DNA from: an uncultured Prevotella sp.
GTDB taxonomy: Bacteria; Bacteroidota; Bacteroidia; Bacteroidales; Bacteroidaceae
DNA: 64,000 nucleotides
Assembly (NCBI GenBank): GCA_900314995.1
Contig: OMXK01000005.1
Location: 44,010 to 108,009 of the forward strand
Direction: 5' to 3'
The position numbers and the translations under genes are program-made. The notes below the pieces were generated by a model, which saw only the letters and a program-made list of their open reading frames with translations, did no database searches and was not told the DNA's origin. Shown one piece after another: positions 1-64,000 of this stretch. Every line of letters begins with the position of its first letter. Position 1 is the first letter of the stretch.

Positions 1-1478
1 CCGTCGTGGAGTCGCTTGAGCACTTGTCGTCAGCAGAAAGTCAGGCCGTGCGGATGATCTCAGCCGAAGAAATATCCAATGAGGCCAATCTGCGCCGTCT
101 CTTTGCCCAGCGCTCCGCCTTCCGTAAGGAGAACTGGCATGCACTGGCTCAAAACTGGAGTCATAGTGTCTTCTACCAACTCGATCTCGCCGATGCGGCT
201 GCAGCATTCCAGAAGGAACAGATTCCGCTGCCGCCTTCGCTTCCTGACGAGGCCCCGTTGATGACCCGTATCCATGATGCGATGTTCCGTGGTGACAGTG
301 ATAAGGCGTTTGCTTTGTTGCGTGAGGGACTGACTGATGGTGCCGTAGGGATGCCTTCGCCTGTCAAGTCTGTCTATGACGATCAGATAGTCTGGGGGCG
401 TTCCCCTGTGCGTATCGACATTGCTGGAGGATGGACGGATACACCGCCTTACTGTCTGATGGAGGGTGGACATGTGCTGAACTTCGCCATCGAACTGAAT
501 GGACAGCCGCCCTTGCAGACGTTCGTGCGACCTTCAAAGGAATTGCGTATCGTGTTGCGCAGCATCGACCTCGGCGCTATGGAGGTGGTGGAGACATATG
601 AGCAGTTGACCGACTTTATGCATGTAGGTTCACCGTTCTCTATCCCGAAGGCTGCCCTGGTGCTTGCAGGGTTCAGTGAAGCCTCAAAGTATCCTGACCT
701 GAAAACCCAACTCCAGGCCTTCGGCTGTGGCATCGAACTGACGTTACTGTCTGCTATTCCCGCAGGGAGCGGACTCGGCACGAGCAGTATTCTGGCAGCT
801 ACGGTCCTTGGTGCCGTCAGCGACTTCTGTGGTCTGGCTTGGGACAAGAATGAGATAGGACGCAGAACGTTGGTTCTCGAGCAGATGCTCACCACTGGCG
901 GTGGCTGGCAGGATCAGTTTGGTGGTGTGCTTGGTGGCGTGAAACTGCTACAGACGAATAGTGGCTTTGATCAGAGCCCGCAGGTGAGATGGCTGCCCAA
1001 CGACCTCTGGCTGCAGCCTGAATATCGTCCGTGTCATCTGCTATATTATACAGGTATCACCCGTACCGCCAAGCGTATCCTGGCAGAGATCGTGCGCCGC
1101 ATGTTCCTGAATCATGGCGGTGAACTGCGTCTGCTCAGGGAAATGAAGGAACATACGATGGAGATGTATGAAGCCATTCAGCGTAATGACTTTGAACGGA
1201 TGGGAACCCTGGTGCGCAAGACCTGGTTGCAGAACCAGCAACTCGACAGCGGCACAAACCCCGAAGCCGTCCGTGCTTTGACAGATCTGGTCGATGATCT
1301 TTGTCTCGGCTACAAACTGCCGGGTGCCGGTGGCGGTGGGTATCTCTATATGATTGCCAAGGATCCAGAGGCTGCGGCACGTATCAAACAGATTCTGACG
1401 GAGCATCGTAACAACCCCAATGCCCGTTTCGTGGAAATGTCGCTCTCTACGCAGGGGTTGCAGGTGAGCAGGAGTTAA
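1..1478 (+). CDS. fkp: Bifunctional fucokinase/GDP-fucose pyrophosphorylase, C-terminal part (5' end outside window)
   Basis: This is the C-terminal half of Fkp, which phosphorylates L-fucose and then makes GDP-fucose for capsule and glycoprotein fucosylation. Only the last 490 or so codons are here; the reading frame is open to the left edge, so the apparent GTG at position 6 is not a start. The visible part is the GHMP sugar-kinase module: an N-terminal substrate segment with SPVRIDIAGGWTDTPP, the ATP-binding loop IPAGSGLGTSSI, the GGGWQDQFGG motif, and the C-terminal GHMP motif KLPGAGGGGYLYMIA. The full family protein is about 950 residues, with the pyrophosphorylase domain in the missing N-terminal half. 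The gene ends directly against the next ATG (stop TAA 1476-1478, start 1479), so the two are probably co-translated. Identification of the kinase module is firm; the pyrophosphorylase half is assumed from the family. Confidence 0.9.
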   Translation, partial: VVESLEHLSSAESQAVRMISAEEISNEANLRRLFAQRSAFRKENWHALAQNWSHSVFYQLDLADAAAAFQKEQIPLPPSLPDEAPLMTRIHDAMFRGDSDKAFALLREGLTDGAVGMPSPVKSVYDDQIVWGRSPVRIDIAGGWTDTPPYCLMEGGHVLNFAIELNGQPPLQTFVRPSKELRIVLRSIDLGAMEVVETYEQLTDFMHVGSPFSIPKAALVLAGFSEASKYPDLKTQLQAFGCGIELTLLSAIPAGSGLGTSSILAATVLGAVSDFCGLAWDKNEIGRRTLVLEQMLTTGGGWQDQFGGVLGGVKLLQTNSGFDQSPQVRWLPNDLWLQPEYRPCHLLYYTGITRTAKRILAEIVRRMFLNHGGELRLLREMKEHTMEMYEAIQRNDFERMGTLVRKTWLQNQQLDSGTNPEAVRALTDLVDDLCLGYKLPGAGGGGYLYMIAKDPEAAARIKQILTEHRNNPNARFVEMSLSTQGLQVSRS

Positions 1479-2294
1479 ATGGTTGTGCCAATGGATTTTA
1501 GGACTATCGTCGACATACCGGATCCTGGTTTCAGAATCGGCCCCTGCGAAGAGCTGCTCTTTGTGGGCTCTTGTTTTGCAACAGAGATCGGACGGCATTT
1601 TCAGGAAGAGAAATTCCGTGCTACGGTCAATCCTTTTGGGGTAATGTACAACCCTGCTTCCATCCTCCATACCATCGAACGGTGGGATACTGCTTCTTGT
1701 AAGGTCGTGTTCTTGACCCTTGGTACGAACCATGTCTATCGGCTGAAGGAGACAGGCGAAATCGTAGACAATTGTCAGAAGCGTCCTTCATATCTGTTTC
1801 AGGAAGAAGAACTGTCGGTGGAGGTATGTACCGAGTATCTGGAGCAGTCAGTCAAGATGCTCCGTCAACGGAATCCTGATGTCAGCATCGTGCTGACCGT
1901 CAGTCCTATCCGCTACCGGAAATACGGCTATCATGGCTCCCAACTCTCAAAGGCCACCCTCTTGCTGTCAGTGGAAAGACTCATCGCTCAAAACTCTTCA
2001 CTGTCCTACTTCCCCGCCTACGAGATTGTCAACGACGAACTGCGCGACTACCGCTTCTACAAGGAAGACATGCTCCATCCCTCTAATCAGGCAGTAGAAT
2101 ATATCTGGCAGCGGTTGTCGGAGACTTATCTGAGCGATGCAGCCCGTGCCTTCATCGCAGAGTGGCAACCCTTGAAAGCAGCCCTCAACCACAAGCCTTT
2201 CGACGCTTCTTCGGCCGAATACAAGGCCTTTATGGATAAAACTATGTTAAAAGTAGAGGAATTGCAGAAAAAATATCCTAACTTTGCATTATAA
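1479..2294 (+). CDS. GSCFA domain-containing protein
   Basis: A cytoplasmic protein of 271 residues carrying the family-defining GSCFA motif near residue 30 (LLFVGSCFATEIGRHF) and later family signatures (NPFGVMYNP, TLGTNHVYR, LTVSPIRYRK, DMLHPSNQAVEYIW). The GSCFA family resembles SGNH/GDSL hydrolases: the Gly-Ser of GSCFA would be the nucleophile block and the D-x-x-H of DMLHPS the end of the triad. That catalytic reading is my inference; no substrate is established that I know of. The gene starts at the base after the fkp stop and lies 11 bases before murF-alr. Its place beside the cell-wall fusion gene suggests a cell-envelope role. The start could be the ATG at 1479 or a second in-frame ATG at 1491. 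Confidence 0.85.
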   Translation: MVVPMDFRTIVDIPDPGFRIGPCEELLFVGSCFATEIGRHFQEEKFRATVNPFGVMYNPASILHTIERWDTASCKVVFLTLGTNHVYRLKETGEIVDNCQKRPSYLFQEEELSVEVCTEYLEQSVKMLRQRNPDVSIVLTVSPIRYRKYGYHGSQLSKATLLLSVERLIAQNSSLSYFPAYEIVNDELRDYRFYKEDMLHPSNQAVEYIWQRLSETYLSDAARAFIAEWQPLKAALNHKPFDASSAEYKAFMDKTMLKVEELQKKYPNFAL

Positions 2295-2305
2295 AATCAA
2301 ATGAC

Positions 2306-4849
2306 ATGAATTACTCAATAGAAAAAATCGCAACACTCATTGGTGCACGCCGTATTGGCAGTGCCGATGCTCAGATAGGTTGGCTGCTTACCGACAGCCG
2401 CTCACTCTGTTTCCCCGAAGAGACCTTATTCTTTGCCTTGAAGTCCTCGCGAAACGATGGTCACAGGTATATTGATGACTTGTATCGTCGTGGTGTCCGT
2501 AACTTTGTCGTTGAGGCAAAGGGGCTGCAGGAGTTCTTTCCCCATGGTGGTGTCGACCACATGCCCGATGCCAATTTCCTCGTGGTGCCTTCACCGCTGG
2601 CAGCCCTGCAACGGTTGGCAGAGCGCCATCGTGACGAATTCATCGAGCGCGACGGCCACCGTATTCCTATTGTAGGTATCACGGGATCCAACGGTAAGAC
2701 GATGGTGAAGGAATGGCTTTATCAGTTGTTGCTCCCTTCACAGAAGATTGTGCGCTCTCCGCGAAGCTACAATTCCCAGATCGGTGTGCCGCTCTCGGTA
2801 TGGCTGTTGAACGAGCAGACGGAGATTGGCATTTTCGAGGCAGGCATCAGCCAGCCTGGTGAGATGATGGCCCTGCGCGATATCATTCAGCCTACCATTG
2901 GTGTACTCACCTCCCTGGGTAGTGCCCATCAGGAGAACTTCCGTTCGATGGAGGAAAAGTGTATGGAGAAGCTGGAACTGATGCACGATACTGAAGCGAT
3001 GGTCTATTGCTCTGATAATGATATCGTCAGCCGTTGTGTCCGTCGCCTGCAGTATCAGGGTGAGAAGATCGCCTGGTCGCAGTGTGACGAGAAGGCCGCT
3101 TTCTTCGTGAAGGACATTAAGAGCGACAGCAAGCAACTTGCAGGTGGTACGCGGGTGACCTACATCTGGCGGGAAGAAGAGAATATGTATGTGATACCTT
3201 TCATCGACGAGGCATCTGTGGAAAACTCCATTACCTGTGCTGCTGTAGCCTTGTACCTGGGACTCACCCCTAGTGAACTGGCTGACCGTATGCCGCATCT
3301 TGAGCCCGTTGCCATGCGTCTGGAGGTGAAAGAAGGCCAGCGCGGCTGTCTGCTCATCAACGACTCCTATAACTCAGATATCAATTCGCTCGATATCGCC
3401 CTCGACTTTATGCAGCGTCGCCAGCAGAGTACGCAGCACGCAACGCGCAACGCACAACTCAAGAAAACGCTGATTCTCAGTGACATCTTCCAGACGGGAA
3501 CCTCGCCCGAATTGCTCTATGCCCAGGTGAGTGATCTCGCGGTGAAGCGGGGTATCGACAAGTTTATCGGGATTGGCCCTGAACTTTCTGCCCATGCCGA
3601 TAAGATACAGATTGCCAATAAGGCATTCTTTGCCGATGTGCCTCATTTCCTGTCGAGTGAGGTTTTCGCTAACCTCCGCAACGAACAAATACTGCTCAAG
3701 GGTGCACGTTCTTTTGGCTTCGATCAGATTACCGAACAACTGGAGCAGAAAGTACATGAGACAATCCTCGAGGTAAACCTCAATGCCGTAGTGGAGAACC
3801 TGAACTATTACCGTTCGTTCCTGAAGGCTGACACCAAGATGGTATGTATGATTAAGGCCGATGCCTATGGGGCAGGAGCGGTGGAAATCGCCAAGACCCT
3901 GCAGGATCATCGGGTTGACTATCTGGCTGTCGCTGTGGCCGATGAGGGCGTCACCCTCCGTAAGGCTGGCATCACCGCCAACATCATGGTTATGAATCCT
4001 GAGATGACGGCTTTCAAGACGATGTTCGACTACGATCTCGAACCCGAGGTCTATTCCTTCCGTCTGCTGGATGCCCTCGTCAAGGCTGCCCGTAAGGAGG
4101 GTATCACAGGCTGGCCAGTTCATATTAAGCTTGATACGGGCATGCATCGTTTGGGCTTCGATCCCGTGCACGACATCTACAAACTCGTGGATCGTCTGAA
4201 GCATCAGACTGCCATCATCCCGCGCAGCGTATTCAGTCATTTCGTGGGCTCCGACAGTGACGGCTTCGATGACTTCTCTGCCCAGCAGTTTGCGCTGTTC
4301 GAGGAGGGTAGTGAGAAACTGCAGGCTGCTTTCTCTCATCATATCCTGCGCCACATGGATAACTCAGCAGGTATCGAACACTTCCCGGAGCGTCAGATGG
4401 ACATGTGTCGTCTGGGACTCGGACTCTATGGTGTCGATCCCCGTGATAACCGTATCATCAACACCGTTTCTACGTTGAAGACCACCATTCTCCAGATGCG
4501 GAATGTGCCTGCAGGCGATACGGTGGGATACAGTCGTAAGGGCAAGATCGAGCGCGACTCGGTGATAGCTGCCATTCCTATTGGCTATGCCGATGGTCTG
4601 AATCGTCATTTGGGTAACCGTCATGGCTACTGTCTGGTGAATGGTCAGAAGGCGGCGTATGTGGGCAATATCTGTATGGATGTAGCGATGATCGATGTGA
4701 CGGATATCCCCTGCCAGGAAGGCGATCAGGTGGAGATATTCGGCGAGCATCTGCCCGTTACGGTGCTCAGTGATGCCATCGACACCATTCCCTACGAGGT
4801 TCTTACTGGTGTCAGCAACCGTGTGAAGCGCGTCTATTTCCAAGACTAG
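2306..4849 (+). CDS. murF-alr: Fused MurF (UDP-MurNAc-tripeptide D-Ala-D-Ala ligase) and alanine racemase
   Basis: An 847-residue fusion that makes D-alanine (C-terminal half) and adds D-Ala-D-Ala to the UDP-MurNAc tripeptide (N-terminal half) in cytoplasmic peptidoglycan synthesis. The MurF half has the Mur-ligase P-loop GITGSNGKT near residue 128, followed by NSQIGVPLSVW and a C-terminal Mur-ligase domain with INDSYNSD. The Alr half begins near residue 485 (ILEVNLNAVVENLNYYR), carries the PLP-lysine motif MIKADAYGAGA near residue 517, and has the YSRKGKIERDS and GYADGLNR motifs of racemases. The same fusion is common in Bacteroidetes. A run of ACGCA-like triplets near 3430-3456 encodes a polar loop (QQSTQHATRNAQ) that looks like a lineage-specific insertion in the MurF part. 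A strong hairpin follows the stop codon. Confidence 0.95.
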   Translation: MNYSIEKIATLIGARRIGSADAQIGWLLTDSRSLCFPEETLFFALKSSRNDGHRYIDDLYRRGVRNFVVEAKGLQEFFPHGGVDHMPDANFLVVPSPLAALQRLAERHRDEFIERDGHRIPIVGITGSNGKTMVKEWLYQLLLPSQKIVRSPRSYNSQIGVPLSVWLLNEQTEIGIFEAGISQPGEMMALRDIIQPTIGVLTSLGSAHQENFRSMEEKCMEKLELMHDTEAMVYCSDNDIVSRCVRRLQYQGEKIAWSQCDEKAAFFVKDIKSDSKQLAGGTRVTYIWREEENMYVIPFIDEASVENSITCAAVALYLGLTPSELADRMPHLEPVAMRLEVKEGQRGCLLINDSYNSDINSLDIALDFMQRRQQSTQHATRNAQLKKTLILSDIFQTGTSPELLYAQVSDLAVKRGIDKFIGIGPELSAHADKIQIANKAFFADVPHFLSSEVFANLRNEQILLKGARSFGFDQITEQLEQKVHETILEVNLNAVVENLNYYRSFLKADTKMVCMIKADAYGAGAVEIAKTLQDHRVDYLAVAVADEGVTLRKAGITANIMVMNPEMTAFKTMFDYDLEPEVYSFRLLDALVKAARKEGITGWPVHIKLDTGMHRLGFDPVHDIYKLVDRLKHQTAIIPRSVFSHFVGSDSDGFDDFSAQQFALFEEGSEKLQAAFSHHILRHMDNSAGIEHFPERQMDMCRLGLGLYGVDPRDNRIINTVSTLKTTILQMRNVPAGDTVGYSRKGKIERDSVIAAIPIGYADGLNRHLGNRHGYCLVNGQKAAYVGNICMDVAMIDVTDIPCQEGDQVEIFGEHLPVTVLSDAIDTIPYEVLTGVSNRVKRVYFQD

Positions 4850-4852
4850 AGG

Positions 4853-4912
4853 CTTACGTTAACGATAACGTAAGAAAAAATAGTGAAATGTATGTCGTTT
4901 CACTATTTTTTT
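4853..4912. terminator. Two consecutive hairpins ending the fkp-murF operon
   Basis: Two inverted repeats lie just after the murF-alr stop. The first has 9-base arms, CTTACGTTA (4853-4861) and TAACGTAAG (4866-4874), with a 4-base loop, followed by AAAAAA. The second pairs AAAAAATAGTGAAA (4875-4888) with TTTCACTATTTTTTT (4898-4912). It ends in a T run and so has the form of a rho-independent terminator. The T run sits one base from the next promoter's -7 box. Confidence 0.8.
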
Positions 4913-4913
4913 G

Positions 4914-4921
4914 TATCTTTG
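4914..4921 (+). promoter_or_regulatory. Bacteroidetes -7 box upstream of the EIIC-kduI-exuT operon
   Basis: TATCTTTG matches the TAnnTTTG -7 element of Bacteroidetes. It lies 46 bases before the ATG at 4968. No clear TTTG -33 element is visible because the upstream stretch is the preceding terminator hairpin. Confidence 0.65.
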
Positions 4922-4967
4922 CACTCGATAACCGCTAAAACAAACAACGTATCGATAATAAAAACAA

Positions 4968-6335
4968 ATGGAACAAGTATTCAGTTACATTATCAGTCTG
5001 GGTGCATCGGTGATGATGCCTATCCTCTTTACCATCATCGGCCTGTGTATCGGCATGAAGTTCGGAAAGGCGCTCAAGAGTGGTCTCTATGTGGGTGTCG
5101 GTTTCGTAGGTCTGGGCATCGTGACGGCCTTGCTGACGAACAATTTCGGCAATCCGCTGAGTGAGATATCACGCCTCTACGACCTGCAGCTTGGGGTGTT
5201 CGATATGGGATGGCCGGCAGCAGCTGCAGTAGCTTATAACACGGCAGTGGGTGCGCTGATCATCCCAATCTGCCTGGGTGTCAATTTCCTGTTGCTTATC
5301 ACCAAGTGTACCCGAACGGTGAATATCGACCTGTGGAACTACTGGCACTTCGCCTTTATCGGGGCTGTGGCTTACTTCGTGATGGATCAGAGTCTGATAT
5401 GGGGCTATTTCGCCGCAATCGTGTGCTATGTTATCACACTGGTGATGGCCGACTTGACTGCCGACAAGTTCCAGGGGTATTACGACGATATGGAAGGTAT
5501 TTCCATTCCGCAGCCTTTCTGCCAGAGTTTTACGGCCTTTGCCATCGGCATCAACTGGCTGCTCGACAGGATTCCCGGCTTCTCGAAACTTGATATCGAT
5601 GCCGATGGCTTGAAAAAGAAGTTCGGTGTACTCGGTGAGCCGATCGTGCTGGGTGTCATCGTGGGTGCCCTGATTGGTGCTGTGGCTCAGCTTGATATCA
5701 AAAAGGTGCTGTTCCTCGGTGTGACCATGGGTGCCGTGATGGAACTGATACCCCGCATCACGAAACTCTTCATCGACGGTCTGAAGCCGATTGCCGAGAA
5801 GACCCAGGAGGTGGTACAGAAGAAGTGGGCCGGCAAGAAGGTGTATATCGGTATGTCGCCTGCCCTCGTGATAGGTCATCCCACAACGCTGGTAGCATCG
5901 CTGATACTTATTCCGCTGGCGCTGCTGGTGGCTGTGGCTTTGCCTGGCAACGAGTTCCTGCCCCTGGCATCACTCGCAGGTATGTTCTATGTATTTGTGA
6001 TGGTTCTGCCTTATACGAAGGGCAATGTGGTGAAGACCTTGATTATCGGTTTCGTGGCTGTTGGCATCGGTCTTTGGTTTGTTACCGATATGGCTCCGGC
6101 TTTCACACAGGCTGCCCAGACGGTTTATGCCCAGACGCAGGATCCTGCAGCTAAGATTCCTGAGGGATTCCAGGCTGGTGCCCTCGATTTCGCCTCAAGT
6201 CTCTTTGGCTGGGTCATCTATAAGTGTGTGAACAGTCTGGCTTATGTAGGGGCTGGTATCCTGACGCTCATCACGATCGCTATGGTGGTGTGGAACCGTC
6301 AGCGCATCGTTGCCGACGAGAAGGCCGCTCAATAA
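4968..6335 (+). CDS. Galactitol-type PTS EIIC-like permease without PTS partners
   Basis: A 455-residue polytopic inner-membrane protein with about ten hydrophobic segments, resembling the GatC/SgcC family (PTS galactitol EIIC). Recognisable parts are the N-terminal membrane block ([29 protein letters not shown]), quoted here only as residues 13-41, the [20 protein letters not shown] loop, and the central [18 protein letters not shown] region. In PTS bacteria this subunit moves the sugar while EIIA/EIIB phosphorylate it. No EIIA, EIIB, HPr or EI gene is present here, and Bacteroidetes generally lack a sugar PTS, so I infer phosphorylation-independent transport. It is first in an operon with an exported KduI-like isomerase (29 bases downstream) and an ExuT-like carrier, which suggests an unsaturated uronate or related sugar acid as substrate. 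The family call is good; the substrate is inferred. Confidence 0.8.
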
Positions 6336-6364
6336 TAGATAGTAAACTTATAAATAGCATAACA

Positions 6365-7366
6365 ATGAAGAAAACAATTCTGACTATTGTGGGGGCTGTG
6401 GCCCTCTCGCTTTCTGCCAATGCGCAGGAGGCCGACAGGTTTGTAGGGGCTCAGCATGTGAAGTTCCAGACTGCCTGCCATCCTGAAGACGTGAAACACT
6501 ACGACACGAAGTTGCTGCGTGAGCGCTTTGTGATGGAAAAGGTGATGTCGCCCGACTCTATCCTGCTCACTTACTCTCACTACGACCGGTTTATCTTCGG
6601 TGGCGCCATGCCTGTGAACACTACGCTGACGCTGGAGAACTTCTGGGAACTCGGTCTCGATGTCGACAACACCATTAAGGAAAAATATTTCATGTATAAT
6701 CGTGAACTGGGTGTCGTGAACTGCGGTCAGGGCGATGGCGTGGTCATCGTGGACGGTAAGGAGTATGCCCTCTCACCGAAGGAGGCGCTCTACATCGGTC
6801 GCGGTCATATCGGCAAGGATAACGATGTGAACAAGAAAGTGCAGTTCCGTTCTAAGGATGCGAAGAATCCGGCTAAGTTCTACCTGAACTCGGCTACCGC
6901 TCATCAGCATTACAAGACCCAGTGGATCACGCTCGATGGCCGTAAGGGTTCGCTGAAGGCTGCTGTATGGGGACCAGTGGGAACCGTGGAAGAGGCCAAC
7001 AACCGTACCGTCTATAAACTCATCGTGAACGATGTGCTCGAGGAAGGTCCCTGCCAGTTGCAGCTTGGTCTGACACAGCTCAATCCGGGTGCTGTATGGA
7101 ATACCATGCCCCCTCACACACATGGTCGTCGTATCGAGGCCTACTACTATTTCAATCTGCCCGAGGGTCAGACTATCTCTCACGTGATGGGACAGCCTCA
7201 GGAGAGCCGTAACGTATGGCTGCACAATGAGCAGGCCATCATGTCGCCCGAGTGGTCGATGCATGCTGCCGCCGGTACTTACTACTACACCTTCATCTGG
7301 GGTATGGCCGGAGAGAACCTCTACTATAATGATAAGGACAATATTCCTGTCATCGATATCAGATAG
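6365..7366 (+). CDS. kduI: 5-keto-4-deoxyuronate isomerase (KduI) with an export signal
   Basis: KduI interconverts 4-deoxy-L-threo-5-hexosulose uronate and 3-deoxy-D-glycero-2,5-hexodiulosonate during pectin and glycosaminoglycan breakdown. Residues 251, 253, 258 and 300 (HTHGRRIE and MHAAAG) reproduce the His-x-His-x4-Glu-x41-His zinc-ligand spacing of E. coli KduI (196, 198, 203, 245). The protein is 333 residues against about 278 for the cytoplasmic enzyme. The extra N-terminus is a signal peptide, [20 protein letters not shown] followed by Q, so the product should be periplasmic. The ATG at 6365 is chosen because it opens this signal peptide. The gene sits between two transporter genes with about 30-base gaps. 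Export of a normally cytoplasmic isomerase is unusual; it may act on unsaturated uronates in the periplasm before import. Confidence 0.88.
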
Positions 7367-7397
7367 TATATCATAAATTGTCAAATTGTAAAATATA

Positions 7398-8855
7398 ATG
7401 ACTCCCGTACAAACTACCAAGATGTCCAACTTCCGCTGGGTCATCTGTGCGTTGCTCTTCCTGGCAACCACCGTCAACTATATGGACCGTCAGGTCTTGT
7501 CATTAACGTGGAAGGACTTTATCGCCGTAGACTTCCATTGGACTGATGCCGACTATGGCACCATCACTGGTCTCTTCTCACTCTTTTATGCCATCGCCAA
7601 CCTCTTTGCAGGTAAGTTCATCGACTGGATGGGCACCAAGAAGGGCTATCTCATCGCTATCTTCGTATGGTCAACGGGTGCTGTGATGCATGCAGGCTGC
7701 GGATGGGTGGCAATGACCGTCGAGGGGTATGACTCTATCGAGGCGCTGCGGATGGTCCAGGCTGGCAGTGATGCAGCTGTGGCCATCGCCACTATCTCGG
7801 TGTGGCTCTTTCTCTCTTGCCGTCTGATTCTGGCTGTCGGTGAGGCAGGTAACTTCCCCGCAGCTATCAAGGCTACGGCCGAGTATTTCCCCAAGAAAGA
7901 CCGTGCCTTCTCCACCTCCATCTTCAATAGTGGTGCCTCTGTAGGCGCGCTGGCAGCACCTGCCACCATTCCTCTCCTGGCGCGTGCCTGGGGGTGGGAA
8001 ATGGCCTTTGTCATCATCGGTGTGCTCGGTTATGTGTGGATGGGCCTCTGGATGTGGCTCTACGACAAACCTCGCAAGAACAAGCGTGTGAACCAATGTG
8101 AGTTGAACTATATCGAGCAGGACAACGATCTGGCTGATGTTCAAAATCGCGACAATGCGAAGGATGAAAAGGCTATCCCGTTCTTCAAGTGCTTCACTTA
8201 TCGTCAAACCTGGGCTTTCCTCGTGGGTAAGTTCATGACCGATGGTGTGTGGTGGTTCTTCCTTTTCTGGGCGCCGGCCTATTTCAGCGACCAGTATGGC
8301 TATACCTCCGACTCCACGATGGGTATTCTGCTTATCTTCACGCTTTATCTCATCGTGACCGTACTCTCTATCGGCGGTGGCTATCTGCCTACTTATTTCG
8401 TCGACAAGAAGGGCATGAATCCTTATCTGGGCCGCATGCGTGCGATGCTGATCTTTGCCTGCTTCCCCGTTTTGGGACTGCTCGCACAGCCGCTTGGAGC
8501 CTATAGCGCCTGGTGGCCAGCCATCCTGATTGGTCTGTTGGGTGCAGGACATCAGGCTTGGAGTGCCAACCTCTTCTCGACTATCGGCGATATGTTCCCC
8601 AAGTCTACTATTGGTACGATTGTAGGTCTTGGCACAATGACGGGCGGCTTCGGCTCTATGGCTATCAACATGGGTTCTGGTAACTTCTTCACTTGGGCAG
8701 CAGCACAGGGTGCCAACTTCCAGTTCTTCGGCTTCGAAGGCAAGCCTGCAGCCTACATGGTGGTGTTCTGCATCTGTGCCGTTGCCTACCTTATCGGCTG
8801 GTGCATCATGAAGACACTCGTACCGAAGTACAAGCCCATTACGCTCGAAGACTAA
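7398..8855 (+). CDS. MFS hexuronate transporter (ExuT/anion:cation symporter type)
   Basis: A 485-residue inner-membrane carrier with about twelve membrane segments. Family features are the N-terminal FRWVICALLFLATTVNYMDR, which matches the start of hexuronate and phthalate symporters, the loop motif GKFIDWMGTKKGY between helices 2 and 3, GEAGNFPAAIKATAEYFPKK, and a second-half AGHQAWSANLFSTIGDMFPK. These are hallmarks of the anion:cation symporter family that includes ExuT. Third gene of the operon, 31 bases after kduI, so hexuronate or 4-deoxy-keto-uronate uptake is the likely role. A short insert after helices 3-4 (residues 105-125) lengthens it relative to the roughly 430-residue family norm. 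The exact substrate is inferred from neighbours. Confidence 0.87.
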   Translation: MTPVQTTKMSNFRWVICALLFLATTVNYMDRQVLSLTWKDFIAVDFHWTDADYGTITGLFSLFYAIANLFAGKFIDWMGTKKGYLIAIFVWSTGAVMHAGCGWVAMTVEGYDSIEALRMVQAGSDAAVAIATISVWLFLSCRLILAVGEAGNFPAAIKATAEYFPKKDRAFSTSIFNSGASVGALAAPATIPLLARAWGWEMAFVIIGVLGYVWMGLWMWLYDKPRKNKRVNQCELNYIEQDNDLADVQNRDNAKDEKAIPFFKCFTYRQTWAFLVGKFMTDGVWWFFLFWAPAYFSDQYGYTSDSTMGILLIFTLYLIVTVLSIGGGYLPTYFVDKKGMNPYLGRMRAMLIFACFPVLGLLAQPLGAYSAWWPAILIGLLGAGHQAWSANLFSTIGDMFPKSTIGTIVGLGTMTGGFGSMAINMGSGNFFTWAAAQGANFQFFGFEGKPAAYMVVFCICAVAYLIGWCIMKTLVPKYKPITLED

Positions 8856-8950
8856 TCCTGTCTCCAGTCGCTAAAGGGTAGTTAGTCGTAATGTAACTGG
8901 CAGTTTCCTACCGAGAAACTCATAGCTATCTGGGAGGCTGGAAGAGGTCG

Positions 8951-9112
8951 CATGGTCGCACTGCAACCATGCGACCAATCGTTTTTTACCAAAAAGTCGC
9001 ATAAAGATGATCAAGTAATCTTCATTTTTGTTTGAAACACCTGTATTTATGCACCTTTCCAGATATGGATGAGGAGGTGAGGTAACATGGTCGCACTGCA
9101 ACCATGCGACCA
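8951..9112. repeat. Two copies of a 27-bp palindromic repeat in the 8.86-9.23 kb gap
   Basis: An identical 27-base sequence occurs at 8951-8977 and 9086-9112. Each copy has 8-base arms TGGTCGCA and TGCGACCA around a 9-base centre (CTGCAACCA), and the second copy extends to 9-base arms. The first copy is followed by a short T run (ATCGTTTTTT) and could act as a terminator for the exuT operon. Flanks of both copies are also loosely alike (GGAGG-rich purine stretch just before each). The remainder of this 378-base gap shows no gene; the minus-strand open frame across it (8871-9113) is explained by the repeat. Confidence 0.85.
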
Positions 9113-9193
9113 TTAATTAATAAAAAAAGTTAATTATTGCCGAATTGAGTCCCTAAAAGCGGCATTAAGTGTCAATTGCCTTTTGACCCATCG

Positions 9194-9201
9194 TACTTTT
9201 G
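9194..9201 (+). promoter_or_regulatory. -7 box upstream of the DUF3987-like gene
   Basis: TACTTTTG matches TAnnTTTG and lies 33 bases before the ATG at 9234. The -33 side is weak (TTG at 9176-9178). It argues against using the TTG codon at 9183 as the translation start. Confidence 0.5.
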
Positions 9202-9233
9202 CAACTGTCGCACCTAAGTTGTTTCCATCCAAG

Positions 9234-10985
9234 ATGGGAGTATGTTTGGCTAATTCAATCAGTGGCCAGCCTCGCAAGGCGTCGCTCGCTGCTGTCCGTG
9301 AGCTGCAGACGGAAAATCATGTTGACGAGATTCTCTTCGACGTGAAGCAGAACAACAAAAGACCACCAGTAGTCGGCAGCCTGCCCAATGTCACGATGGG
9401 TACTACGACCTATCCTTCGATTTATAAGGGCATCGAGTATGACCTGATAGTGAAGCGATTGTTGCTGAAAATGGGCTATGGTGATCGTCCTATAGATGGT
9501 GAGCGTAACAATGCCATCTTCGCCTTGTCGCGCTACTTGCGCTATATCTGTGATTTTAATGTGGAGTGGCTCTTCCAGGTGATACCCCATTGGAAACTGC
9601 CTGACCATGAGGTGCTCTCAACACTGAAGAGTGGGGTTAACACCGTGCGGAAAGAAAGTATCCCGCCAACCCTTGGTGACCTGCTCAAGGGACTGGAGGC
9701 AGAGATGCAGGAACAGGGATTGGCAGAGAACGCTGAGGATGAGGACGACGGCCTTATCCCACGTGTGCCAGGACTGCTGCCCGGTATTCTGCAGCAGGTG
9801 GCCGACCATGCGCCTGCAGAGTTCAAGGAAGCCTCGCTGCTGTCGGCCCTGCCCATGCTGGGAACCGTGGCTACCGGTCTGCGCGCCAAGTATCGTGACG
9901 GTAAGGTTCAGTCGCCTTCTTTCATCGTAGATATCTGGTCGGATCAGGCCACAGGTAAGTCGTTTGTCGACCAGCTGATGGAATTGCTGATGGATCCCGT
10001 TATCAAGCAGGACGAGGAAGAGTGGCGGAAGGAGACGGAGTACTCGTTGGCAAAGAAAGACGGTCAGGAGGTGGAGAACCCTCGTGCGGCCATCCGTATC
10101 ATTGAAGCTAATATCGGTGTGAGTGCTTTCCTCGAACGGGCCATCTATGCCAAAGGCAAGCATCTTTTCACTTATGCGCCAGAGATCGAGACGGTGCAGA
10201 AGAACAATAAGGGTGGTGCGTGGACACAGAAGAATGACCTCATTCGTCTGGCCTACGACAACAAGCCCTGGGGACAGCACCGTATCTCGAAGGAATCGTT
10301 CTCGGGCAAGGTAGTTCTCTACTATAATATGCTGATGTGTGGTACGCCCCACAAGTGTCGTGCTTTCTTTTCCGATGCAGAGAGTGGTACTGTCAGCCGC
10401 ACTATCTTTGCAGAGCTGCCCGACATGATGGGTGCCAGGATGCCTGTATTTAAGACATGGACGAAGGAGGAGCAGGACGAGGTAAAACGTCAGTGTATGT
10501 GCCTGACGGACGAGGAAGGGGAGGTGGAATTGCCGTTGTTGAACAAGGCTATCGAAGAATGGGATGAATCGAAGCGCACGGAATATCTGAAGACATTGCG
10601 TCCAGCCCTCGATGTGTTCCGCCGTCGTTCGGCTCTCAATGGCTTCCGGGCAGGAATGGTGGCCTATGCGTTGGCTGGTTATCAGGAGACAGCTGAGGTC
10701 ATCAACTTCGCCCTATGGGTAGCTGAGCGTTGTCTCTATTATCAGGTGAAACTTTTCGGCAACCAAATTGACGCACTCCACAATGAGGTTCCTGAAATGA
10801 ACGGGATATTCCACAATGTCGATCTGTTGAAACTTCTCAGCAAAGAGTTCACGAAGGAGGAACTGGTGAACCTTCGTCTGACCTATGGTCAGTCACCAGT
10901 AGTCAAGTCGGTCATCCATCGCCTGAAGAAGGAAGGCCTGATCATCAAAATCGGTCCCAACCTCTGGCGGAAGGTAGACCTTTGA
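9234..10985 (+). CDS. DUF3987-type primase/helicase-like ATPase
   Basis: A 583-residue protein of the kind found in Bacteroidetes mobile or plastic regions. An N-terminal region (residues 1-130) is followed by an acidic hinge (EDEDDGLIPR) and an ATPase-like core with a P-loop-like stretch IWSDQATGKSFVDQL, FTYAPEIETV in the Walker B position and MLMCGTPHKCRAFF. The last 60 residues look like a winged-helix unit (SPVVKSVIHRLKKEGLIIKI). I infer a DNA-processing role; no substrate can be read. The frame is open further upstream to a TTG at 9183, but that lies before the probable promoter, so ATG 9234 is preferred. The gene is alone: a palindromic repeat pair precedes it and no integrase or VirE partner is near. 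It may be a domesticated remnant of an element. Confidence 0.7.
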   Translation: MGVCLANSISGQPRKASLAAVRELQTENHVDEILFDVKQNNKRPPVVGSLPNVTMGTTTYPSIYKGIEYDLIVKRLLLKMGYGDRPIDGERNNAIFALSRYLRYICDFNVEWLFQVIPHWKLPDHEVLSTLKSGVNTVRKESIPPTLGDLLKGLEAEMQEQGLAENAEDEDDGLIPRVPGLLPGILQQVADHAPAEFKEASLLSALPMLGTVATGLRAKYRDGKVQSPSFIVDIWSDQATGKSFVDQLMELLMDPVIKQDEEEWRKETEYSLAKKDGQEVENPRAAIRIIEANIGVSAFLERAIYAKGKHLFTYAPEIETVQKNNKGGAWTQKNDLIRLAYDNKPWGQHRISKESFSGKVVLYYNMLMCGTPHKCRAFFSDAESGTVSRTIFAELPDMMGARMPVFKTWTKEEQDEVKRQCMCLTDEEGEVELPLLNKAIEEWDESKRTEYLKTLRPALDVFRRRSALNGFRAGMVAYALAGYQETAEVINFALWVAERCLYYQVKLFGNQIDALHNEVPEMNGIFHNVDLLKLLSKEFTKEELVNLRLTYGQSPVVKSVIHRLKKEGLIIKIGPNLWRKVDL

Positions 10986-11038
10986 CAGGCATGTATGTTC
11001 CTCTTTGTTTGAGATTCGAAGTTTTTTTGGGGATAATA

Positions 11039-11070
11039 TTTGCATCTTGTTTAAAAAAGTAGTATCTTTG
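11039..11070 (+). promoter_or_regulatory. Promoter of the partner-switch/spike cassette
   Basis: A textbook Bacteroidetes promoter: TTTG at 11039-11042, a 20-base spacer, then TATCTTTG at 11063-11070, 41 bases before the ATG at 11112. It is the only clear promoter I found for the nine genes between 11.1 and 24.4 kb, all on the same strand with gaps of 18-68 bases. Confidence 0.8.
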
Positions 11071-11111
11071 CAGCGATAATAGAACTACAATATTATTCAC
11101 CTTTAAAAACA

Positions 11112-12071
11112 ATGATACAAAATACCAGGCTTCTGATGGTGCTTACTGCTCTCTTTGCCTTTTGCGGCAGCAAAGTGCAAGCACAGGACGAGACGATCGT
11201 GTTCACGCCCCAGTGGACGGCGCAGGCGCAGTTTGCCGGCTATTACGTGGCCGAGGCGAAGGGCTTCTACCGCGAGGCAGGGGTGAAAGTAAAGATTGAG
11301 CACCCGTCGGCAACGCAGCCCGCCATGAGCCGTCTCCGTAAGAACGAGTGTCAGGCCACAACGCTGCAACTCTGTCAGGCAATGGAAATCATCGACGACG
11401 GCATCCCCCTGGTGAACATCCTTCAGACATCGATGAACAATGCGATGGTGATCGTTTCTGCCCGCGGAGTAGACCCGCTGACGCAAAAGGGAGCCAAGGT
11501 GGGCGTCTGGAGCGTGGGTTTCGGACATCTGGCCATTTGCATGAGCATCAAGGATCATCTGAACTACGAGTGGATACGTTTTGCCCAGAACATCAACCTT
11601 TTTCTGGCTGGAGCCCTCGATGCCACTCTGGCCATGAGCTACAATGAATATTATCAGCTGGTTCAGGCAGGCATCAAGATGACTGACAAGAACGTGTACC
11701 GTTTTCGCGATCACGGCTACAATGTGCAGGAGGACGGCGTGTATATGACCCGCGAATACTACCAGAAGCACCGCGAGCAGGCCAGGAAGTTTGCCGATGC
11801 CAGCCGCAGAGGGTGGGAGTGGGCTGCCGAGCATCCCGAGGAGACGCTCGACATCGTGATGCAGTATGTCGAGAAGGCGCATATTGCCACCAACCGCGTG
11901 ATGCAGCGGCTGATGCTGAAGGACATCCTGCAGCTACAGGTGGACCGTGAATCGAAGAAGCGCGAGTTCCGCCTTCGCCCCGACATGGTGAGGCTGGCCA
12001 GCCAGTTGATGGTGGAGCACCAGATGCTGAGCCGCGAGGTGGCGTATGAGGAACTTGTTGATGAAAAGTGA
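11112..12071 (+). CDS. Periplasmic NMT1/THI5-like substrate-binding protein
   Basis: A 319-residue exported protein. It has a signal peptide (MIQNTRLLMVLTALFAFCGS, cleavage near VQA-QD) and an NMT1/THI5-like fold of the kind used by ABC importers for sulfonates, thiamine precursors or nitrate: FTPQWTAQAQFAGYYVAEAK, GFYREAGV and KVGVWSVGF are characteristic. No ABC permease or ATPase gene is adjacent. The next gene, 31 bases on, is a membrane phosphatase with an extracytoplasmic sensor domain, so I infer that this protein feeds ligand information to that sensor rather than to a transporter. It opens the cassette directly behind the promoter. The ligand cannot be read from sequence. Confidence 0.8.
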   Translation: MIQNTRLLMVLTALFAFCGSKVQAQDETIVFTPQWTAQAQFAGYYVAEAKGFYREAGVKVKIEHPSATQPAMSRLRKNECQATTLQLCQAMEIIDDGIPLVNILQTSMNNAMVIVSARGVDPLTQKGAKVGVWSVGFGHLAICMSIKDHLNYEWIRFAQNINLFLAGALDATLAMSYNEYYQLVQAGIKMTDKNVYRFRDHGYNVQEDGVYMTREYYQKHREQARKFADASRRGWEWAAEHPEETLDIVMQYVEKAHIATNRVMQRLMLKDILQLQVDRESKKREFRLRPDMVRLASQLMVEHQMLSREVAYEELVDEK

Positions 12072-12102
12072 AGAATGCCCTAAAATACTGACATAGAAGA
12101 AT

Positions 12103-14073
12103 ATGAAAGAAATTCTGCAATATATCCGCCGCAAACTTTACGTCAGGGTCAGCCTGTGGGTGGTGCTGTTTGCTGCCATCATCTTCATCGTTGCCCTGGG
12201 CTTTCTGTTCTTCCAGTCGCGTGAGGCTGTACGTCAGGAGGCAGTCAACAGTGCCACGCAGATACTCGACAAGACCTCGCTGCGCGTGGAGAGCATCCTG
12301 AACCGTGTGGAAGTTGCCTCTGCCATGACCAAGTGGCTCGTTGAGCGCCATCCCGACAAGGCCGACTCAATGTTCGTCTACAGCCGCGGCATGCTGCTGA
12401 ACAATCCTGACTTCTACAACTGCTCCATCGCCTTCGAACCCTACTACTTCAAGGACAAGGGCCGTTACTTCTCGGCCTACACCAAGCATGTCGGCGACAG
12501 CCTTCGTACGATTCAGGGCGGTAGCGACAACTACCAGTATTTCTTCATGGACTGGTATCTCTTGCCTTCGCTGCTCGACAAGCCATGCTGGACGGAGCCT
12601 TACTTCGATCTCGATGTGGCTACGAACACGAGTGAGATGGTGACCAGCTACTGCCAGGCCATCAAGGATAACGAAGGTCGGATGATAGGTGCCATCAATA
12701 CCAGTCTTTCCATCAGTTGGCTCTCGCAGACTATATCGGCCATTAAGCCTTATCCCAACTCCTATAGTGTCATGATCGGGCGTGGCGGTACCTATTTCGT
12801 ACATCCTGATTCCACCAAGATTACCCGCCAGACGATCTTTACCAAGTCTTTGGAACAGCCTGACACAGCTCTTGTCGCCTTGGGGTATGCCATGCAGCGT
12901 GGCGAGGAGGGCATGAAGCGCATGAACATCAATGGGCAGGATAGTTATGTGTTCTACAAACCACTTGGTCAGACAGGCTGCTCGATGGCCATCGTCTGTC
13001 CGGAAAGTGACATCTTCAGCGGCTTCGACCGTCTCCGTCGTACCGTTATGGCCATCGTCATTGTGGGGCTGCTGCTGATGCTCTACATGTTCATCCGTAT
13101 TATCACCAGCGAGCTACAGCCCCTGCGTCGGCTGGCAAAGGGAGCTGAGACCATTGCCTCGGGACATTTTGACGTCCAATTACCTGACTTGCAACGCATC
13201 GACGAGATCGGACAACTGAGCCATTCTTTTTCCGACATGCAGCAGTCGCTTGTGAAATATATCGAAGAACTGAAGGAAACCACCGCCAAGAAAGCCTCTA
13301 TCGAGAGTGACCTCCGTATTGCCAGCAGCATACAGATGGGCATGCTACCCGAGAAGTTCCCCACAAAGGCTGACCGCGATGATGTGCAAATCTATGCCTC
13401 GCTGACCCCTGCCAAGGATGTAGGTGGCGACCTCTTTGACTTCTATTTCCGAGATGAGAAACTCTTCTTCTGCATCGGAGACGTATCGGGAAAGGGTGTC
13501 CCTGCCTCACTTTTCATGGCGGTCACCAGAGCCGTGTTCCGCACTGTTTCTGCCCACGAGTCGATGCCCGACCGTATTATTATCGCTATGAACAAGACAA
13601 TGGCCGGCATGAACAAGACCCACATGTTCGTGACCCTCTTTGTCGGCGTGCTCGACCTGCCTACTGGACGCCTGCACTATAGCAATGCCGGGCACGACGC
13701 GCCGCTGCTTGTCGGAGATGGTGTCGGAGAGTTGCCCTGCGATGCGAATATTCCCGTAGGTTTTATGCCCAAGTGGAAGTACACGCTGCAGGAAGCCCAG
13801 ATATTCACGGGAACTACTATCTTCCTCTTCACCGACGGACTAACCGAGGCGATGGATGTAGACAATGCCCAGTTCCAGATGGAGCGCATCAACGATGTGG
13901 CATTAAAGGCGCTCTCCCAGCAACAGCAGGAACCGAAGCAACTCATCGACCAGATGACCGATGCCGTTCATCAATTTGTCGGAGATGCCGAGCAGAGTGA
14001 CGATCTGACGATGATGGCCATCCAATACATCAAACAGCAGAGTGCTGTGAGTATGCGGAAGAGTATAAAATAG
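12103..14073 (+). CDS. Membrane sensor SpoIIE-type serine phosphatase (RsbU-like)
   Basis: A 656-residue receptor phosphatase predicted to dephosphorylate STAS-domain antagonists in a partner-switching circuit. Order: TM1 (about 15-36), a large periplasmic dCache-like sensor (about 40-310), TM2 (about 314-335), a HAMP linker (LQPLRRLAKGAETIASGHFD), a coiled coil, then the PP2C/SpoIIE domain from about residue 405. The metal-binding acidic residues are present: Asp443 in VGGDLFDF, Asp460 in GDVSGKG, and Asp633-Asp634 in SDDLTMMA. It lies between the binding protein and a STAS gene (14115), matching the RsbU-RsbV order. A second phosphatase with a different sensor and an added kinase domain is encoded at 22249. 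Family call is firm; its partner being the adjacent STAS protein is inferred. Confidence 0.92.
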   Translation: MKEILQYIRRKLYVRVSLWVVLFAAIIFIVALGFLFFQSREAVRQEAVNSATQILDKTSLRVESILNRVEVASAMTKWLVERHPDKADSMFVYSRGMLLNNPDFYNCSIAFEPYYFKDKGRYFSAYTKHVGDSLRTIQGGSDNYQYFFMDWYLLPSLLDKPCWTEPYFDLDVATNTSEMVTSYCQAIKDNEGRMIGAINTSLSISWLSQTISAIKPYPNSYSVMIGRGGTYFVHPDSTKITRQTIFTKSLEQPDTALVALGYAMQRGEEGMKRMNINGQDSYVFYKPLGQTGCSMAIVCPESDIFSGFDRLRRTVMAIVIVGLLLMLYMFIRIITSELQPLRRLAKGAETIASGHFDVQLPDLQRIDEIGQLSHSFSDMQQSLVKYIEELKETTAKKASIESDLRIASSIQMGMLPEKFPTKADRDDVQIYASLTPAKDVGGDLFDFYFRDEKLFFCIGDVSGKGVPASLFMAVTRAVFRTVSAHESMPDRIIIAMNKTMAGMNKTHMFVTLFVGVLDLPTGRLHYSNAGHDAPLLVGDGVGELPCDANIPVGFMPKWKYTLQEAQIFTGTTIFLFTDGLTEAMDVDNAQFQMERINDVALKALSQQQQEPKQLIDQMTDAVHQFVGDAEQSDDLTMMAIQYIKQQSAVSMRKSIK

Positions 14074-14114
14074 TGAATAATAAATAATAAGGTATTAATT
14101 AAATCATCATCAAA

Positions 14115-14417
14115 ATGAAAACGACAATTCAAGAAAAAGACGGTTGCATGGTTGCCATTTTGGAGGGTAGCCTCAACACCGCAGAAGCTCCTGAGACTGA
14201 AAAGGCTATGGCACCTCTGTTCGACGTAGAGGGAAAGGATATTATTCTCGACTGTACGAATCTCGAGTATATCTCATCTGCAGGTTTGCGTATCTTCCTT
14301 GCTGTACTGCAGAGTGCTGAAGAAAAAGGTGAGCATGTGTACATTTCGGGCATCAACGACAATGTACGCTCCATCTTTGCTATTACCGGATTCAGCAATA
14401 TTTTCGAATTCAAGTAA
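14115..14417 (+). CDS. STAS-domain anti-sigma-factor antagonist (RsbV/SpoIIAA-like)
   Basis: A 100-residue single STAS domain. The phosphorylation helix start is intact: YISSAGLR with Ser54 and Ser55, preceded by the usual ILDCTNLEY strand. In known systems the unphosphorylated antagonist binds an RsbW-type kinase and frees that kinase's other partner. It follows the sensor phosphatase by 41 bases and precedes the VgrG-like gene by 68 bases. A second STAS gene lies at 21395, beside the kinase gene, so the cassette has two antagonists for at least two kinase domains. Which antagonist pairs with which kinase cannot be told by eye. Confidence 0.92.
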   Translation: MKTTIQEKDGCMVAILEGSLNTAEAPETEKAMAPLFDVEGKDIILDCTNLEYISSAGLRIFLAVLQSAEEKGEHVYISGINDNVRSIFAITGFSNIFEFK

Positions 14418-14485
14418 ACGGTGGCTGAATTGATGCGGCTAACGACAGTCCTTATCAGTAACGAACATTCAATAACAGATGTGAG

Positions 14486-17400
14486 ATGGCAGCAGAATCG
14501 AGTAACAATACAAACTTAATTTATAGACTGACATTTGGCGGGTTCATTGGCTCCAAAGGTAAGCAGCCGGATGAATTACAACTGAACCAGGGAGTCCGTA
14601 AAGTGATTTCCGACGACAATAGAAACTATTACATGTTGCTTTGCGGTGTCAAGGTGAACCGTAAGATCTACCAGCCTACCGAGATTGAGGCAGAACTGGA
14701 TTTCACTCACGAAACCACCGACGCGCAAAACAAGAAAAAGAGCACCGCGCCCAAGTTTAGCGATATCAAAGGTTACCTGCTGCAACGAGAGGTGACGGTC
14801 GACATCGTTGATAATGATAAAAAGGACAAAGACGGTAAGCCGGTGACCTACAACGTGGCCAAGAACTGTTATGTGTTTGAAATGACCCCGCAGCTGCAAC
14901 GTGATGTGGACGGCACGAAGATGTATGTGAAACTGAGCATCTTCAGCATGGATAAGCTGATGACCCTCAACAAGTACAGCAAGGCATACGTGGCCCGCAA
15001 GCTCGGCTCTGAAATCCTGCAGCCAGAGAGCCTGAATTTCGGAAACGTCTCCGATGGTGTTCCCTTGATAGACTCCTATGTCGGCAACCAACAGCATCTG
15101 ACGTACACTGTTTCCGGCGAAAAGTTCGAGTTCATACAGCCCTATCTGGTACAGTATAATGAGTCGTTCTACGACTTCCTGGTGCGCACCTCCAACCGTT
15201 GTGGAGAGTTCCTCTTCTTTGAGGACGGCAAACTGGTGTTAGGTTTGCCAAAAAGCGAATCAAAAAGCGACTCGCTTGTAGAAATCGACAAATACGAGAC
15301 TGTGACCGTTATGGAGAGGTCGGTCGATCCGCTGATAATCAGTGGCTATGCCCGCGACAGCGTGAAAGACGGCGACGGCACGCTGAAGGGAACTGCCGGC
15401 GGCAGCGACAGTAATCCCGAACTGAACATCTCGCCCATAGCCAAGGAGCAAACCGGATTCCCCAAGGATGTCTTCCCCACCTACACTGCGAGCAATGCCG
15501 AACTCGCCCAGGACGACTACATCTTCCCGCTCTACAGGGGCAAGTTCACCAATCGAAAGCGTGAACTCTGCTATGACGGCAATACCGGCCAGAATGCCTT
15601 AGGCAGATCGATGCTGCTCGGCAAGACCCTACTGGGCAATGAATTAGACCTTGGAGGAGGAGGCTTTCCCATCTCCTTGGCCATAGATGCGTTTCTCAAC
15701 GAAGCCGTGCCAACCGTTTTAGGCGATATGAGGGTGAAGTCGTGGAACGGCACGCAGGCCGCGCGGTATATGGATATCCTGAAAGGGAAAAACGATCAAT
15801 GCGACGATCAGAAGACCGTGCAGTTTGGCACGCTGAAGAGCGAAGGATGGACTACCCTGAAATATTATAAGGATATCCTTCTGCACGAAGAGGCACAGCA
15901 GCGGAAGATCGTGTGCATCAATATGGGCACCAATTTTGTCAATGTGAAGTTAGGCCAGAAGATCAAGGTCGATGGGCTCGACGATGTCTATGTCATCATT
16001 CAGATACAGCAGAACTCCGAGGTGGCCTGGAAACGCAACTACGACAGATACGGCATGGAGGCAGACGATAAAGACACAGGCGTGCGCTCGCTGAAAATCT
16101 ATGCCATCCCAGGGTATGGTGATGACAATATTCAGTTCATTCCCCCTGTGCATCCGGTACCAGTCATCCGGAAGGTGGGACCTCAGACAGCCTTCGTGAC
16201 CGACAATGAAGACCCGAAGTTCCAGGGGCGTGTACGCATCGCCTTCCCTTGGCAGTCGCTGGGCGGCCCGGAAAGGAGTCAACTCAATGAAGTGGCTATC
16301 AAACTTCACGAGATGGTGAGCAGCATCGAGGACTTGAGAAAGAAGGAGAAAATGCTTCTGGAAGAGTCAACGAAAGCTAGCCAATACTTAGAGGAACTCA
16401 AGAAATATGTAAATGCCACGAAAGATGAGCGTGAAGAACTGCTCAAGCAGAGGAAACAAAAAGTAGAAGATATAAAAAAGGATCTCGACCAGTTCAAAGC
16501 CTCACTGAACCAAAAGGAAAAAGAGGAAAAGGAGGCCCAGAAAGAAAAGACAGAGAAAGAGATAGCCGAATTTGAGGCAGCGGCTAAGGAGCACGACGAG
16601 AGGAAGGGCAAGGCCGGCTATCAGAATCCTGAGAAGGACAACACCATAATCCGCAAGTATAAGGATATCTATGACAAGAAGAACGGGGAGTACCTGAAGG
16701 CCCATGTCGACTTGCAAACAGCCGGAAATAAGGAGAAGGCTATAGAAGCCGAAGGCCAGAAACTGAAAGAAAAGATAGAAGAAAGCGTGTATGCCATGTC
16801 GTCGCCGTGGGTGCGCGTCGTCACGCCGATGGCCTCGCCCGGCGGCGGCACATTCTTCCGTCCCAGAGTAGGCGACGAAGTGATGGTGAACTTTGAGAAC
16901 GACAACGTGGAGCGTCCCTATGTCATAGGCAGCGTGTTCTCCAAGAACACCCTCACCCCCGACGAGAAGATGTATCGCCAGCGTGGCCCTGAGTTGCAAG
17001 GCAAGGATGTGAGCATGATGATGGTGTCGCCCAACGGCCATCACATCACCTTTACCGACCCCGACGGCGGCACTAACTTCCTGACCAATCTGGTCTCGCC
17101 GGGACTGGGCCTGTGGGGGACTATCGTGGGAGGGTGGTTCAACAGTCTCCTCCCTGGTGCCAAGGACCTGGCAGGCGGTATCCATATCGGCGACCGTTAC
17201 GGGCTATACGAGATAGACATGAAGAGCCACAAGCGCTCCATCGAAATCAATTCGCCTTTCGGCACGGTGGCCATCAATGCCTTCTCGGGCATCACCATCA
17301 GTGCCCCCAACGGCAATGTCACCATCAAGGGAAAGAACATCAATCTGGAGGCTAGTAACAAGGTGAACATCCTCTCGGGGCTGAATATTGATGACGACCC

Positions 17401-18640
17401 GGGCTTTGGCGATCCCGAAGGAAAGGCCTACCAGGCTGGTAAGGCACTTACCGACCTCTTCGCCGAGATTATCCCTGCAGAACTCACCAAGTATATGTTC
17501 AGTTCGGTGACCGACCTGAGCTACATTCGCCACGTGGTGGAGGTGTTTGTGCGCCCCGTTGACGGCACGCTCAAGCTCAAGTCGAAACGCTATCTGATGC
17601 TGGAGGCCGGCAAGGGTAATGCCACCATCCGTCATGACCGCTATGCCACGGCAGTGGCAGGAAAGAAGGAGTCGCAGGAGGATTTCTTCAAGGCCATGCT
17701 CGCCGGGGTGAAGTTCATCTGTGAGAAGGTCGACCTCTTCTACGATACCTATGAGGCATTATGGGCCGACGGCTACAAGAAGAGGATTGCCTACGAGGAC
17801 ACAGCCTACGCTCTACAGATAAAGGATGTCAAGAATCCAAATCTAAGGAAGCTTGCCTATGACACCACCGATGAATGGACTGATGACATCATCACAGAAT
17901 CCACTTACAAGGACATCCTCGCCTCTACTATGTTCCATATGATCAAGGACCCTGCAGATGCCTTTGCCGAAGCAGCCTTCAAAATCTACCGGCATGTGGA
18001 GAGCTTCGAAGAAATGCTGAAAGATTATTCGGCTCTTCCCATCGGCAATTTCCCATGGATAGGCGATTGCTTCATGACAGCGATTGGTAATGTGAACAGC
18101 AAGTGCAAAATGACAGAAGAGTGGGCGCAGGCATTCGCCAAAGGCAAGGAAGACGAGCTTTTCAACGATTCCAATCCCGATCCGAAAACCGACAAGTTTG
18201 CGATGGCTAACAAGAAACTGTTCAAACGCAAACTTCTGCTCTGTTTCATCCATACTGTGGGCAAAGATCCCGGAAACGAGAAGGGCAAGTACTTCAACTG
18301 CGGACTCCGCATCGACGAGATACTGAAAGAGGAGTGGATCAGACAGGAATTCTACTGGAATCGCACAGTGTTCTTCCTCGACCGTGACAAGAGGATGAAT
18401 TACCACAACTTCTGGCGTAAGCTGTATGACAATACGTGGGGCATGGTTGTAAGCAATGCCAAGAAAATCGCGGCTCCCTTCGACCGTGACATCTGGAATG
18501 ACACGGCCGATGGGCAGATACTCTTCTCTGAGAAGGAGAACAAGACCCTCAACTTCCAGGGCGAGGGTCTCCACGAGGAGAGCAGTTCTAACATCGGCAC
18601 GCTCGCACATCTGAAGAAAGAACTGATGGCTATCAAGTAA
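14486..18640 (+). CDS. Giant VgrG-like spike protein with coiled coil inserted in the OB fold
   Basis: A 1384-residue protein resembling the T6SS/phage spike (VgrG, gp27-gp5). Residues 1-560 are a gp27-like base. An OB-fold begins at about 578 (GRVRIAFPW). Residues 608-770 are a highly charged Glu/Lys coiled coil. The OB fold then resumes with SPWVRVVTPM and FRPRVGDEVMVNFENDNVER, ending in VIGSVF near 815. A needle-like beta segment follows (about 912-962, SIEINSPFGTVAINAFSG), then a 400-residue C-terminal domain I cannot assign. Typical VgrG proteins are 600-700 residues. No signal peptide is visible. Its neighbours are a second solenoid protein and partner-switching regulators, not T6SS structural genes. 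It could be an orphan spike with a C-terminal effector domain, or a spike-derived scaffold. Confidence 0.8.
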   Translation: MAAESSNNTNLIYRLTFGGFIGSKGKQPDELQLNQGVRKVISDDNRNYYMLLCGVKVNRKIYQPTEIEAELDFTHETTDAQNKKKSTAPKFSDIKGYLLQREVTVDIVDNDKKDKDGKPVTYNVAKNCYVFEMTPQLQRDVDGTKMYVKLSIFSMDKLMTLNKYSKAYVARKLGSEILQPESLNFGNVSDGVPLIDSYVGNQQHLTYTVSGEKFEFIQPYLVQYNESFYDFLVRTSNRCGEFLFFEDGKLVLGLPKSESKSDSLVEIDKYETVTVMERSVDPLIISGYARDSVKDGDGTLKGTAGGSDSNPELNISPIAKEQTGFPKDVFPTYTASNAELAQDDYIFPLYRGKFTNRKRELCYDGNTGQNALGRSMLLGKTLLGNELDLGGGGFPISLAIDAFLNEAVPTVLGDMRVKSWNGTQAARYMDILKGKNDQCDDQKTVQFGTLKSEGWTTLKYYKDILLHEEAQQRKIVCINMGTNFVNVKLGQKIKVDGLDDVYVIIQIQQNSEVAWKRNYDRYGMEADDKDTGVRSLKIYAIPGYGDDNIQFIPPVHPVPVIRKVGPQTAFVTDNEDPKFQGRVRIAFPWQSLGGPERSQLNEVAIKLHEMVSSIEDLRKKEKMLLEESTKASQYLEELKKYVNATKDEREELLKQRKQKVEDIKKDLDQFKASLNQKEKEEKEAQKEKTEKEIAEFEAAAKEHDERKGKAGYQNPEKDNTIIRKYKDIYDKKNGEYLKAHVDLQTAGNKEKAIEAEGQKLKEKIEESVYAMSSPWVRVVTPMASPGGGTFFRPRVGDEVMVNFENDNVERPYVIGSVFSKNTLTPDEKMYRQRGPELQGKDVSMMMVSPNGHHITFTDPDGGTNFLTNLVSPGLGLWGTIVGGWFNSLLPGAKDLAGGIHIGDRYGLYEIDMKSHKRSIEINSPFGTVAINAFSGITISAPNGNVTIKGKNINLEASNKVNILSGLNIDDDPGFGDPEGKAYQAGKALTDLFAEIIPAELTKYMFSSVTDLSYIRHVVEVFVRPVDGTLKLKSKRYLMLEAGKGNATIRHDRYATAVAGKKESQEDFFKAMLAGVKFICEKVDLFYDTYEALWADGYKKRIAYEDTAYALQIKDVKNPNLRKLAYDTTDEWTDDIITESTYKDILASTMFHMIKDPADAFAEAAFKIYRHVESFEEMLKDYSALPIGNFPWIGDCFMTAIGNVNSKCKMTEEWAQAFAKGKEDELFNDSNPDPKTDKFAMANKKLFKRKLLLCFIHTVGKDPGNEKGKYFNCGLRIDEILKEEWIRQEFYWNRTVFFLDRDKRMNYHNFWRKLYDNTWGMVVSNAKKIAAPFDRDIWNDTADGQILFSEKENKTLNFQGEGLHEESSSNIGTLAHLKKELMAIK

Positions 18641-18658
18641 AAGGTAAAAAGGTAAAAA

Positions 18659-20647
18659 ATGGATTATATATTCAAGGAATGGGAGAAGAAGCTCTCCACC
18701 TTTGAGAGCAGCGTAGAGAAAGACCTGGCGGAGATCAGGAAGTGCAAGGCAGAGATGCAGCAGATAAAGCTCGACGTAGTGGCAGAGCTGCAGAAAGGTC
18801 GCTATGTGCGCGACACCCAGCGGCTGGTGCTGTCGGCACCGGAAATCATCATTGGCAATGTCGACCGCAACGGCACCCTCTTTGCGGGAGGCTCCAAGGT
18901 CATCGTCCGAGGCACCCAGGTAGGTGTCGAGGGAGCCGGAGAGGGCGGCCGCCTGGAGCTCCGGGCACCCAGCATCCGCGAGATTGCCGAAGACCCGGGC
19001 ACCGACGGGCGGGAGCATGTCGTAGGATCGCTGTCGGAGGTGGTCAGCCAGGCGCGCAATATCATCATCCAGAGCGACGATGCCGAAGGGGCCTTTTCTG
19101 CCCCCACGGCGCCCACGGGCGGCAGCGGGGTGCGCATCCATGCCGACAAGACCATCGACGTGCATGCTGCTATGACGGCGGAAAGCCGAGAAGGACGCCT
19201 GACAGACTTGATCAGTGAGACTGAGAAACAGAAAGACTATCTCAAGGAGCAAGCCAGTGCCCATAAGAAGTCGTTCACGGATCTGAAGAAAGAGATGGAG
19301 GAACTGATAGAGAAAAGGGATACGCTGGCAAAAGACTACGAAAACGTCCGTACTAACTATCGGGAAATCAGAAAAGCATCTGAAGAGATTGAGGCACTTT
19401 CCATGTCAATCACTGAGGAGACCTACGCCTATGCAGAGATTCTGTCTATGCTGGCAGAGACCAACCGGAGACTGAAGTGCTTCAAGGACGAGAAGTCGAA
19501 AATCAAGAAGGGCGACGACTTCAAGAAAAAACCGACCGGAGCGAGTGTCAATATCACGGGTGAGAACATCAGCTTGACATCTGCCGACGGCGAGAACAAT
19601 CTGCGCGACAACGAAGAGTCGGGAATCACCATCGCAGCCAACACGGTGAGCGTCGCTTCCCTGGACAAGGAAGGAGCACTGAATAAGGAAGGCAAGGTGA
19701 GCGTGGTGGCCATGAACATTGAAATGGCCACGGCAGGCGGTGCCGACCAGAAATTCGACGAAGAAGGAATACTTGAGAAGGCTACCTATACAGCTGAGGG
19801 CGAATTCAAGCTGACGTCGAAGAACATCACCATTGAGGGTGTCGACTATGAGGTGGCCGACAAGAAATTGAAGGAGAAGCAGCTCACCGCCGACAGCAAG
19901 ATCAAACTGCGCGCCAAGACCATCGAGGTATCCACAGAAGGCTCCGCCAACGTGGAGGTGGATGACAAAGGCAAGATGACCAAGGCCAACTACACCTCGG
20001 AGGGCGACATCATCGTACACTCGAAGACCCTCACCGTGGAGAGTACCGACACCGACTTGGAGAATGGCGAGACCAAGGAGAAGGCCCTCACCGCAGACAG
20101 CAAGGTGGCCATCCGTGCCGAGAAGATGGACCTCTCGGCCACTGATACCGAGGGCAAGGCTACGGGCAGCGTGAGCATCAATGCCAAGGCCGTCAGCGTG
20201 AAGTCGATGGACGTGGAGAAAGAGAAACGCACCGACGACAAGTTGGCCGAAGGCAGTACAATGACCATCGTCGCGGAGAAGATGTATGTGGGTGCGAAGT
20301 CGAAGGATGTCAAGTCGAAGAAGGTGCAGGTGGTGTCCGAGGAGATCGGTGCCTTTGCCGACAAGACGCTGGAGATCCAGCAGGACGAGGGCAAGGCGCT
20401 GGTGCAGCTCTCGGGAGGCAATGCCTCGCTGGGCGGCAGCAAGACGCAAGTCTACGGCGAGACCACGATCAATGCCAAGACCGAGGTGAAGGACGAACTG
20501 AAGGCGCCGAAGGCTACCATCGACAATGTCGAGGTGAAGAGTGCCTTCAAGTCGCCGAACATCCAGGACGGCATGGGCGTCAGCGCCGGCGGTGGCGGTG
20601 GCAGTCTGAGTGCAAAACTGAAGACGGAGGATGCCCCGAAGGATTAA
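18659..20647 (+). CDS. Large beta-solenoid/coiled-coil protein, spike companion
   Basis: A 662-residue protein without signal peptide that I do not recognise as a named family. Residues 1-40 are a short coiled coil; 55-165 are short beta repeats (LSAPEIIIGN, SKVIVRGTQVGVEG, RNIIIQSDD); 180-275 form a long charged coiled coil; 290-625 contain at least nine imperfect repeats of the type xVxIxAKxVxVxSxD (for example EFKLTSKNITIEGVD, KIKLRAKTIEVS, SVSINAKAVSVKSMD). The alternation of hydrophobic and polar residues matches the triple-stranded needle of phage spikes and VgrG tips. A GGGGG linker lies near the C-terminus. It starts 18 bases after the VgrG-like gene. The most economical reading is a second, possibly trimeric, needle or scaffold working with it; this is inference. 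Confidence 0.65.
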   Translation: MDYIFKEWEKKLSTFESSVEKDLAEIRKCKAEMQQIKLDVVAELQKGRYVRDTQRLVLSAPEIIIGNVDRNGTLFAGGSKVIVRGTQVGVEGAGEGGRLELRAPSIREIAEDPGTDGREHVVGSLSEVVSQARNIIIQSDDAEGAFSAPTAPTGGSGVRIHADKTIDVHAAMTAESREGRLTDLISETEKQKDYLKEQASAHKKSFTDLKKEMEELIEKRDTLAKDYENVRTNYREIRKASEEIEALSMSITEETYAYAEILSMLAETNRRLKCFKDEKSKIKKGDDFKKKPTGASVNITGENISLTSADGENNLRDNEESGITIAANTVSVASLDKEGALNKEGKVSVVAMNIEMATAGGADQKFDEEGILEKATYTAEGEFKLTSKNITIEGVDYEVADKKLKEKQLTADSKIKLRAKTIEVSTEGSANVEVDDKGKMTKANYTSEGDIIVHSKTLTVESTDTDLENGETKEKALTADSKVAIRAEKMDLSATDTEGKATGSVSINAKAVSVKSMDVEKEKRTDDKLAEGSTMTIVAEKMYVGAKSKDVKSKKVQVVSEEIGAFADKTLEIQQDEGKALVQLSGGNASLGGSKTQVYGETTINAKTEVKDELKAPKATIDNVEVKSAFKSPNIQDGMGVSAGGGGGSLSAKLKTEDAPKD

Positions 20648-20678
20648 AATATCAAAAATAATAGAGGAGTGAAAAGTT

Positions 20679-21374
20679 ATGAATAATTATATTTCATTTG
20701 AGACAATCGATTTTGCGAAGAAACTAAAGGGCTATAACATGCTCTTCAACTATCGGATGTCAAATCTTTGCGTCAAGGCAGAACCCACTGCCCTGATGCC
20801 CGTAACCGTCTTTGTGGCTGGCACGGAGTACAATCTGGAAGAGGTGGCTAATATCCTGAAGCCCGACGATTTTTCATTCGATGTCTATCCCAAGAACCAA
20901 AACAACCTGCAGGATATCATCAGCGGCATCTTCGACGTCCATCCGGAGTTCAAGATGGAACTCAAGACCGATAAGGCAGAGAATGAGGGAGGGGCTGACA
21001 CCCAGCATGTCTTCTATACCATGCCGCCAGTAGATAAGGACCGCCGCAAACTGCTGAATGAGACCACCAAGACCTTCCATAAGGAGTGCAAGGTTAACCT
21101 GGATATCACTTATGCAGAACTACAGGCTCGACTCGTGGAACCCTATACCCAGATGTCACCTCAGGATGTCGACGAGGCAAGGAAAGGCTTCAAGAAAGTC
21201 TATGATAAAGCGAGGGAAGAGTGTGACAAGATGCTGCAACTGAAGCTCAACGAGATCGAGGAGGGCTATCAGCGCTATCTTACTGAGTATAATGACCGGT
21301 ATGCTGAGCCAGAAACGGATGACCATGAAATGGAAGTATCGGAAGATCCTGAGATAGATGCACTATTCAAATAA
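20679..21374 (+). CDS. Degenerate ribosome-recycling-factor-like protein
   Basis: A 231-residue cytoplasmic protein whose whole length can be aligned by eye with ribosome recycling factor (RRF, about 185 residues). NLEEVANI sits where RRF has the domain II loop (PLNxxANI). Near residues 115-127, MPPVDKDRRKLL sits where RRF has PPLTEERRK-L. A two-helix coiled region follows (KECKVNLDITYAEL, then SPQDVDEARKGF to LKLNEIEE) with an acidic C-terminal tail of about 35 residues. Conserved RRF residues are lost: the arginine-rich VRNIRRDA helix reads VNLDITYA, and the TGRA turn reads VKAE. It is therefore unlikely to recycle ribosomes. It lies between the solenoid gene and the second STAS gene. Homology to RRF is my own reading and needs a profile search; otherwise it is a hypothetical protein. 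Confidence 0.55.
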   Translation: MNNYISFETIDFAKKLKGYNMLFNYRMSNLCVKAEPTALMPVTVFVAGTEYNLEEVANILKPDDFSFDVYPKNQNNLQDIISGIFDVHPEFKMELKTDKAENEGGADTQHVFYTMPPVDKDRRKLLNETTKTFHKECKVNLDITYAELQARLVEPYTQMSPQDVDEARKGFKKVYDKAREECDKMLQLKLNEIEEGYQRYLTEYNDRYAEPETDDHEMEVSEDPEIDALFK

Positions 21375-21394
21375 CTTAAGCAATACGTAACAAT

Positions 21395-21805
21395 ATGGAT
21401 AATGATTTTATTGTCACTCTGAACGGCACGTCCTTGGTTGTCGAGCTTGGCAGAAGTCTCAATACGACTAACGCACCGGCACTGGCGGAAGAACTCACCA
21501 AGTATAAGGGTCAGGCTATTGAGAAAGTGGTTTTCGATGCCTCTGAGCTGATGACCCTTTCCAGCAGTGGTCTCAGGGTAGTTTACTTTGCAAAGCAAAG
21601 GCTGGGTAACAAGCCGGAAATCGTCTTCGTGAACTGCGCTAAGGAAATCTACAACACACTGAAGATTATCGGCCTTGCCCCCTCCATCAAGTTTGTGAAA
21701 GTAGAGGGAAAGAAAGTCGTACGCAAACAAGAGGAGCTTGATAGTTTTGCCGCGAACAACGATGTGGTGTGTTACTCAATGAAGTTGGGACAAAGCGACG
21801 AATGA
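21395..21805 (+). CDS. STAS-domain anti-sigma-factor antagonist, second copy
   Basis: A 136-residue STAS protein with the motif LMTLSSSGLRVVYFAKQ; Ser56-Ser58 sit at the usual phosphorylation position. It is about 35 residues longer than the STAS protein encoded at 14115: the extra C-terminal tail (VEGKKVVRKQEELDSFAANN onward) is polar and could bind a partner. It lies 25 bases before an RsbW-type kinase gene, the normal antagonist-kinase pairing. I infer that it is the direct substrate of that kinase and of one or both phosphatases in the cassette. Confidence 0.9.
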   Translation: MDNDFIVTLNGTSLVVELGRSLNTTNAPALAEELTKYKGQAIEKVVFDASELMTLSSSGLRVVYFAKQRLGNKPEIVFVNCAKEIYNTLKIIGLAPSIKFVKVEGKKVVRKQEELDSFAANNDVVCYSMKLGQSDE

Positions 21806-21829
21806 CAAGAGCGTTTTTGAGATGAGGCT

Positions 21830-22225
21830 ATGACTCGACTGCATTTCCAGCCTATTCAGGGCAAGTCGCTTGACATCATCGATGCCATCCTCCAGACAGA
21901 GGAAGTGGCATCGGTAGGAAATGCGTGGGAAAAAATCTGCGTGGTGGTTGAAGAGCTTGTACTGAATATTGTCGACTATTCCAACTCCAACTATCTTGAT
22001 GTAGAAATCCTTCGCAATGAGAGGAGCATCACCCTGCGTTTCCACGATGCCGGTGTGCCGTTCAATCCACTTAAAAAAGACCCGCCTGATATCACTTTGC
22101 CGATGGAAGAACGAGAAATAGGCGGACTAGGAATCTTCTTGGTCACCAAGTATATGGATACAGTGGCTTACGAACATACAGGAGGAGAGAATATACTGAC
22201 CGTCGTGAAAAGCATAAAGGGGTAA
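21830..22225 (+). CDS. RsbW/SpoIIAB-like serine kinase (HATPase_c)
   Basis: A 131-residue GHKL ATPase-fold kinase of the anti-sigma type. The N box is VVEELVLNIVDYS, the G1 box DAGVPFNP, and the G2 box GGLGIFLVTKYMD. Such kinases phosphorylate STAS antagonists and bind a second target, classically a sigma factor. No sigma factor is encoded in the cassette. It shares its box sequences closely with the C-terminal domain of the next gene's product (DTGVSFDP, GGLGVFLVREIMD), suggesting duplication within the cassette. Gaps on both sides are about 24 bases. Confidence 0.92.
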   Translation: MTRLHFQPIQGKSLDIIDAILQTEEVASVGNAWEKICVVVEELVLNIVDYSNSNYLDVEILRNERSITLRFHDAGVPFNPLKKDPPDITLPMEEREIGGLGIFLVTKYMDTVAYEHTGGENILTVVKSIKG

Positions 22226-22248
22226 AGTGGTTTAAAGATAAAGAATGT

Positions 22249-24396
22249 ATGGGACGATTTCTGGAAGTTATAAAAAAGAATCTCAGCCTGAGCATTATCA
22301 TTGCTGCAGCTATACTGCACGTATTGATAGTGGTTTTCATGTCTTATACCAGCCATAATATCATTCAGGAAACGATGGAACAGCTGGTAGAAAGGGAAAT
22401 GGCAGGCATTTATCTCGGTATACGCAACCATTTGACAAAGATAGAGATTACGGTCGATAATATGTCGTGGGTGGTGAGAGATGACCTAGGAGATCCCGAT
22501 GCAATGTATGTGAAAACTCGCCGTTTGGTGGAAAACAATCCTGCTATCCTTGGCAGCAGCATCACCTTCATTCCTGACTATTACCCACAGAAAGGACGCT
22601 GGTTTGAGCCGTATGCAGTACGACGGGCCGATGGCACAGTCGAGAACCTTCAATTAGGTTCTGCCGAACATGACTATACGAAAAGCGAATTTTATGTAGT
22701 GCCGATAGAAACTGGTCGTGGTCACTGGTGCGAGCCCTATCGGGACAACGACGGGGCTAAGGCGATGGTAACCACTTATGCCGTTCCTGTCCGTGATTCA
22801 AATAATAAGATCGTAGCTGTAGTCGATGCCGATCTGCCTATTAGCCTGCTTGAAGGAATGGTGGAAGAAGGTAAGGTCTACAAGAGCACTCAGCGCTTTC
22901 TGATATCTGGCAAAAACCATCTGCTAGCAGGTCAGGATGGGCCTGTGTTTCAAATGGTACTCAAGCAGATTTCAGATTATAGTGACAAACAAGGGTATTT
23001 CACTCTGGAAGACGAGGAAGGTCGGGATTTGCACGTATTCTACCACCCTGTAGGAGGTATGACAGATTGGGTGTTAATCAGTGTCCTTGAAGATGGTGAG
23101 GTGTTTGGTAAACTGCGTAATGTGCAGCTTTTGTTGCTATTTGTCGTTTGTGTAGGCTTGTTGCTTGTAGGCTTTGTCATAAGCCGTGCCTCTCGGAATT
23201 TGGAACGGCTTCGTCAGACTAACGCCGAAAAGGAACGCATCGCTTCCGAGTTGCATGTGGCCAGTCAGATACAGCAGAAAATGCTGCCTAATGGTAGCAT
23301 GATCTATGATAACGTTGAAATCTTCGGTAAGCTTGTGCCTGCCCGTGAGGTGGGAGGTGATCTATTCGACTATATTATCCGCGACGAGAAACTATTCTTC
23401 TGTATTGGCGATGTCTGCGGTAAGGGCACCCCCGCCGCTATGCTGATGGCCAGTATCCATTCGCTGCTGTATGCATTTACGCTTCACGAGAACAATCCTG
23501 CCCGTGTCGTTCATGCACTTAACGAAGTGGCCTCTGACGGTAATGAGGATTGCCTGTTCTTTACCTTCTTTATCGGGGTGCTCGACCTGCCTACAGGACG
23601 TCTGCGCTATTGTAATGCAGGCCATAATGCACCATTTATATTAGGTGATGAACTCATGATGCTTGACTGTGATCCCAACGCGCCTATAGGTCCCATGGAC
23701 GATGCGGAGTTCAGCTTGCAGACCATTACGCTAAGTCCAGGTAGCACAATCTTCCTCTATACCGACGGACTGACTGAGGCTAATAACGCAGAAGGGCAGG
23801 AACTCGGTCTTGAGCGCACGAAAGAAGTGTTGAATGATTGCGTTAAGCGGCGTTTGAAGCCCGAGGATATTGTAAGTACAGTCACCGAAGCGGTGCATCG
23901 CTTTGCGATGGGTGCTGAACAAAGCGATGACCTGACAATGCTCGCCGTGCGCTACACACCCCAGAAGTTTGAAAGTACCATGACAGAGACAATCACGCTG
24001 GATAACGATTTATGCGAAATAACACGCTTATCTGATTTCCAGGTCGCGGTATATCCCAAGATGAATGTCGGGAAATCGTTGGCCAGTAAGCTTCGGCTAG
24101 CCGTTGAAGAGGCGGTGGTGAATGTGATAAAATATGCCTATCCGTCTGGCAGGCATGGAAGTATCCATGTGGCATTCATGACAGATGGTCGTCAGCTCAA
24201 AATTACGATCACTGATACAGGTGTCTCTTTTGACCCGACAACCATTGCGAAAGTAGATACTTCGCTGTCAGCTAAGGAGCGGAAGATAGGCGGGCTGGGT
24301 GTATTCCTGGTGCGTGAAATCATGGATTCCATCAATTATGAACGCGTTGACGACCGAAATATCCTGACCTTGACTAAAAAGATTGAAAAAGAATAG
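22249..24396 (+). CDS. Membrane sensor with SpoIIE phosphatase fused to an RsbW-like kinase
   Basis: A 715-residue protein combining opposite activities. It has TM1 (about 13-31), a periplasmic Cache-like sensor (about 35-285), TM2 (about 287-309), a short coiled linker without an evident HAMP, a SpoIIE/PP2C phosphatase domain (about 325-565; VGGDLFDY, GDVCGKGTPA, SDDLTMLA), and a C-terminal GHKL kinase domain (about 580-715; N box VEEAVVNVIKYAYP, G1 DTGVSFDP, G2 GGLGVFLVREIMD). The metal ligands and nucleotide boxes look intact in both, so both could be active on the same STAS partner. It ends the cassette, and a 12-bp hairpin lies 42 bases after the stop. The sensor differs from that of the phosphatase encoded at 12103. 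Confidence 0.9.
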   Translation: MGRFLEVIKKNLSLSIIIAAAILHVLIVVFMSYTSHNIIQETMEQLVEREMAGIYLGIRNHLTKIEITVDNMSWVVRDDLGDPDAMYVKTRRLVENNPAILGSSITFIPDYYPQKGRWFEPYAVRRADGTVENLQLGSAEHDYTKSEFYVVPIETGRGHWCEPYRDNDGAKAMVTTYAVPVRDSNNKIVAVVDADLPISLLEGMVEEGKVYKSTQRFLISGKNHLLAGQDGPVFQMVLKQISDYSDKQGYFTLEDEEGRDLHVFYHPVGGMTDWVLISVLEDGEVFGKLRNVQLLLLFVVCVGLLLVGFVISRASRNLERLRQTNAEKERIASELHVASQIQQKMLPNGSMIYDNVEIFGKLVPAREVGGDLFDYIIRDEKLFFCIGDVCGKGTPAAMLMASIHSLLYAFTLHENNPARVVHALNEVASDGNEDCLFFTFFIGVLDLPTGRLRYCNAGHNAPFILGDELMMLDCDPNAPIGPMDDAEFSLQTITLSPGSTIFLYTDGLTEANNAEGQELGLERTKEVLNDCVKRRLKPEDIVSTVTEAVHRFAMGAEQSDDLTMLAVRYTPQKFESTMTETITLDNDLCEITRLSDFQVAVYPKMNVGKSLASKLRLAVEEAVVNVIKYAYPSGRHGSIHVAFMTDGRQLKITITDTGVSFDPTTIAKVDTSLSAKERKIGGLGVFLVREIMDSINYERVDDRNILTLTKKIEKE

Positions 24397-24437
24397 GAAA
24401 AAAGCAATTATCGAGAAGCGTGAGTTTATAGGTAACA

Positions 24438-24470
24438 AACTACCAGTTTGCAGGGATGAAACTGGTAGTT
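24438..24470. terminator. Perfect 12-bp hairpin between convergent genes
   Basis: AACTACCAGTTT (24438-24449) and AAACTGGTAGTT (24459-24470) are exact inverted copies with a 9-base loop. The site lies between the convergent ends of the cassette and nadB. There is no long T run on either side, so it is either a weak bidirectional terminator or an RNA 3'-end stabiliser. Confidence 0.6.
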
Positions 24471-24505
24471 CGTCGTAATGAAACTTCCCTTCAGATGGGA
24501 TGCGA

Positions 24506-26095
24506 TTATTTCTTGTCGTAAGCGTGGACGGGGTAGTCAGTGGTGAAGTGGAGACCACGGCACTCCTTGCGCTCCAGAGCCCAGCGGGTGATGAGGTAGC
24601 CGACGTTGATCATGTTACGCAGTTCACAGATGTCCTTCGAAGCCTTGACGCGCTTGAAGAGGCGCTCGGTCTCTTCGTAGAGCATATCGAGACGGTCCCA
24701 GGCACGGTGGAGGCGCAGGTCGCTGCGTACGATGCCGACATAGTCGGACATAATCTGGTTCACCTCCTTCACGGACTGCGTGATGAGCACCTTCTCCTCG
24801 TTGGTCATCGTGCCTTCGTCGTTCCACTTAGGCACTTTCTCGTTGAAATCGTAGAGGTCAACGTGCTTCAGCGAGTCCTTGGCGGCAGTGTCGGCATAGA
24901 CGACGGCCTCGATGAGTGAATTGGAGGCCAGACGGTTGCCGCCGTGCAGACCAGTGCAGGAACATTCACCGAGGGCATAGAGACGCTCGATGCTGCTCTG
25001 TCCGTTGAGATCGACCTTGATGCCGCCGCACATATAGTGGGCTGCAGGTCGCACAGGGATATAGTCGGTGGTGATGTCGATGCCAATACTGAGGCACTTC
25101 TGATAGATGTTTGGGAAGTGACGGCGCGTCTCCTCTGGATTCTTATGAGTGACATCGAGGCAGACGTGGTCGATACCGTGAATCTTCATCTCCTTGTCGA
25201 TGGCACGGGCAACGATGTCACGAGGCGCCAGTGACAATCGCTCGTCATACTTCTCCATGAATGTCTCGCCGTTGGGCAGTTTCAGTATGCCCCCATAGCC
25301 GCGCATGGCCTCGGTGATAAGGTAGGCGGGGTGAGTCTCCTTGGGGTTGTGGAGCACAGTCGGGTGGAACTGCACGAACTCCATATCAGCCACCGTTCCC
25401 TTGGCGCGATAGACCATCGCAATGCCGTCGCCCGTGGCGATGACGGGGTTAGAGGTGGTAAGATAGACGGCGCCACAGCCACCTGTACACATGACGGTAA
25501 CCTTCGAAAGATAGGTATCAACCTTCTGCGTCTTGGGGTTAAGCACGTATGCCCCGTAGCACTGGATGTTGGGCGAACGGCGGGTGACGCGCTGGCCCAA
25601 ATGGTGCTGGGTGATAATCTCCACAGCGAAATGATTCTCCTTGATGTCGATGTTCGGATCCTGACGCACAGCCTCCATCAGACCGCGCTGAATCTCGGCC
25701 CCCGTATCATCGGCGTGATGCAGGATGCGGAACTCAGAATGCCCGCCCTCACGATGCAAGTCGAAAGAGCCGTCGTCCTTCTTATCGAAGTTGACACCCC
25801 ATTTCACGAGCTCTTTAATCTGCTCGGGAGCCTTGCGCACCACCTGCTCAACGGCCTTCTGGTCGGAAATATAGTCGCCAGCAATGATTGTATCGGCAAT
25901 GTGCTTGTCGAAGGTGTCGACCTTCAGGTTTGTTACCGAGGCTACGCCGCCTTGTGCAAACGAGGTGTTCGCCTCGTCGAGCGAAGTCTTACAGATCATA
26001 CATACTCGGCCTTTGTTGGCCTTAGATACTTTCAGTGCGTAGCTCATACCTGCCACACCAGCACCGATCACCAGGAAATCGTATTTGTACACCAT
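24506..26095 (-). CDS. nadB: L-aspartate oxidase
   Basis: NadB oxidises L-aspartate to iminoaspartate with FAD (fumarate can be the electron acceptor without oxygen), the first step of de novo NAD synthesis in the cytoplasm. The 529-residue product starts with the FAD-binding motif FLVIGAGVAGMSYALKV, has the flavoprotein motif ANTSFAQGGVASV, the family block RPAAHYMCGGIKVDLNG and the FAD-site GLHGGNRLASNSLIEAVVYA. The frame is open 50 codons further upstream, but MVYKYDF at 26095 immediately precedes the dinucleotide-binding motif and lies 33 bases after a good -7 box, so it is the start. nadA and nadC are not adjacent here. Confidence 0.94.
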   Translation of the reverse strand: MVYKYDFLVIGAGVAGMSYALKVSKANKGRVCMICKTSLDEANTSFAQGGVASVTNLKVDTFDKHIADTIIAGDYISDQKAVEQVVRKAPEQIKELVKWGVNFDKKDDGSFDLHREGGHSEFRILHHADDTGAEIQRGLMEAVRQDPNIDIKENHFAVEIITQHHLGQRVTRRSPNIQCYGAYVLNPKTQKVDTYLSKVTVMCTGGCGAVYLTTSNPVIATGDGIAMVYRAKGTVADMEFVQFHPTVLHNPKETHPAYLITEAMRGYGGILKLPNGETFMEKYDERLSLAPRDIVARAIDKEMKIHGIDHVCLDVTHKNPEETRRHFPNIYQKCLSIGIDITTDYIPVRPAAHYMCGGIKVDLNGQSSIERLYALGECSCTGLHGGNRLASNSLIEAVVYADTAAKDSLKHVDLYDFNEKVPKWNDEGTMTNEEKVLITQSVKEVNQIMSDYVGIVRSDLRLHRAWDRLDMLYEETERLFKRVKASKDICELRNMINVGYLITRWALERKECRGLHFTTDYPVHAYDKK

Positions 26096-26127
26096 AGGTT
26101 TTTGACTTGTTTTTTGTTTATTTGGTG

Positions 26128-26186
26128 CAAAGGTAGTAATTTTTTCGGATATTATTTGCATCATGATAAAAAAAGTTGTATCTTTG
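26128..26186. promoter_or_regulatory. Divergent promoters for nadB and the 26206 gene
   Basis: On the minus strand TACCTTTG (26135-26128) lies 33 bases before the nadB ATG. On the plus strand TATCTTTG (26179-26186), preceded by TTTG near 26155-26158, lies 20 bases before the ATG at 26206. The two start regions are about 45 bases apart and could influence one another. Confidence 0.7.
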
Positions 26187-26205
26187 CAGCAAAACCAAGA
26201 CGAAG

Positions 26206-27420
26206 ATGAGAAGACTATGGCTGATAATCCTGTTGCTTGCACCACTAGCAGTGTTTGCTCAGCAAGTGGTGATTAGCGGCAGTGTGGTAGACGAAAAGAC
26301 GGGTGCTGAGCTGGGACAGGTGAGCGTTTCTGCCGGCAGAGTGTCGGTAGTGACCAACGAAGACGGGGTGTTCTCTCTGAAACTGGCTGAGATGCCGGGT
26401 AGTATCATGGTGTCGCATCTGGGGTATAAGTCCCGTCAGGTAAAGCTGACTGAAGGTGCGACGGAACGCTTGAAAATCAAGCTCCAGCCTACGAGTATCC
26501 TATTGCGTGAGATCGTGGTGATGAACGAGGATCCGCGTGAGTTGGTGGATATCGCCATCAGTAAGATTCCGGAGAACTACAGCAAGGCCCCGGAGTTGCT
26601 GAAAGGTTTCTATCGTGAGACAGCGATGAAGCGCAAGCACTATATCTACGTGGCTGAGGGGGTAGAGGATATGTACAAGACCCCATATAGTAGAGGTACG
26701 GCGCGCGACCGCGTGGCAATCATCAAGGGGCGTCGGCTGTTGAGTCAGAAGTCGGGCGACACGCTAGGCGTGAAGGTGATGGGCGGTCCTACACAGGCAG
26801 TTATCATGGATCTGGTGAAGAACCGTGACTTCCTGCTGAACCGTGAGTCGCTGGACGAATACCGTTTCTCGATGGGTGTGCCCGAACTGATCAACGACCG
26901 TCCGCAGTATGTGGTGCTGATGGAGCCTTCGAAGATTGTGCCCTATGCCCTCTATTACGGCAAACTCTACATCGACCAGGAAAGGCTCGCCTTCACCCGT
27001 ATCGAACTCGACCTCGACATGCGCGACAAGGATAAGGCCACCCAGACGATGCTTGTCAAAAAGCCCTTCGGCGTGAGGTTCAAGCCCCGTGAACTGTCGT
27101 GTGTGGTCGACTATCGTTATGAGGACGGTGTGACGCGTATAAGTTATCTGCGGAATACATTCCGCTTCAACTGCGACTGGAAGCGCCGGCTGTTTTCCAC
27201 GTCGTTCACGGCTACCTGTGAGATGGCGGTTACTGATTGCTCGTCGGATAATGTGCAGCCTATCGCCAGCCGTAGTTCTTTCGATTCGCGCGATGCGTAT
27301 TATGACAAGGTGGAATATTTCCTGGATCCAGATTACTGGAGCTCCTATAATATCATAGAACCCTCGGAGTCGCTTGACAAGGCCATCCAAAAGTTGGTGT
27401 CGCGATATCGGAGGAATTAG
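26206..27420 (+). CDS. Carboxypeptidase-regulatory-like domain protein, exported
   Basis: A 404-residue exported protein. The signal peptide (MRRLWLIILLLAPLAVFA-QQ) fixes the start at ATG 26206 rather than the upstream in-frame ATG 26176. Residues 20-100 form the CarboxypepD_reg-like beta-sandwich common at the N-terminus of Bacteroidetes envelope proteins (ISGSVVDEKTGAELGQVSVS, VSHLGYKSRQVKL). The remaining 300 residues are beta-rich and unassigned; there is no TonB box or plug domain, so it is not a SusC-type receptor. It precedes the PBP4 gene by 21 bases and may belong with it to an envelope-maintenance operon. Function unknown. Confidence 0.75.
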   Translation: MRRLWLIILLLAPLAVFAQQVVISGSVVDEKTGAELGQVSVSAGRVSVVTNEDGVFSLKLAEMPGSIMVSHLGYKSRQVKLTEGATERLKIKLQPTSILLREIVVMNEDPRELVDIAISKIPENYSKAPELLKGFYRETAMKRKHYIYVAEGVEDMYKTPYSRGTARDRVAIIKGRRLLSQKSGDTLGVKVMGGPTQAVIMDLVKNRDFLLNRESLDEYRFSMGVPELINDRPQYVVLMEPSKIVPYALYYGKLYIDQERLAFTRIELDLDMRDKDKATQTMLVKKPFGVRFKPRELSCVVDYRYEDGVTRISYLRNTFRFNCDWKRRLFSTSFTATCEMAVTDCSSDNVQPIASRSSFDSRDAYYDKVEYFLDPDYWSSYNIIEPSESLDKAIQKLVSRYRRN

Positions 27421-27441
27421 GAAAATAAATTAAGGTATAAA

Positions 27442-28740
27442 GTGAAAAATAAGAAAAGATATTTATTAACGGTTATTTTTGCGGGTTGTTCTTTATTCGG
27501 TTTGCAGGCGCAGACCGAAGATGTTGTGTTGGACACGGCGGCAGTGAGACTGCCTTGGCCCGAAAACCTGCAAGCGCGTATTGACACAATGATATCGGAA
27601 CCCTTGTTCGACTACTCTCAGCTCGGACTGATGGTCTATGACCTGACTGCGGATTCCGTGCTCTATAGTTATGGTGAGAAACAGACGCTGAGGCCTGCCT
27701 CGACCATGAAACTGCTGACGGCCGTGACGGCACTCGATCGTTTGGGACCTTCGTATCAGTTCCGTACTTCCCTCCGTTATACGGGTACCGTTGTCGACAG
27801 CGTGTTGACGGGTGACGTGTATTGTGTGGGTGGCATGGACCCGATGTTTGAAACCATCGACATGAATGCTTTTGTGGAGAGTGTCCAGCGACTGGGTGTG
27901 AAGACTATCCGTGGGCGAATGGTGGCTGTCACCTCGTTCAAGGAGGAGCCGCTCCTGGGTGAAGGCTGGTGCTGGGATGACGACAATCCGCAGCTGACAC
28001 CGCTGCTCGTCTCTCGCCAGGATGCATTCATGAGCCGTTTCATTGAGATGCTCCGTGCTGCGGATATCGAGGTTGATGCAGCCGTGACCAATGGGTCGTT
28101 GCCCAATGAGGCGCTGACCATCTGCACCCGTAACCATACGCTTAGGGAGGTGCTGTGGCCGATGATGAAAGACAGCGATAACCTCTATGCGGAGTCGATG
28201 TTCTTCCAGGTGGCTGCCGCTGGTGGGACGCGGCCTGCAAAGGCTGTTCACGGGCGTCAGGCTGTCAAAGATCTGCTCGGCAAGGCTGGCGTCAATAATA
28301 TCCAGTACAGGATTACCGATGGTAGCGGACTGTCGCTCTATAACTATGTCACCCCCGAACTGATGATTCGTCTGCTAATCTATGCTTATCGCCATCTGAA
28401 TATCTTCACGGAACTCTATCCGTCATTGCCGATAGCAGGTCAGGATGGAACGTTGAAGAAGCGCATGACGGAGTCGGTGGCTAATGGCAGGATACATGCG
28501 AAGACAGGTACGGTGACTGGTGTGACGACGCTGTCAGGCTATTGTTCCTCTGCCAATGGACACATGCTGGCATTCAGCATTATGAATCAGGGTGTATTGA
28601 AGATTGCCGACGGCCGTGATTTCCAGGATCGTCTCTGTGCGGTGATGAGTGACCCAAATAGGTTTGAGTCACCCCAGCCGAAGGTTCAGAAGAAAGTGAC
28701 AAAGAAAAACAAAGCGAAAGCCAAAAGGAGTAAGAAGTAA
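27442..28740 (+). CDS. dacB: D-alanyl-D-alanine carboxypeptidase/endopeptidase (PBP4, peptidase S13)
   Basis: A periplasmic penicillin-binding protein that trims or cleaves peptidoglycan cross-links. The three active-site motifs are present: SxxK as ASTMK (about residue 90), SxN as SDN (about residue 247), and KTG as HAKTGTVTG (about residue 353). A signal peptide (LLTVIFAGCSLFGLQAQ) precedes them. At 432 residues it is in the family range. The last 20 residues are lysine-rich. The start is a GTG at 27442; no ATG fits the signal peptide. The stop overlaps the ATG of the mscS-like gene by one base (TAATG), implying translational coupling. Confidence 0.92.
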   Translation: MKNKKRYLLTVIFAGCSLFGLQAQTEDVVLDTAAVRLPWPENLQARIDTMISEPLFDYSQLGLMVYDLTADSVLYSYGEKQTLRPASTMKLLTAVTALDRLGPSYQFRTSLRYTGTVVDSVLTGDVYCVGGMDPMFETIDMNAFVESVQRLGVKTIRGRMVAVTSFKEEPLLGEGWCWDDDNPQLTPLLVSRQDAFMSRFIEMLRAADIEVDAAVTNGSLPNEALTICTRNHTLREVLWPMMKDSDNLYAESMFFQVAAAGGTRPAKAVHGRQAVKDLLGKAGVNNIQYRITDGSGLSLYNYVTPELMIRLLIYAYRHLNIFTELYPSLPIAGQDGTLKKRMTESVANGRIHAKTGTVTGVTTLSGYCSSANGHMLAFSIMNQGVLKIADGRDFQDRLCAVMSDPNRFESPQPKVQKKVTKKNKAKAKRSKK

Positions 28741-29852
28741 TGGAAGCAATAAAGACAACACTTGAGCGCCTGATAAGTCTGACGGGATTGACGGATGACT
28801 ATGTCCCTATGGTGCGCTATACGATACTGGTCATCCTGGCATTCGTGCTGGCATGGCTGGCAGGGTGGCTCTGCCGACGGTTGGTTGTGCCCCTGCTGAT
28901 GAAGGTGACAGGCAAGACGGATGCGAAGTGGGACGATATTATTTTCAGCGAGAAGGTGCTGGTTTCTGCCTGTCGTATCGTTCCTGCCATCGTCATTTGG
29001 GGTTTGTTGCCGCTCGTGTTCTTTGAATATCCAAAGGTGGCAAATGTCGTAGGCAGGCTGACGTCCATCTATTTCACCATTATGATGGTACGCACGATCA
29101 TCGTGTTCATTGACTCATTCAAACTCTTGGATCATGGTGCGCGCAGTTCGAAACAACAGTATGTCTACAGCATCTGTGGTGTCCTGAAGATTCTCATGAT
29201 CTTCATCGCGGCCATCGTGGTTATCTCCATTGTCGTCGATAAGGATCCCTCGACGCTCCTTGCCGGACTGGGTGCCGCATCGGCCATCCTCATGCTCGCC
29301 TTCCAGGATACGATTAAAGGATTGGTAGCTGGCATCCGCCTTGCCTCCAACGATATGTTACATATCGGCGACTGGATTACGGTGCCTGCTGCAGGTGCCA
29401 ACGGTAGGGTGGAGGAAATAACGCTTACGACGGTGAAAGTGCGTAACTTCGACAATACAATCGTCACCGTCTCACCTCAGGCACTCGTCGACGGTTCCTT
29501 CCAGAACTGGCAGGGCATGCTCCAGGACGAGGGCCGTAAGCAGGTGCGACAGGTGTACTTCGACTTCCGCTCGCTGAAGGTCGACGAGGCGAGTGGGGTA
29601 GCTAATATCACCCAATTCCGCCAGCATATCGAATCATGGTTGAAGCAGCATCCGAAGATCGTTGCCGACAAACCTGTGCTGGTGCGTCAGGCTGAGGCTA
29701 GTCAGGCAGGCTGCTGTGTAGAGTTCATGTTTTGGCTCAAGGCCCAGACTGCCGTCGACTATGAGCACGATACGAGCGATATCATTGAGTATATCTATGC
29801 GAAGAGTGCCGATTATGGCCTCCGCATCTATCAGCAATTCCCAGAACAATAA
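28740..29852 (+). CDS. MscS-family mechanosensitive channel
   Basis: A 370-residue inner-membrane protein. Four or so N-terminal membrane segments lead into the MscS pore helix and beta domain: LLAGLGAASAILMLAFQDTIKGLVAGIRLA is the characteristic TM3 (residues about 174-203, quoted by position), followed by GDWITVPAAGANGRVEEI and the thread TTVKVRNFDNTIVTVSPQAL. These channels open under membrane tension and release solutes during osmotic downshift. The gene is coupled to dacB by a one-base overlap. The extra N-terminal segments place it nearer the YbdG/YnaI-like branch than minimal MscS. Confidence 0.9.
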   Translation: MEAIKTTLERLISLTGLTDDYVPMVRYTILVILAFVLAWLAGWLCRRLVVPLLMKVTGKTDAKWDDIIFSEKVLVSACRIVPAIVIWGLLPLVFFEYPKVANVVGRLTSIYFTIMMVRTIIVFIDSFKLLDHGARSSKQQYVYSICGVLKILMIFIAAIVVISIVVDKDPSTLLAGLGAASAILMLAFQDTIKGLVAGIRLASNDMLHIGDWITVPAAGANGRVEEITLTTVKVRNFDNTIVTVSPQALVDGSFQNWQGMLQDEGRKQVRQVYFDFRSLKVDEASGVANITQFRQHIESWLKQHPKIVADKPVLVRQAEASQAGCCVEFMFWLKAQTAVDYEHDTSDIIEYIYAKSADYGLRIYQQFPEQ

Positions 29853-29868
29853 AAAAACAATAAGAAAC

Positions 29869-31110
29869 ATGGCATCAGAGAATAGATTCGAACAGATACT
29901 AGTGAGGATAACAGGTCAGGACCGTCCTGGACTGACAGCCTCCATCATGGGCATACTAGCCAAATATGATGCACAGATCCTGGATATCGGACAGGCGGAT
30001 ATCCATTCTACCCTTTCACTGGGTATTCTGATCCGTATGGATGAGATGAATTCAGGACAGGTGATGAAAGAACTGCTCTTCAAGGCTACGGAACTGAATG
30101 TGAACATCGGTTTCTCGCCTATCAGCGACGATGAGTACGAAGACTGGGTTGGTCATCAGGGAAAGAACCGCTACATCCTCATGGTGCTGGGCCGTCAGTT
30201 GGAAGCCCGTCAGATTGAGGGGGCTACGCGTATCCTGGCAGATCAGGGGCTGAATATCGACTCCATCCTTCGACTCACAGGTCGTAAGAGCATCAAGACT
30301 CAGGCTACTCATACCCGTGCCTGCATCCAGTTCTCGTTGCGAGGCGAGCCCGTCAATCGTCAGGAGATGCAGTCAAAGTTGATGAAATTGTCGCAGGAGA
30401 TGGAGATCGATTTCTCATTCCAGAAAGATGATATGTTCCGCAGGATGCGCCGTCTTATCTGTTTCGACATGGATTCAACACTGATACAGACCGAGTGTAT
30501 CGACGAACTTGCAGAACGAAACGGAGTGGGGGCTGAAGTGCGTGCCATCACGGAGAGTGCCATGCGCGGCGAGATCGATTTCAAGGAGAGTTTCACCCGA
30601 AGAGTGGCCCTCTTGAAAGGTCTCGATGTCAGCGTGATGCAGGAAATAGCGGAGAATCTGCCTATCACCGAAGGCGTCGATCGTCTGATGACCATTCTGA
30701 AGACCTGCGGTTATAAGATTGCCATCCTCTCCGGTGGATTTACCTACTTTGGTGAATATTTGCAGCGACGCTATGGCATTGACTATGTGTATGCCAATGA
30801 GCTGGAGATTGGTGAAGACGGTAAACTCACGGGCCGTTATGTCGGTGAGATTGTAGATGGCCATCGCAAGGCCGAACTTCTGAAACTCATTGCCCAGGTG
30901 GAGAAGGTAAACCTCGCCCAGACCATAGCCGTGGGCGATGGGGCCAACGATCTGCCGATGATCTCAGAAGCAGGTTTGGGTATCGCCTTCCATGCGAAAC
31001 CTCGTGTGGTGGCTAATGCCAAGCAGAGCATTAACACCATTGGTCTTGACGGTGTGCTATATTTCCTCGGCTTCAAAGACTCTTACCTTGGTGATCAGGG
31101 TAAACTATAG
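29869..31110 (+). CDS. serB: Phosphoserine phosphatase with N-terminal ACT domains
   Basis: SerB releases L-serine from phosphoserine, the last step of serine synthesis. Two ACT-like regulatory domains occupy residues 1-170 (ILVRITGQDRPGLTASIMGI and a second at YILMVLGRQLEARQI). The HAD phosphatase core follows with all motifs: FDMDSTLIQTECID (nucleophile Asp), SGGFTYFGEYLQ and the Lys/Asp motifs ending in AVGDGANDLPMISEAGLGIAF. The 413-residue length matches ACT-SerB proteins. The frame is open further upstream, but the ATG at 29869 is chosen because it is the first after the mscS stop and leads directly into the ACT domain. mutY follows 11 bases later. Confidence 0.94.
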   Translation: MASENRFEQILVRITGQDRPGLTASIMGILAKYDAQILDIGQADIHSTLSLGILIRMDEMNSGQVMKELLFKATELNVNIGFSPISDDEYEDWVGHQGKNRYILMVLGRQLEARQIEGATRILADQGLNIDSILRLTGRKSIKTQATHTRACIQFSLRGEPVNRQEMQSKLMKLSQEMEIDFSFQKDDMFRRMRRLICFDMDSTLIQTECIDELAERNGVGAEVRAITESAMRGEIDFKESFTRRVALLKGLDVSVMQEIAENLPITEGVDRLMTILKTCGYKIAILSGGFTYFGEYLQRRYGIDYVYANELEIGEDGKLTGRYVGEIVDGHRKAELLKLIAQVEKVNLAQTIAVGDGANDLPMISEAGLGIAFHAKPRVVANAKQSINTIGLDGVLYFLGFKDSYLGDQGKL

Positions 31111-31121
31111 AGTGAAGAATA

Positions 31122-32141
31122 ATGAGTGATTTTTCTCTCACATTGATTCGTTGGTTCCGTGAGAACGGTCGCGATTTGCCTTGGCGGCATACGCGTGATC
31201 CTTATGCCATTTGGCTCTCGGAAATTATTCTTCAGCAAACCCAAGTCAAGCAGGGCTGGGATTATTGGGAGCGCTTTATGCGTCGCTGGCCCAAGGTGGA
31301 AGACCTTGCTGCCGCTTCAGAAGATGAGGTGCTTCGTGAGTGGCAGGGATTGGGCTATTATAGTCGTGCCCGTAATCTACACTATGCTGCCCGGCAGATT
31401 GTGGGACTTGGACATTTCCCCGATACATTGGAGGAAATTAAAGCATTGAAAGGTGTGGGCGACTACACCGCTGCTGCCATCGGTAGTATTGCTTTCGGAC
31501 TGCCTGCAGCGGTGGTAGATGGCAATGTGTATCGTGTGTTGGCGCGCCATTTCGGCATTGATACCCCTATCAATACTACAGAAGGCAAGAAAACCTTTGT
31601 TGCCCTCGCCCAGTCATTACTTCCGTCTACCTCTGACTCTTCCACCTATAACCAGGCTATTATGGACTTCGGTGCCATCCAATGTACGCCCGCCTTACCC
31701 AATTGTGTCAAATGTCCCCTGATAGAAACTTGTGAGGCTTTCCGTTCCGCCAGCGTTAACCAACTCCCCGTGAAACTGAAGACGATAAAAGTGCGTGAAC
31801 GTCACCTGACCTATATATATATCCGCTGGCAGGGGAAGGTCGCCATCCATCGTCGTGGTGTAGGCGATATCTGGCAAGGACTGTGGGAACCTTTGGTGCA
31901 GGAGACAAAAAAGGAGGTGGATATCAAAGGAAAAGTGACAGTTCTGAAACGTGCCGTAAAACACGTACTGACGCATCAGGTGCTGTTAGCTGACTTTCTC
32001 CTGTTGGAACCAGAAGTACAACCGCAGTTGCCGGCAGACTACCAGTGGGTGCCTGAGGAATCGCTCGATGACTATGCTGTTCCCCGATTAGTGGAACACT
32101 TGTTTGAAGCTGTGAGGATAAACGACGAAAAGTCGTATTAA
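31122..32141 (+). CDS. mutY: A/G-specific adenine glycosylase
   Basis: MutY removes adenine mispaired with 8-oxoguanine. The catalytic core shows LPWRHTRDPYAIWLSEIILQ, the helix-hairpin-helix LKGVGDYTAAAIGSIAFG with the catalytic Asp in VVDGNVYRVLAR, and a [4Fe-4S] loop C-x6-C-x2-C-x5-C (CTPALPNCVKCPLIETC). A C-terminal NUDIX-like domain (about 225-339) recognises 8-oxoG. It follows serB by 11 bases and is last in the run dacB-mscS-serB-mutY. The gap after it holds a TATCTTTG promoter for the protease gene. Confidence 0.95.
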   Translation: MSDFSLTLIRWFRENGRDLPWRHTRDPYAIWLSEIILQQTQVKQGWDYWERFMRRWPKVEDLAAASEDEVLREWQGLGYYSRARNLHYAARQIVGLGHFPDTLEEIKALKGVGDYTAAAIGSIAFGLPAAVVDGNVYRVLARHFGIDTPINTTEGKKTFVALAQSLLPSTSDSSTYNQAIMDFGAIQCTPALPNCVKCPLIETCEAFRSASVNQLPVKLKTIKVRERHLTYIYIRWQGKVAIHRRGVGDIWQGLWEPLVQETKKEVDIKGKVTVLKRAVKHVLTHQVLLADFLLLEPEVQPQLPADYQWVPEESLDDYAVPRLVEHLFEAVRINDEKSY

Positions 32142-32217
32142 AGGGTCTCTTCTAGCCTTTGAAGAATTATTTTTGCAGTTTTAACTATTTTTTTAGGCTA
32201 GTTTCGTTATTTTTTTC

Positions 32218-32225
32218 TATCTTTG
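32218..32225 (+). promoter_or_regulatory. -7 box of the C10 protease gene
   Basis: TATCTTTG lies 28 bases upstream of the ATG at 32253. The upstream stretch is T-rich, and no clean TTTG is found at the -33 spacing. Confidence 0.65.
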
Positions 32226-32252
32226 CAAAATATAACCCAAAACAGTCGTTTT

Positions 32253-35093
32253 ATGAAAAGATTTTTGTCTCTTATCGTGCTGGTACTGCTCACCGTTGTA
32301 GCATGGGCACAACAGATTTCAGAAGAGCAGGCGCTCGAACGTGCTTTGCAGTATCTCACAAATAACAGTTCTTCCAAGGCCAGAGGTCTGGAGGGTATCG
32401 CTGATAGGAAAACAACCACAGCGAAAGTTGATGCAAAGGGTATCTACATCTTTAATGTGGAAGGTGGTGGTTACGTTGTGGCTTCAGGTGACAGTCGTGC
32501 GCTACCTGTGCTTGGCTATTCCACCACAGGTTCCATCGATTGGGAACAGATGCCTGCCAATATGCGGGCATGGCTGAAGAACTATGATAAGGCCATTGCA
32601 TCGTTAGGCGATTCTAAGGACTTTGTCGATGGAATCAGTAAAAGCAGGGAAAAGACCCGTGCTGCGCGTGAAGCTATCAAACCTTTGATTAAGACCCATT
32701 GGGATCAGGGCATGCCATATTGGAATAAGATACCTCCCTATGCAGGTGCCAATCCCGATTGGGAAGGGGAAAATTCATATACAGGCTGTGTAGCCACGGC
32801 GATGGCCCAGATTATGAACTACTATCAGTGGCCGAAGGCAGCCTGTAAAGCTATTCCGGCTTACGATATTCCGACTGCCTATGAGAATGAGGAAAAAGTC
32901 TGGCATATCGACGCCTTGCCTGCCGTTACCTTTGATTGGGCCAATATGCTCGATGATTATTATGCGAACAGAGATGTCCAAGGTACTGCAGCCCAGCAAG
33001 ATGCGGTGGCTACCCTGATGCGCTACTGCGGACAGTCGATCTACATGTACTACTCCCCAGAATTCTCAGGTAGCGATCATCAGCAGGTGGTTGAGGCGCT
33101 CGTCAAGTATTTCGGATATAAGAATTCTGTCTGTTCTAAAAAGCGTATTTCCTATACCATCGATGGTTGGGAGGATTTGATATACAATGAGTTGGCTAAA
33201 GGCAAACCTGTGCAGTATGGTGGTGATAGTGATGATGGCGGACACTCCTTCATCTGTGATGGTTACGATGGCAACGGCTTCTTCCATATCAACTGGGGCT
33301 GGAGTGGCTATAGTGACAACTATTTCTCGCTTGCAGTGCTTAATCCTTATAACAATACGAGTGCAGGTGCGGGCAGCAGCGGCATCGGCTTCAGCATCAA
33401 CCAAGATGCGATTATCGGGGTAGAGCCTGATACTGATGGTACAAGTTCTCAGCAGGTGACTCCGCAGGCATACCTCGATATGAATTTGCCTATCAGTGTG
33501 ATTGATCCCGACACGGTGGAGTTTCATTATAACTTTGTTTCGTTCTCTTATGGCGATGATGAAGTACGCATCGACTTTGCCTTGGGTGCTATTGACGCCG
33601 ATGGAGCTCTGACTCCAATCTTCTATGGTGACAAAGGCGACAGCATCGTGTACAATTTTGCAGGTAACTATCATGATGTAATTGTTGACTCTACAGCCTT
33701 TGAGTCAGGTCAGACCATGCGGCTTTATCCGATGGTGAAGTTCCGCAACATTCCTGGTGCAGACTGGCAGATGCTTGGTTCTACGGAGTTCAACGTGTTG
33801 GCAGGTCGTATGAAGAACGGGCGTTTCTTCTTGTATCGTGAACTTCCCGAACTGGAGATTAAGAAAATGGAGATCACGAAAGGAATCGGCCTGATCGGTA
33901 TGCGTAACGATCTGACGGTGACTATCCATAACGCCAGCAATATCGAAAGTACGGTTCCGCTGTACCTGGTTCCATATTATTTCGGAAAAGTCAAATTAGA
34001 AGATGTTACAGAGGATACTCCCTATAGCGAAGGAGAGCCAATGTTGGTTGGCTCTTACCTCCGTGCAGCCAAGGATACGCAAGTTACCTACAGTTTCAAG
34101 CCCATGGGCAGCGGTTTGGTCAAATTAGTATTGTATACGGCTGATGGTTCCCCATTGGCTGATTATGCGATAGAAGTGTCAGATGTCGCAGGCTCTTACG
34201 ATGATTTTCTGGTCAATGAGAGTTATGCTGAGATGACGGATGCCTATGTGGGTGACTATGAGCCTGTGGCGCCCAGTGGCACTGACTTACAACTGGGCCA
34301 TGCCGTCTATCATGTCAGTATTGCTGATAATACCGAGGCAAACATCCCCGATGTGAAACCAGTCGACAATACCAGTTTCTATGCCTGTATCTCGGATGCG
34401 AATGATGAGAACATCTCTTCAATCCTTCTGGAAAAAGAAGCTGTCGACTACCTGAAAGGTCTGTATGCGAATGCTGGTGACGGAAACTATAAGTTGACCT
34501 ACGATCTGCCGCTTGAGATCCGTCGTGGTGGCGAATATTACGTGTGGTCATATTTCAACTCGTATATTGGTGAAGATGAAGAATCCTGTGTGGGACAATA
34601 TCAGTCTTTCACCGTCGAAGATGATCCCTCAATCCGTGTCGTGGGTAAGACTGCGCTTGCCAGTGAGGAGCCCCTTGACCTCGAAGTGCATCTGAATACC
34701 GGTTATCCTTTTGATCCTGATCTGTATGCTGGTAACAAGAAGGTTACTTATACCCTAAATTATGTGAAAGCCGACGGGACGTTGGTAGAGATAGCTTCTC
34801 AGTCGGTGCCCATCAGCTTTGATAATACCGAAGGGAATATGGCAGGTGTTGATGCGCTTAGGATCAAGGGCGAATTCTCTGATGGTACATACGTGTTGCG
34901 AATCACTACCGATGTGAATGAATTAGGACCGCGAGACATCAATATCACTGTAGGTGCTACAGGTATAGCCGGTGTCCTCAGCGATGATCCGAAGAACAAT
35001 GTCTATACCGACTTGAAGGGCGTCCGCATGAACAGTCGCCCGATTCGTAAGGGTATCTATATCCGCAACGGCCGTAAGGAGGTTGTCAAGTAA
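32253..35093 (+). CDS. Secreted C10-family (streptopain-like) cysteine protease
   Basis: A 946-residue exported protease. The start at ATG 32253 gives a clean signal peptide (MKRFLSLIVLVLLTVVAWA-QQ); the earlier in-frame ATG at 32223 overlaps the promoter. A propeptide of about 150 residues (SpeB-prodomain-like, with the motif YVVASGDSRALPVLGYS) precedes the peptidase. The catalytic Cys is in YTGCVATAMAQIMNYYQWP (about residue 180) and the catalytic His in GGHSFICDGYDGNGFFHINW (about residue 330), with WGWSGYSDNYFSL completing the fold. About 550 residues of beta-sandwich-like repeats follow. The tail (GVRMNSRPIRKGIYIRNGRK) resembles the Prevotella C-terminal sorting tail for type IX secretion, so I infer surface delivery. 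PrtT and interpain are known relatives. Confidence 0.9.
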   Translation: MKRFLSLIVLVLLTVVAWAQQISEEQALERALQYLTNNSSSKARGLEGIADRKTTTAKVDAKGIYIFNVEGGGYVVASGDSRALPVLGYSTTGSIDWEQMPANMRAWLKNYDKAIASLGDSKDFVDGISKSREKTRAAREAIKPLIKTHWDQGMPYWNKIPPYAGANPDWEGENSYTGCVATAMAQIMNYYQWPKAACKAIPAYDIPTAYENEEKVWHIDALPAVTFDWANMLDDYYANRDVQGTAAQQDAVATLMRYCGQSIYMYYSPEFSGSDHQQVVEALVKYFGYKNSVCSKKRISYTIDGWEDLIYNELAKGKPVQYGGDSDDGGHSFICDGYDGNGFFHINWGWSGYSDNYFSLAVLNPYNNTSAGAGSSGIGFSINQDAIIGVEPDTDGTSSQQVTPQAYLDMNLPISVIDPDTVEFHYNFVSFSYGDDEVRIDFALGAIDADGALTPIFYGDKGDSIVYNFAGNYHDVIVDSTAFESGQTMRLYPMVKFRNIPGADWQMLGSTEFNVLAGRMKNGRFFLYRELPELEIKKMEITKGIGLIGMRNDLTVTIHNASNIESTVPLYLVPYYFGKVKLEDVTEDTPYSEGEPMLVGSYLRAAKDTQVTYSFKPMGSGLVKLVLYTADGSPLADYAIEVSDVAGSYDDFLVNESYAEMTDAYVGDYEPVAPSGTDLQLGHAVYHVSIADNTEANIPDVKPVDNTSFYACISDANDENISSILLEKEAVDYLKGLYANAGDGNYKLTYDLPLEIRRGGEYYVWSYFNSYIGEDEESCVGQYQSFTVEDDPSIRVVGKTALASEEPLDLEVHLNTGYPFDPDLYAGNKKVTYTLNYVKADGTLVEIASQSVPISFDNTEGNMAGVDALRIKGEFSDGTYVLRITTDVNELGPRDINITVGATGIAGVLSDDPKNNVYTDLKGVRMNSRPIRKGIYIRNGRKEVVK

Positions 35094-35126
35094 TAGTGTA
35101 AGCTAAAGACCAAACACAAATATGAG

Positions 35127-36698
35127 ATGAGGAAGATGTTCGCGCGTACCTTATTATGTATAATAGGTGCAATTTTATTGGCTTCATGTACTGAAGAGAA
35201 GGTATATAAGATTGCGGTAGCACAGTGCTCAAAAGGGCCTTGGCGCGAGAAAGTGAATCAAGAGATGCTTGCTGCCCAGCATTTGTACGAACACGATGTA
35301 AAGGTTAGCATTGCTAATTCGGTTGATGACCCTGAATTGCAGGCTCATCTGATAGATAGTCTGGCTCAGACGGACATTGACCTGATGGTGGTTGCTCCCT
35401 ATGAGGATATACAGATTATCAATGAAGCCATAGCTCGGGTTCTTAAGGCCGGTATTCCTGTTGTCAGCTTTGATCGCAAGACCAGTGCAGACTATACAGC
35501 TTTTATTGGTGGTAATAATGTCGAGGCTGGTTATATTGTTGGGCAATATATTGCTTCGATAGTCAGAGGCCAGAATCAACCTAAGGGCAAGAAACCTTTG
35601 GTGGTAGAGATCACTGGATTGTTGAGTAGCACCCCGGCCCTTGAGCGTCATCGTGGTTTTGAATCAGCCATGAAAGCATTACCAGAGGTGGAGTATGTTT
35701 GTCGGATAAGCGATTGGTCGAGTGACGCATCCTGCAATATCGTTACTCAATTGATTGATTCGCTCCGACGGTCTGACATCAACCAATTGGACAACACCTT
35801 TGTATTCTGTCACAACGACGGTATGGCAACGGGGGTGTATAAAGCTGTGGTAGAACAGAATATTGAGGGCCGTATTAAGATTCTGGGCATTGACGGTATG
35901 CCGGGCGAGGGGCTGGAGTATGTAAAATTAGGGCATCAGGTAGGTACCTATTATTATCCTACTCATGGCGAAAAGATTATCAGGCTTGCACTTGATATTT
36001 TGACGGGCAAACCTTATGAACGCGAAAACCCGTTACTGGGTTTTGTTGTCACGCCAGACAATGTGGATCTGGTCATTACAGAGGCAGCCGAACTAATGAA
36101 GCAGAATGATGATTTGGTGACCATTCACGACAAACTGGAAAACTCAATGGTGCTTTACAACACACAGCGCAAAGTGCTTGTGGGCAGTGTCGTATGTATC
36201 GTCGTGCTGGTAGTGGCTATTATTATGATTTTATTTGCTTGGTGGGTGACGAGAAGGAATATACGTAAACGCCAAAGTATGAATGTGGAGCAGACACTGT
36301 TCTATACCGATGCCAGCAATCGAAGGCTGCACGAGATATTCGTGACGCCTGCAGAAGAGATGCCAGCCCCCAAGAGCCAGGATATGCTGTTTGCAGAACA
36401 ATTGAATGAGGCTATTCATAAGAATATGTCGAACCCCAATCTGAAGATGGACGATCTTGGTGAGGAAATGGGACTGAGTCGCGTACAATTATACAGGAAG
36501 GTGAAAAGCATAACAGGACAGACGCCAGTGGAACTGTTACGGCAGATGAGACTGCAGCAGGCTTACGCATTGCTGACATCAACTACGAAGACTGTAGGTG
36601 AGATAGCATATGAAGTGGGTTTTGGTACCCCCGGTTATTTCTCAACTTGCTTTAAGAAACAGTTTGGTAAGTATCCAACAGAGTTAAGAGCGGAGTGA
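35127..36698 (+). CDS. Membrane-spanning sugar-binding AraC-family regulator of the levan locus
   Basis: A 523-residue one-polypeptide sensor-regulator. The N-terminus has a lipobox-like signal (LLAS-C21). Residues 25-335 are a LacI/RbsB-type periplasmic binding fold (FIGGNNVEAGYIVGQYIA, FCHNDGMATGVYKAV, ILGIDGMPGEG). A single membrane helix lies near residues 349-373. The C-terminal 100 residues are an AraC DNA-binding domain (LKMDDLGEEMGLSRVQLYRK and VGEIAYEVGFGTPGYFSTCF). Fructan loci in Bacteroides use a hybrid two-component protein with the same kind of sensor plus kinase and receiver domains. Here both of those domains are absent. It lies just upstream of susC on the same strand and presumably activates it on binding fructose. 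The domain order is seen; the ligand is inferred from the locus. Confidence 0.85.
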   Translation: MRKMFARTLLCIIGAILLASCTEEKVYKIAVAQCSKGPWREKVNQEMLAAQHLYEHDVKVSIANSVDDPELQAHLIDSLAQTDIDLMVVAPYEDIQIINEAIARVLKAGIPVVSFDRKTSADYTAFIGGNNVEAGYIVGQYIASIVRGQNQPKGKKPLVVEITGLLSSTPALERHRGFESAMKALPEVEYVCRISDWSSDASCNIVTQLIDSLRRSDINQLDNTFVFCHNDGMATGVYKAVVEQNIEGRIKILGIDGMPGEGLEYVKLGHQVGTYYYPTHGEKIIRLALDILTGKPYERENPLLGFVVTPDNVDLVITEAAELMKQNDDLVTIHDKLENSMVLYNTQRKVLVGSVVCIVVLVVAIIMILFAWWVTRRNIRKRQSMNVEQTLFYTDASNRRLHEIFVTPAEEMPAPKSQDMLFAEQLNEAIHKNMSNPNLKMDDLGEEMGLSRVQLYRKVKSITGQTPVELLRQMRLQQAYALLTSTTKTVGEIAYEVGFGTPGYFSTCFKKQFGKYPTELRAE

Positions 36699-36802
36699 AA
36701 TCCGCTCTTTTCCTTTGTATAAAGGGGTGTTGACGATTTTGACATAATAGTCAACGATTGTTTCATGAAACATTTTTGCGAGGTTCTGAACGATTTTTTC
36801 TA

Positions 36803-36831
36803 TTTGTGAGTATGATATTGTAGTACTTTTG
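36803..36831 (+). promoter_or_regulatory. Promoter region of the susC-susD-GH32 operon
   Basis: TACTTTTG (36824-36831) matches the -7 consensus, with TTTG at 36803-36806 (17-base spacing). It lies 48 bases before the ATG at 36880. The AT-rich 100 bases upstream are the natural place for the AraC-type regulator to bind; no obvious direct repeat is seen there by eye. Confidence 0.6.
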
Positions 36832-36879
36832 CAGCAGTTTTTTATTCACAGAAGTACTAACAATTTTAAACGATCAACA

Positions 36880-39800
36880 ATGGAACAACTAAAGAAACTA
36901 TTTCTGAGTTTGTTTGCTCTCCTGACGTGTACGGTAATGCACGCGCAGAGTGAGATTAGTGGCACGGTGGTCGACGCTACAGGCGAAACGGTCATTGGAG
37001 CTACGGTGATGGAGAAGGGTACGTCGAACGGTACGATTACCGATTTCGACGGTAACTTCACGATTAAAGTAAACGAGGGGGCTATCCTCGTTATCTCGTA
37101 CATCGGCTACCAAACATTGGAGGTAACGGCACAGCAAGGCATGAAAGTGACGCTTAAGGATGACGCCGAGGTACTGCAGGAAGTGGTGGTAACAGGTTAT
37201 ACCACTCAGCGTAAGGCTGATTTGACGGGAGCTATCTCGACTGTAAGTGTCGATGAAATGGCCAAGCAGAACGAGAACAACCCAATGAAGGCTCTTCAGG
37301 GACGCGTTCCAGGCATGAATATTACTGCTGATGGTAACCCCTCTGGTGCAGCAACAGTACGTATCCGTGGTGTGGGAACCCTGAACGACAATGACCCACT
37401 TTATATCATCGATGGTGTGCCCACAAAGGCAGGTATGCACGAGTTGAATGGTAACGATATTGAGAGCATCCAGGTTTTGAAGGATGCTGCTTCGGCAAGT
37501 ATCTATGGTTCACGAGCTGCGAACGGTGTGATTATCATTACCACCAAGAAAGGTAAGGAAGGTAAGGTGAAGGTGAATTTCGACGGAAGTATTGCAGCAT
37601 CTTTCTATACCAATAAGATCGAGACGATGAATGCCAGCCAGTGGGGACGTGCCTATTGGCAAGCTTCGGTAAATGACGGTGTGAACCCTGGCAATAACAA
37701 CCTTGGATATAATTATGATTGGAGTTATGATGCCAAGGGTAATCCTGTATTGAACAAGATGACAATGGACATGTTTCTCGACGAAAACGCTACAGTACGT
37801 GCCGGTGATACTGATTGGTTTAAGGAGATCACGCGCACGGGTGTCATTCAACAGTATAATGTGTCTGTAAGCAATGGCTCTGAGAAGGGTAATTCTTTCT
37901 TCTCTATAGGTTACTATGATAATAAGGGTACCATTAAGGACTCTTGGTTCAACCGTCTTTCTGGTCGTGCCAATGCAGACTATAAACTGATTGACGACGT
38001 GGTAACCATTGGCGAGAACTTCACCATTAACCGCACAAAGGGTGTTGATGCTCCTGGTGGTGTGTTGGAGCACGCGCTGGAGTTCAACCCCAACTTCCCC
38101 ATCTATGCAGAAAACGGCAAGTATGCCCAGGCTCTTGGTGCCTACTCTGAGCGCGAGAATCCTTTGAGCATGATTTCCAATGCAAAGGACAATGAGTATA
38201 CCCAGTGGCGTATGTTTGGCGACGTACATCTGAGCATCACTCCATTTAAGAACTTTATGGTTCGCACCACTCTGGGTATGGACTACACACAGAAAGAGCA
38301 ACGTTTCTTCACTTACCCCATTGCTAACGGTAAGGTGATGCGTACCGATAGTGCCGTAGAGGAAAAACAGGAGCACACCATGAGATGGATGTGGAATGCC
38401 ATTGCTACTTATAATCTGGAGATTGGCAAGCATCGTGGAGATGCCATGATTGGTACTGAGTTGAATCGTATGGACTATAAGATGAGCAGTGCTAAGCGCT
38501 ACGAACTGGCTATTCTGAATACTGACTATATGTGGCCGTCGGCTGGAGCTGGCCGTCAGTTGGCCGAAGGTTTTGGTGAGGGTTTCTCTCTCTTGTCATT
38601 CTTCGGAAAGGTGAACTATACTTATGATGACAAGTATCTGGCTTCGGTCACGATCCGTCGTGATGGTTCGAGTCGATTCGGTACCAACAACCAGTATGGT
38701 ACATTCCCATCTGTCAGTGCAGGTTGGCGCATCTCTCAAGAGAAGTTTATGGAGGGTACAAAGGGGTGGCTCGACAACCTGAAACTGCGTTACTCCTGGG
38801 GTCAGACTGGTAACCAGGAAATTTCGAACACAGCTCGCTATACGCTCTATAAGTCGGTTGTGTCTACAGGCCTTTGGGGAAGTGGTCAGGCTGGTTCCTC
38901 TTATGATATCGCTGGTACCAATGGTGGTTACGATCTTCCTAACGGATATGTGCGCAACCAACGTGGCAATGATGACATCAAGTGGGAAACCACAACACAG
39001 CATAATATAGGTCTTGACTTTGCTATCATGCGAAATGAGATCTATGGTAGTTTTGACTGGTACAACAAGAAAACCACCGACATTCTACTCTTAATGGAAG
39101 GTATTGCTGCCATGGGAGAAGGCTCTGGCCAGTGGATCAACGCTGGTGAGGTGAAGAACAATGGTTGGGAACTCACAGTAGGCTATCGCCACAGTCTGCC
39201 CAGCGATTTCTCATGGGATATCAGTGGAAACATCAGCAAATATGTCAATGAGATTACCAAACTGCCAGAGACAGTAGCCGCCAACGGTAAGTATGGTGGT
39301 AACGGTGTGAAGAGCGTTGTGGGTCATGCGATGTTCTCACAGGTAGGTTACATCTACGACGGTATCTTCAAGAGCCAGGAAGAGATCGACAATCATGCTA
39401 TACAGGAAGGCGCCGGACTTGGCCGCATTCGCTATAAGGATTTGAATGGCGATGGCCGCATCACTGAGGAGGATCAGGATTGGATCTATGATCCTACACC
39501 AGCCTTTACGTGGGGTCTGAACATCTATCTGCAGTATAAGAACTGGGATCTTACCATGTTCTGGCAGGGCGTGCAGGGTGTTGACGTTGACTGTCGTAGC
39601 TATAAGTCGCAGACAGACTTCTGGGCCAACTCTGCCATCAACGTACCTTATCTGAATAAGGGCGTACGTTTGCTCGATGCATGGAGTCCTTCCAATCCTG
39701 GTAGCGACATCCCGGCACTTACCACATCGGATACAAACAATGAGGGTCGCGTATCTTCATATTATATTGAGAATGGCTCATACGCCAAATTGCGTACTAT

Positions 39801-39990
39801 CCAGTTAGGTTACAATATGCCGAAACAGGTGACCGATAAGCTGCGCTTGGACCGTATTCGCTTCTATGCTTCAGCTCAGAACCTGGTGACCATCAAGAGC
39901 AGCAAGTTTACAGGTGTCGATCCTGAGAACCCGGGATTCAACTATCCTATCCCTCTCAATCTTACTTTCGGACTCAATGTTTCATTCTAA
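36880..39990 (+). CDS. susC: SusC-type TonB-dependent outer-membrane transporter
   Basis: A 1036-residue outer-membrane receptor that imports oligosaccharides with its SusD lid. Signal peptide MEQLKKLFLSLFALLTCTVM is followed by HAQ; then a CarboxypepD_reg domain (about 25-105, ISGTVVDATGETVIGATV), a TonB-box-like EVVVTGYTTQRKADLTGAI, a plug domain (about 110-235, LQGRVPGMNI, IRGVGTLNDNDPLYIIDGVP, ASIYGSRAANGVIIITTKKG) and a 22-strand barrel ending with the aromatic-terminal LTFGLNVSF. The start at 36880 is chosen because the upstream frame has no signal peptide and overlaps the promoter. It is paired with susD 15 bases downstream. The downstream DUF4960 and GH32 genes indicate levan/fructan as cargo. 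Confidence 0.95.
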   Translation: MEQLKKLFLSLFALLTCTVMHAQSEISGTVVDATGETVIGATVMEKGTSNGTITDFDGNFTIKVNEGAILVISYIGYQTLEVTAQQGMKVTLKDDAEVLQEVVVTGYTTQRKADLTGAISTVSVDEMAKQNENNPMKALQGRVPGMNITADGNPSGAATVRIRGVGTLNDNDPLYIIDGVPTKAGMHELNGNDIESIQVLKDAASASIYGSRAANGVIIITTKKGKEGKVKVNFDGSIAASFYTNKIETMNASQWGRAYWQASVNDGVNPGNNNLGYNYDWSYDAKGNPVLNKMTMDMFLDENATVRAGDTDWFKEITRTGVIQQYNVSVSNGSEKGNSFFSIGYYDNKGTIKDSWFNRLSGRANADYKLIDDVVTIGENFTINRTKGVDAPGGVLEHALEFNPNFPIYAENGKYAQALGAYSERENPLSMISNAKDNEYTQWRMFGDVHLSITPFKNFMVRTTLGMDYTQKEQRFFTYPIANGKVMRTDSAVEEKQEHTMRWMWNAIATYNLEIGKHRGDAMIGTELNRMDYKMSSAKRYELAILNTDYMWPSAGAGRQLAEGFGEGFSLLSFFGKVNYTYDDKYLASVTIRRDGSSRFGTNNQYGTFPSVSAGWRISQEKFMEGTKGWLDNLKLRYSWGQTGNQEISNTARYTLYKSVVSTGLWGSGQAGSSYDIAGTNGGYDLPNGYVRNQRGNDDIKWETTTQHNIGLDFAIMRNEIYGSFDWYNKKTTDILLLMEGIAAMGEGSGQWINAGEVKNNGWELTVGYRHSLPSDFSWDISGNISKYVNEITKLPETVAANGKYGGNGVKSVVGHAMFSQVGYIYDGIFKSQEEIDNHAIQEGAGLGRIRYKDLNGDGRITEEDQDWIYDPTPAFTWGLNIYLQYKNWDLTMFWQGVQGVDVDCRSYKSQTDFWANSAINVPYLNKGVRLLDAWSPSNPGSDIPALTTSDTNNEGRVSSYYIENGSYAKLRTIQLGYNMPKQVTDKLRLDRIRFYASAQNLVTIKSSKFTGVDPENPGFNYPIPLNLTFGLNVSF

Positions 39991-40005
39991 AATATAGCAA
40001 CGATT

Positions 40006-41745
40006 ATGAAAACGATATATAATATTATCTGCACAATCTGCGTTGTCTGCGGTCTTACAGCCTGCTCGGATTTCCTTGAGGAACAAGTGCCACAGGCTAC
40101 GCTGACTCAGGATGAGGTAAAGAATCCTGAGTATATCGATAATGTACTGATCTCAGCATACGCAGGTCTGGTTACCATAGAGGATATGAACGCCTCATTC
40201 TCACTGTGGAACTACGATACCCGTTCTGACGACGCCTATGTAGGTGGTTCCGACTTCTCTGATGGTGAGCCTTTCCACCGCCTGGAAAAGTGTTCAGGTG
40301 TGATGACTACCGACTGGCCGTTCAGTTCTATCTGGACCCGTTTCTACAATTATCTCTCACGCGTCAGCCTCTCGCTCGATATCCTGGCTAGCGCCGATCA
40401 GGAAAATGCTACCATTCAGCAGCGTACTGCCGAGATGAAGTTCCTGCGTGCCTACGGACACTTCCAGCTGAAGCGCCTGTTCAAGAAAATCCCGTTCGTG
40501 AACAAACCCAACATGACCGAAGAGGACTACAACAATCTCTCGAATACAGAATATACCAATGATGAGGGTTGGCAGCAGATTATCAACGATCTTGAGGATG
40601 CCTATGCCGTTCTTCCTGTAGTGCAGACAGAGAAGGGACGTCCCACGAAGGCTGCCTGTGCTGCTTTCCTGGCTAAAGTATATCTTTATAAGGCATATCG
40701 TCAGGATGATGCTAACTCAAATCAAGTGACAGCAGTGAACGAGGCTGACCTGCAGAAAGTGGTAGAATACACTAACTCTGCTATCTACGCAGGATACGGT
40801 CTGGAGCCTGACATGCATAATAACTTCCGTCCCGAGGAGCAGTATGAGAATGGCAAAGAGAGCTTGTGGGCCATCCAATATTCAAAGAACGACGGTACCG
40901 TATATGGTAACCTGAACTTCTCTAACCGTCTGATTGTGCCTTGTATTCCTAAAGTTCACGACTCTGGTTGTGACTTCTACAAGCCTTCTCACAACCTCGT
41001 AGATGCATATCGCACCAATAGTGATGGTCTGCCATTGCTTGACAATTATGCTGATGTCGATTACGTTGTTGGATCAAATCAGACAGTCGATCCACGCCTG
41101 TTTGTGACAGTTGGAGTGCCAGGTACTCCCTATATGTTCAATCCTGGCTTTATGATTAGCGAGAGTAATGCATGGAGCCGTTCTGGTGGTACTTTCGGAT
41201 ACTTTGTATCGCTGAAGCAGAATGTGGATCCTGCTCTTACCGATAGCTATCTCTTCCTCTGTGATTCGCAGTGGGCAAGTTCGATGAATCGCGTTGTCTT
41301 CCGCTATGCTGATGTGCTGTTGATGCGCGCTGAGGCTCTAGCACAGCTGGGACAGACTGCTGAGGCCATCGCACTCGTCAATCAGGTTCGCGACCGCGCT
41401 GCCAAGATGGCAACCAATAGTGTCGTTTCGAACTATCCTACTAAATATAACGTACACTTCGCAGTAGGCAAGTACAATGGCTCTTATTCGAAGGACGATG
41501 CCATGAAGATTATCAAAATGGAGCGTCGACTGGAGCTCGCACTCGAGAGCGAACGCTTCTTCGACCTCGTGCGCTGGGGCGATGCTGCTACTGTCATCAA
41601 TAAGTACTATGCAAGCGAGAGCGAGAAGATGAACTTTCTGGCTGGTTCGCAGTTTACTGCCAACAAGAACGAGTACCTTCCTATTCCTTGGGAGCAGATG
41701 GCTGCCTCTAACGGTCACTATACCCAGAACTGCGGAGAGTGGTAA
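40006..41745 (+). CDS. susD: SusD/RagB-family glycan-binding lipoprotein
   Basis: A 579-residue surface lipoprotein that captures oligosaccharide and closes over the SusC barrel. The signal peptide ends in the lipobox GLTA-C followed by SDFLEE. Family blocks include QRTAEMKFLRAYGHFQLKRLF near residue 145, TKAACAAFLAKVYLYKA in the helical repeats, RYADVLLMRAEALAQLGQT, and the C-terminal ERRLELALESERFFDLVRWG. It sits between SusC and the DUF4960 lipoprotein with short gaps. The glycan is inferred to be a beta-fructan from the neighbouring GH32. Confidence 0.94.
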   Translation: MKTIYNIICTICVVCGLTACSDFLEEQVPQATLTQDEVKNPEYIDNVLISAYAGLVTIEDMNASFSLWNYDTRSDDAYVGGSDFSDGEPFHRLEKCSGVMTTDWPFSSIWTRFYNYLSRVSLSLDILASADQENATIQQRTAEMKFLRAYGHFQLKRLFKKIPFVNKPNMTEEDYNNLSNTEYTNDEGWQQIINDLEDAYAVLPVVQTEKGRPTKAACAAFLAKVYLYKAYRQDDANSNQVTAVNEADLQKVVEYTNSAIYAGYGLEPDMHNNFRPEEQYENGKESLWAIQYSKNDGTVYGNLNFSNRLIVPCIPKVHDSGCDFYKPSHNLVDAYRTNSDGLPLLDNYADVDYVVGSNQTVDPRLFVTVGVPGTPYMFNPGFMISESNAWSRSGGTFGYFVSLKQNVDPALTDSYLFLCDSQWASSMNRVVFRYADVLLMRAEALAQLGQTAEAIALVNQVRDRAAKMATNSVVSNYPTKYNVHFAVGKYNGSYSKDDAMKIIKMERRLELALESERFFDLVRWGDAATVINKYYASESEKMNFLAGSQFTANKNEYLPIPWEQMAASNGHYTQNCGEW

Positions 41746-41782
41746 TGAAGAGTTTATGGTTTAATGTTAAGAGTTTAAAGAT

Positions 41783-43171
41783 ATGAAAACAATATATAGC
41801 ATTATCTGCGCATTATGCGTAATATGCGGGTTAGCTGCCTGCAGCGACGATCATACGGGTAGCATGGACGTGAGTGGTTCATGTCTCGTTGAGAAATTCG
41901 TGCTCAATGGCCAGTATGAAGGCATCATCAGCACAGATAAACGATTGGTGAAGGTAAAGGTGCCTGCAGACTTTGATCAGAAGGGTAATATGGAAATTAC
42001 GAGTCTGACGGTTTCTCCTGGCGCTGAGACCAATTTGAAGGTTGGCGACCATGTCAATTTCGATGCCGACCGTAATCTGCACATCAGCAATGGTGACCTC
42101 GTGATGGACTATCAGGTAAGCGTTCGCAACGACGAGGCTCTGATGTCGCTCTTTATCCTGGAGGGCGCGAAAGGTGCCATTAACCAGCAGGACAAGACTG
42201 TCACCGTGAGTGTGATGGCTAACAGTGGTATCGACCTGAGCAACGCAACTTTCGAGGTGGTGTGTAGTGAAGACGCTACATGTAGTCCAGCCAGTGGCAC
42301 GAAGGGTAACTTCACAGAACCCTTCCAGATTACTCTGAACGACAATACTGCCACAAACGTATATACAGTATATGTAACGCTGATTGCTGATCCTGTAGCT
42401 CTGTTTGTCGGCGAGGCTGAGAATATAGAACTGCTGAATGATGAGGAGAAGGCTGCTGCCAAGTGGCTGACGGGCAATATTGCCAGCGCAGCCTACGCTT
42501 CATGGGACGACGTGGCCAGCGGAAACATCTCTCTCGAGAAGTGTAAGTTGATATTCTTCCATCGTCATTGCTCTTCGTATGGCAACTATAATGGTTTCGC
42601 TGAGGCTGAGAGTGGTGCTATGACGGCTCTGCCCAAGATGAAGGAACTATGGCAGAATGGTGTAGGCTTCGTGCTAGGACGCTCTGCAGTGAACTACGCT
42701 ATCGCACTCGGTGCTATGCCTGAGGATGCTTATCCCAACAATGTTTGGGGTGGCGGAGGCGGCGAAGGCTCCGACCTGATGGGTGAAGACCCGTGGCATT
42801 TCTATGCCTACGACATGACTCATCCGTTGTGGAAGAACCTGAAGACCTATCCTGGTGCTGCCGAGAATGCAGTTTACACTCTGGATAACGGATACACCAT
42901 CTGTAATACCACGTCTCAGTATGGCTTCTGGGATACTTATGGAGAAGGCAAGGACGCTGTAGAGGCTAAGACTGGCGGTCGTGCTCTGGGTGGCGACAAC
43001 AGTGTATCGTCTTGGGAACTGAAGGCTGCAAATGGCGAGTTTGGTAAGGGTGGTATCATCTGCCTTGGCTCCGGACTCTTCGATTGGAACTCGCCCACAC
43101 CATACGAGTCGAACTATCACGACAACATGGGCACCATCATGCTCAACGCATTTGATTACTTGACGAAGTAA
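41783..43171 (+). CDS. DUF4960 surface glycan-binding lipoprotein (levan-binding type)
   Basis: A 462-residue lipoprotein (lipobox GLAA-C, then SDDH). Residues 30-205 form two immunoglobulin-like domains (MSLFILEGAKGAINQQDKTV and similar strands). The C-terminal 260 residues match the DUF4960-type domain found in the levan-binding protein of the Bacteroides thetaiotaomicron fructan locus: ALFVGEAENIELLNDEEKAA, IFFHRHCSSYG, FVLGRSAVNYAI, NDNMGTIMLNAFDYL-type ending (here HDNMGTIMLNAFDYL). It occupies the SusE/SusF position between SusD and the GH32 enzyme. Role: holds levan chains at the cell surface. Function is inferred from locus organisation and domain recognition. Confidence 0.82.
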   Translation: MKTIYSIICALCVICGLAACSDDHTGSMDVSGSCLVEKFVLNGQYEGIISTDKRLVKVKVPADFDQKGNMEITSLTVSPGAETNLKVGDHVNFDADRNLHISNGDLVMDYQVSVRNDEALMSLFILEGAKGAINQQDKTVTVSVMANSGIDLSNATFEVVCSEDATCSPASGTKGNFTEPFQITLNDNTATNVYTVYVTLIADPVALFVGEAENIELLNDEEKAAAKWLTGNIASAAYASWDDVASGNISLEKCKLIFFHRHCSSYGNYNGFAEAESGAMTALPKMKELWQNGVGFVLGRSAVNYAIALGAMPEDAYPNNVWGGGGGEGSDLMGEDPWHFYAYDMTHPLWKNLKTYPGAAENAVYTLDNGYTICNTTSQYGFWDTYGEGKDAVEAKTGGRALGGDNSVSSWELKAANGEFGKGGIICLGSGLFDWNSPTPYESNYHDNMGTIMLNAFDYLTK

Positions 43172-43206
43172 AAAGAATAAATGAAAAATTGAAAAATAGA
43201 ACGATT

Positions 43207-44805
43207 ATGAAGACAATGATATATTCAGTATTCGCACTCATGTTGTCAGCCTCTGCGCTGACGGCATGCAGCGACGACGGGTTCTCTGGCGATCCTGCCA
43301 AGGACTGGAACGGCACGACCACATTCTTCGCTCCAACAGACGCTCAGGGCTTCGGAACGTATTATACGCCTGCAGTGGGCCGGGTTGGCGACCCTATGCC
43401 ATTCTACGATCAGAAGACAGGCGACTTCAAGGTGCTTTATCTGCAGGAATACATTAATAATATGACATTCCGTTTCCACCCCATCTGGGCTGTCACAACC
43501 AAAGATGGTGCCAACTACGAGTCCCTGGGTGAGATACTACCATTCGGTAACAACGATTTCCAGCAGGATGCAGCCATCGGTACTGGCTGTGCCTATGAAA
43601 AGGATGGTACGTACTATATTTACTATACAGGCCACAATGGTAACTGTAAATACCGTGAGGTTGTCATGCGTGCCACATCAACAGACTTCAAGACTTGGAC
43701 AAAGGACGAGCTTTGGACGCTGAACGGTCCTGACTTCGGTTACTCTGGCAGCGACTTCCGTGATCCACAGATTTTCGTAGCCGACGATAACCTTTATCAC
43801 ATGATCATCTCTACTTATCCTGTCAATGGTGGTGACCCTGTCTTTGCTGAGTTTAAGTCAGGTGATCTGAAGAATTGGGAGCATGTCGACCGTATCCGTA
43901 TGATCTGGGACCGTTTCCTGGAGTGTCCTGATATCTTCAAGATGGGCAACTACTGGTATCTGGTTTACAGTGAAAGCTTCCGTACCAGTTGGAGCCGTAA
44001 GGTGAAGTACATGGTTGCTTCGACCTACGAGGAATTGAAGAGCTGCTTCAATGATGGTCCCAAATGGCCTGCCGATGGTCATGAGGGTGTACTCGATACC
44101 CGTGCCTTCTATGCCGGTAAGACTGCCTCTGACGGTACAGATCGTTACATCTGGGGTTGGTGCCCCTTCCGTTCAGGTGCTGATATCCATGAGAAGAATA
44201 TCAATGTGGGTGCAGGCGATGGTAACGAGCCCAACTGGAGTGGTGCACTGGTATGCCATAAACTCATCCAGCACGCCGATGGTACTCTGACACTCGGTGC
44301 TGTACCGGCCATGGCTGCAAAGTATAGCACAGTTGTCGACGCAAAGGTGATGGATTCAAATGGCTATAGTAATGGAACTTTGTCTGGCGATGGTGCCTAT
44401 GTGCTCTACAATCGTCTGGGCACTGCCAACCATATTTCTTTCACCGTGAAGACTTCAAACAACTGGGATAAGTTTGGTATCTCGTTTGTACGCGGCTCTG
44501 ATTCAGATAGGTATTATACGATGGTTGTTAATCCCGAAGATGAGGATCACCGTAAGGTCAACTTTGAGCAGGAAGGCTCAGCTGGAAAGGGATTCGTCGA
44601 GGGTGTCGACGGTTACTGGTTCGTGCGTCCTGCAGACAATGTCTACAACGTTGACATCTATACCGACAACTCGGTTCTGACCATGTACATTAACGATGTC
44701 TGCGCCTATACCCAGCGTATCTACGGCATCCAGAAGAATTGCTGGAGTATAAACAATTATGGAGGCTCAATTACGGTCTCTGATGTGAAAGTCAGTCAGC
44801 AATAA
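43207..44805 (+). CDS. GH32 fructan hydrolase, surface lipoprotein (endo-levanase type)
   Basis: A 532-residue lipoprotein (SASALTA-C, SDDGF) with the GH32 five-bladed propeller. The catalytic trio is visible: nucleophile Asp62 in VGDPMPFYD, the transition-state Asp186 in FRDP, and acid/base Glu239 in LECPDIFKMG. The usual WMNDPNG is replaced by the shorter GDPMPF form, as in atypical Bacteroidetes surface levanases. A C-terminal beta-sandwich (about 375-532) completes the fold (SFTVKTSNNWDKFGISFVRG). The start is ATG 43207, the first that gives a lipoprotein signal. It is the last gene of the locus; no fructokinase or inner-membrane fructose permease is nearby. Endo-levanase activity is inferred from its place beside the DUF4960 protein; inulinase is possible. 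Confidence 0.86.
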   Translation: MKTMIYSVFALMLSASALTACSDDGFSGDPAKDWNGTTTFFAPTDAQGFGTYYTPAVGRVGDPMPFYDQKTGDFKVLYLQEYINNMTFRFHPIWAVTTKDGANYESLGEILPFGNNDFQQDAAIGTGCAYEKDGTYYIYYTGHNGNCKYREVVMRATSTDFKTWTKDELWTLNGPDFGYSGSDFRDPQIFVADDNLYHMIISTYPVNGGDPVFAEFKSGDLKNWEHVDRIRMIWDRFLECPDIFKMGNYWYLVYSESFRTSWSRKVKYMVASTYEELKSCFNDGPKWPADGHEGVLDTRAFYAGKTASDGTDRYIWGWCPFRSGADIHEKNINVGAGDGNEPNWSGALVCHKLIQHADGTLTLGAVPAMAAKYSTVVDAKVMDSNGYSNGTLSGDGAYVLYNRLGTANHISFTVKTSNNWDKFGISFVRGSDSDRYYTMVVNPEDEDHRKVNFEQEGSAGKGFVEGVDGYWFVRPADNVYNVDIYTDNSVLTMYINDVCAYTQRIYGIQKNCWSINNYGGSITVSDVKVSQQ

Positions 44806-44820
44806 GGACAATACAGAAAA

Positions 44821-44859
44821 CAGAAATCCCCAGCCAATTGAAATGGTTGGGGATTTCTG
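44821..44859. terminator. Strong hairpin at the end of the levan locus
   Basis: CAGAAATCCCCA (44821-44832) pairs perfectly with TGGGGATTTCTG (44848-44859), and GCCA/TGGT extends the stem to 16 bp with a 7-base loop. It lies between the convergent GH32 and C_GCAxxG genes. No T run follows on the plus strand, so it may serve both strands as a 3'-end structure. Confidence 0.7.
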
Positions 44860-44878
44860 TGTTGAAGATATGATAGGA

Positions 44879-45352
44879 TCATTTGTTCTTCAGATACTCA
44901 GCGAAGATTCTCGCTGCGCTTTCTACCTTGGCAGCGCAGGGGCGACTCTTGTAGTACTCTGCCGTGCGCTCGGAGGCCACGTAGCTGTTCTTAGCCTTCT
45001 CGTAGCCATTGATGCCTAATATCTCGGCACAGATGAGACTGCCGTTCTCTTCTTTGGATTTGGCGAGCAGATCCTGAACGACCTTATAGCAGGCTGTTTT
45101 GCCTTCGCGATCGCTGCCCTCCGTTTGTCCGCAGTCGAGACCTACGAGCATGACGATGCCTGACACGGCACCACACATCATCCTCAGACGACCAACGCCT
45201 CCGCCAAAGCCAGCGGCGATACGTTTGGCCATCGTCTCGTCAAGACCATAAAGGTCGGAAAAGGCTGCCACCACACTTTGGCAGCAGCCATATCCGGCCA
45301 TGAAGTTATCGACTGCACGCTGAACGCGTAAGTCTAATTCACAATCAGTCAT
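44879..45352 (-). CDS. C_GCAxxG_C_C-family putative redox protein
   Basis: A 157-residue cytoplasmic protein with the conserved cysteine pattern of the C_GCAxxG_C_C family: GYGCCQSVVAAF near residue 22, the glycine-rich FGGGVGRLRMMCGAVSG near residue 55, and further cysteines at GLDCGQ and LICAEILG. Members are thought to bind metal or take part in redox chemistry; no reaction is established that I know of. It is last in the etf operon, and its ATG overlaps the acyl-CoA dehydrogenase stop (ATGA-type overlap), so it is translated with it. A role in electron transfer or maturation for that enzyme is inferred. Confidence 0.82.
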   Translation of the reverse strand: MTDCELDLRVQRAVDNFMAGYGCCQSVVAAFSDLYGLDETMAKRIAAGFGGGVGRLRMMCGAVSGIVMLVGLDCGQTEGSDREGKTACYKVVQDLLAKSKEENGSLICAEILGINGYEKAKNSYVASERTAEYYKSRPCAAKVESAARIFAEYLKNK

Positions 45353-47052
45353 TATTCAGCCTCTGGCTCTGCAGCCTTGAAATTCTCAAGATCCTCTACA
45401 CGGAAAGCCTTGATGTAAGCAGACTTGCCGAAGACATCTTCCTCAGTCATGCGAACATAGACGTTGGCGCTCTTGGCAAAGAGCTCAGGAGCCTTGGCAG
45501 CATCGCGGATGATAAGGAGCGACATGACGAGTTCAGCTGTCATATCGTAGAGACGACGGGCGAGGAAGTCCTGTGCATCCTGATTCTCGAGAGCCTTCAC
45601 GGTGGCGAGAGCCTCCTCGTAAACGGGGATGAGCTTCTCAACACGAGCCTTCAGGGCAGCGTTAGCCTCAGCAGGCAGAGCTGCGAACATATCCTTGATA
45701 TTGTTCAGCATCGTGCCGTTGGTGATGTAGCGGATGGCAGCAACAACCTGCAGCTGAGTGGTACCCTCGTAGATAGAGAAGATACGGGCATCGCGGAACA
45801 GGCGCTGGCTCTTGTACTCCATGATGAAGCCTGATCCACCGTGGATGCTGATGGCATCGTAGGCATTCTGGTTGGCATACTCAGAGTTCATACCCTTAGC
45901 CAATGGTGTAAAGGCATCAGCCAGACGCTGGTACTTTTTCAACTCCTGCTTCTCCTCAGGCTCCAGCTTACGGTCGCGCTCGATATCCTCGAGACACTTG
46001 TAGACATCTACATAGCAAGCTGTCTCGTAAAGCAATGAGCGGCCTGCATCAAGCTTGGCCTTCATGCGAGAAAGCATATCATAGACAGCAGGGAAATTGA
46101 TGATCTTCTCACCGAACTGCTGACGCTCTTTGGCGTAAGCCAGACCCTCGTTGTAAGCCTCCTGCTCAACACCTACTGACTGAGCAGCGATACCCAGACG
46201 GGCACCGTTCATCAGAGCCATCACATACTTGATTAGACCGAGACGGGTAGAGCCGCAGAGTTCTGCCTTGGCGTTCTTATAGGTGAGCTCACAGGTGGGA
46301 GACCCGTGGATGCCGAGTTTGTGCTCGATGTGGCGCACGTTGACACCGCCCTGGCGCTTGTCGTAGATGAACATCGACAGACCGCGTCCGTCCTTCGTGC
46401 CCTCCTCAGAACGAGCCAACACGAGGTGGATGTCTGAGTCACCATTGGTGATGAAACGCTTCACACCATTCAGACGCCAGCAGTTCTCCTTCTCGTCGAA
46501 GGTGGCCTTCAGCATCACACGCTGGAGGTCAGAACCTGCGTCGGGCTCTGTGAGGTCCATCGACATACCCTCACCTGCGCAGACGCGGGGGATATACTTC
46601 TGACGTTGCTCCTCAGAACCGAATTCATACAGGGTGTCGATACAGCTCTGCAGGCTCCAAATGTTCTGGAAACCGGCATCAGCAGCCGAAATCATCTCAC
46701 TCAGCATCGAGAAGATGGCGTTAGGCAAGTTCAGGCCGCCGTAGCGACGAGGCATGGAGACACCCCACAGACCAGCCTTGCGGGTGGCATCGAGGTTCTC
46801 ATAAGTCTTAGAGGCGTAGATCATACGACCGTTCTCAAGGTGTGGACCTTCAAGGTCAACGCTCTCAGAGTTTGGCTCGATGATGTTTGCTGCTACGTCG
46901 CCGGTGATGTCGAGAATCTGCTTGTAGTTCTCGATGGCATCGCCCAGGTCAACGGGAGCATAGTCATATTCTTTCGCATCAGCGAAACCCTTTTCTTTCA
47001 GCTCAACGATACGAGCCATCAGGGGGTGGTTCAAGTAGAACCCGATTTCCAC
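45352..47052 (-). CDS. Acyl-CoA dehydrogenase, long Bacteroidetes form
   Basis: A 566-residue FAD enzyme that oxidises acyl-CoA to enoyl-CoA and passes electrons to ETF. The core is typical: FITNGDSDIHLVLARS, HKLGIHGSPTCELTYKNA, QFGEKIINFPAVYDMLSRMK and the catalytic glutamate in IFSIYEGTTQLQVVAAIRYI. About 150 extra C-terminal residues are a known extension in this branch. The start is a GTG at 47052; an in-frame TAG lies only six codons upstream, and relatives usually begin about ten residues earlier, so the N-terminus may have been trimmed. It overlaps the small membrane gene by 50 bases. EtfA and EtfB upstream are its likely electron acceptor. The substrate (short or branched chain) is not readable. 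Confidence 0.92.
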   Translation of the reverse strand: MEIGFYLNHPLMARIVELKEKGFADAKEYDYAPVDLGDAIENYKQILDITGDVAANIIEPNSESVDLEGPHLENGRMIYASKTYENLDATRKAGLWGVSMPRRYGGLNLPNAIFSMLSEMISAADAGFQNIWSLQSCIDTLYEFGSEEQRQKYIPRVCAGEGMSMDLTEPDAGSDLQRVMLKATFDEKENCWRLNGVKRFITNGDSDIHLVLARSEEGTKDGRGLSMFIYDKRQGGVNVRHIEHKLGIHGSPTCELTYKNAKAELCGSTRLGLIKYVMALMNGARLGIAAQSVGVEQEAYNEGLAYAKERQQFGEKIINFPAVYDMLSRMKAKLDAGRSLLYETACYVDVYKCLEDIERDRKLEPEEKQELKKYQRLADAFTPLAKGMNSEYANQNAYDAISIHGGSGFIMEYKSQRLFRDARIFSIYEGTTQLQVVAAIRYITNGTMLNNIKDMFAALPAEANAALKARVEKLIPVYEEALATVKALENQDAQDFLARRLYDMTAELVMSLLIIRDAAKAPELFAKSANVYVRMTEEDVFGKSAYIKAFRVEDLENFKAAEPEAE

Positions 47053-47200
47053 CTCGCTGAATGCGTCCTACCAATCCTCCTGCGCAGAAAGCAGCGATGA
47101 AACGGAGTAAGTCCCTCTGCCATGAGCCTTCTGCGAAAAAATAGCAAGCGACAAGGGACACTATACATCCGATGATGAGAAGATAATCAAAGACTTTCAT
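47003..47200 (-). CDS. Small two-helix membrane protein
   Basis: A 65-codon open frame beginning one base after the etfA stop. Residues 4-23 (FDYLLIIGCIVSLVACYFFA) and 31-44 (LLRFIAAFCAGGLV) are hydrophobic; the last 20 residues are read through the start of the acyl-CoA dehydrogenase gene in another frame (RIQRGGNRVLLEPPPDGSYR) and look like non-native tail. The ATG position and hydrophobic pattern support a real gene whose 3' end overlaps the next one. No family recognised. Confidence 0.5.
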   Translation of the reverse strand: MKVFDYLLIIGCIVSLVACYFFAEGSWQRDLLRFIAAFCAGGLVGRIQRGGNRVLLEPPPDGSYR

Positions 47201-47201
47201 T

Positions 47202-48227
47202 TTACTTCGAGTTCTGCTTATAATACTTAATCAACTTCGGAACCACTTCTTCCACCGTACCAACGATCACGTAGTCAGCAATCTTGTTGATAGGCGCATC
47301 GGGATCGCTGTTCACAGAGATGATGATACCAGAATCCTGCATACCGGCGATGTGCTGAATCTGTCCAGAGATACCACAGGCGATGTAAACCTTCGGATGA
47401 ACGGTCACACCAGTCTGACCAATCTGGCGGTCATGATCCAACCAGCCTGCATCAACAGCAGCACGAGAACCACCAACCTCACCATGAAGCACCTTGGCCA
47501 GGTCGAACAGCATGTCGAAGTTCTCCTTCGAGCCCATACCGTAACCACCAGCCACCACGATGGGCGCACCCTTCAGGTTGTGCTTGGCAGCCTCCACATG
47601 GTGGTCGAGTACCTTGACGACGAAAGCCTCGGGGCTTACATACTTAGAAACCTCTGGATAAACCACCTCTTTCTTGCAAGCACCATCATAGATAGCCTTC
47701 TGCATCACGCCAGAGCGTACAGTAGCCATCTGAGGACGATGGTCGGGATTCACGATCGTAGCCACGATGTTACCACCGAAGGCAGGACGAATCTGATAAA
47801 GCAGATTGTCGTAGTGCTTCTGATTCTTGGCATCGTCATACGGACCAATCTCCAGTTCCGTGCAGTCAGCGGTCAGACCAGAGGTCAGCGATGACGATAC
47901 ACGGGGACCGAGGTCACGGCCGATGACGGTAGCACCCATCAGACAAATCTGAGGCTGCTCCTCCTTGAAGAGGTTTACGAGGATATCTGTGTGGGGAGCG
48001 GAGGTGTAGGGGAACAAATCGGGGGCATCAAAAACAAACAGTTTGTCGACACCGTAAGGCAGGATCTGATCCTCCACCTTACCCTTGATGCCTGTACCGG
48101 CAACGATGGCATGGAGTTCCACTTTCAGTTCATTGGCGAGTTTGCGACCTTTTGTCAGCAACTCCTGAGATACTTCTTGTACGGTCGTACCTTCAATTTC
48201 GCAATATACAAATACGTTATTAGCCAT
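47202..48227 (-). CDS. etfA: Electron transfer flavoprotein subunit alpha
   Basis: A 341-residue ETF alpha subunit that holds FAD and carries electrons from the acyl-CoA dehydrogenase. The N-terminal domain has VFVYCEIEGTTVQEVSQELL; the C-terminal FAD domain shows APIVVAGGYGMGSKENFDML, GGSRAAVDAGWLDHDRQIGQTG and CGISGQIQHIAGMQDSGIII followed by INKIADYVIVGTVEEVVPKL. The gene lies between etfB and the small membrane gene. The ATG at 48227 has an AAAGAG ribosome-binding sequence, and the extended etfB frame runs 73 bases into it. Confidence 0.95.
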   Translation of the reverse strand: MANNVFVYCEIEGTTVQEVSQELLTKGRKLANELKVELHAIVAGTGIKGKVEDQILPYGVDKLFVFDAPDLFPYTSAPHTDILVNLFKEEQPQICLMGATVIGRDLGPRVSSSLTSGLTADCTELEIGPYDDAKNQKHYDNLLYQIRPAFGGNIVATIVNPDHRPQMATVRSGVMQKAIYDGACKKEVVYPEVSKYVSPEAFVVKVLDHHVEAAKHNLKGAPIVVAGGYGMGSKENFDMLFDLAKVLHGEVGGSRAAVDAGWLDHDRQIGQTGVTVHPKVYIACGISGQIQHIAGMQDSGIIISVNSDPDAPINKIADYVIVGTVEEVVPKLIKYYKQNSK

Positions 48228-49054
48228 ATCTCTTTATCCAATGATTTTAAAGTCTTCGACTCCTTTGCCTGGAACACGATGTTCTTGATGGCCTTCACCT
48301 TGGTGGGAGAGCCTGCAAGACCACACTGGTTTACATCGCCGTCTACATCAGCAACACTCCACTGGTTCAGATTCAGTTCTGGGCGCTCCTCATACAGATA
48401 GTCGTATGGCGTACCCTCTGCAGGACGCTCCATCGGACAAGTTGCACGCTTGTACTTCATCACCAGTTTGGCGTTCTGCGGGCGACAGGGGGCAGCGCTG
48501 CCGTTCACGGTAATCACCACGGGCAGGGGAGCCTCAACAGTCTCCACACCACCGTCGATCACACGCTTGATGGTAGCCTTACCATCCTTCACACTGAGAA
48601 CCTCCTCGGCATAAGTTACCTGATTCAGTCCTAACTTCTGAGCCACCTGAGGACCTACCTGAGCCGTATCACCATCGATAGCCTGACGACCACCGATCAC
48701 GATATCCACGTCGCCAATCTTCTTGATGGCAGTAGCCAGTGCATAAGAGGTAGCGAGGGTGTCGGCACCAGCGAAGAGACGGTCGGTGAGCAACCAACCA
48801 GTATCTGCTCCACGATAAAGTCCCTGACGGATAATCTCACCTGCACGTGGAGGACCCATCGTGAGGATTCCTACTGTTGAGCCTGGGTTCTGCTCCTTCA
48901 AGCGAAGGGCCTGCTCCAGGGCGTTCAAATCTTCTGGATTGAAGATAGCGGGTAGGGCAGCACGGTTTACTGTTCCTTCAGCAGTCATTGCATCCTTACC
49001 CACATTACGGGTGTCTGGCACTTGCTTGGCCAGAACAACAATCTTTAAAGCCAT
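48155..49054 (-). CDS. etfB: Electron transfer flavoprotein subunit beta, probably frameshifted at its 3' end
   Basis: ETF beta: MALKIVVLAKQVPDTRNVGK opens at ATG 49054, 45 bases after a good -7 box. Family blocks LNALEQALRLKEQ, GRQAIDGDTAQVGPQVAQKL and VNGSAAPCRPQNAKL are intact. The last 30 codons (from SKTLKSLD on) do not look like ETF beta and run 73 bases into etfA. In another frame just upstream of etfA, codons for DFKIIG followed by TAA (stop 48236-48234) resemble the usual C-terminal IG ending, with the stop six bases before the etfA ATG. I read this as a small frameshifting deletion near 48240-48280. The core is complete, so the protein may still work. Confidence 0.88.
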   Translation of the reverse strand: MALKIVVLAKQVPDTRNVGKDAMTAEGTVNRAALPAIFNPEDLNALEQALRLKEQNPGSTVGILTMGPPRAGEIIRQGLYRGADTGWLLTDRLFAGADTLATSYALATAIKKIGDVDIVIGGRQAIDGDTAQVGPQVAQKLGLNQVTYAEEVLSVKDGKATIKRVIDGGVETVEAPLPVVITVNGSAAPCRPQNAKLVMKYKRATCPMERPAEGTPYDYLYEERPELNLNQWSVADVDGDVNQCGLAGSPTKVKAIKNIVFQAKESKTLKSLDKEIWLITYLYIAKLKVRPYKKYLRSC

Positions 49055-49098
49055 ATAATAAATAATGTGTAAAAGTGATATCCTTTTAAAATCGGGCG

Positions 49099-49130
49099 CA
49101 AAGGTACTACTTTTTGCGCACACAGCCAAA
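49099..49130 (-). promoter_or_regulatory. Promoter of the etfBA-acyl-CoA dehydrogenase operon
   Basis: On the minus strand, TTTG (49130-49127), a 20-base spacer and TACCTTTG (49106-49099) form a clean Bacteroidetes promoter 45 bases ahead of the etfB ATG at 49054. Confidence 0.8.
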
Positions 49131-49133
49131 TAA

Positions 49134-49183
49134 ATTGCACAAAATCGACCAAAATGTGCACACATTGGTCGATTTGTGCAATA
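49134..49183. promoter_or_regulatory. Large imperfect inverted repeat just upstream of the etf promoter
   Basis: ATTGCACAAAATCGACCAA (49134-49152) and TTGGTCGATTTGTGCAAT (49166-49183) are inverted copies with a single unpaired base. The nearer arm abuts the -33 element of the etf promoter. It also lies 29 bases after the stop of the minus-strand gene ending at 49213 and is followed on that strand by TTTATTTGG. It could be an operator for a dimeric regulator of the etf operon or a terminator for the upstream gene. Confidence 0.7.
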
Positions 49184-49212
49184 AAAAACCTTTATAGTAA
49201 TTCCTTAATTAA

Positions 49213-49716
49213 CTAAAACTGATTACGCCATTCAGTGAAGAAATTCTTTATGGCATCGTACGCCTTGACAACGTTGGGCTTGGGATCGCGAATACTCCAT
49301 CTGGCGTTGCATTCCCTGCCGTCGCTGTATTCCATGAAGATACGATAGATTGGTGCTCCGTCCTCTTCTGATAGTTGCTCATAGCCATCGAATTCCCATG
49401 GCTTCAAATCGTCCAGCAGATTCCAGAGCCTTATCAACTTTGTTCGCGGAATCGGGATAAATTCACATCTCATCTGCCTCTCGAAATCACTGTTGGCATT
49501 AAGGCATACCACCACCGTGATGCTGTCTTCTTTGTCGGCTACGAACTCGCAGAAATCCTTACCTTGCCCAGCAGGTCTGGTCACTGAGTAACTGCAGTAG
49601 ATAGGGCGCCCCTCCGGACGTTTCTTCTTTTTCATGACACCTGTCCCTTCGGCATCGGCGGAAATGGCAGTGGTTATCATTGCGATCAGTAAAATAAGTG
49701 TCTTAATCGTATTCAT
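49213..49716 (-). CDS. Exported protein of unknown function
   Basis: A 167-residue protein with a signal peptide (MNTIKTLILLIAMITTAISA-DA). An ATG four codons upstream (49728) is an alternative start. After a basic patch (MKKKKRPEGR) the chain is beta-rich with one tryptophan-rich turn (LIRLWNLLDDLKPWEFDGYE) and YRIFMEYSDGRECNARWS. No family recognised and no catalytic motif visible. It has its own promoter (49761-49792) and is a single-gene unit between the etf operon and another exported protein gene. Confidence 0.65.
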   Translation of the reverse strand: MNTIKTLILLIAMITTAISADAEGTGVMKKKKRPEGRPIYCSYSVTRPAGQGKDFCEFVADKEDSITVVVCLNANSDFERQMRCEFIPIPRTKLIRLWNLLDDLKPWEFDGYEQLSEEDGAPIYRIFMEYSDGRECNARWSIRDPKPNVVKAYDAIKNFFTEWRNQF

Positions 49717-49760
49717 ATTTCTTTCCATATCAGTCCATGTTCATTTCGCAATTCGCTTGC

Positions 49761-49792
49761 AAAAGTAATATAAGTGCGTGAATTATGCAAAT
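49761..49792 (-). promoter_or_regulatory. Promoter of the 49716 gene
   Basis: On the minus strand, TTTG (49792-49789), a 20-base spacer and TACTTTTG (49768-49761), 45 bases before the ATG at 49716. Confidence 0.75.
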
Positions 49793-49819
49793 AAATCTGC
49801 AAAAACTTGAGCGTATTTG

Positions 49820-50860
49820 CTAACTCCCTAACTTGTCGCTGATTTCCTGATAAAGGGATTGGTAATACTTTGCGTGACGCTTGTCGGATATGCTTTCGTC
49901 AGCGTTGTCAGGAGAATTTGTCTTTGTTTCGATACAGTCGCCGTTTTCGTCAAAATAGTAACGCCATTCATACACTTCTCCCTCCTCGGCAGCTCGTGTG
50001 TACGAGAAGATCAGGTCCTGAGTCTTGGGCTCAAAGAGATATTCGTTGTAGGCATTGAATAGCATCGAGGTGGAGTGGCTGTTGATGAAGTAAATACCAG
50101 CCTTATCGAAATAAATCCGCGTTTCGATGGTTCTTGGCGGCTGATCGTCACCCAGGTCGTGGATGGTGATATGCAAATCGTCGGACATGTCTTTCTTGTC
50201 ATTGGCAGCCGATTGGTCTTTGGCCTGTGCATAGAGGGTGCGAATGTGTTTCAGACGTTCAGCCTTGGGCGCAGTTTCCTTTTTCGGCATGTTGGCGTCT
50301 TGTATGTTGTTGCCGCCGCGATTCATCGTCATGTCAAAGATCTTCAGATAGGTCTCTGCAGTCTCTTTTTCACTGGCGGGCGAGTACCAGCTGTTGGGCG
50401 AGCTGGTCTTCTCTTCGATGCATCGTCCCTCGGCATCGTAATAGCAGCGCGATTCTAACACAAAACCTGCATCCGTTTCGCCTCTGGTATAGCAGAAGAT
50501 GACTTTATGGGTCTTAGGGTTGAGTAACACCTCACGGTAACGCAGGTGGCCGTGGTTGCCCCAGTCCTCGACAATGAAATAGGGGGGCTTGGTCACCACT
50601 CCGTCTTCAGACGGATATTGCTCAAAGTAGAAGTCCAGTCGCACCATATCGTAGAGCGGAATGTCCTCGTCCTCAACTCTGTTCAGGACAATGCGCATAT
50701 CTTTGGGCGAATTGCCATTCTTGCCGTTTAGGTCTACTTTCTTTTTCGCTTCAGCGTATAGTTGTCTGATCTCCTTGATGATTTCGGCCTTTGTCTGGCC
50801 AAATGATTGCAGGCAGGAAGCCGTCAACAGGCATACGATGCATAGTAGAAACTTTCTCAT
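49820..50860 (-). CDS. Exported protein with two tandem homologous modules
   Basis: A 346-residue exported protein; the ATG at 50860 opens the signal peptide MRKFLLCIVCLLTASCLQSF (cleavage before QTK; a Cys in TASC also permits lipidation). Two modules of about 150 residues are clearly related: IRQLYAEAKKK to CYYDAEGRCIEEKTSSPNSW, and IRTLYAQAKDQ to RYYFDENGDCIETKTNSPDN. Each has a helix, a run of beta strands and the closing (F/Y)YD-x-(E/N)G-x-C-IE-x-KT-x-SP motif. This indicates internal duplication. No enzymatic motif is visible and no family name is recognised. A -7 box lies 32 bases upstream (50892-50899). Confidence 0.7.
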   Translation of the reverse strand: MRKFLLCIVCLLTASCLQSFGQTKAEIIKEIRQLYAEAKKKVDLNGKNGNSPKDMRIVLNRVEDEDIPLYDMVRLDFYFEQYPSEDGVVTKPPYFIVEDWGNHGHLRYREVLLNPKTHKVIFCYTRGETDAGFVLESRCYYDAEGRCIEEKTSSPNSWYSPASEKETAETYLKIFDMTMNRGGNNIQDANMPKKETAPKAERLKHIRTLYAQAKDQSAANDKKDMSDDLHITIHDLGDDQPPRTIETRIYFDKAGIYFINSHSTSMLFNAYNEYLFEPKTQDLIFSYTRAAEEGEVYEWRYYFDENGDCIETKTNSPDNADESISDKRHAKYYQSLYQEISDKLGS

Positions 50861-50891
50861 TATCGGTTCTGATTTTAATGCGTTCTGGTTG

Positions 50892-50968
50892 CAAAGATAC
50901 AAAGAATTCTCGGAAATAAAAATAAAAACGATTTTATTTTGTATTTCTCTCGATTTGCACTATCTTTG
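50892..50968. promoter_or_regulatory. Divergent promoters at 50.9 kb
   Basis: Minus strand: TATCTTTG at 50899-50892 serves the gene starting at 50860. Plus strand: TTTG at 50938-50941, a 19-base spacer and TATCTTTG at 50961-50968, 26 bases before the ATG at 50994, serves the DUF486-dnaG-cls run. Confidence 0.75.
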
Positions 50969-50993
50969 TAGCCCGAAAAGAATATGTGCGATT

Positions 50994-51368
50994 ATGATGA
51001 ATGGTATCTATACAATCCTGTTGCTCATCATGAGCAATGTGTTTATGACGTTTGCCTGGTATGGTCACCTGCGACTGCAGCAGTCGGGCATCTCGTCTAA
51101 CTGGCCTTTATATCTGGTGATAGCCTTCTCGTGGATGATAGCCTTCTTCGAGTATTGCTGCCAGGTGCCAGCCAATAGAATTGGTTTTGTGGACAATGGC
51201 GGACCGTTTAACCTGGTTCAGCTGAAGGTAATCCAAGAGTGTATCTCGCTGGTGGTGTTTGCTGTCATAGCCAACATGGTATTCCAGCATGAGCAACTGC
51301 ACTGGAACCATGCGGCGGCAGCCCTCTGCCTGGTGGCTGCTGTCTATTTCGTGTTTATGAAACCATGA
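50994..51368 (+). CDS. DUF486/DMT-family small membrane protein
   Basis: A 124-residue membrane protein with four hydrophobic helices, matching the DUF486 group of the drug/metabolite transporter superfamily. Typical blocks are TILLLIMSNVFMTFAWYGHL, IAFSWMIAFFEYCCQVPANR and QLKVIQECISLVVFAVIAN. The substrate is unknown. The start is ATG 50994 (a second ATG follows at once), 26 bases after a strong -7 box. Its stop overlaps the dnaG ATG (ATGA), giving translational coupling to DNA primase. That coupling looks like an accident of gene order, not shared function. Confidence 0.85.
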   Translation: MMNGIYTILLLIMSNVFMTFAWYGHLRLQQSGISSNWPLYLVIAFSWMIAFFEYCCQVPANRIGFVDNGGPFNLVQLKVIQECISLVVFAVIANMVFQHEQLHWNHAAAALCLVAAVYFVFMKP

Positions 51369-53311
51369 TAGACAGGGCGACGATAGATAAGATCATGGAC
51401 GCCACGAACATTGTGGACGTGGTGGGTGAGTTCGTGACGCTGCGGAAGGCGGGCGTGAACTATAAGGGCTTGTGTCCCTTCCACGACGACAAGACGCCTT
51501 CGTTTATGGTGTCGCCTTCGAAGCAGATCTGCAAGTGCTTTGCCTGTGGCGAGGGCGGAACAGCCATCAACTTCCTCATGAAGCACGAACAGATTACCTA
51601 CCCCGAGGCGCTTCGCTGGCTGGCCAAGAAATACAATATTGAGATCCAGGAGAAGGAACTGACTGACGAGGAGAAGAAGGAACAGAGCGACCGCGAATCG
51701 ATGTTTATCGTCAATGAGTGGGCGATGAAATACTTCCAGGAGATACTGAAGAACGATCCCGACGGCATCGCTATAGGTAAGCAGTATTTCCGTAGCCGAG
51801 GCATCCGCGACGATATCATCGAGAAGTTTAGCCTGGGCTTTTCGCTGCAGAAGCGTGATGCTCTGACATTGGCGGCACAGAAGGCTGGCTATCAGCCGGA
51901 ATACCTTGAGAAGACAGGACTTTGCATCAAGGGCGAGAAAGGACTCCACGACCGCTATGCTGGTCGCGTCATCTTCCCCTGGTTCAATGTGAGTGGCAGG
52001 GTGGTGGCTTTTGGCGGCCGTCTGCTGGATGCCAGAACAAAGGGCGTGCAGCAGAAATACGTCAATTCGCCCAATTCCGAGATTTACGTCAAGGAGAATG
52101 AACTCTACGGGCTCTATCAGGCCAAGAAAGCCATCGCCAAGGACGATCGTGTGTATATGGTTGAGGGCTACACTGATGTGATCGCCATGCACCAGTGTGG
52201 CATCGAGAATGTGGTGGCCAATAGCGGTACGGCTCTTTCTCTCCGACAGATTAAACTGCTTCGGCGCTTTACGCAGAACATCACCTTGTTGTATGACGGC
52301 GACGAGGCTGGTATCCATGCGGCCATGCGAGGTACGGATATGCTGTTGGCCGAAGGTATGACTCTCAAAGTGCTGCTCTTGCCTGATGGCGATGATCCAG
52401 ACTCGTTTGCCAGGAAGCATACCGCTCAGGAATTCAGGGATTATATCGAACAGAACGCCACGGACTTCATCTCGTTTAAGACGCGCCTGACGGTGGAGAA
52501 CGTCAAGGATCCCGTGAAGCGCTCGGAGGCTATCGGAGGCATCGTGAAGAGCATCTCGGTAATCCCTGACCAGATTCTGCGTTCTACCTATCTCAGCGAA
52601 CTCTCCCAGCGGATGGGCATCAAGGAGCAGACATTGCTGAATTCAATGAACGGCATGATTGCCAAGGATCTGGAGGAGAAGGAGAAAGAACGCGCAAGAG
52701 CTGCAGGTAACGAGACAACGACGGAACAGGTAAGTCAACCACTGCAGCCGATAGGTCTGCACAGTGCTGACGAACAGACACTCGAGGTAGAGAAGATGCT
52801 GATCAAGTCGGTGATCAAGGATGGCGAGAAGATCATCTTCGATCAAGTAGAGACTGAGGACGGCGGGACGACGAGTCTGACTGTTGCCCAGTATATAGCC
52901 TACGATCTGGGGCAGGATGGACTGACTTTCCATAACGATCTGTATAACCAGATTCTGCAGGAGGCCGTGGAGCATTCTGGCGAGGCGGACTTTAAGGCTG
53001 AGAATTACTTTATGCAGCACCCGGATGTCAATATCACTTCGTTGGCCGCAAACCTGGCCATCGACCGCCACCAGTTGGGTAAAGGCTTTCAGGTAAAGGA
53101 GCGCGAGGGTGGTCTGAAGCAACATGTGCTGCATCTGGTGCTCGACCTGCGTCTCGACATTGTGGAGAAACGTCTGAAAGAGATACAGGCACAACTGAAA
53201 CAGGCAGGCAGTGACATGATGCGCATCCGGGAATTGCTGGAAGAATACAAGGATACCCAACTGTTGCGCGATGCACTGGCCCGTCAGTTAGGAAATGATA
53301 TTGTCATATAA
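51365..53311 (+). CDS. dnaG: DNA primase
   Basis: DnaG makes RNA primers at the replication fork. The 648-residue protein has the N-terminal zinc finger (CPFHDDKTPSFMVSPSKQIC with CKCFACGEGG), the catalytic core with VEGYTDVIAMHQ and the toprim acidic motif LLYDGDEAGIHAA, and a C-terminal helicase-interacting region (about 430-648). The zinc ligands Cys-x2-His-x17-Cys-x2-Cys are present. The ATG overlaps the DUF486 stop, and the stop overlaps the cls ATG (TAATG), so three genes form a tightly coupled unit. dnaG is not in the usual rpsU-dnaG-rpoD arrangement, as is normal for this phylum. Confidence 0.96.
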   Translation: MIDRATIDKIMDATNIVDVVGEFVTLRKAGVNYKGLCPFHDDKTPSFMVSPSKQICKCFACGEGGTAINFLMKHEQITYPEALRWLAKKYNIEIQEKELTDEEKKEQSDRESMFIVNEWAMKYFQEILKNDPDGIAIGKQYFRSRGIRDDIIEKFSLGFSLQKRDALTLAAQKAGYQPEYLEKTGLCIKGEKGLHDRYAGRVIFPWFNVSGRVVAFGGRLLDARTKGVQQKYVNSPNSEIYVKENELYGLYQAKKAIAKDDRVYMVEGYTDVIAMHQCGIENVVANSGTALSLRQIKLLRRFTQNITLLYDGDEAGIHAAMRGTDMLLAEGMTLKVLLLPDGDDPDSFARKHTAQEFRDYIEQNATDFISFKTRLTVENVKDPVKRSEAIGGIVKSISVIPDQILRSTYLSELSQRMGIKEQTLLNSMNGMIAKDLEEKEKERARAAGNETTTEQVSQPLQPIGLHSADEQTLEVEKMLIKSVIKDGEKIIFDQVETEDGGTTSLTVAQYIAYDLGQDGLTFHNDLYNQILQEAVEHSGEADFKAENYFMQHPDVNITSLAANLAIDRHQLGKGFQVKEREGGLKQHVLHLVLDLRLDIVEKRLKEIQAQLKQAGSDMMRIRELLEEYKDTQLLRDALARQLGNDIVI

Positions 53312-54738
53312 TGGGTTGGCTGAACATCATATTCATCCTCTATCAGATCATCGCCATCATCGCTGTGATCCACGTCATCATGGACAATCGTCAGCCGGCA
53401 AAGACGATGGCATGGGCGCTGGTGATCTGGTTCGTACCTGTGGTGGGTATCGTGTTCTATCTGTTCTTTGGCGTGAATACCCGAAAGGAGCGTCACGTCA
53501 GCGAAAGGAGCATGAACCAGTTGACAAAGCGCTCGATGCTCGAGTTCGCCGAGCAGCAGAACCTGCATTTACCTGAGAAGCATAAGCCGCTGATTGACCT
53601 GTTCATCAACCAGAACCTCTCATTGCCCTTCAAGGATAACAAGATGGAAGCCTATACCGACGGCTATCAGTTCTTTCCTGCATTGCTGGCGGCTATCCAC
53701 GAGGCGAAGAATCATATCCATATCGATATGTATATCTTTGCTGAGGATGCGTTGGGCTGTCTGGTGGCCGATGCGCTGATCGCAAAGGCACAGGAGGGGG
53801 TGGAAGTGAAGCTTATCTATGACGACGTGGGCTGCTGGAATGTGAGCCATCGGTTCTTTGAACGGATGCGAGAAGAGGGCATCGAGGTCGTCTCATTCCT
53901 GCCCGTGCGTTTCCCGTCGTTCACGAGTAAGGTGAACTATCGCAACCACCGTAAGATCATCGTGATTGACGGTACCGTGGGCTTTATCGGCGGCATGAAT
54001 ATTGCTTTGCGCTACGTGAAAGGTACAGGTACGATGCCTTGGCGTGATACGATGCTGAAGGTGACGGGTGGTGCCGTCTATGCCCTCCAGCGGGCTTTCC
54101 TGGTGGATTGGTATTTCGTGGATCGTACGTTACTCTCTGACCGTAAGTATTATCCGCCGATGACAGGCTCACACCAGACGGTGAACAACTGTCTGGCACA
54201 GGTCGTGACGAGTGGACCCGTGACACCTTATCCCGAGATTATGCAGGGATTTGTGCGGGTGATTCTTGGGGCACGGCGCTATCTGTATCTTGAAACGCCT
54301 TATTTCATGCCTAACGACTCAATCCTGTTTGCCCTGAAGACGGCTGCTCTGGCTGGTGTGGATGTCAGGGTGCTCTGTCCGATGTACAGTGATGCACGGT
54401 TTGTGGAGTGGGCGAGCCGCAGTTACCTCAGAGAGGTGGTGGAGGCTGGCGTGCAAGTCAGTCTGTATAAGGCTGGGTTCCTGCATTCAAAGTTGATGGT
54501 CTGTGATGATTCTATCACGACCTGTGGTTCGACGAATCTGGATTTCCGTAGTTTCGAGAATAATTTCGAGGCGAATATCTTTTTCTATGACGAGGGCATT
54601 GCCTTGCGTATGAAGAAGGTATTCATGAATGATCTGGAACAGTCGGTATCGCTGACAGAAATACCAAGCCGCATGCATGGCAGCTTCCTGATGAGATTGT
54701 GGGAGAGTGTTACAAGGATGCTTTCCCCGTTGTTCTGA
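53311..54738 (+). CDS. cls: Cardiolipin synthase
   Basis: A 475-residue membrane phospholipase-D-family enzyme joining two phosphatidylglycerols into cardiolipin. Two N-terminal membrane helices (about 4-22 and 31-53) precede two PLD domains, each with an HxKxxxxD motif: NHRKIIVIDGTVGFIGG (about residue 213) and HSKLMVCDDSITTCGSTN (about residue 393). Other family features are YIFAEDALG, LETPYFMPND and DFRSFENNFEANIF. The ATG shares one base with the dnaG stop. Its 3' end overlaps the convergent rsmD gene by 29 bases, so the two transcripts are antisense to each other there. Confidence 0.95.
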   Translation: MGWLNIIFILYQIIAIIAVIHVIMDNRQPAKTMAWALVIWFVPVVGIVFYLFFGVNTRKERHVSERSMNQLTKRSMLEFAEQQNLHLPEKHKPLIDLFINQNLSLPFKDNKMEAYTDGYQFFPALLAAIHEAKNHIHIDMYIFAEDALGCLVADALIAKAQEGVEVKLIYDDVGCWNVSHRFFERMREEGIEVVSFLPVRFPSFTSKVNYRNHRKIIVIDGTVGFIGGMNIALRYVKGTGTMPWRDTMLKVTGGAVYALQRAFLVDWYFVDRTLLSDRKYYPPMTGSHQTVNNCLAQVVTSGPVTPYPEIMQGFVRVILGARRYLYLETPYFMPNDSILFALKTAALAGVDVRVLCPMYSDARFVEWASRSYLREVVEAGVQVSLYKAGFLHSKLMVCDDSITTCGSTNLDFRSFENNFEANIFFYDEGIALRMKKVFMNDLEQSVSLTEIPSRMHGSFLMRLWESVTRMLSPLF

Positions 54739-55267
54739 ATAGCGAGAAGTTGACACTGCCGTAACTCCGATGCTCTATGAAATGAGGATCGGCAGAGAAA
54801 TCGTGATCCTTGCCATGCTCGAAAACGAAGATGCCTTCAGGCTTCAGGAGGTCACGCTCGAAGATGAGACTGGGGATTGTAGGGAGTTCTCTCAAAGCGT
54901 ATGGAGGATCGGCGAAGATAAAGTCAAACTGCTGCTTGCACGATTTGATGAAGCGAAAGACATCAGCTCGGAGAGGTATTGCATTCTTTTGAGTCGTGTC
55001 AAGTTTCTGCAGACACTGCTGGATGAAGCGGTGATGGTCTTTGTCGGCTTCGATGCTGATCACGTGGGCACAGCCGCGCGACAGTAATTCCAGAGTGATG
55101 CTACCCGTGCCGGAGAAGAGGTCGAGGGCACTGGCATCTTCAAGGTCGATATAGCCTGTGAGCACATTGAAAATGTTCTCCTTGGCAAAGTCGGTGGTGG
55201 GCCTTGCCTTGAAAGTCTTCGGAATATCGAAGTGCCTTCCTTTGTATTTACCTGTAATGATTCTCAT
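54710..55267 (-). CDS. rsmD: 16S rRNA (guanine-966-N2)-methyltransferase
   Basis: RsmD methylates G966 of 16S rRNA. The 185-residue protein begins with the family signature MRIITGKYKGRHF and RPTTDFAKENIFNVL, has the SAM-binding LDLFSGTGSITLELLSRG and the base-methyltransferase motif FIFADPPYAL. It is downstream of DUF3822 with a two-base gap and is the last gene of a three-gene minus-strand unit. Its last 29 bases overlap cls. Confidence 0.95.
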   Translation of the reverse strand: MRIITGKYKGRHFDIPKTFKARPTTDFAKENIFNVLTGYIDLEDASALDLFSGTGSITLELLSRGCAHVISIEADKDHHRFIQQCLQKLDTTQKNAIPLRADVFRFIKSCKQQFDFIFADPPYALRELPTIPSLIFERDLLKPEGIFVFEHGKDHDFSADPHFIEHRSYGSVNFSLFRTTGKASL

Positions 55268-55269
55268 GC

Positions 55270-56067
55270 TTATATCCCTTTCACCAATAGCGTCAGCAGA
55301 TCGAAAGGCAATCCGTTGATCTTAGTAGCAGAATGGCGCTGGAAATCGGCAGCAGGATTCATGATATAGGCGTTATGCAGATACTGCTTCAATTCCTGAA
55401 GGAGCCATTCTTGCTCAGGGATGTCGCCCACGATATGCAACTCGTCGTGCTCGCTTTCCAAGCGGAGCTGCTTCCACACATACATGAGGAAATAGAGGGC
55501 ATCGCTGCCATGGTCGACTTCAAACGAATTGCAGAACTTGAAACGGTTCTGCTGGAAGCAGAATATGTCGAGCTGGCGTTCGTGGAAGTAGGCATAGAGC
55601 TTGTTGCGATGGCCCGTGAAACTACGCTGGTGGAGATAGCGCCAGACTGGTGTCATAGACTGGATGAAGACCACGTCGTCGAACTTGTCGCAGAGAACTC
55701 CGCGGAGGTCTCTGTTGATGGCAAAGAGACAGACGGACTTCAGATTGGGCAGCACATTGTATAGGATGGTGCGCTGCTCCTCGCCGGAAGGAAATGTGTG
55801 GTTGAAGATCGTTACGATAGAATCCTCTTCGAACTGTTCAACGGGTACGAGCATGGAGGGGGTGTCGATGAGCACCTGTGCCCTGCGGGTGTCAATGGCC
55901 ATCAGGTCGGCAGTCTTGAAGGCCTCCCGCAGATTGGCTGCCATCGAAATGCCGCCTTTTACAGTATAGGGCTCATGTATATACGGCCTCTCATTGTCGG
56001 AGAGGTTGGGCATCGTAAAAGAAAGCGTGTTTCTTCCGATGCGAATGATCATCTTTCTCTTATCCAT
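55270..56067 (-). CDS. DUF3822 family protein
   Basis: A 265-residue protein of the DUF3822 family, almost always found beside rsmD in Bacteroidetes. Visible features are an actin/ASKHA-like beginning (KMIIRIGRNTLSFTMPN), the MLVPVEQFEEDSIVTIFNHTF segment and NGLPFDLLTLLVKG at the end. Function unknown; the fold may resemble pilus-assembly ATPases, but I cannot show that here. Its ATG shares one base with the stop of a 31-codon membrane gene upstream (56067), and rsmD follows at two bases. Confidence 0.82.
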   Translation of the reverse strand: MDKRKMIIRIGRNTLSFTMPNLSDNERPYIHEPYTVKGGISMAANLREAFKTADLMAIDTRRAQVLIDTPSMLVPVEQFEEDSIVTIFNHTFPSGEEQRTILYNVLPNLKSVCLFAINRDLRGVLCDKFDDVVFIQSMTPVWRYLHQRSFTGHRNKLYAYFHERQLDIFCFQQNRFKFCNSFEVDHGSDALYFLMYVWKQLRLESEHDELHIVGDIPEQEWLLQELKQYLHNAYIMNPAADFQRHSATKINGLPFDLLTLLVKGI

Positions 56068-56162
56068 TATCGGGCACTAGTTATGCTGGCCACACAGAGA
56101 GCAAACAGTCCTGCTGCGATGATGGCCAGTATGATATTGATGAGTCTATTGCTGATTTGCAT
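56067..56162 (-). CDS. 31-residue membrane microprotein coupled to DUF3822
   Basis: ATG at 56162, TAA at 56069-56067. The product begins MQISNRLINIILAIIAAGLF and continues with ALCVASITSAR: one membrane helix with a basic start. Its stop overlaps the DUF3822 ATG (TAATG). A TACCTTTG -7 box lies only ten bases upstream of its ATG, so the transcript would be nearly leaderless. The precise coupling and promoter placement support translation; no family is recognised. Confidence 0.6.
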   Translation of the reverse strand: MQISNRLINIILAIIAAGLFALCVASITSAR

Positions 56163-56171
56163 ATCTGGCTG

Positions 56172-56232
56172 CAAAGGTACGAATAAATGCGAGAAAAACC
56201 AAATGTTATTTGAGATTTAATTTGTATCTTTG
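56172..56232. promoter_or_regulatory. Divergent promoters with nearly leaderless transcripts
   Basis: Minus strand TACCTTTG (56179-56172) is 10 bases from the microprotein ATG at 56162. Plus strand TATCTTTG (56225-56232) is 10 bases from the helicase ATG at 56242. As transcription normally starts about 4-7 bases after this box, either RNA would have a leader of only a few bases. No -33 element with ideal spacing is seen for the plus-strand box. Confidence 0.65.
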
Positions 56233-56241
56233 CAGACGATT

Positions 56242-57708
56242 ATGGTAAACGACGAATTGAAATACCGCATCAGACAGTCGTTAGGCTTCATGCCAACGCC
56301 TGAGCAGGAGCATGCGCTCGACGTGTTCTCGCTCTTCTTGACAGACCGCATGGAGAATGTGGTGATGGTCATGCGCGGTTCGGCTGGTACGGGTAAGACG
56401 ACGCTGGCAGGTGCGATCGTCAGGGCCATGGCGGCTCTGAAGCAGAAGATGATCCTGCTGGCGCCTACGGGCAGGGCAGCCAAGGTGTTCTCGCTGAATG
56501 CAGGGCATGCCGCCTACACCATCCATCGGCGTATCTACCGCCAGAAGTCGGCAGGCGACCTCTCTGCCTTCAATCTCAACGACAATCTGAATCGTGACAC
56601 CTTATTTATTATTGATGAGGCCTCGATGATCTCGAATCAGGGCTTTGGCGACTCCGCTTTTGGGAGTGGCTGTCTGCTCGACGACCTCATGCAGTTTGTG
56701 TATAACGGCCAGCGCTCGGCCTCGCCGCTTGCCTCGTCCAATAACTGTCGGATGCTGCTCATCGGCGATAAGGCCCAGTTGCCTCCTGTGGGCGAGGATG
56801 AGAGTCCGGCGCTGATGGCCGATGTGCTGCGCTGCTATGGGATGAAGGTCTATGAGTGTGACCTGAACCAGGTGCTCCGCCAAAGGCCACTGGAAGGCGG
56901 GCAAGGATCGGGTATCCTCTGGAATGCCACGATGATCCGGCAGATGATTACGCATGATGAGATTACCGGACTGCCTCGTATCAGGTTCGAGGGCTTTGCC
57001 GATATACAGTCGGTGCCAGGCGATGAGTTGATCGAGACGCTCGCATCCAGTTACAGTCACGTAGGACTGGACGAGACGATCGTGATCACCCGCAGCAATA
57101 AGCGGGCGAACATCTACAATCAGGGTATCCGCAATACGGTGCTCGACCGTGAGGACGAACTCTGTCGTGGCGATCAGCTGATGATCGTGAAGAACAACTA
57201 CTTCTGGACGGAAGGCTCAAAAGACATACCTTTTATCGCCAATGGAGATATCGCCGTCGTGCAGCGCGTCAGGAATGTCCATGAACTCTACGGCTTCCGT
57301 TTTGCCGAAGTCACGATGCAGTTTCCTGACTATGACAATTACGAACTGACGGCTACGGTTATCCTCGATTCACTGACCACCGAGGCGCCGGCTCTCACTC
57401 ATGAGCAACAGGAACAGCTCTACAATGCTGTGATCGAGGATTATGCAGACATCCCCCAAAAGGTAGAGCGCATCAAGAAGATGAAGAGCGATCGCTATTA
57501 CAACGCCCTTCAGGTAAAGTTTGCCTATGCCGTCACCTGCCATAAAGCGCAGGGCGGACAGTGGACGCATGTCTATCTCGATCAGGGCTATATGACGGAC
57601 GATATGCTCACCCCCGACTATATCCACTGGCTCTACACCGCCTTCACCCGCGCCACCGAGAAACTCTATCTCGTCAACTGGCCCAAGACCCAAGTAGATA
57701 CGGGATAA
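56242..57708 (+). CDS. RecD-like superfamily 1 DNA helicase
   Basis: A 488-residue ATP-dependent helicase. Walker A is MRGSAGTGKTTLAG (about residue 46), motif Ia APTGRAAKVFS, Walker B FIIDEASMIS (about residue 124), motif III LLIGDKAQLPPVGED, and near the C-terminus the UvrD_C_2 motif YAVTCHKAQGGQWTHVYLD with YTAFTRATEKLYLV. The arrangement is that of RecD2/exodeoxyribonuclease V alpha-like proteins without the N-terminal extension. ATG 56242 is ten bases after the -7 box, implying an almost leaderless mRNA; TTG or other later starts are possible but would cut into the conserved N-terminus. A single-gene unit. Confidence 0.92.
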   Translation: MVNDELKYRIRQSLGFMPTPEQEHALDVFSLFLTDRMENVVMVMRGSAGTGKTTLAGAIVRAMAALKQKMILLAPTGRAAKVFSLNAGHAAYTIHRRIYRQKSAGDLSAFNLNDNLNRDTLFIIDEASMISNQGFGDSAFGSGCLLDDLMQFVYNGQRSASPLASSNNCRMLLIGDKAQLPPVGEDESPALMADVLRCYGMKVYECDLNQVLRQRPLEGGQGSGILWNATMIRQMITHDEITGLPRIRFEGFADIQSVPGDELIETLASSYSHVGLDETIVITRSNKRANIYNQGIRNTVLDREDELCRGDQLMIVKNNYFWTEGSKDIPFIANGDIAVVQRVRNVHELYGFRFAEVTMQFPDYDNYELTATVILDSLTTEAPALTHEQQEQLYNAVIEDYADIPQKVERIKKMKSDRYYNALQVKFAYAVTCHKAQGGQWTHVYLDQGYMTDDMLTPDYIHWLYTAFTRATEKLYLVNWPKTQVDTG

Positions 57709-57933
57709 CAGCAAAAAAGCAGAGTACAACTGTGAAAGACTATACGTATCACGGAACTAATTGATAGTTACAAGGACAGAGGTAGTTGGTTATAGCCCAG
57801 ATGCTTGTCTCGATGTATTCTGAAATGCTGAATGAAAATGCGGAAATGTTAAATAATCACAATAGTTTCCTAATTCATGCAAGGTTTTGGAGATGTTGCA
57901 GTTATATCTATAGAACATTTAAACTCATATAAT

Positions 57934-59226
57934 ATGAAAAAGGTAATACTAAAGGTCGGATTAATGTTACTTGCAGTAGGTCAATTTACCGCTTGTAGCA
58001 GCAGTAACAGTGATGATAACAATAGCCCTGTGGATACTGCCGATGATGCCATTCTTGATCTGACGGTATCTGCTCAGACAATTCAATTGACACCGGAACA
58101 ACGTGCATTCACGCAAAAGAATAATGATTTCTCCTTCAATCTTTTCCGTGTTATATGTAATGCTGAAGAGGCTGGCAAGAGTGTCGTTGCTTCTCCGTTG
58201 AGCGTCACTTTTCTGATGGGCATGCTCAATGACGGTGCCGACGGGAAGACGGCAGAGGAGATTGCTAATGTGCTTGGCTTCGGCAATGGTGATAAGATCG
58301 CCATCAATGCCTATTGCAAGGCACTAATCGATCAGGCTCCTGTACAAGACCCGCGCGTAAAACTGCAGATTGCCAATATCGTGGCGGCTAATCAAGGTAT
58401 TGAACTGGAAGATGTCTTCCAGCAGGACATGCAGAATTACTATGATGCGGAAGTGACATCGCTTGATTTCGGGCAGGAGTCGTCATTGGATTACTTGAAT
58501 GGCTGGTGTAACAAGAAGACCAACGGCATGATACCGGAAATCATCGATTGTCTGAGTGCAGAGGACAAGATGGTGCTGATGAATGCCATCTATTTCAAGG
58601 CCACCTGGCAGTATTATTTTGAAAAGAAGAACACTCGTAATGAACCGTTTACGACGGCAAGCGGCAGTAAGAAGGACGTACCGATGATGCAGCGCAAAGC
58701 ATTACTTAGTTATGGAAAGAATGATGTCTATTCAGCCATCCACTTGCCATATAGTACTGGCTTGTGGAATATGGACATCCTGTTGCCCAATGAAGGCAAG
58801 ACTGTTGATGACATCATCAACAGCCTGAGTGCTAGCACATGGAATCCATCTCATTTCTATCAGACAACGACTGTAAACATTAAGTTGCCTCGTTTCAGGA
58901 CTGAAAGCGATATTGAACTGAATAAGATTATCAGTGACATGGGAGCACCGTCAATGTTTAGTGCTGCAGATGCCGATTTCTCGCTGATCAGTAAGAACGA
59001 AAAGAATCTGTGGGTAGGCCTGATGAAGCATAAGGCCGCCATTGACGTGAACGAAGAGGGTGCAGAGGCAAGCGGTGCAACAGCGGCGATGTTGGTTGGC
59101 GGAGTAGGCACTGTTGAATTAAAGGAGGCCAATTTCCATGCCGATCATCCCTTTGTTTATATCATCAGTGAAATGACATCCGGAGCCATATTCTTCATAG
59201 GCAGCTATTTAGGTGATTGTAATTAA
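57934..59226 (+). CDS. Serpin-family protease inhibitor, lipoprotein
   Basis: A 430-residue lipoprotein (LLAVGQFTA-C, then SSSNSDD) with a complete serpin fold: NDFSFNLFR, SPLSVTFLMGMLNDGADGKT, VLMNAIYFKATWQ, the hinge VNEEGAEASGATAA (about residues 371-384) and ADHPFVYII. The reactive loop between hinge and F-x-ADHPF contains MLVGGVGTVELKEANF, so P1 is a small or aliphatic residue, pointing to elastase- or subtilisin-like targets. P14 is Ala instead of the usual Thr/Ser, still compatible with inhibition. The ATG 57934 gives the lipoprotein signal. Serpins of oral Bacteroidetes (miropin) block host and endogenous proteases; a role in guarding the surface is inferred. Preceded by 225 bases in which I see no feature. 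Confidence 0.92.
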   Translation: MKKVILKVGLMLLAVGQFTACSSSNSDDNNSPVDTADDAILDLTVSAQTIQLTPEQRAFTQKNNDFSFNLFRVICNAEEAGKSVVASPLSVTFLMGMLNDGADGKTAEEIANVLGFGNGDKIAINAYCKALIDQAPVQDPRVKLQIANIVAANQGIELEDVFQQDMQNYYDAEVTSLDFGQESSLDYLNGWCNKKTNGMIPEIIDCLSAEDKMVLMNAIYFKATWQYYFEKKNTRNEPFTTASGSKKDVPMMQRKALLSYGKNDVYSAIHLPYSTGLWNMDILLPNEGKTVDDIINSLSASTWNPSHFYQTTTVNIKLPRFRTESDIELNKIISDMGAPSMFSAADADFSLISKNEKNLWVGLMKHKAAIDVNEEGAEASGATAAMLVGGVGTVELKEANFHADHPFVYIISEMTSGAIFFIGSYLGDCN

Positions 59227-59230
59227 CCCT

Positions 59231-59238
59231 TATCTTTG
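59231..59238 (+). promoter_or_regulatory. -7 box of the 59288 lipoprotein gene
   Basis: TATCTTTG starts eight bases after the first base of the serpin stop codon region and lies 50 bases before the ATG at 59288. Confidence 0.6.
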
Positions 59239-59287
59239 CATCAGAGAAATCAAACATCATTGTCAAACTAAACCAATAATTACAGTT

Positions 59288-59719
59288 ATGAAAAAGAGTT
59301 TTTATTTAGTAATTGCTTCGATGCTTCTTCTGGTAGGAAGTATCAGTTGTGGCAGTAGTGATGACAACATCAATGAGGCAATAATTGGCCGTTGGGCTGA
59401 AGAATCGTCAGTTTCTTCATCAGAATATGTATATGAGTTTAAATCGGATGGCAGCGGTAACTATATGGTTAAAGGCGAAAAAGGAACAGATGTCATTCCC
59501 ATACACTATGTCATTACGGAAGCTTCTAATGGTAAATACACATATCTGTTGCAAATTGTCTATGACAGGAAGAACGGCATTGAGGAGGGGCATCAATCTT
59601 GGATGAATATCGATTCGGATAGAATGTTCTTGTACGACGTTCTTCCTGATTCAGAGAGTAGTGGAATTATTTATGAGTGTCCTTTGACGCCAATAGTGCT
59701 GAAACGCCAAGGTATATAG
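59288..59719 (+). CDS. Small lipoprotein, lipocalin-like
   Basis: A 143-residue lipoprotein (LLVGSIS-C, then GSSDDN). After the acidic linker the pattern IIGRWAEESS, YVYEFKSDGSGNYMVKG and a later run of strands resembles the short lipocalin-like beta barrels frequent among Bacteroidetes lipoproteins. ATG 59288 is chosen since it opens the signal peptide. No function can be read. It is the first of four small lipoproteins between the serpin and the BspA-like gene. Confidence 0.7.
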   Translation: MKKSFYLVIASMLLLVGSISCGSSDDNINEAIIGRWAEESSVSSSEYVYEFKSDGSGNYMVKGEKGTDVIPIHYVITEASNGKYTYLLQIVYDRKNGIEEGHQSWMNIDSDRMFLYDVLPDSESSGIIYECPLTPIVLKRQGI

Positions 59720-59805
59720 TCTGAAATGGGCGCAGAGGGGCACCTTTGCGCCCTTGTGGACAGTCACAGGGACAAGTACATGGGTATAGTATCAGAATAT
59801 TATCA

Positions 59806-59813
59806 TATATTTG
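59806..59813 (+). promoter_or_regulatory. -7 box of the 59842 lipoprotein gene
   Basis: TATATTTG, 28 bases before the ATG at 59842. Between this and the previous gene is a GC-rich hairpin, GGGCGCA with TGCGCCC (about 59728-59753), a possible terminator. Confidence 0.6.
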
Positions 59814-59841
59814 CACAATAATAACGAAACAGTATAAGTGT

Positions 59842-60309
59842 ATGAAAAAGAAAATGTTATTTATGGTTTTTGCTGCACTAATAATAGGAGGTTGCTTCTG
59901 TGGCTGTAGCAGTAGTGAAGACAATGATGAACAGGGAGTAAAGTACATTGGCAATACAAGAGTTCAATTATCCCCAAAGGCCTCTTTGCCATTGTGGCTG
60001 ATTGAGAAGATTGATAACCTGGAATCTATTAATGAAGGTTACCAGGTTAAGCGTGGTATTTATAAAGGTGAGACGTTCTTTTGGTTAGTCATATACAATA
60101 GTAGTTGTCCAGGATGTGACCTTTATGACTCAGAAGGTAATTGGTTCATGGATAGCAAAGTGTTGACCGAAGATAATGATACTTACAATCTTTTGCGGAT
60201 AGATTGGGAAATCATATATGCTAATCCCACTGAAGAAGAGATTCTGGAGTGGTGGGAAACCACAGGGAAGCAACTTTATGAAGGTCTTATTCCAACAGAA
60301 GAGAACTAA
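59842..60309 (+). CDS. Small lipoprotein of unknown function
   Basis: A 155-residue lipoprotein (LIIGGCFCG-C, then SSSEDND). The mature chain carries one CPGC-like pair (SSCPGCDLYDSEGN) but no thioredoxin context, and ends in a helical EEEILEWWETTGKQLYEGL. Tryptophan and tyrosine are frequent. No family recognised. It is monocistronic, with a -7 box at 59806-59813. Confidence 0.65.
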   Translation: MKKKMLFMVFAALIIGGCFCGCSSSEDNDEQGVKYIGNTRVQLSPKASLPLWLIEKIDNLESINEGYQVKRGIYKGETFFWLVIYNSSCPGCDLYDSEGNWFMDSKVLTEDNDTYNLLRIDWEIIYANPTEEEILEWWETTGKQLYEGLIPTEEN

Positions 60310-60480
60310 GGCAAAAAGGTTCCTGGAACCTCTGTGACCTGACTGTCACCCCCAGCAACGCGCCGTGAGCCTTGTACTGCCCTCTTATCTCTCAGGCAAG
60401 TATGAGATTCAGATTATCCAAGGTAGCCTTTATTTCTGGGGTTATGTAGATCTTTGTAATATATAACGAATTTGATTTGT

Positions 60481-60846
60481 ATGATATTGTTTAGAAATAA
60501 TGTATCCTGGGTTGGAAGGAAAAACATATTACTGATTGTATTGATAATGAGTTTTTCTTGCATGGCTTGTAACTCTGATGATGATGTCATAAGAACAGTA
60601 ACTAATATTGAAGGAACGGTTTGGTATGACTCAGACTCACGGTTATGGTTCATTCAAGTTCCTACTTCTATGGATAGCGCAGATCTTTATTATGTTGAAA
60701 AGTTTGATGAGAATTATCAAGAGCAAGGCCTTCGAGTACTTTTTTCTGGAGACCTCTATCCTTTTAAAACGAATCATCTAAGGCCAGTTGGTTACGCGGA
60801 ATACCTAATTGATATAAAAATGATTAAAAAAGCAACTCAACAATGA
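60481..60846 (+). CDS. Small lipoprotein of unknown function
   Basis: A 121-residue protein with a hydrophobic signal and lipobox-like SCMA-C followed by NSDDD. The ATG at 60481 is preferred over the TTG three codons earlier. The mature part is only about 90 residues (IEGTVWYDSDSRLWFIQVPT and VGYAEYLIDIKMI). Its last four bases overlap the start of the next lipoprotein gene (ATGA), so the two are translated together. A near-consensus -7 box (GATCTTTG, 60449-60456) lies upstream. The mature part looks like a small beta domain. Confidence 0.6.
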   Translation: MILFRNNVSWVGRKNILLIVLIMSFSCMACNSDDDVIRTVTNIEGTVWYDSDSRLWFIQVPTSMDSADLYYVEKFDENYQEQGLRVLFSGDLYPFKTNHLRPVGYAEYLIDIKMIKKATQQ

Positions 60847-61310
60847 AACAACTCTTTATTATTCTTGTGTCCTTATTAGGAATTACGTTTCTTTCATGTA
60901 GCGATGATGAATTTGGCTTCTCTGATGCTCAGAAAGAGATTGTTGGGAAATGGGAATTGGTAGAAGCAGGAGACTTGCTACCGCCTGTTGGTACATCTAT
61001 GCGGTATGAGGTTTATAACATTGATGGTACATATAATACCTATTATAAAGGTGATGATCAAGAGCTTGAGGAATCTGGCAATTCTTATATTTTGAGAAAA
61101 GCCGAAAATGATGTGTGGACCTATTCTGATGGCAAAATAGTTCACTTCAATTATTTACTTTGCAGGACTTCAGTTCTTACAGGTATCTCTGAAGAATACG
61201 GTTGTATCATAAAAGAGAAGACAATGAAGCTATATGTGCTGGATGAAGTGATGACATACACAGGAGGGGTGTTTCAGAATCGTCCTGCTATTTATAAAAA
61301 AAGAGATTAA
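60843..61310 (+). CDS. Small lipoprotein, lipocalin-like
   Basis: A 155-residue lipoprotein (LGITFLS-C, then SDDEF). The mature chain begins KEIVGKWELVEAGDLLPP and continues with MRYEVYNIDGTYNTYYKG, the start of a lipocalin-like barrel as in the product of the gene at 59288, to which it may be distantly related. Translationally coupled to the upstream lipoprotein by an ATGA overlap. Function unknown. Confidence 0.7.
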   Translation: MKQLFIILVSLLGITFLSCSDDEFGFSDAQKEIVGKWELVEAGDLLPPVGTSMRYEVYNIDGTYNTYYKGDDQELEESGNSYILRKAENDVWTYSDGKIVHFNYLLCRTSVLTGISEEYGCIIKEKTMKLYVLDEVMTYTGGVFQNRPAIYKKRD

Positions 61311-61347
61311 CTTATATGAAATATCCAATGTTAATAATGAACAAATA

Positions 61348-61379
61348 TTTGGTTTGAATTACATTATTCACTATATTTG
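61348..61379 (+). promoter_or_regulatory. Promoter of the BspA-like gene
   Basis: TTTG (61348-61351), a 20-base spacer and TATATTTG (61372-61379), 37 bases before the ATG at 61417. Confidence 0.75.
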
Positions 61380-61416
61380 CAATCAAATTCGAATTAACTA
61401 ATTAATTGTTCTGATT

Positions 61417-62514
61417 ATGAGAAAACGTTTGTTTATTTTCATCTCAACATTATTCCTGTTAGGATGTAGTATCTTGGCTTGCAAGGATTCTGACGATTCT
61501 CCCCAAGATAAAGCAGGACTGATCAGTGCGAATGTCTCTTCCTGCAAGGACTTGGCAAATGACGGCAACAGCGCAACCCGAGAGGAGGGAATGGAGGAAG
61601 ACTGGCAGCACCATCTCGAATATGAAATAGGCAGCGACTCACGACTCTACCTGAAGGATGTCAACCACTATGTGCCCTGTAGTATGACGGCATTCGATGT
61701 TGACGCTACGGTGAAAGGCGATACCATCACTGTTACAGAGAAAGCGACTACGGGCGACGTGGTAAGTAGCTGCTTTTGCCCGATAGATGTAGATCTGGTC
61801 ATTGGACTATCGGAGAAGAAAACCTATACACTGGTATATGCTGTAGAAGGCTTGGTGCCTGAGAAGTTCACGATTACCAACAATCATGGTCAGAATGGCC
61901 GATTTGATCCCAAAGCGATTGACCAGCCAATATTCGACATGGAGGTCGACGGCATCTACTATAACATCATTTCATCAGATGAACAGACGGTGGAGGTCAC
62001 TTATCGGGCCTATTATGGGGAAGGGTATAGGACAGGTTACGAAGGCGATATTGTTATTCCTGAGCAAATCACCAACAAAGGTAAGACTTATACGGTGACG
62101 GCTATCGGACAATACGCCTTTGTGGCAAATGTGCTCACCTCCATTTACATTCCCAACACGGTGAAGGAAATAAAGGGAGAGATGTGTTTCATAAATTGCC
62201 CTAATCTGGCATCTGTTCGTCTGTCGGATGGTATGACGAAGATTCCTCAACATACATTCAATGGCTGCACAAGCCTTGCAGAAATTACCATTCCAGAGAG
62301 TATAACAGAGATTTGTCCTAATGCATTTGTCTATTGCGAAAACCTTACCAAGATATACGTTCGGAGCAGTAAGGCGCCCAAAATTGATATTTATTCTTTT
62401 TACGATAAGACCACACAGAATGCTACGCTCTATGTGCCTGTGGGCAGCAAGGAAGCCTATAGTAAGGCCGACTATTGGAAGAACTTCGCCCACATTGAGG
62501 AATACGACTTCTAA
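61417..62514 (+). CDS. BspA-type leucine-rich repeat lipoprotein
   Basis: A 365-residue lipoprotein (LGCSILA-C, then KDSDDSP). Residues 25-170 are a beta domain of unknown type. Residues 190-365 carry Treponema/Bacteroides-type LRR_5 units: VTAIGQYAFVANVLTSIYIP, NTVKEIKGEMCFINCPNLAS, KIPQHTFNGCTSLAEITIPE, ITEICPNAFVYCENLTKIYV. The end (ATLYVPVGSKEAYSKADYWK) is the standard cap of these proteins. Relatives act in adhesion or surface binding; that role is inferred. Single-gene unit between its own promoter and a strong terminator at 62580-62612. Confidence 0.88.
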   Translation: MRKRLFIFISTLFLLGCSILACKDSDDSPQDKAGLISANVSSCKDLANDGNSATREEGMEEDWQHHLEYEIGSDSRLYLKDVNHYVPCSMTAFDVDATVKGDTITVTEKATTGDVVSSCFCPIDVDLVIGLSEKKTYTLVYAVEGLVPEKFTITNNHGQNGRFDPKAIDQPIFDMEVDGIYYNIISSDEQTVEVTYRAYYGEGYRTGYEGDIVIPEQITNKGKTYTVTAIGQYAFVANVLTSIYIPNTVKEIKGEMCFINCPNLASVRLSDGMTKIPQHTFNGCTSLAEITIPESITEICPNAFVYCENLTKIYVRSSKAPKIDIYSFYDKTTQNATLYVPVGSKEAYSKADYWKNFAHIEEYDF

Positions 62515-62579
62515 GTCATGGATTAATTAGGTGATCGTAATTGCCCACCATGAAGACACATGAAGTGATAATTATTAAC

Positions 62580-62612
62580 GAGTGCCACCTGCCGCGAGGT
62601 GGCACTCTTTTT
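62580..62612 (+). terminator. Rho-independent terminator
   Basis: GAGTGCCACCT (62580-62590) and AGGTGGCACTC (62597-62607) are perfect inverted copies with a 6-base loop, followed by TTTTT. It ends the BspA-like transcript. Confidence 0.93.
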
Positions 62613-62650
62613 ACAAAAAGCATAATGAGTCCATAAAAATAGACTATTTA

Positions 62651-62682
62651 TTTGGGTGATTGAGAGAAAAACAGTACCTTTG
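62651..62682 (+). promoter_or_regulatory. Strong promoter of the VirE-element leader
   Basis: TTTG (62651-62654), a 20-base spacer and TACCTTTG (62675-62682) match the Bacteroidetes consensus exactly. Transcription would start near 62688, leaving a leader of about 260 bases before the first start codon (62947). Confidence 0.85.
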
Positions 62683-62711
62683 CACCCAGAGCTATGACAA
62701 GCTTCCTGTAA

Positions 62712-62858
62712 CAGCCCTATCGAAATCCCAATTCATCTGGCAAGACTCGCAGGAAAGGATGTCATGTCGGCTCACGCATGCCATAAAGGAAGCGTGGGCT
62801 TTTTGGCATTACATCTGCGAGTTGGGATGGGACCCAGATAGGGCTGGTGTATGCCAAA
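62712..62858 (+). ncRNA. Highly structured leader RNA with pseudoknot and alternative pairing
   Basis: Nested complementary segments: CAGCCCTATC (62712-62721) with GATAGGGCTG (62837-62846), 10 bp; ATCCCAA (62725-62731) with TTGGGAT (62822-62828); CTCGCAG (62746-62752) with CTGCGAG (62815-62821); GGCTCACGC (62769-62777) with GCGTGGGCT (62792-62800), the last followed by TTTTT. The loop bases ATGCCA (62778-62783) can pair with TGGCAT (62804-62809) as a pseudoknot, while a longer TTTGGCAT (62802-62809) can pair instead with ATGCCAAA (62851-62858). It lies in the long leader between a consensus promoter and the gene at 62947. I do not recognise it as a named RNA family. It could be a riboswitch-like or attenuating leader or an independent small RNA. 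Confidence 0.65.
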
Positions 62859-62946
62859 GTGACAAGTCCACGTCTTCCGTTTTTCTCTTTTTCGCCTGTC
62901 GGCGTAAAATGTAGTCACAATTAACATCATAACGGAAAGCGTAACA

Positions 62947-63426
62947 ATGAATTACAATAACGACGAGGAAGCAATAAGCTTCTTCAACCGTCTGCTTGGG
63001 TCGCTGCATCAGGCAGACTATAGTTTTAAAGGCAGCATACAGTTGGTCTATGTTGCCAAGGGCGCGCAGCATGTAGGCAACATCCGAACACAGAACGTGT
63101 ATACCAATAAGCGGCAGGAATCAATGCCTCCGCCACCAGACTCACCACCGATACTGCCAGAGGCACTCAGCACCCCCGAGGCCATGGTGCTCTGGGAGAA
63201 GGCACAGCGGGCAGGATACGTGGATGCCAACTACCAGCCGAAGATATCTCTTACCAAGTCTGCTTTGTTGGCCTTTGAGATGGCAATAAGGCTGAATGTC
63301 AGAAACAAATGGAAGGTCTTTGAGACATTATGGAATCGAAGGAATATGCGGAGTGATTATAACAATGCGCTTTTACAACGGCAGTCACTCGACTTCCAAG
63401 ATAAGTTGAAACAAGTATTTGGATAA
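62947..63426 (+). CDS. Small protein of a VirE-type element, unknown function
   Basis: A 159-residue cytoplasmic protein. An N-terminal alpha/beta part (NDEEAISFFNRLLGSLHQAD, IQLVYVAKGAQHVGNI) is followed by a proline-rich hinge (PPPPDSPPILPEAL) and a helical C-terminal half (KISLTKSALLAFEMAIRLNV, KWKVFETLWNRRNMRSDYNN) that looks like a small DNA-binding or helper domain. No catalytic motif and no family recognised. It lies downstream of the structured leader and upstream of a terminator and a virE-family gene, suggesting an accessory role in the same element. Confidence 0.65.
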   Translation: MNYNNDEEAISFFNRLLGSLHQADYSFKGSIQLVYVAKGAQHVGNIRTQNVYTNKRQESMPPPPDSPPILPEALSTPEAMVLWEKAQRAGYVDANYQPKISLTKSALLAFEMAIRLNVRNKWKVFETLWNRRNMRSDYNNALLQRQSLDFQDKLKQVFG

Positions 63427-63432
63427 TAGGCT

Positions 63433-63475
63433 AAAAGTCCCGGTGCTCAGGCATCAGGGCTTTTCTTTTTGTTTT
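63433..63475 (+). terminator. Rho-independent terminator after the 62947 gene
   Basis: AAAAGTCC (63433-63440) pairs with GGGCTTTT (63457-63464) with one G-U pair, and the inner GGTGC/GCATC extends the stem. A T-rich tail (CTTTTTGTTTTC) follows. It separates the small gene from virE, so virE may be read from readthrough or its own promoter. Confidence 0.75.
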
Positions 63476-63480
63476 CAAAC

Positions 63481-63515
63481 CGTAGGTACTCTCCGTAGGT
63501 AGTGCGTAGGTAGTG
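63481..63515 (+). repeat. Three direct repeats upstream of the virE-family gene
   Basis: CGTAGGTA followed by C/G-T occurs at 63481, 63494 and 63505 (13- and 11-base periods), 25 bases before the ATG at 63539. The set could be an operator or a small iteron-like array for a replication protein. Confidence 0.65.
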
Positions 63516-63538
63516 TAAATTGAAATGACTTTATCATT

Positions 63539-64000
63539 ATGGACGAAGAGAAACCAAAGAAGAAACGCAAGAAGAAAGCCGCCGAGGGGGAGGGCGGCGA
63601 GCCGAAGGAGCACAAGCCAAACTGGCGTGAGGTGTATGCGACGGTCGAGGACATCAAGGGCTTTCTGGCCGACCATATCTACCTGCGTCATAACGTGATC
63701 ACGAGGCGGGCGGAGTGTCGGATACCCCAGGCGGACTATTTCGCGGCGGGGTGGAGCAGGGGCCAGTGCACGGACCAGTGGCAGCCGATCTCCGACCGCG
63801 TCGTGAATAGCCTCTGGACGGAGATGTCGAAGCTGAAGCCCACACGGGCGCCGGACATCTACCGCGTCATCGAGTCGGACTTCGTGCCCGACTACCACCC
63901 CTTCCGCTACTACCTCGACCACCTGCCGCCCTGGGACGGGCAGGACTACATCATCGAACTGTCGCTCTCGGTCAGTATCCGTGGGGGCGTGGAGAAGCAG
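63539..64000 (+). CDS. VirE-family primase/helicase-like protein, N-terminal part (3' end outside window)
   Basis: An open frame from ATG 63539 to the window edge, 154 codons so far. After a lysine-rich start (EEKPKKKRKKKAAEGEGGEP) the sequence matches the beginning of the virulence-associated E/D5-like family: DIKGFLADHIYLRHNVITRR, then NSLWTEMSKL, YRVIESDFVPDYHPFRYYLD and HLPPWDGQDYI. These proteins act in replication of mobile elements; the P-loop ATPase domain would lie beyond the window. Codon use here is visibly richer in G/C than in neighbouring genes, consistent with transfer. The start is well supported; full length unknown. Confidence 0.8.
   Translation, partial: MDEEKPKKKRKKKAAEGEGGEPKEHKPNWREVYATVEDIKGFLADHIYLRHNVITRRAECRIPQADYFAAGWSRGQCTDQWQPISDRVVNSLWTEMSKLKPTRAPDIYRVIESDFVPDYHPFRYYLDHLPPWDGQDYIIELSLSVSIRGGVEKQ

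Follow-up and report, generated by a model that had tools for sequence, protein, structure and literature searches.

A Prevotella operon that joins partner-switching genes to an orphan spike set of a T6SS

To our knowledge, it is an open question how cells that have several VgrG spikes and one T6SS decide which spike to load. The question arises at a locus lying in a window of 64,000 nucleotides (the whole stretch of DNA analysed), where a spike set and the genes of a partner switch are found in a single operon. What the spike belongs to, and what the switch could act on, is examined below.

Organisation of the operon

Nine same-strand ORFs, separated by gaps of 18–68 bp, lie between one promoter and one terminator-like hairpin (Table 1), and the identity of the operon is strongly supported. 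The promoter pattern has nine matches within the window versus 0.54 expected, and the hairpin folds at −17.7 kcal/mol (z −2.42), with 4 of 200 shuffles folding equally well or better. An initial annotation of this DNA had placed nine genes in this order behind one promoter, among them a giant VgrG-like spike and an RRF-like protein, and had noted that no sigma factor gene was included. All of this is borne out, the last point by a domain search of the nine ORFs.

Table 1. Features of the operon and its borders, in window coordinates
Feature	Position	Strand	Evidence or remark
Nine-gene operon	11112-24396	+	single promoter, single terminator hairpin
Bacteroidetes-type promoter	11039..11070	+	exact match to TTTG-N20-TATCTTTG; ends 41 bp 5' of first ATG
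Periplasmic substrate-binding protein (SBP; NMT1/THI5-like, PF09084)	11112..12071	+	E 4.2e-26
SpoIIE1, Cache/PDC-HAMP-SpoIIE (PP2C-type) phosphatase	12103..14073	+	SpoIIE E 5.7e-46
STAS1 (anti-anti-sigma type)	14115..14417	+	STAS E 1.2e-16; conserved Ser55 at 14277-14279
VgrG-type spike protein, 1384 aa	14486..18640	+	Phage_base_V (OB domain) E 1.1e-17
Coiled-coil insert in VgrG OB-fold loop	about 16256-16801		aa 591-772
SOL, second spike-set protein	18659..20647	+	central coiled coil; adjoins VgrG, usually followed by RRF-like gene
RRF-like protein	20679..21374	+	RRF domain E 4.2e-11
C-terminal tail of RRF-like protein	about 21300-21371
STAS2	21395..21805	+	STAS E 5.9e-11; invariant Ser57 at 21563-21565
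C-terminal tail of STAS2	about 21752-21802		...NNDVVCYSMKLGQSDE
RsbW-type serine kinase (HATPase_c_2)	21830..22225	+	E 2.1e-16
SpoIIE2, Cache/PDC-SpoIIE fused to second HATPase_c_2 kinase domain	22249..24396	+	SpoIIE E 1.3e-48, HATPase_c_2 E 4.5e-24
Terminator-like hairpin	24437..24475	+	AACTACCAGTTT / AAACTGGTAGTT; directly 3' of last gene

The switch proteins retain their functional motifs. The metal-binding Asp positions of SpoIIE are 97–100% conserved in the aligned set, the phospho-acceptor Ser is kept in all 27 aligned STAS proteins (two of them from the window), and the GHKL-type N, G1 and G2 boxes of RsbW are intact in the window copy and eight relatives. The protein families are those of RsbU/RsbV/RsbW and SpoIIE/SpoIIAA/SpoIIAB of Bacillus, with catalytic and phospho-acceptor motifs kept; the present operon differs from these by the lack of a sigma factor gene and by the extra tail of STAS2. 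Two Sigma70_r3 proteins are encoded elsewhere in the genome, on contigs C28 and C34, neither of which gave a match to STAS, SpoIIE or HATPase_c_2. The SBP is likely the ligand input of SpoIIE1: the order SBP, SpoIIE, STAS is also seen at loci L058 and L116, and the presence in three places of an SBP immediately 5' of the same type of SpoIIE fits control by an external ligand.

A spike set proper to the T6SSiii machine

The window VgrG matches a T6SS VgrG (PDB 9jg8) by profile with an E value of 2.2e-17, and scores below the NCBIfam VgrG cut-offs. The coiled-coil insert in its OB-fold loop is found in 16 of 20 STAS-linked versus 3 of 17 Hcp-linked VgrGs. It was rejected as a marker of STAS linkage and is not taken as proof, since it follows ancestry and is absent from four STAS-linked VgrGs. 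A toxic C-terminal domain was also discarded, given that all 11 VgrG proteins in set A3 align at their ends; no toxin domain was detected in the window VgrG with Pfam, NCBIfam or PHROGs. For SOL, the same three collections gave no family above cut-off and weak matches only, several of them to its coiled coil, and profile searches gave no informative PDB match; the label of beta-solenoid given to it in the initial annotation is not confirmed. A phage or plasmid origin was rejected on the grounds that neither plasmids nor phages nor viral contigs gave a SOL match, though at locus L016 an integrase gene is seen upstream. Among 393 genomes of the order, one (the present genome itself) has SOL, and among 399 genomes of the family, seven have it.

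The RRF-like protein matches a PDB structure of RRF (E 6e-10), its AF2 model predicts an RRF fold with a pLDDT of 85, and PF01765 is found in 13 of 13 RRF-like proteins. It is not the true RRF: the genome has a separate true frr as well as three RRF-like genes, one per triad (that on C31 scores under the family cut-off), and two arginines, which we take to be the conserved ribosome contacts of RRF, are lost. Arg158 is changed to D/E in 43 of 45 sequences, and Arg161 is lost in 44 of 45; two of the 47 RRF-like sequences, shorter than 190 aa, were dropped from this count, as from the motif counts, the motif-state tree count and the four- to six-column tail models described below. The RRF-like gene is encoded with most spike sets observed.

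The initial annotation had described these spike genes as being without an injection machine, and had suggested a search for T6SS subtype iii genes elsewhere in the genome. Such genes are present outside the window, on contigs C31 and C40. The end of C31 carries TssH and TssC genes and a candidate TssB gene: TssC (PF17541, C31:306-1583) scores 337 bits for a cut-off of 25, ClpV/TssH is an 852-aa protein with AAA_2 and ClpB_D2-small domains, and the TssB candidate is a 154-aa gene near TssC (PF05591, E 0.022, below cut-off). C40 encodes TssD/Hcp (PF17642, E 2.1e-20 and 8.8e-14), a VgrG-SOL-RRF triad, and PAAR-like, ThiF, TssK-like (match below cut-off), gp25 (TssE, E 2.5e-10) and E2-like genes. 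For the TssF and TssG candidates, two genes of 574 and 262 aa, neither Pfam nor NCBIfam gave a family, and their copies in genome G898, where the T6SS cluster is on one contig, give only chance-level matches in NCBIfam. Among the candidate envelope genes, no Pfam or NCBIfam match to TssN, TssO, TssP, TssQ or TssR was obtained.

TssC was detected in 12 of 14 SOL-positive versus 12 of 136 SOL-negative genomes (Fisher 1.2e-9). Its scores range from 333 to 354 bits in SOL-positive genomes, versus 418–768 for the best TssC of 10 of the 12 SOL-negative genomes, the other two having partial sequences. VgrG, SOL and the RRF-like protein are the spike set proper to the T6SSiii machine, and the triad of the window is an extra, orphan copy beside a machine encoded elsewhere in the same genome. 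The absence of machine genes is thus wrong at genome scale, where sheath, ClpV-type, tube and baseplate genes are found on C31 and C40; since, moreover, the triad is the machine's own spike set, the description as lacking an injection machine is not supported, and a spike without a machine is rejected.

In the cited text, the T6SSiii of Bacteroidota is described as comprising TssB-I, TssK and TssNQOPR, with loci scattered over the genome (PMC10781749). The present genome agrees with this description in its TssC, TssD, VgrG, gp25/TssE and ClpV-like genes and in the scattering of its loci. It differs by the presence of SOL and the RRF-like protein in the spike set, with a VgrG of about 1170–1475 aa, by ThiF (E1-like) and E2-like genes in the cluster, and by many orphan spike islands with STAS genes.

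Association of the switch with orphan spikes

Shared ancestry confounds the counts of STAS and Hcp; with this reservation, STAS genes are found with 23 of 39 orphan and none of 11 core SOL places (n=50), in runs defined by the same strand and gaps below 400 bp. Loci without SOL and three duplicates (L055, L018 and L084, of L011, L057 and L017) had been dropped before this count. L134 was counted as orphan by the rule, though ThiF, TssK-like, gp25 and other core genes are close on the same strand; moving it by hand to the core gives 23 of 38 orphan and none of 12 core places. On the SOL tree, the STAS label changes six times, five of which are forced. STAS and the TssD141/Hcp160 pair are nearly mutually exclusive, with one place having both (Fisher 4.8e-6, which ignores kinship). 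Many runs end at the sequence edge, as is the case for each of the eight orphan places that have neither.

The proposal of a regulatory circuit tied to the spikes thus stands in part: STAS genes are recurrent companions of orphan spikes, with at least five label changes, but the circuit is not exclusive to spikes. Independent occurrence of the two gene sets, named beforehand as an argument against such a circuit, is half observed, because none of the 11 core triads has STAS, and because SBP-SpoIIE-STAS and STAS-RsbW-(receiver+SpoIIE)-WD40-sensor kinase modules exist free of spikes, including in genomes G007 and G082, both without SOL or TssC match. One core run, in G898, includes SpoIIE genes. 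STAS proteins are common, with matches to the STAS2 model in 88 of 150 genomes at E 0.001; the present genome has just seven STAS matches in 3.48 Mb, two of which are STAS1 and STAS2 of the window. A link between the partner switch and the orphan spike is probable.

A more specific connection comes from the protein ends. RRF-like proteins often end with a short S-M-K/R-L/M motif; in the window, the RRF-like tail is devoid of it and the STAS2 tail bears it. At all 13 loci with STAS2, which represent three lineages, the RRF-like protein is without the motif and STAS2 has it or a close form. In its strict form, within the last 15 residues, this short motif, spotted by eye and defined after the fact, is found in 10 of 13 STAS2 proteins and in 16 of 32 RRF-like proteins without STAS2, versus 0 of 13 with STAS2, 0 of 14 STAS1 and 1 of 549 other ORFs; the loose form is seen in 30 of the 549 other ORFs and 4 of the 14 STAS1 as well. 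A four-column model built from nothing but STAS2 tails places 18 of 32 RRF-like tails without STAS2 above the 99th percentile of other ORFs, versus 0 of 13 with STAS2, and five- and six-column models place 12 and 15 of the 32 there. A longer similarity was rejected: a 12-column model of the STAS2 tail places only 1 of the 32 beyond that percentile, so that the likeness is confined to the short motif.

The state combining STAS2 with a motifless RRF-like protein has three origins on the tree, a number with which a sign test cannot reach significance. Even the loose motif is missing from seven of the 32 RRF-like proteins that have no STAS2 in cis, and the tree requires a change of its own for each of the seven; two of them come from G136, a genome with tailed STAS2 genes at other sites, and some have near-forms. 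The tailed STAS2 genes L140 and L141 have no spike within the sequence stretch covered, and of the nine STAS2 relatives that rank next and lie outside spike operons, seven are tailless. The occurrence of the motif on either the RRF-like protein or STAS2 favours a direct link at the protein level, and suggests that STAS2 took over a peptide that may attach spike tips to the machine.

Proposed mechanism and alternatives

The preferred reading, held with about even confidence, is that the operon would encode an auxiliary T6SSiii spike gated post-translationally by its own partner switch, in which STAS2 would act as a docking subunit controlled by phosphorylation. SBP/SpoIIE1 and SpoIIE2 would be the sensors of external conditions and would remove phosphate from STAS1 and STAS2, both of which RsbW and the HATPase domain of SpoIIE2 would rephosphorylate. 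The RRF-like protein may be a spike adaptor, whose tail would normally dock the spike to the machine; in this operon, STAS2 would provide the docking tail in trans, and the phosphorylation state of STAS2 (RsbW-bound or free) would set whether the spike gets loaded or fired. STAS1 would be a second input. More tentatively, as a possibility drawn from sequence comparison, STAS2 may have taken a docking peptide otherwise fixed to the RRF-like adaptor, RsbW and the sensor phosphatases timing the attachment of this spike, one of several in the cell, to the common T6SS machine, as in a ligand-controlled magazine selector.

It is rather unlikely that the switch holds and frees a transcription factor (AraC-type HTH186, ECF or the second RpoD-like sigma) for T6SS or spike genes, the operon merely including the regulator. 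Canonical partner switches are described as targeting sigma factors (PMC8256260), HTH186, an AraC HTH, is encoded between the candidate TssB and TssC genes of the genome's own core cluster and adjoins STAS1 at L057 and L063, and a second RpoD-like sigma factor is present in the genome (for both Sigma70_r3 proteins, this likeness was judged by eye at the N-terminus, and for that on C28 also by a fragment scan). However, the window operon has neither a sigma nor an HTH gene, the contigs of the Sigma70_r3 proteins are free of switch-domain matches, and the STAS2 tail and the motifless RRF-like protein are left unexplained. That generic Prevotella signalling modules became chance neighbours of orphan spike islands, controlling something else, looks improbable. 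The free-standing modules, also seen in G007 and G082, would agree with it, but the scarcity of STAS genes in the present genome, their presence in the same close-packed run at more than half of the orphan places with repeated label changes, and the reciprocal tail motif all argue against it.

It appears very improbable that the RRF-like protein is a spike-borne effector targeting translation, with the STAS and kinase proteins protecting the producer or timing release. Its family match, its predicted fold and its company with most spike sets would be expected of such an effector; the loss of two conserved arginines in nearly all copies, one with charge reversal, would not, and uniform presence, including in core triads without any STAS, better suits a structural part. 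A self-contained spike device operating without a T6SS, as the title of the initial annotation implied, is hardly credible: the operon does lack sheath, tube, baseplate and ClpV genes, and two SOL-positive genomes (G086 and G095) have no TssC match, but both are drafts, in 120 and 270 contigs and with a completeness of 94 and 85%, TssC accompanies SOL in the other 12 within its own score range, and the present genome encodes the machine.

Under the preferred reading of a gated auxiliary spike, many orphan spikes appear to have their own sensor-driven switch, with a removable candidate docking peptide. If true, the spike subunit would be an added target class for partner switching, a relative of ribosome recycling factor would be identified among the parts of a T6SS, and a T6SS subtype that includes E1/E2-like genes would be described for Prevotella-type bacteria. 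Among the open-licence PMC papers listed, judged by title and start of abstract, none describes a T6SS spike under partner switching or an RRF-like protein of a T6SS.

Several known systems share parts of this arrangement. The best NCBIfam match of SpoIIE1 is the SiaA model (E 2.1e-25, far below cut-off), and SiaABCD of Pseudomonas is a switch with an output other than a sigma factor; here, the operon has no diguanylate cyclase and the output appears to be the spike. In Bordetella, the SpoIIE phosphatase, STAS protein and kinase BtrU, BtrV and BtrW, of the same families, are described as controlling a secretion machine partly post-transcriptionally; that machine is a type III system, the sigma factor BtrS is in the same network, and the cited passages describe no spike genes or docking tail (PMC7498569, PMC8256260). 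Orphan hcp/vgrG/PAAR islands are known (PMC13098142), and in gut Bacteroidales, Hcp and VgrG genes are described as lying occasionally outside T6SS regions (PMC4714493). The window shares with them spike genes distant from the main cluster; it differs from the islands so described in that no effector/immunity pair was recognised and the spike genes share their operon with genes for sensor phosphatases, a kinase and STAS proteins.

The nine-gene operon and the secretion machine in the same genome

The operon very probably represents an orphan cassette for the spike of a T6SSiii subtype. The nine same-strand genes of the initial annotation are confirmed as open reading frames in the order proposed (Table), with intergenic gaps of 31, 41, 68, 18, 31, 20, 24 and 23 bp. 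Its Bacteroidetes-type promoter, TTTG-N20-TATCTTTG, is also present, with the 3' end 41 bp upstream of the first ATG. This pattern has 9 matches in the window against 0.54 expected, and the match at 15218, within the VgrG gene, is taken as chance. A hairpin (-17.7 kcal/mol, z -2.42) lies 3' of the last gene. A profile of 11 VgrG homologues matches solved T6SS VgrG proteins (9jg8, E 2.2e-17). SOL, the next gene product and the proposed beta-solenoid protein of the initial annotation, passed no family cut-off and gave no informative match in a PDB search.

The initial claim that no injection machine is present does not hold for the genome as a whole (3.48 Mb, 86 contigs, window included), since T6SS genes were found on two other contigs, C31 and C40, which carry two further VgrG genes like that of the window. 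C40 begins with TssD genes (PF17642), followed by VgrG, SOL, an RRF-like gene and a PAAR-like DUF4280 protein. Beyond these come a PEGA protein, ThiF, a 262-aa protein, a TssK-like protein and gp25/TssE, and the contig also encodes a 574-aa protein at the TssF position and an E2-like protein. TssH (ClpV type), a candidate TssB, an AraC-type regulator and TssC (337 bits) lie at the end of C31, which probably adjoins that of C40. In another genome, G898, the T6SS cluster, including the VgrG-SOL-RRF-like triad, is carried by a single contig, and further genera of this family have clusters like it (L131-L135). The machine missing from the window is thus encoded elsewhere in the genome.

This triad is the spike set of this T6SS subtype. 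SOL is found in 14 and TssC in 24 of 150 genomes of the genus, TssC being present in 12/14 SOL-positive versus 12/136 SOL-negative genomes (Fisher 1.2e-9, kinship ignored). The SOL-positive genomes with no TssC match are draft assemblies (G086, 94% complete; G095, 85%). TssC scores 333-354 bits in SOL-positive genomes, and the best TssC reaches 418-768 bits in 10 of the 12 SOL-negative ones, the other two (G137, G042) being partial; because these ranges differ, SOL accompanies one TssC class. Among the SOL-negative genomes, G049 has a second TssC copy, which scores 273 bits. SOL was also detected in 7/399 genomes of the family, across five genera, and in 1/393 of the order, with no match among the plasmids, phages and viral contigs searched. 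In L016 a phage-type integrase immediately precedes a spike operon, and spike islands may be mobile.

T6SSiii with scattered loci (PMC10781749) and the T6SS architectures of gut Bacteroidales (PMC4714493) have been described; the words STAS and ThiF are absent from the passages of the latter that were examined. The ThiF, E2-like and RING/FHA proteins of the core cluster possibly form a ubiquitin-like conjugation set inside the T6SS, and a literature search for ThiF or ubiquitin-like proteins with type VI secretion (stem Bacteroid-) retrieved no paper.

Operon genes and other features, with positions in the window or in annotated loci (L numbers)
Feature	Sequence	Position	Strand	Content or remark
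Gene 1, SBP	window		+	Pfam NMT1
Gene 2, SpoIIE1	window		+	Pfam Cache/PDC, HAMP, SpoIIE
Gene 3, STAS1	window		+	Pfam STAS
Gene 4, VgrG	window		+	Pfam Phage_base_V
VgrG insert	window	16256-16801	+	~180-aa coiled coil in OB-fold loop
Gene 5, SOL	window	18659-20647	+	Pfam: none above cut-off
Gene 6, RRF-like	window	20679-21374	+	Pfam RRF
Gene 7, STAS2	window		+	Pfam STAS
Gene 8, RsbW	window		+	Pfam HATPase_c_2
Gene 9, SpoIIE2	window		+	Pfam Cache/PDC, SpoIIE, HATPase_c_2
Short ORF	window	8871-9113	-	VAWLQCDH twice (internal repeat); possible small repeat element
DUF3987 gene	window	9183-10985		short ORF lies upstream
ThiF, E1-like	L008	10132-11265		core cluster
E2-like	L008	15803-16390		core cluster; UQ_con E 1.7e-4, under cut-off
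RING/FHA protein	L130	1843-4272	-	809 aa; weak RING-finger match, FHA domain
AraC-type regulator	L054	1698-2258	-	N-terminal coiled coil; between candidate TssB and TssC
AraC-type regulator	L057	3215	+	N-terminal coiled coil; adjoins STAS1-linked spike
AraC-type regulator	L063	4211	-	as in L057
Nucleotidyltransferase-like (by eye)	L009	8454-9818	-	similar to L054 gene; pair located between T6SS cluster end and spike island on C31
Nucleotidyltransferase-like (by eye)	L054	7025-7999	-	similar to L009 gene
Phage-type integrase	L016	523-1461		immediately upstream of spike operon
SpoIIE, ~506 aa	L009	6849-8369	+	distinct type
SpoIIE, ~506 aa	L060	6675		distinct type
SpoIIE, ~506 aa	L062	5216		distinct type
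SpoIIE, ~506 aa	L083	6128		distinct type
Sigma factor	L138	5298-6233	-	N-terminus RpoD-like, near-identical to L139 (by eye); same genome
Sigma factor	L139	4212-5072	+	as L138

The RRF-like protein

Besides one true RRF gene (221.6 bits), the genome encodes three RRF-like proteins, one per triad, the C31 copy falling under the family cut-off. The RRF family is matched by 13/13 RRF-like homologues, and the RRF-like protein also matches chloroplast and bacterial RRF chains across both domains. Its AlphaFold2 model (mean pLDDT 85) combines three long helices with a beta domain, and confidence is low in the tail, from residue 209 onwards. Two arginines with a ribosome role in true RRF are changed in the RRF-like set: the first is Asp/Glu in 43/45 sequences and the second is lost in 44/45. 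The most plausible reading of the RRF-like protein is as a component of the T6SS, probably a spike adaptor. Its cysteines 31 and 137 are invariant in 13/13 sequences of alignment A1, although some more distant copies lack cysteine 137.

STAS genes at spikes and portable switch modules

Searching named genomes with the RRF-like protein yielded 11 loci, every one under a Prevotella or Prevotellaceae title; with the places from genus and family searches, the annotated set comprises 49 loci and 50 SOL genes. A SOL place is core when its close-packed run (same strand, gaps <400 bp) includes core T6SS genes; "orphan" means a separate run, and in L009, L057, L060 and L062 the distance to core genes is at most ~25 kb. 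Among the 11 core places, STAS is found in the same run in 0/11 and the TssD141/Hcp160 pair in 10/11; one core run (G898) includes SpoIIE genes. The 39 orphan places divide into 23 with STAS (one also with the pair), 8 with the pair only and 8 with neither, all 8 of which extend to the end of a sequence stretch. Among these last, L063 has an adjacent STAS gene on the opposite strand, and L134 is part of a core cluster by eye. STAS and the pair are mutually exclusive except at the one place that has both (Fisher 4.8e-6 over the 50 places, 0.0015 over orphans, ancestry ignored). As background, a total of 7 STAS matches, including the two in the operon, occur in the genome (3.48 Mb). The SOL tree (46 rows) requires six STAS-label changes, five forced by well-supported branches, which indicates that STAS genes were repeatedly gained or lost. 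The acceptor serine is kept in 27/27 aligned STAS proteins, the boxes of the aligned kinases are kept, and the Asp positions of SpoIIE proteins are kept in 97-100%. The coiled-coil insert is present in 16/20 STAS-linked versus 3/17 Hcp-linked VgrGs. The ~506-aa SpoIIE phosphatases lie on the opposite strand, close to Hcp-type spikes or the TssH gene; a nearby phosphatase may therefore be a feature of spikes lacking STAS as well.

Switch modules also occur without spikes. In the same genome, a free-standing SBP-SpoIIE-STAS operon lies on contig C73, and additional SpoIIE-STAS or STAS-HATPase pairs are present. Other genomes carry a spike-free STAS-RsbW-(receiver+SpoIIE)-WD40-sensor-kinase module, including G007 and G082, neither of which has a SOL or TssC match. 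The Prevotella examples L142-L147, with a WD40-Y_Y_Y sensor kinase, represent a generic partner switch; RsbW was not seen in L144 and L147, and a TonB-dependent receptor lies 3' of the module in L145. The SBP-SpoIIE1-STAS1 unit is missing upstream in close relatives of the window (L012-L016), and in L058 it is placed after a different triad. The parts are thus portable modules assembled at spikes. The initially proposed association of the circuit with spikes stands, as STAS is recurrent at orphan spikes, but the circuit is not exclusive to them.

The C-terminal motif and probable control of the spike

Functional control of the spike by the switch is probable. The closest functional precedent is BtrU/V/W, which regulates type III secretion in Bordetella (PMC7498569, PMC8256260); among the papers retrieved for partner switching, SpoIIE or STAS with T6SS, none describes such a switch in its title or the opening of its abstract. 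External signals would be read by SBP and SpoIIE1, and by SpoIIE2 through its own sensor domain; the phosphatases and RsbW would set the STAS2 phosphorylation level, and free STAS2 would complete the spike by presenting a docking peptide. Such post-translational control, in which STAS2 would act as a docking subunit, is put forward tentatively, at less than even odds. Its chief rival is regulation at the level of transcription, with a sigma factor or the AraC-type regulator as mediator. For sigma factors the analysis covered the two Sigma70_r3 proteins, which are RpoD-like by eye and encoded away from the operon.

The docking proposal concerns a short motif, S/G/A-M-K/R-L/M, often preceded by D-V-T and followed by acidic residues, at many RRF-like C-termini. 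At loci with STAS2, the RRF-like tail differs or is absent; here it is STAS2 that bears an additional tail, which ends ...NDVVCYSMKLGQ-acidic. In the last 15 residues, and with a motif defined post hoc after the data were viewed, the strict form is found in 10/13 STAS2, 16/32 RRF-like proteins without STAS2, 0/13 with STAS2, 0/14 STAS1 and 1/549 other ORFs. The loose form gives 25/32 versus 0/13 for RRF-like proteins without and with STAS2, 30/549 for other ORFs and 4/14 for STAS1. Matrices of 4, 5 and 6 columns built from STAS2 tails alone place 18, 12 and 15 of the 32 RRF-like tails without STAS2, and 0/13 from STAS2 loci, above the 99th percentile of other ORFs. A 12-column matrix retains 1/32, so the likeness is limited to the short motif.

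On the RRF tree (tails excluded), the state combining STAS2 with a motifless RRF-like protein has three origins, a number too small for a sign test; their nearest relatives (L057, L009, L063) keep the motif. Among RRF-like rows that have no STAS2 in cis, seven likewise lack the loose motif, through seven separate changes. In the genus search, 8/8 full-length tailed STAS2 matches lie at spike loci, largely by construction, since six are search-model rows and another has the same sequence as a row of that model; 7/9 of the next STAS2 relatives are tailless. Tailed STAS2 proteins in L140 and L141 have no spike within the stretch annotated. Both belong to G136, a genome with several triads, in which the RRF-like proteins of L052 and L076 are without the motif.
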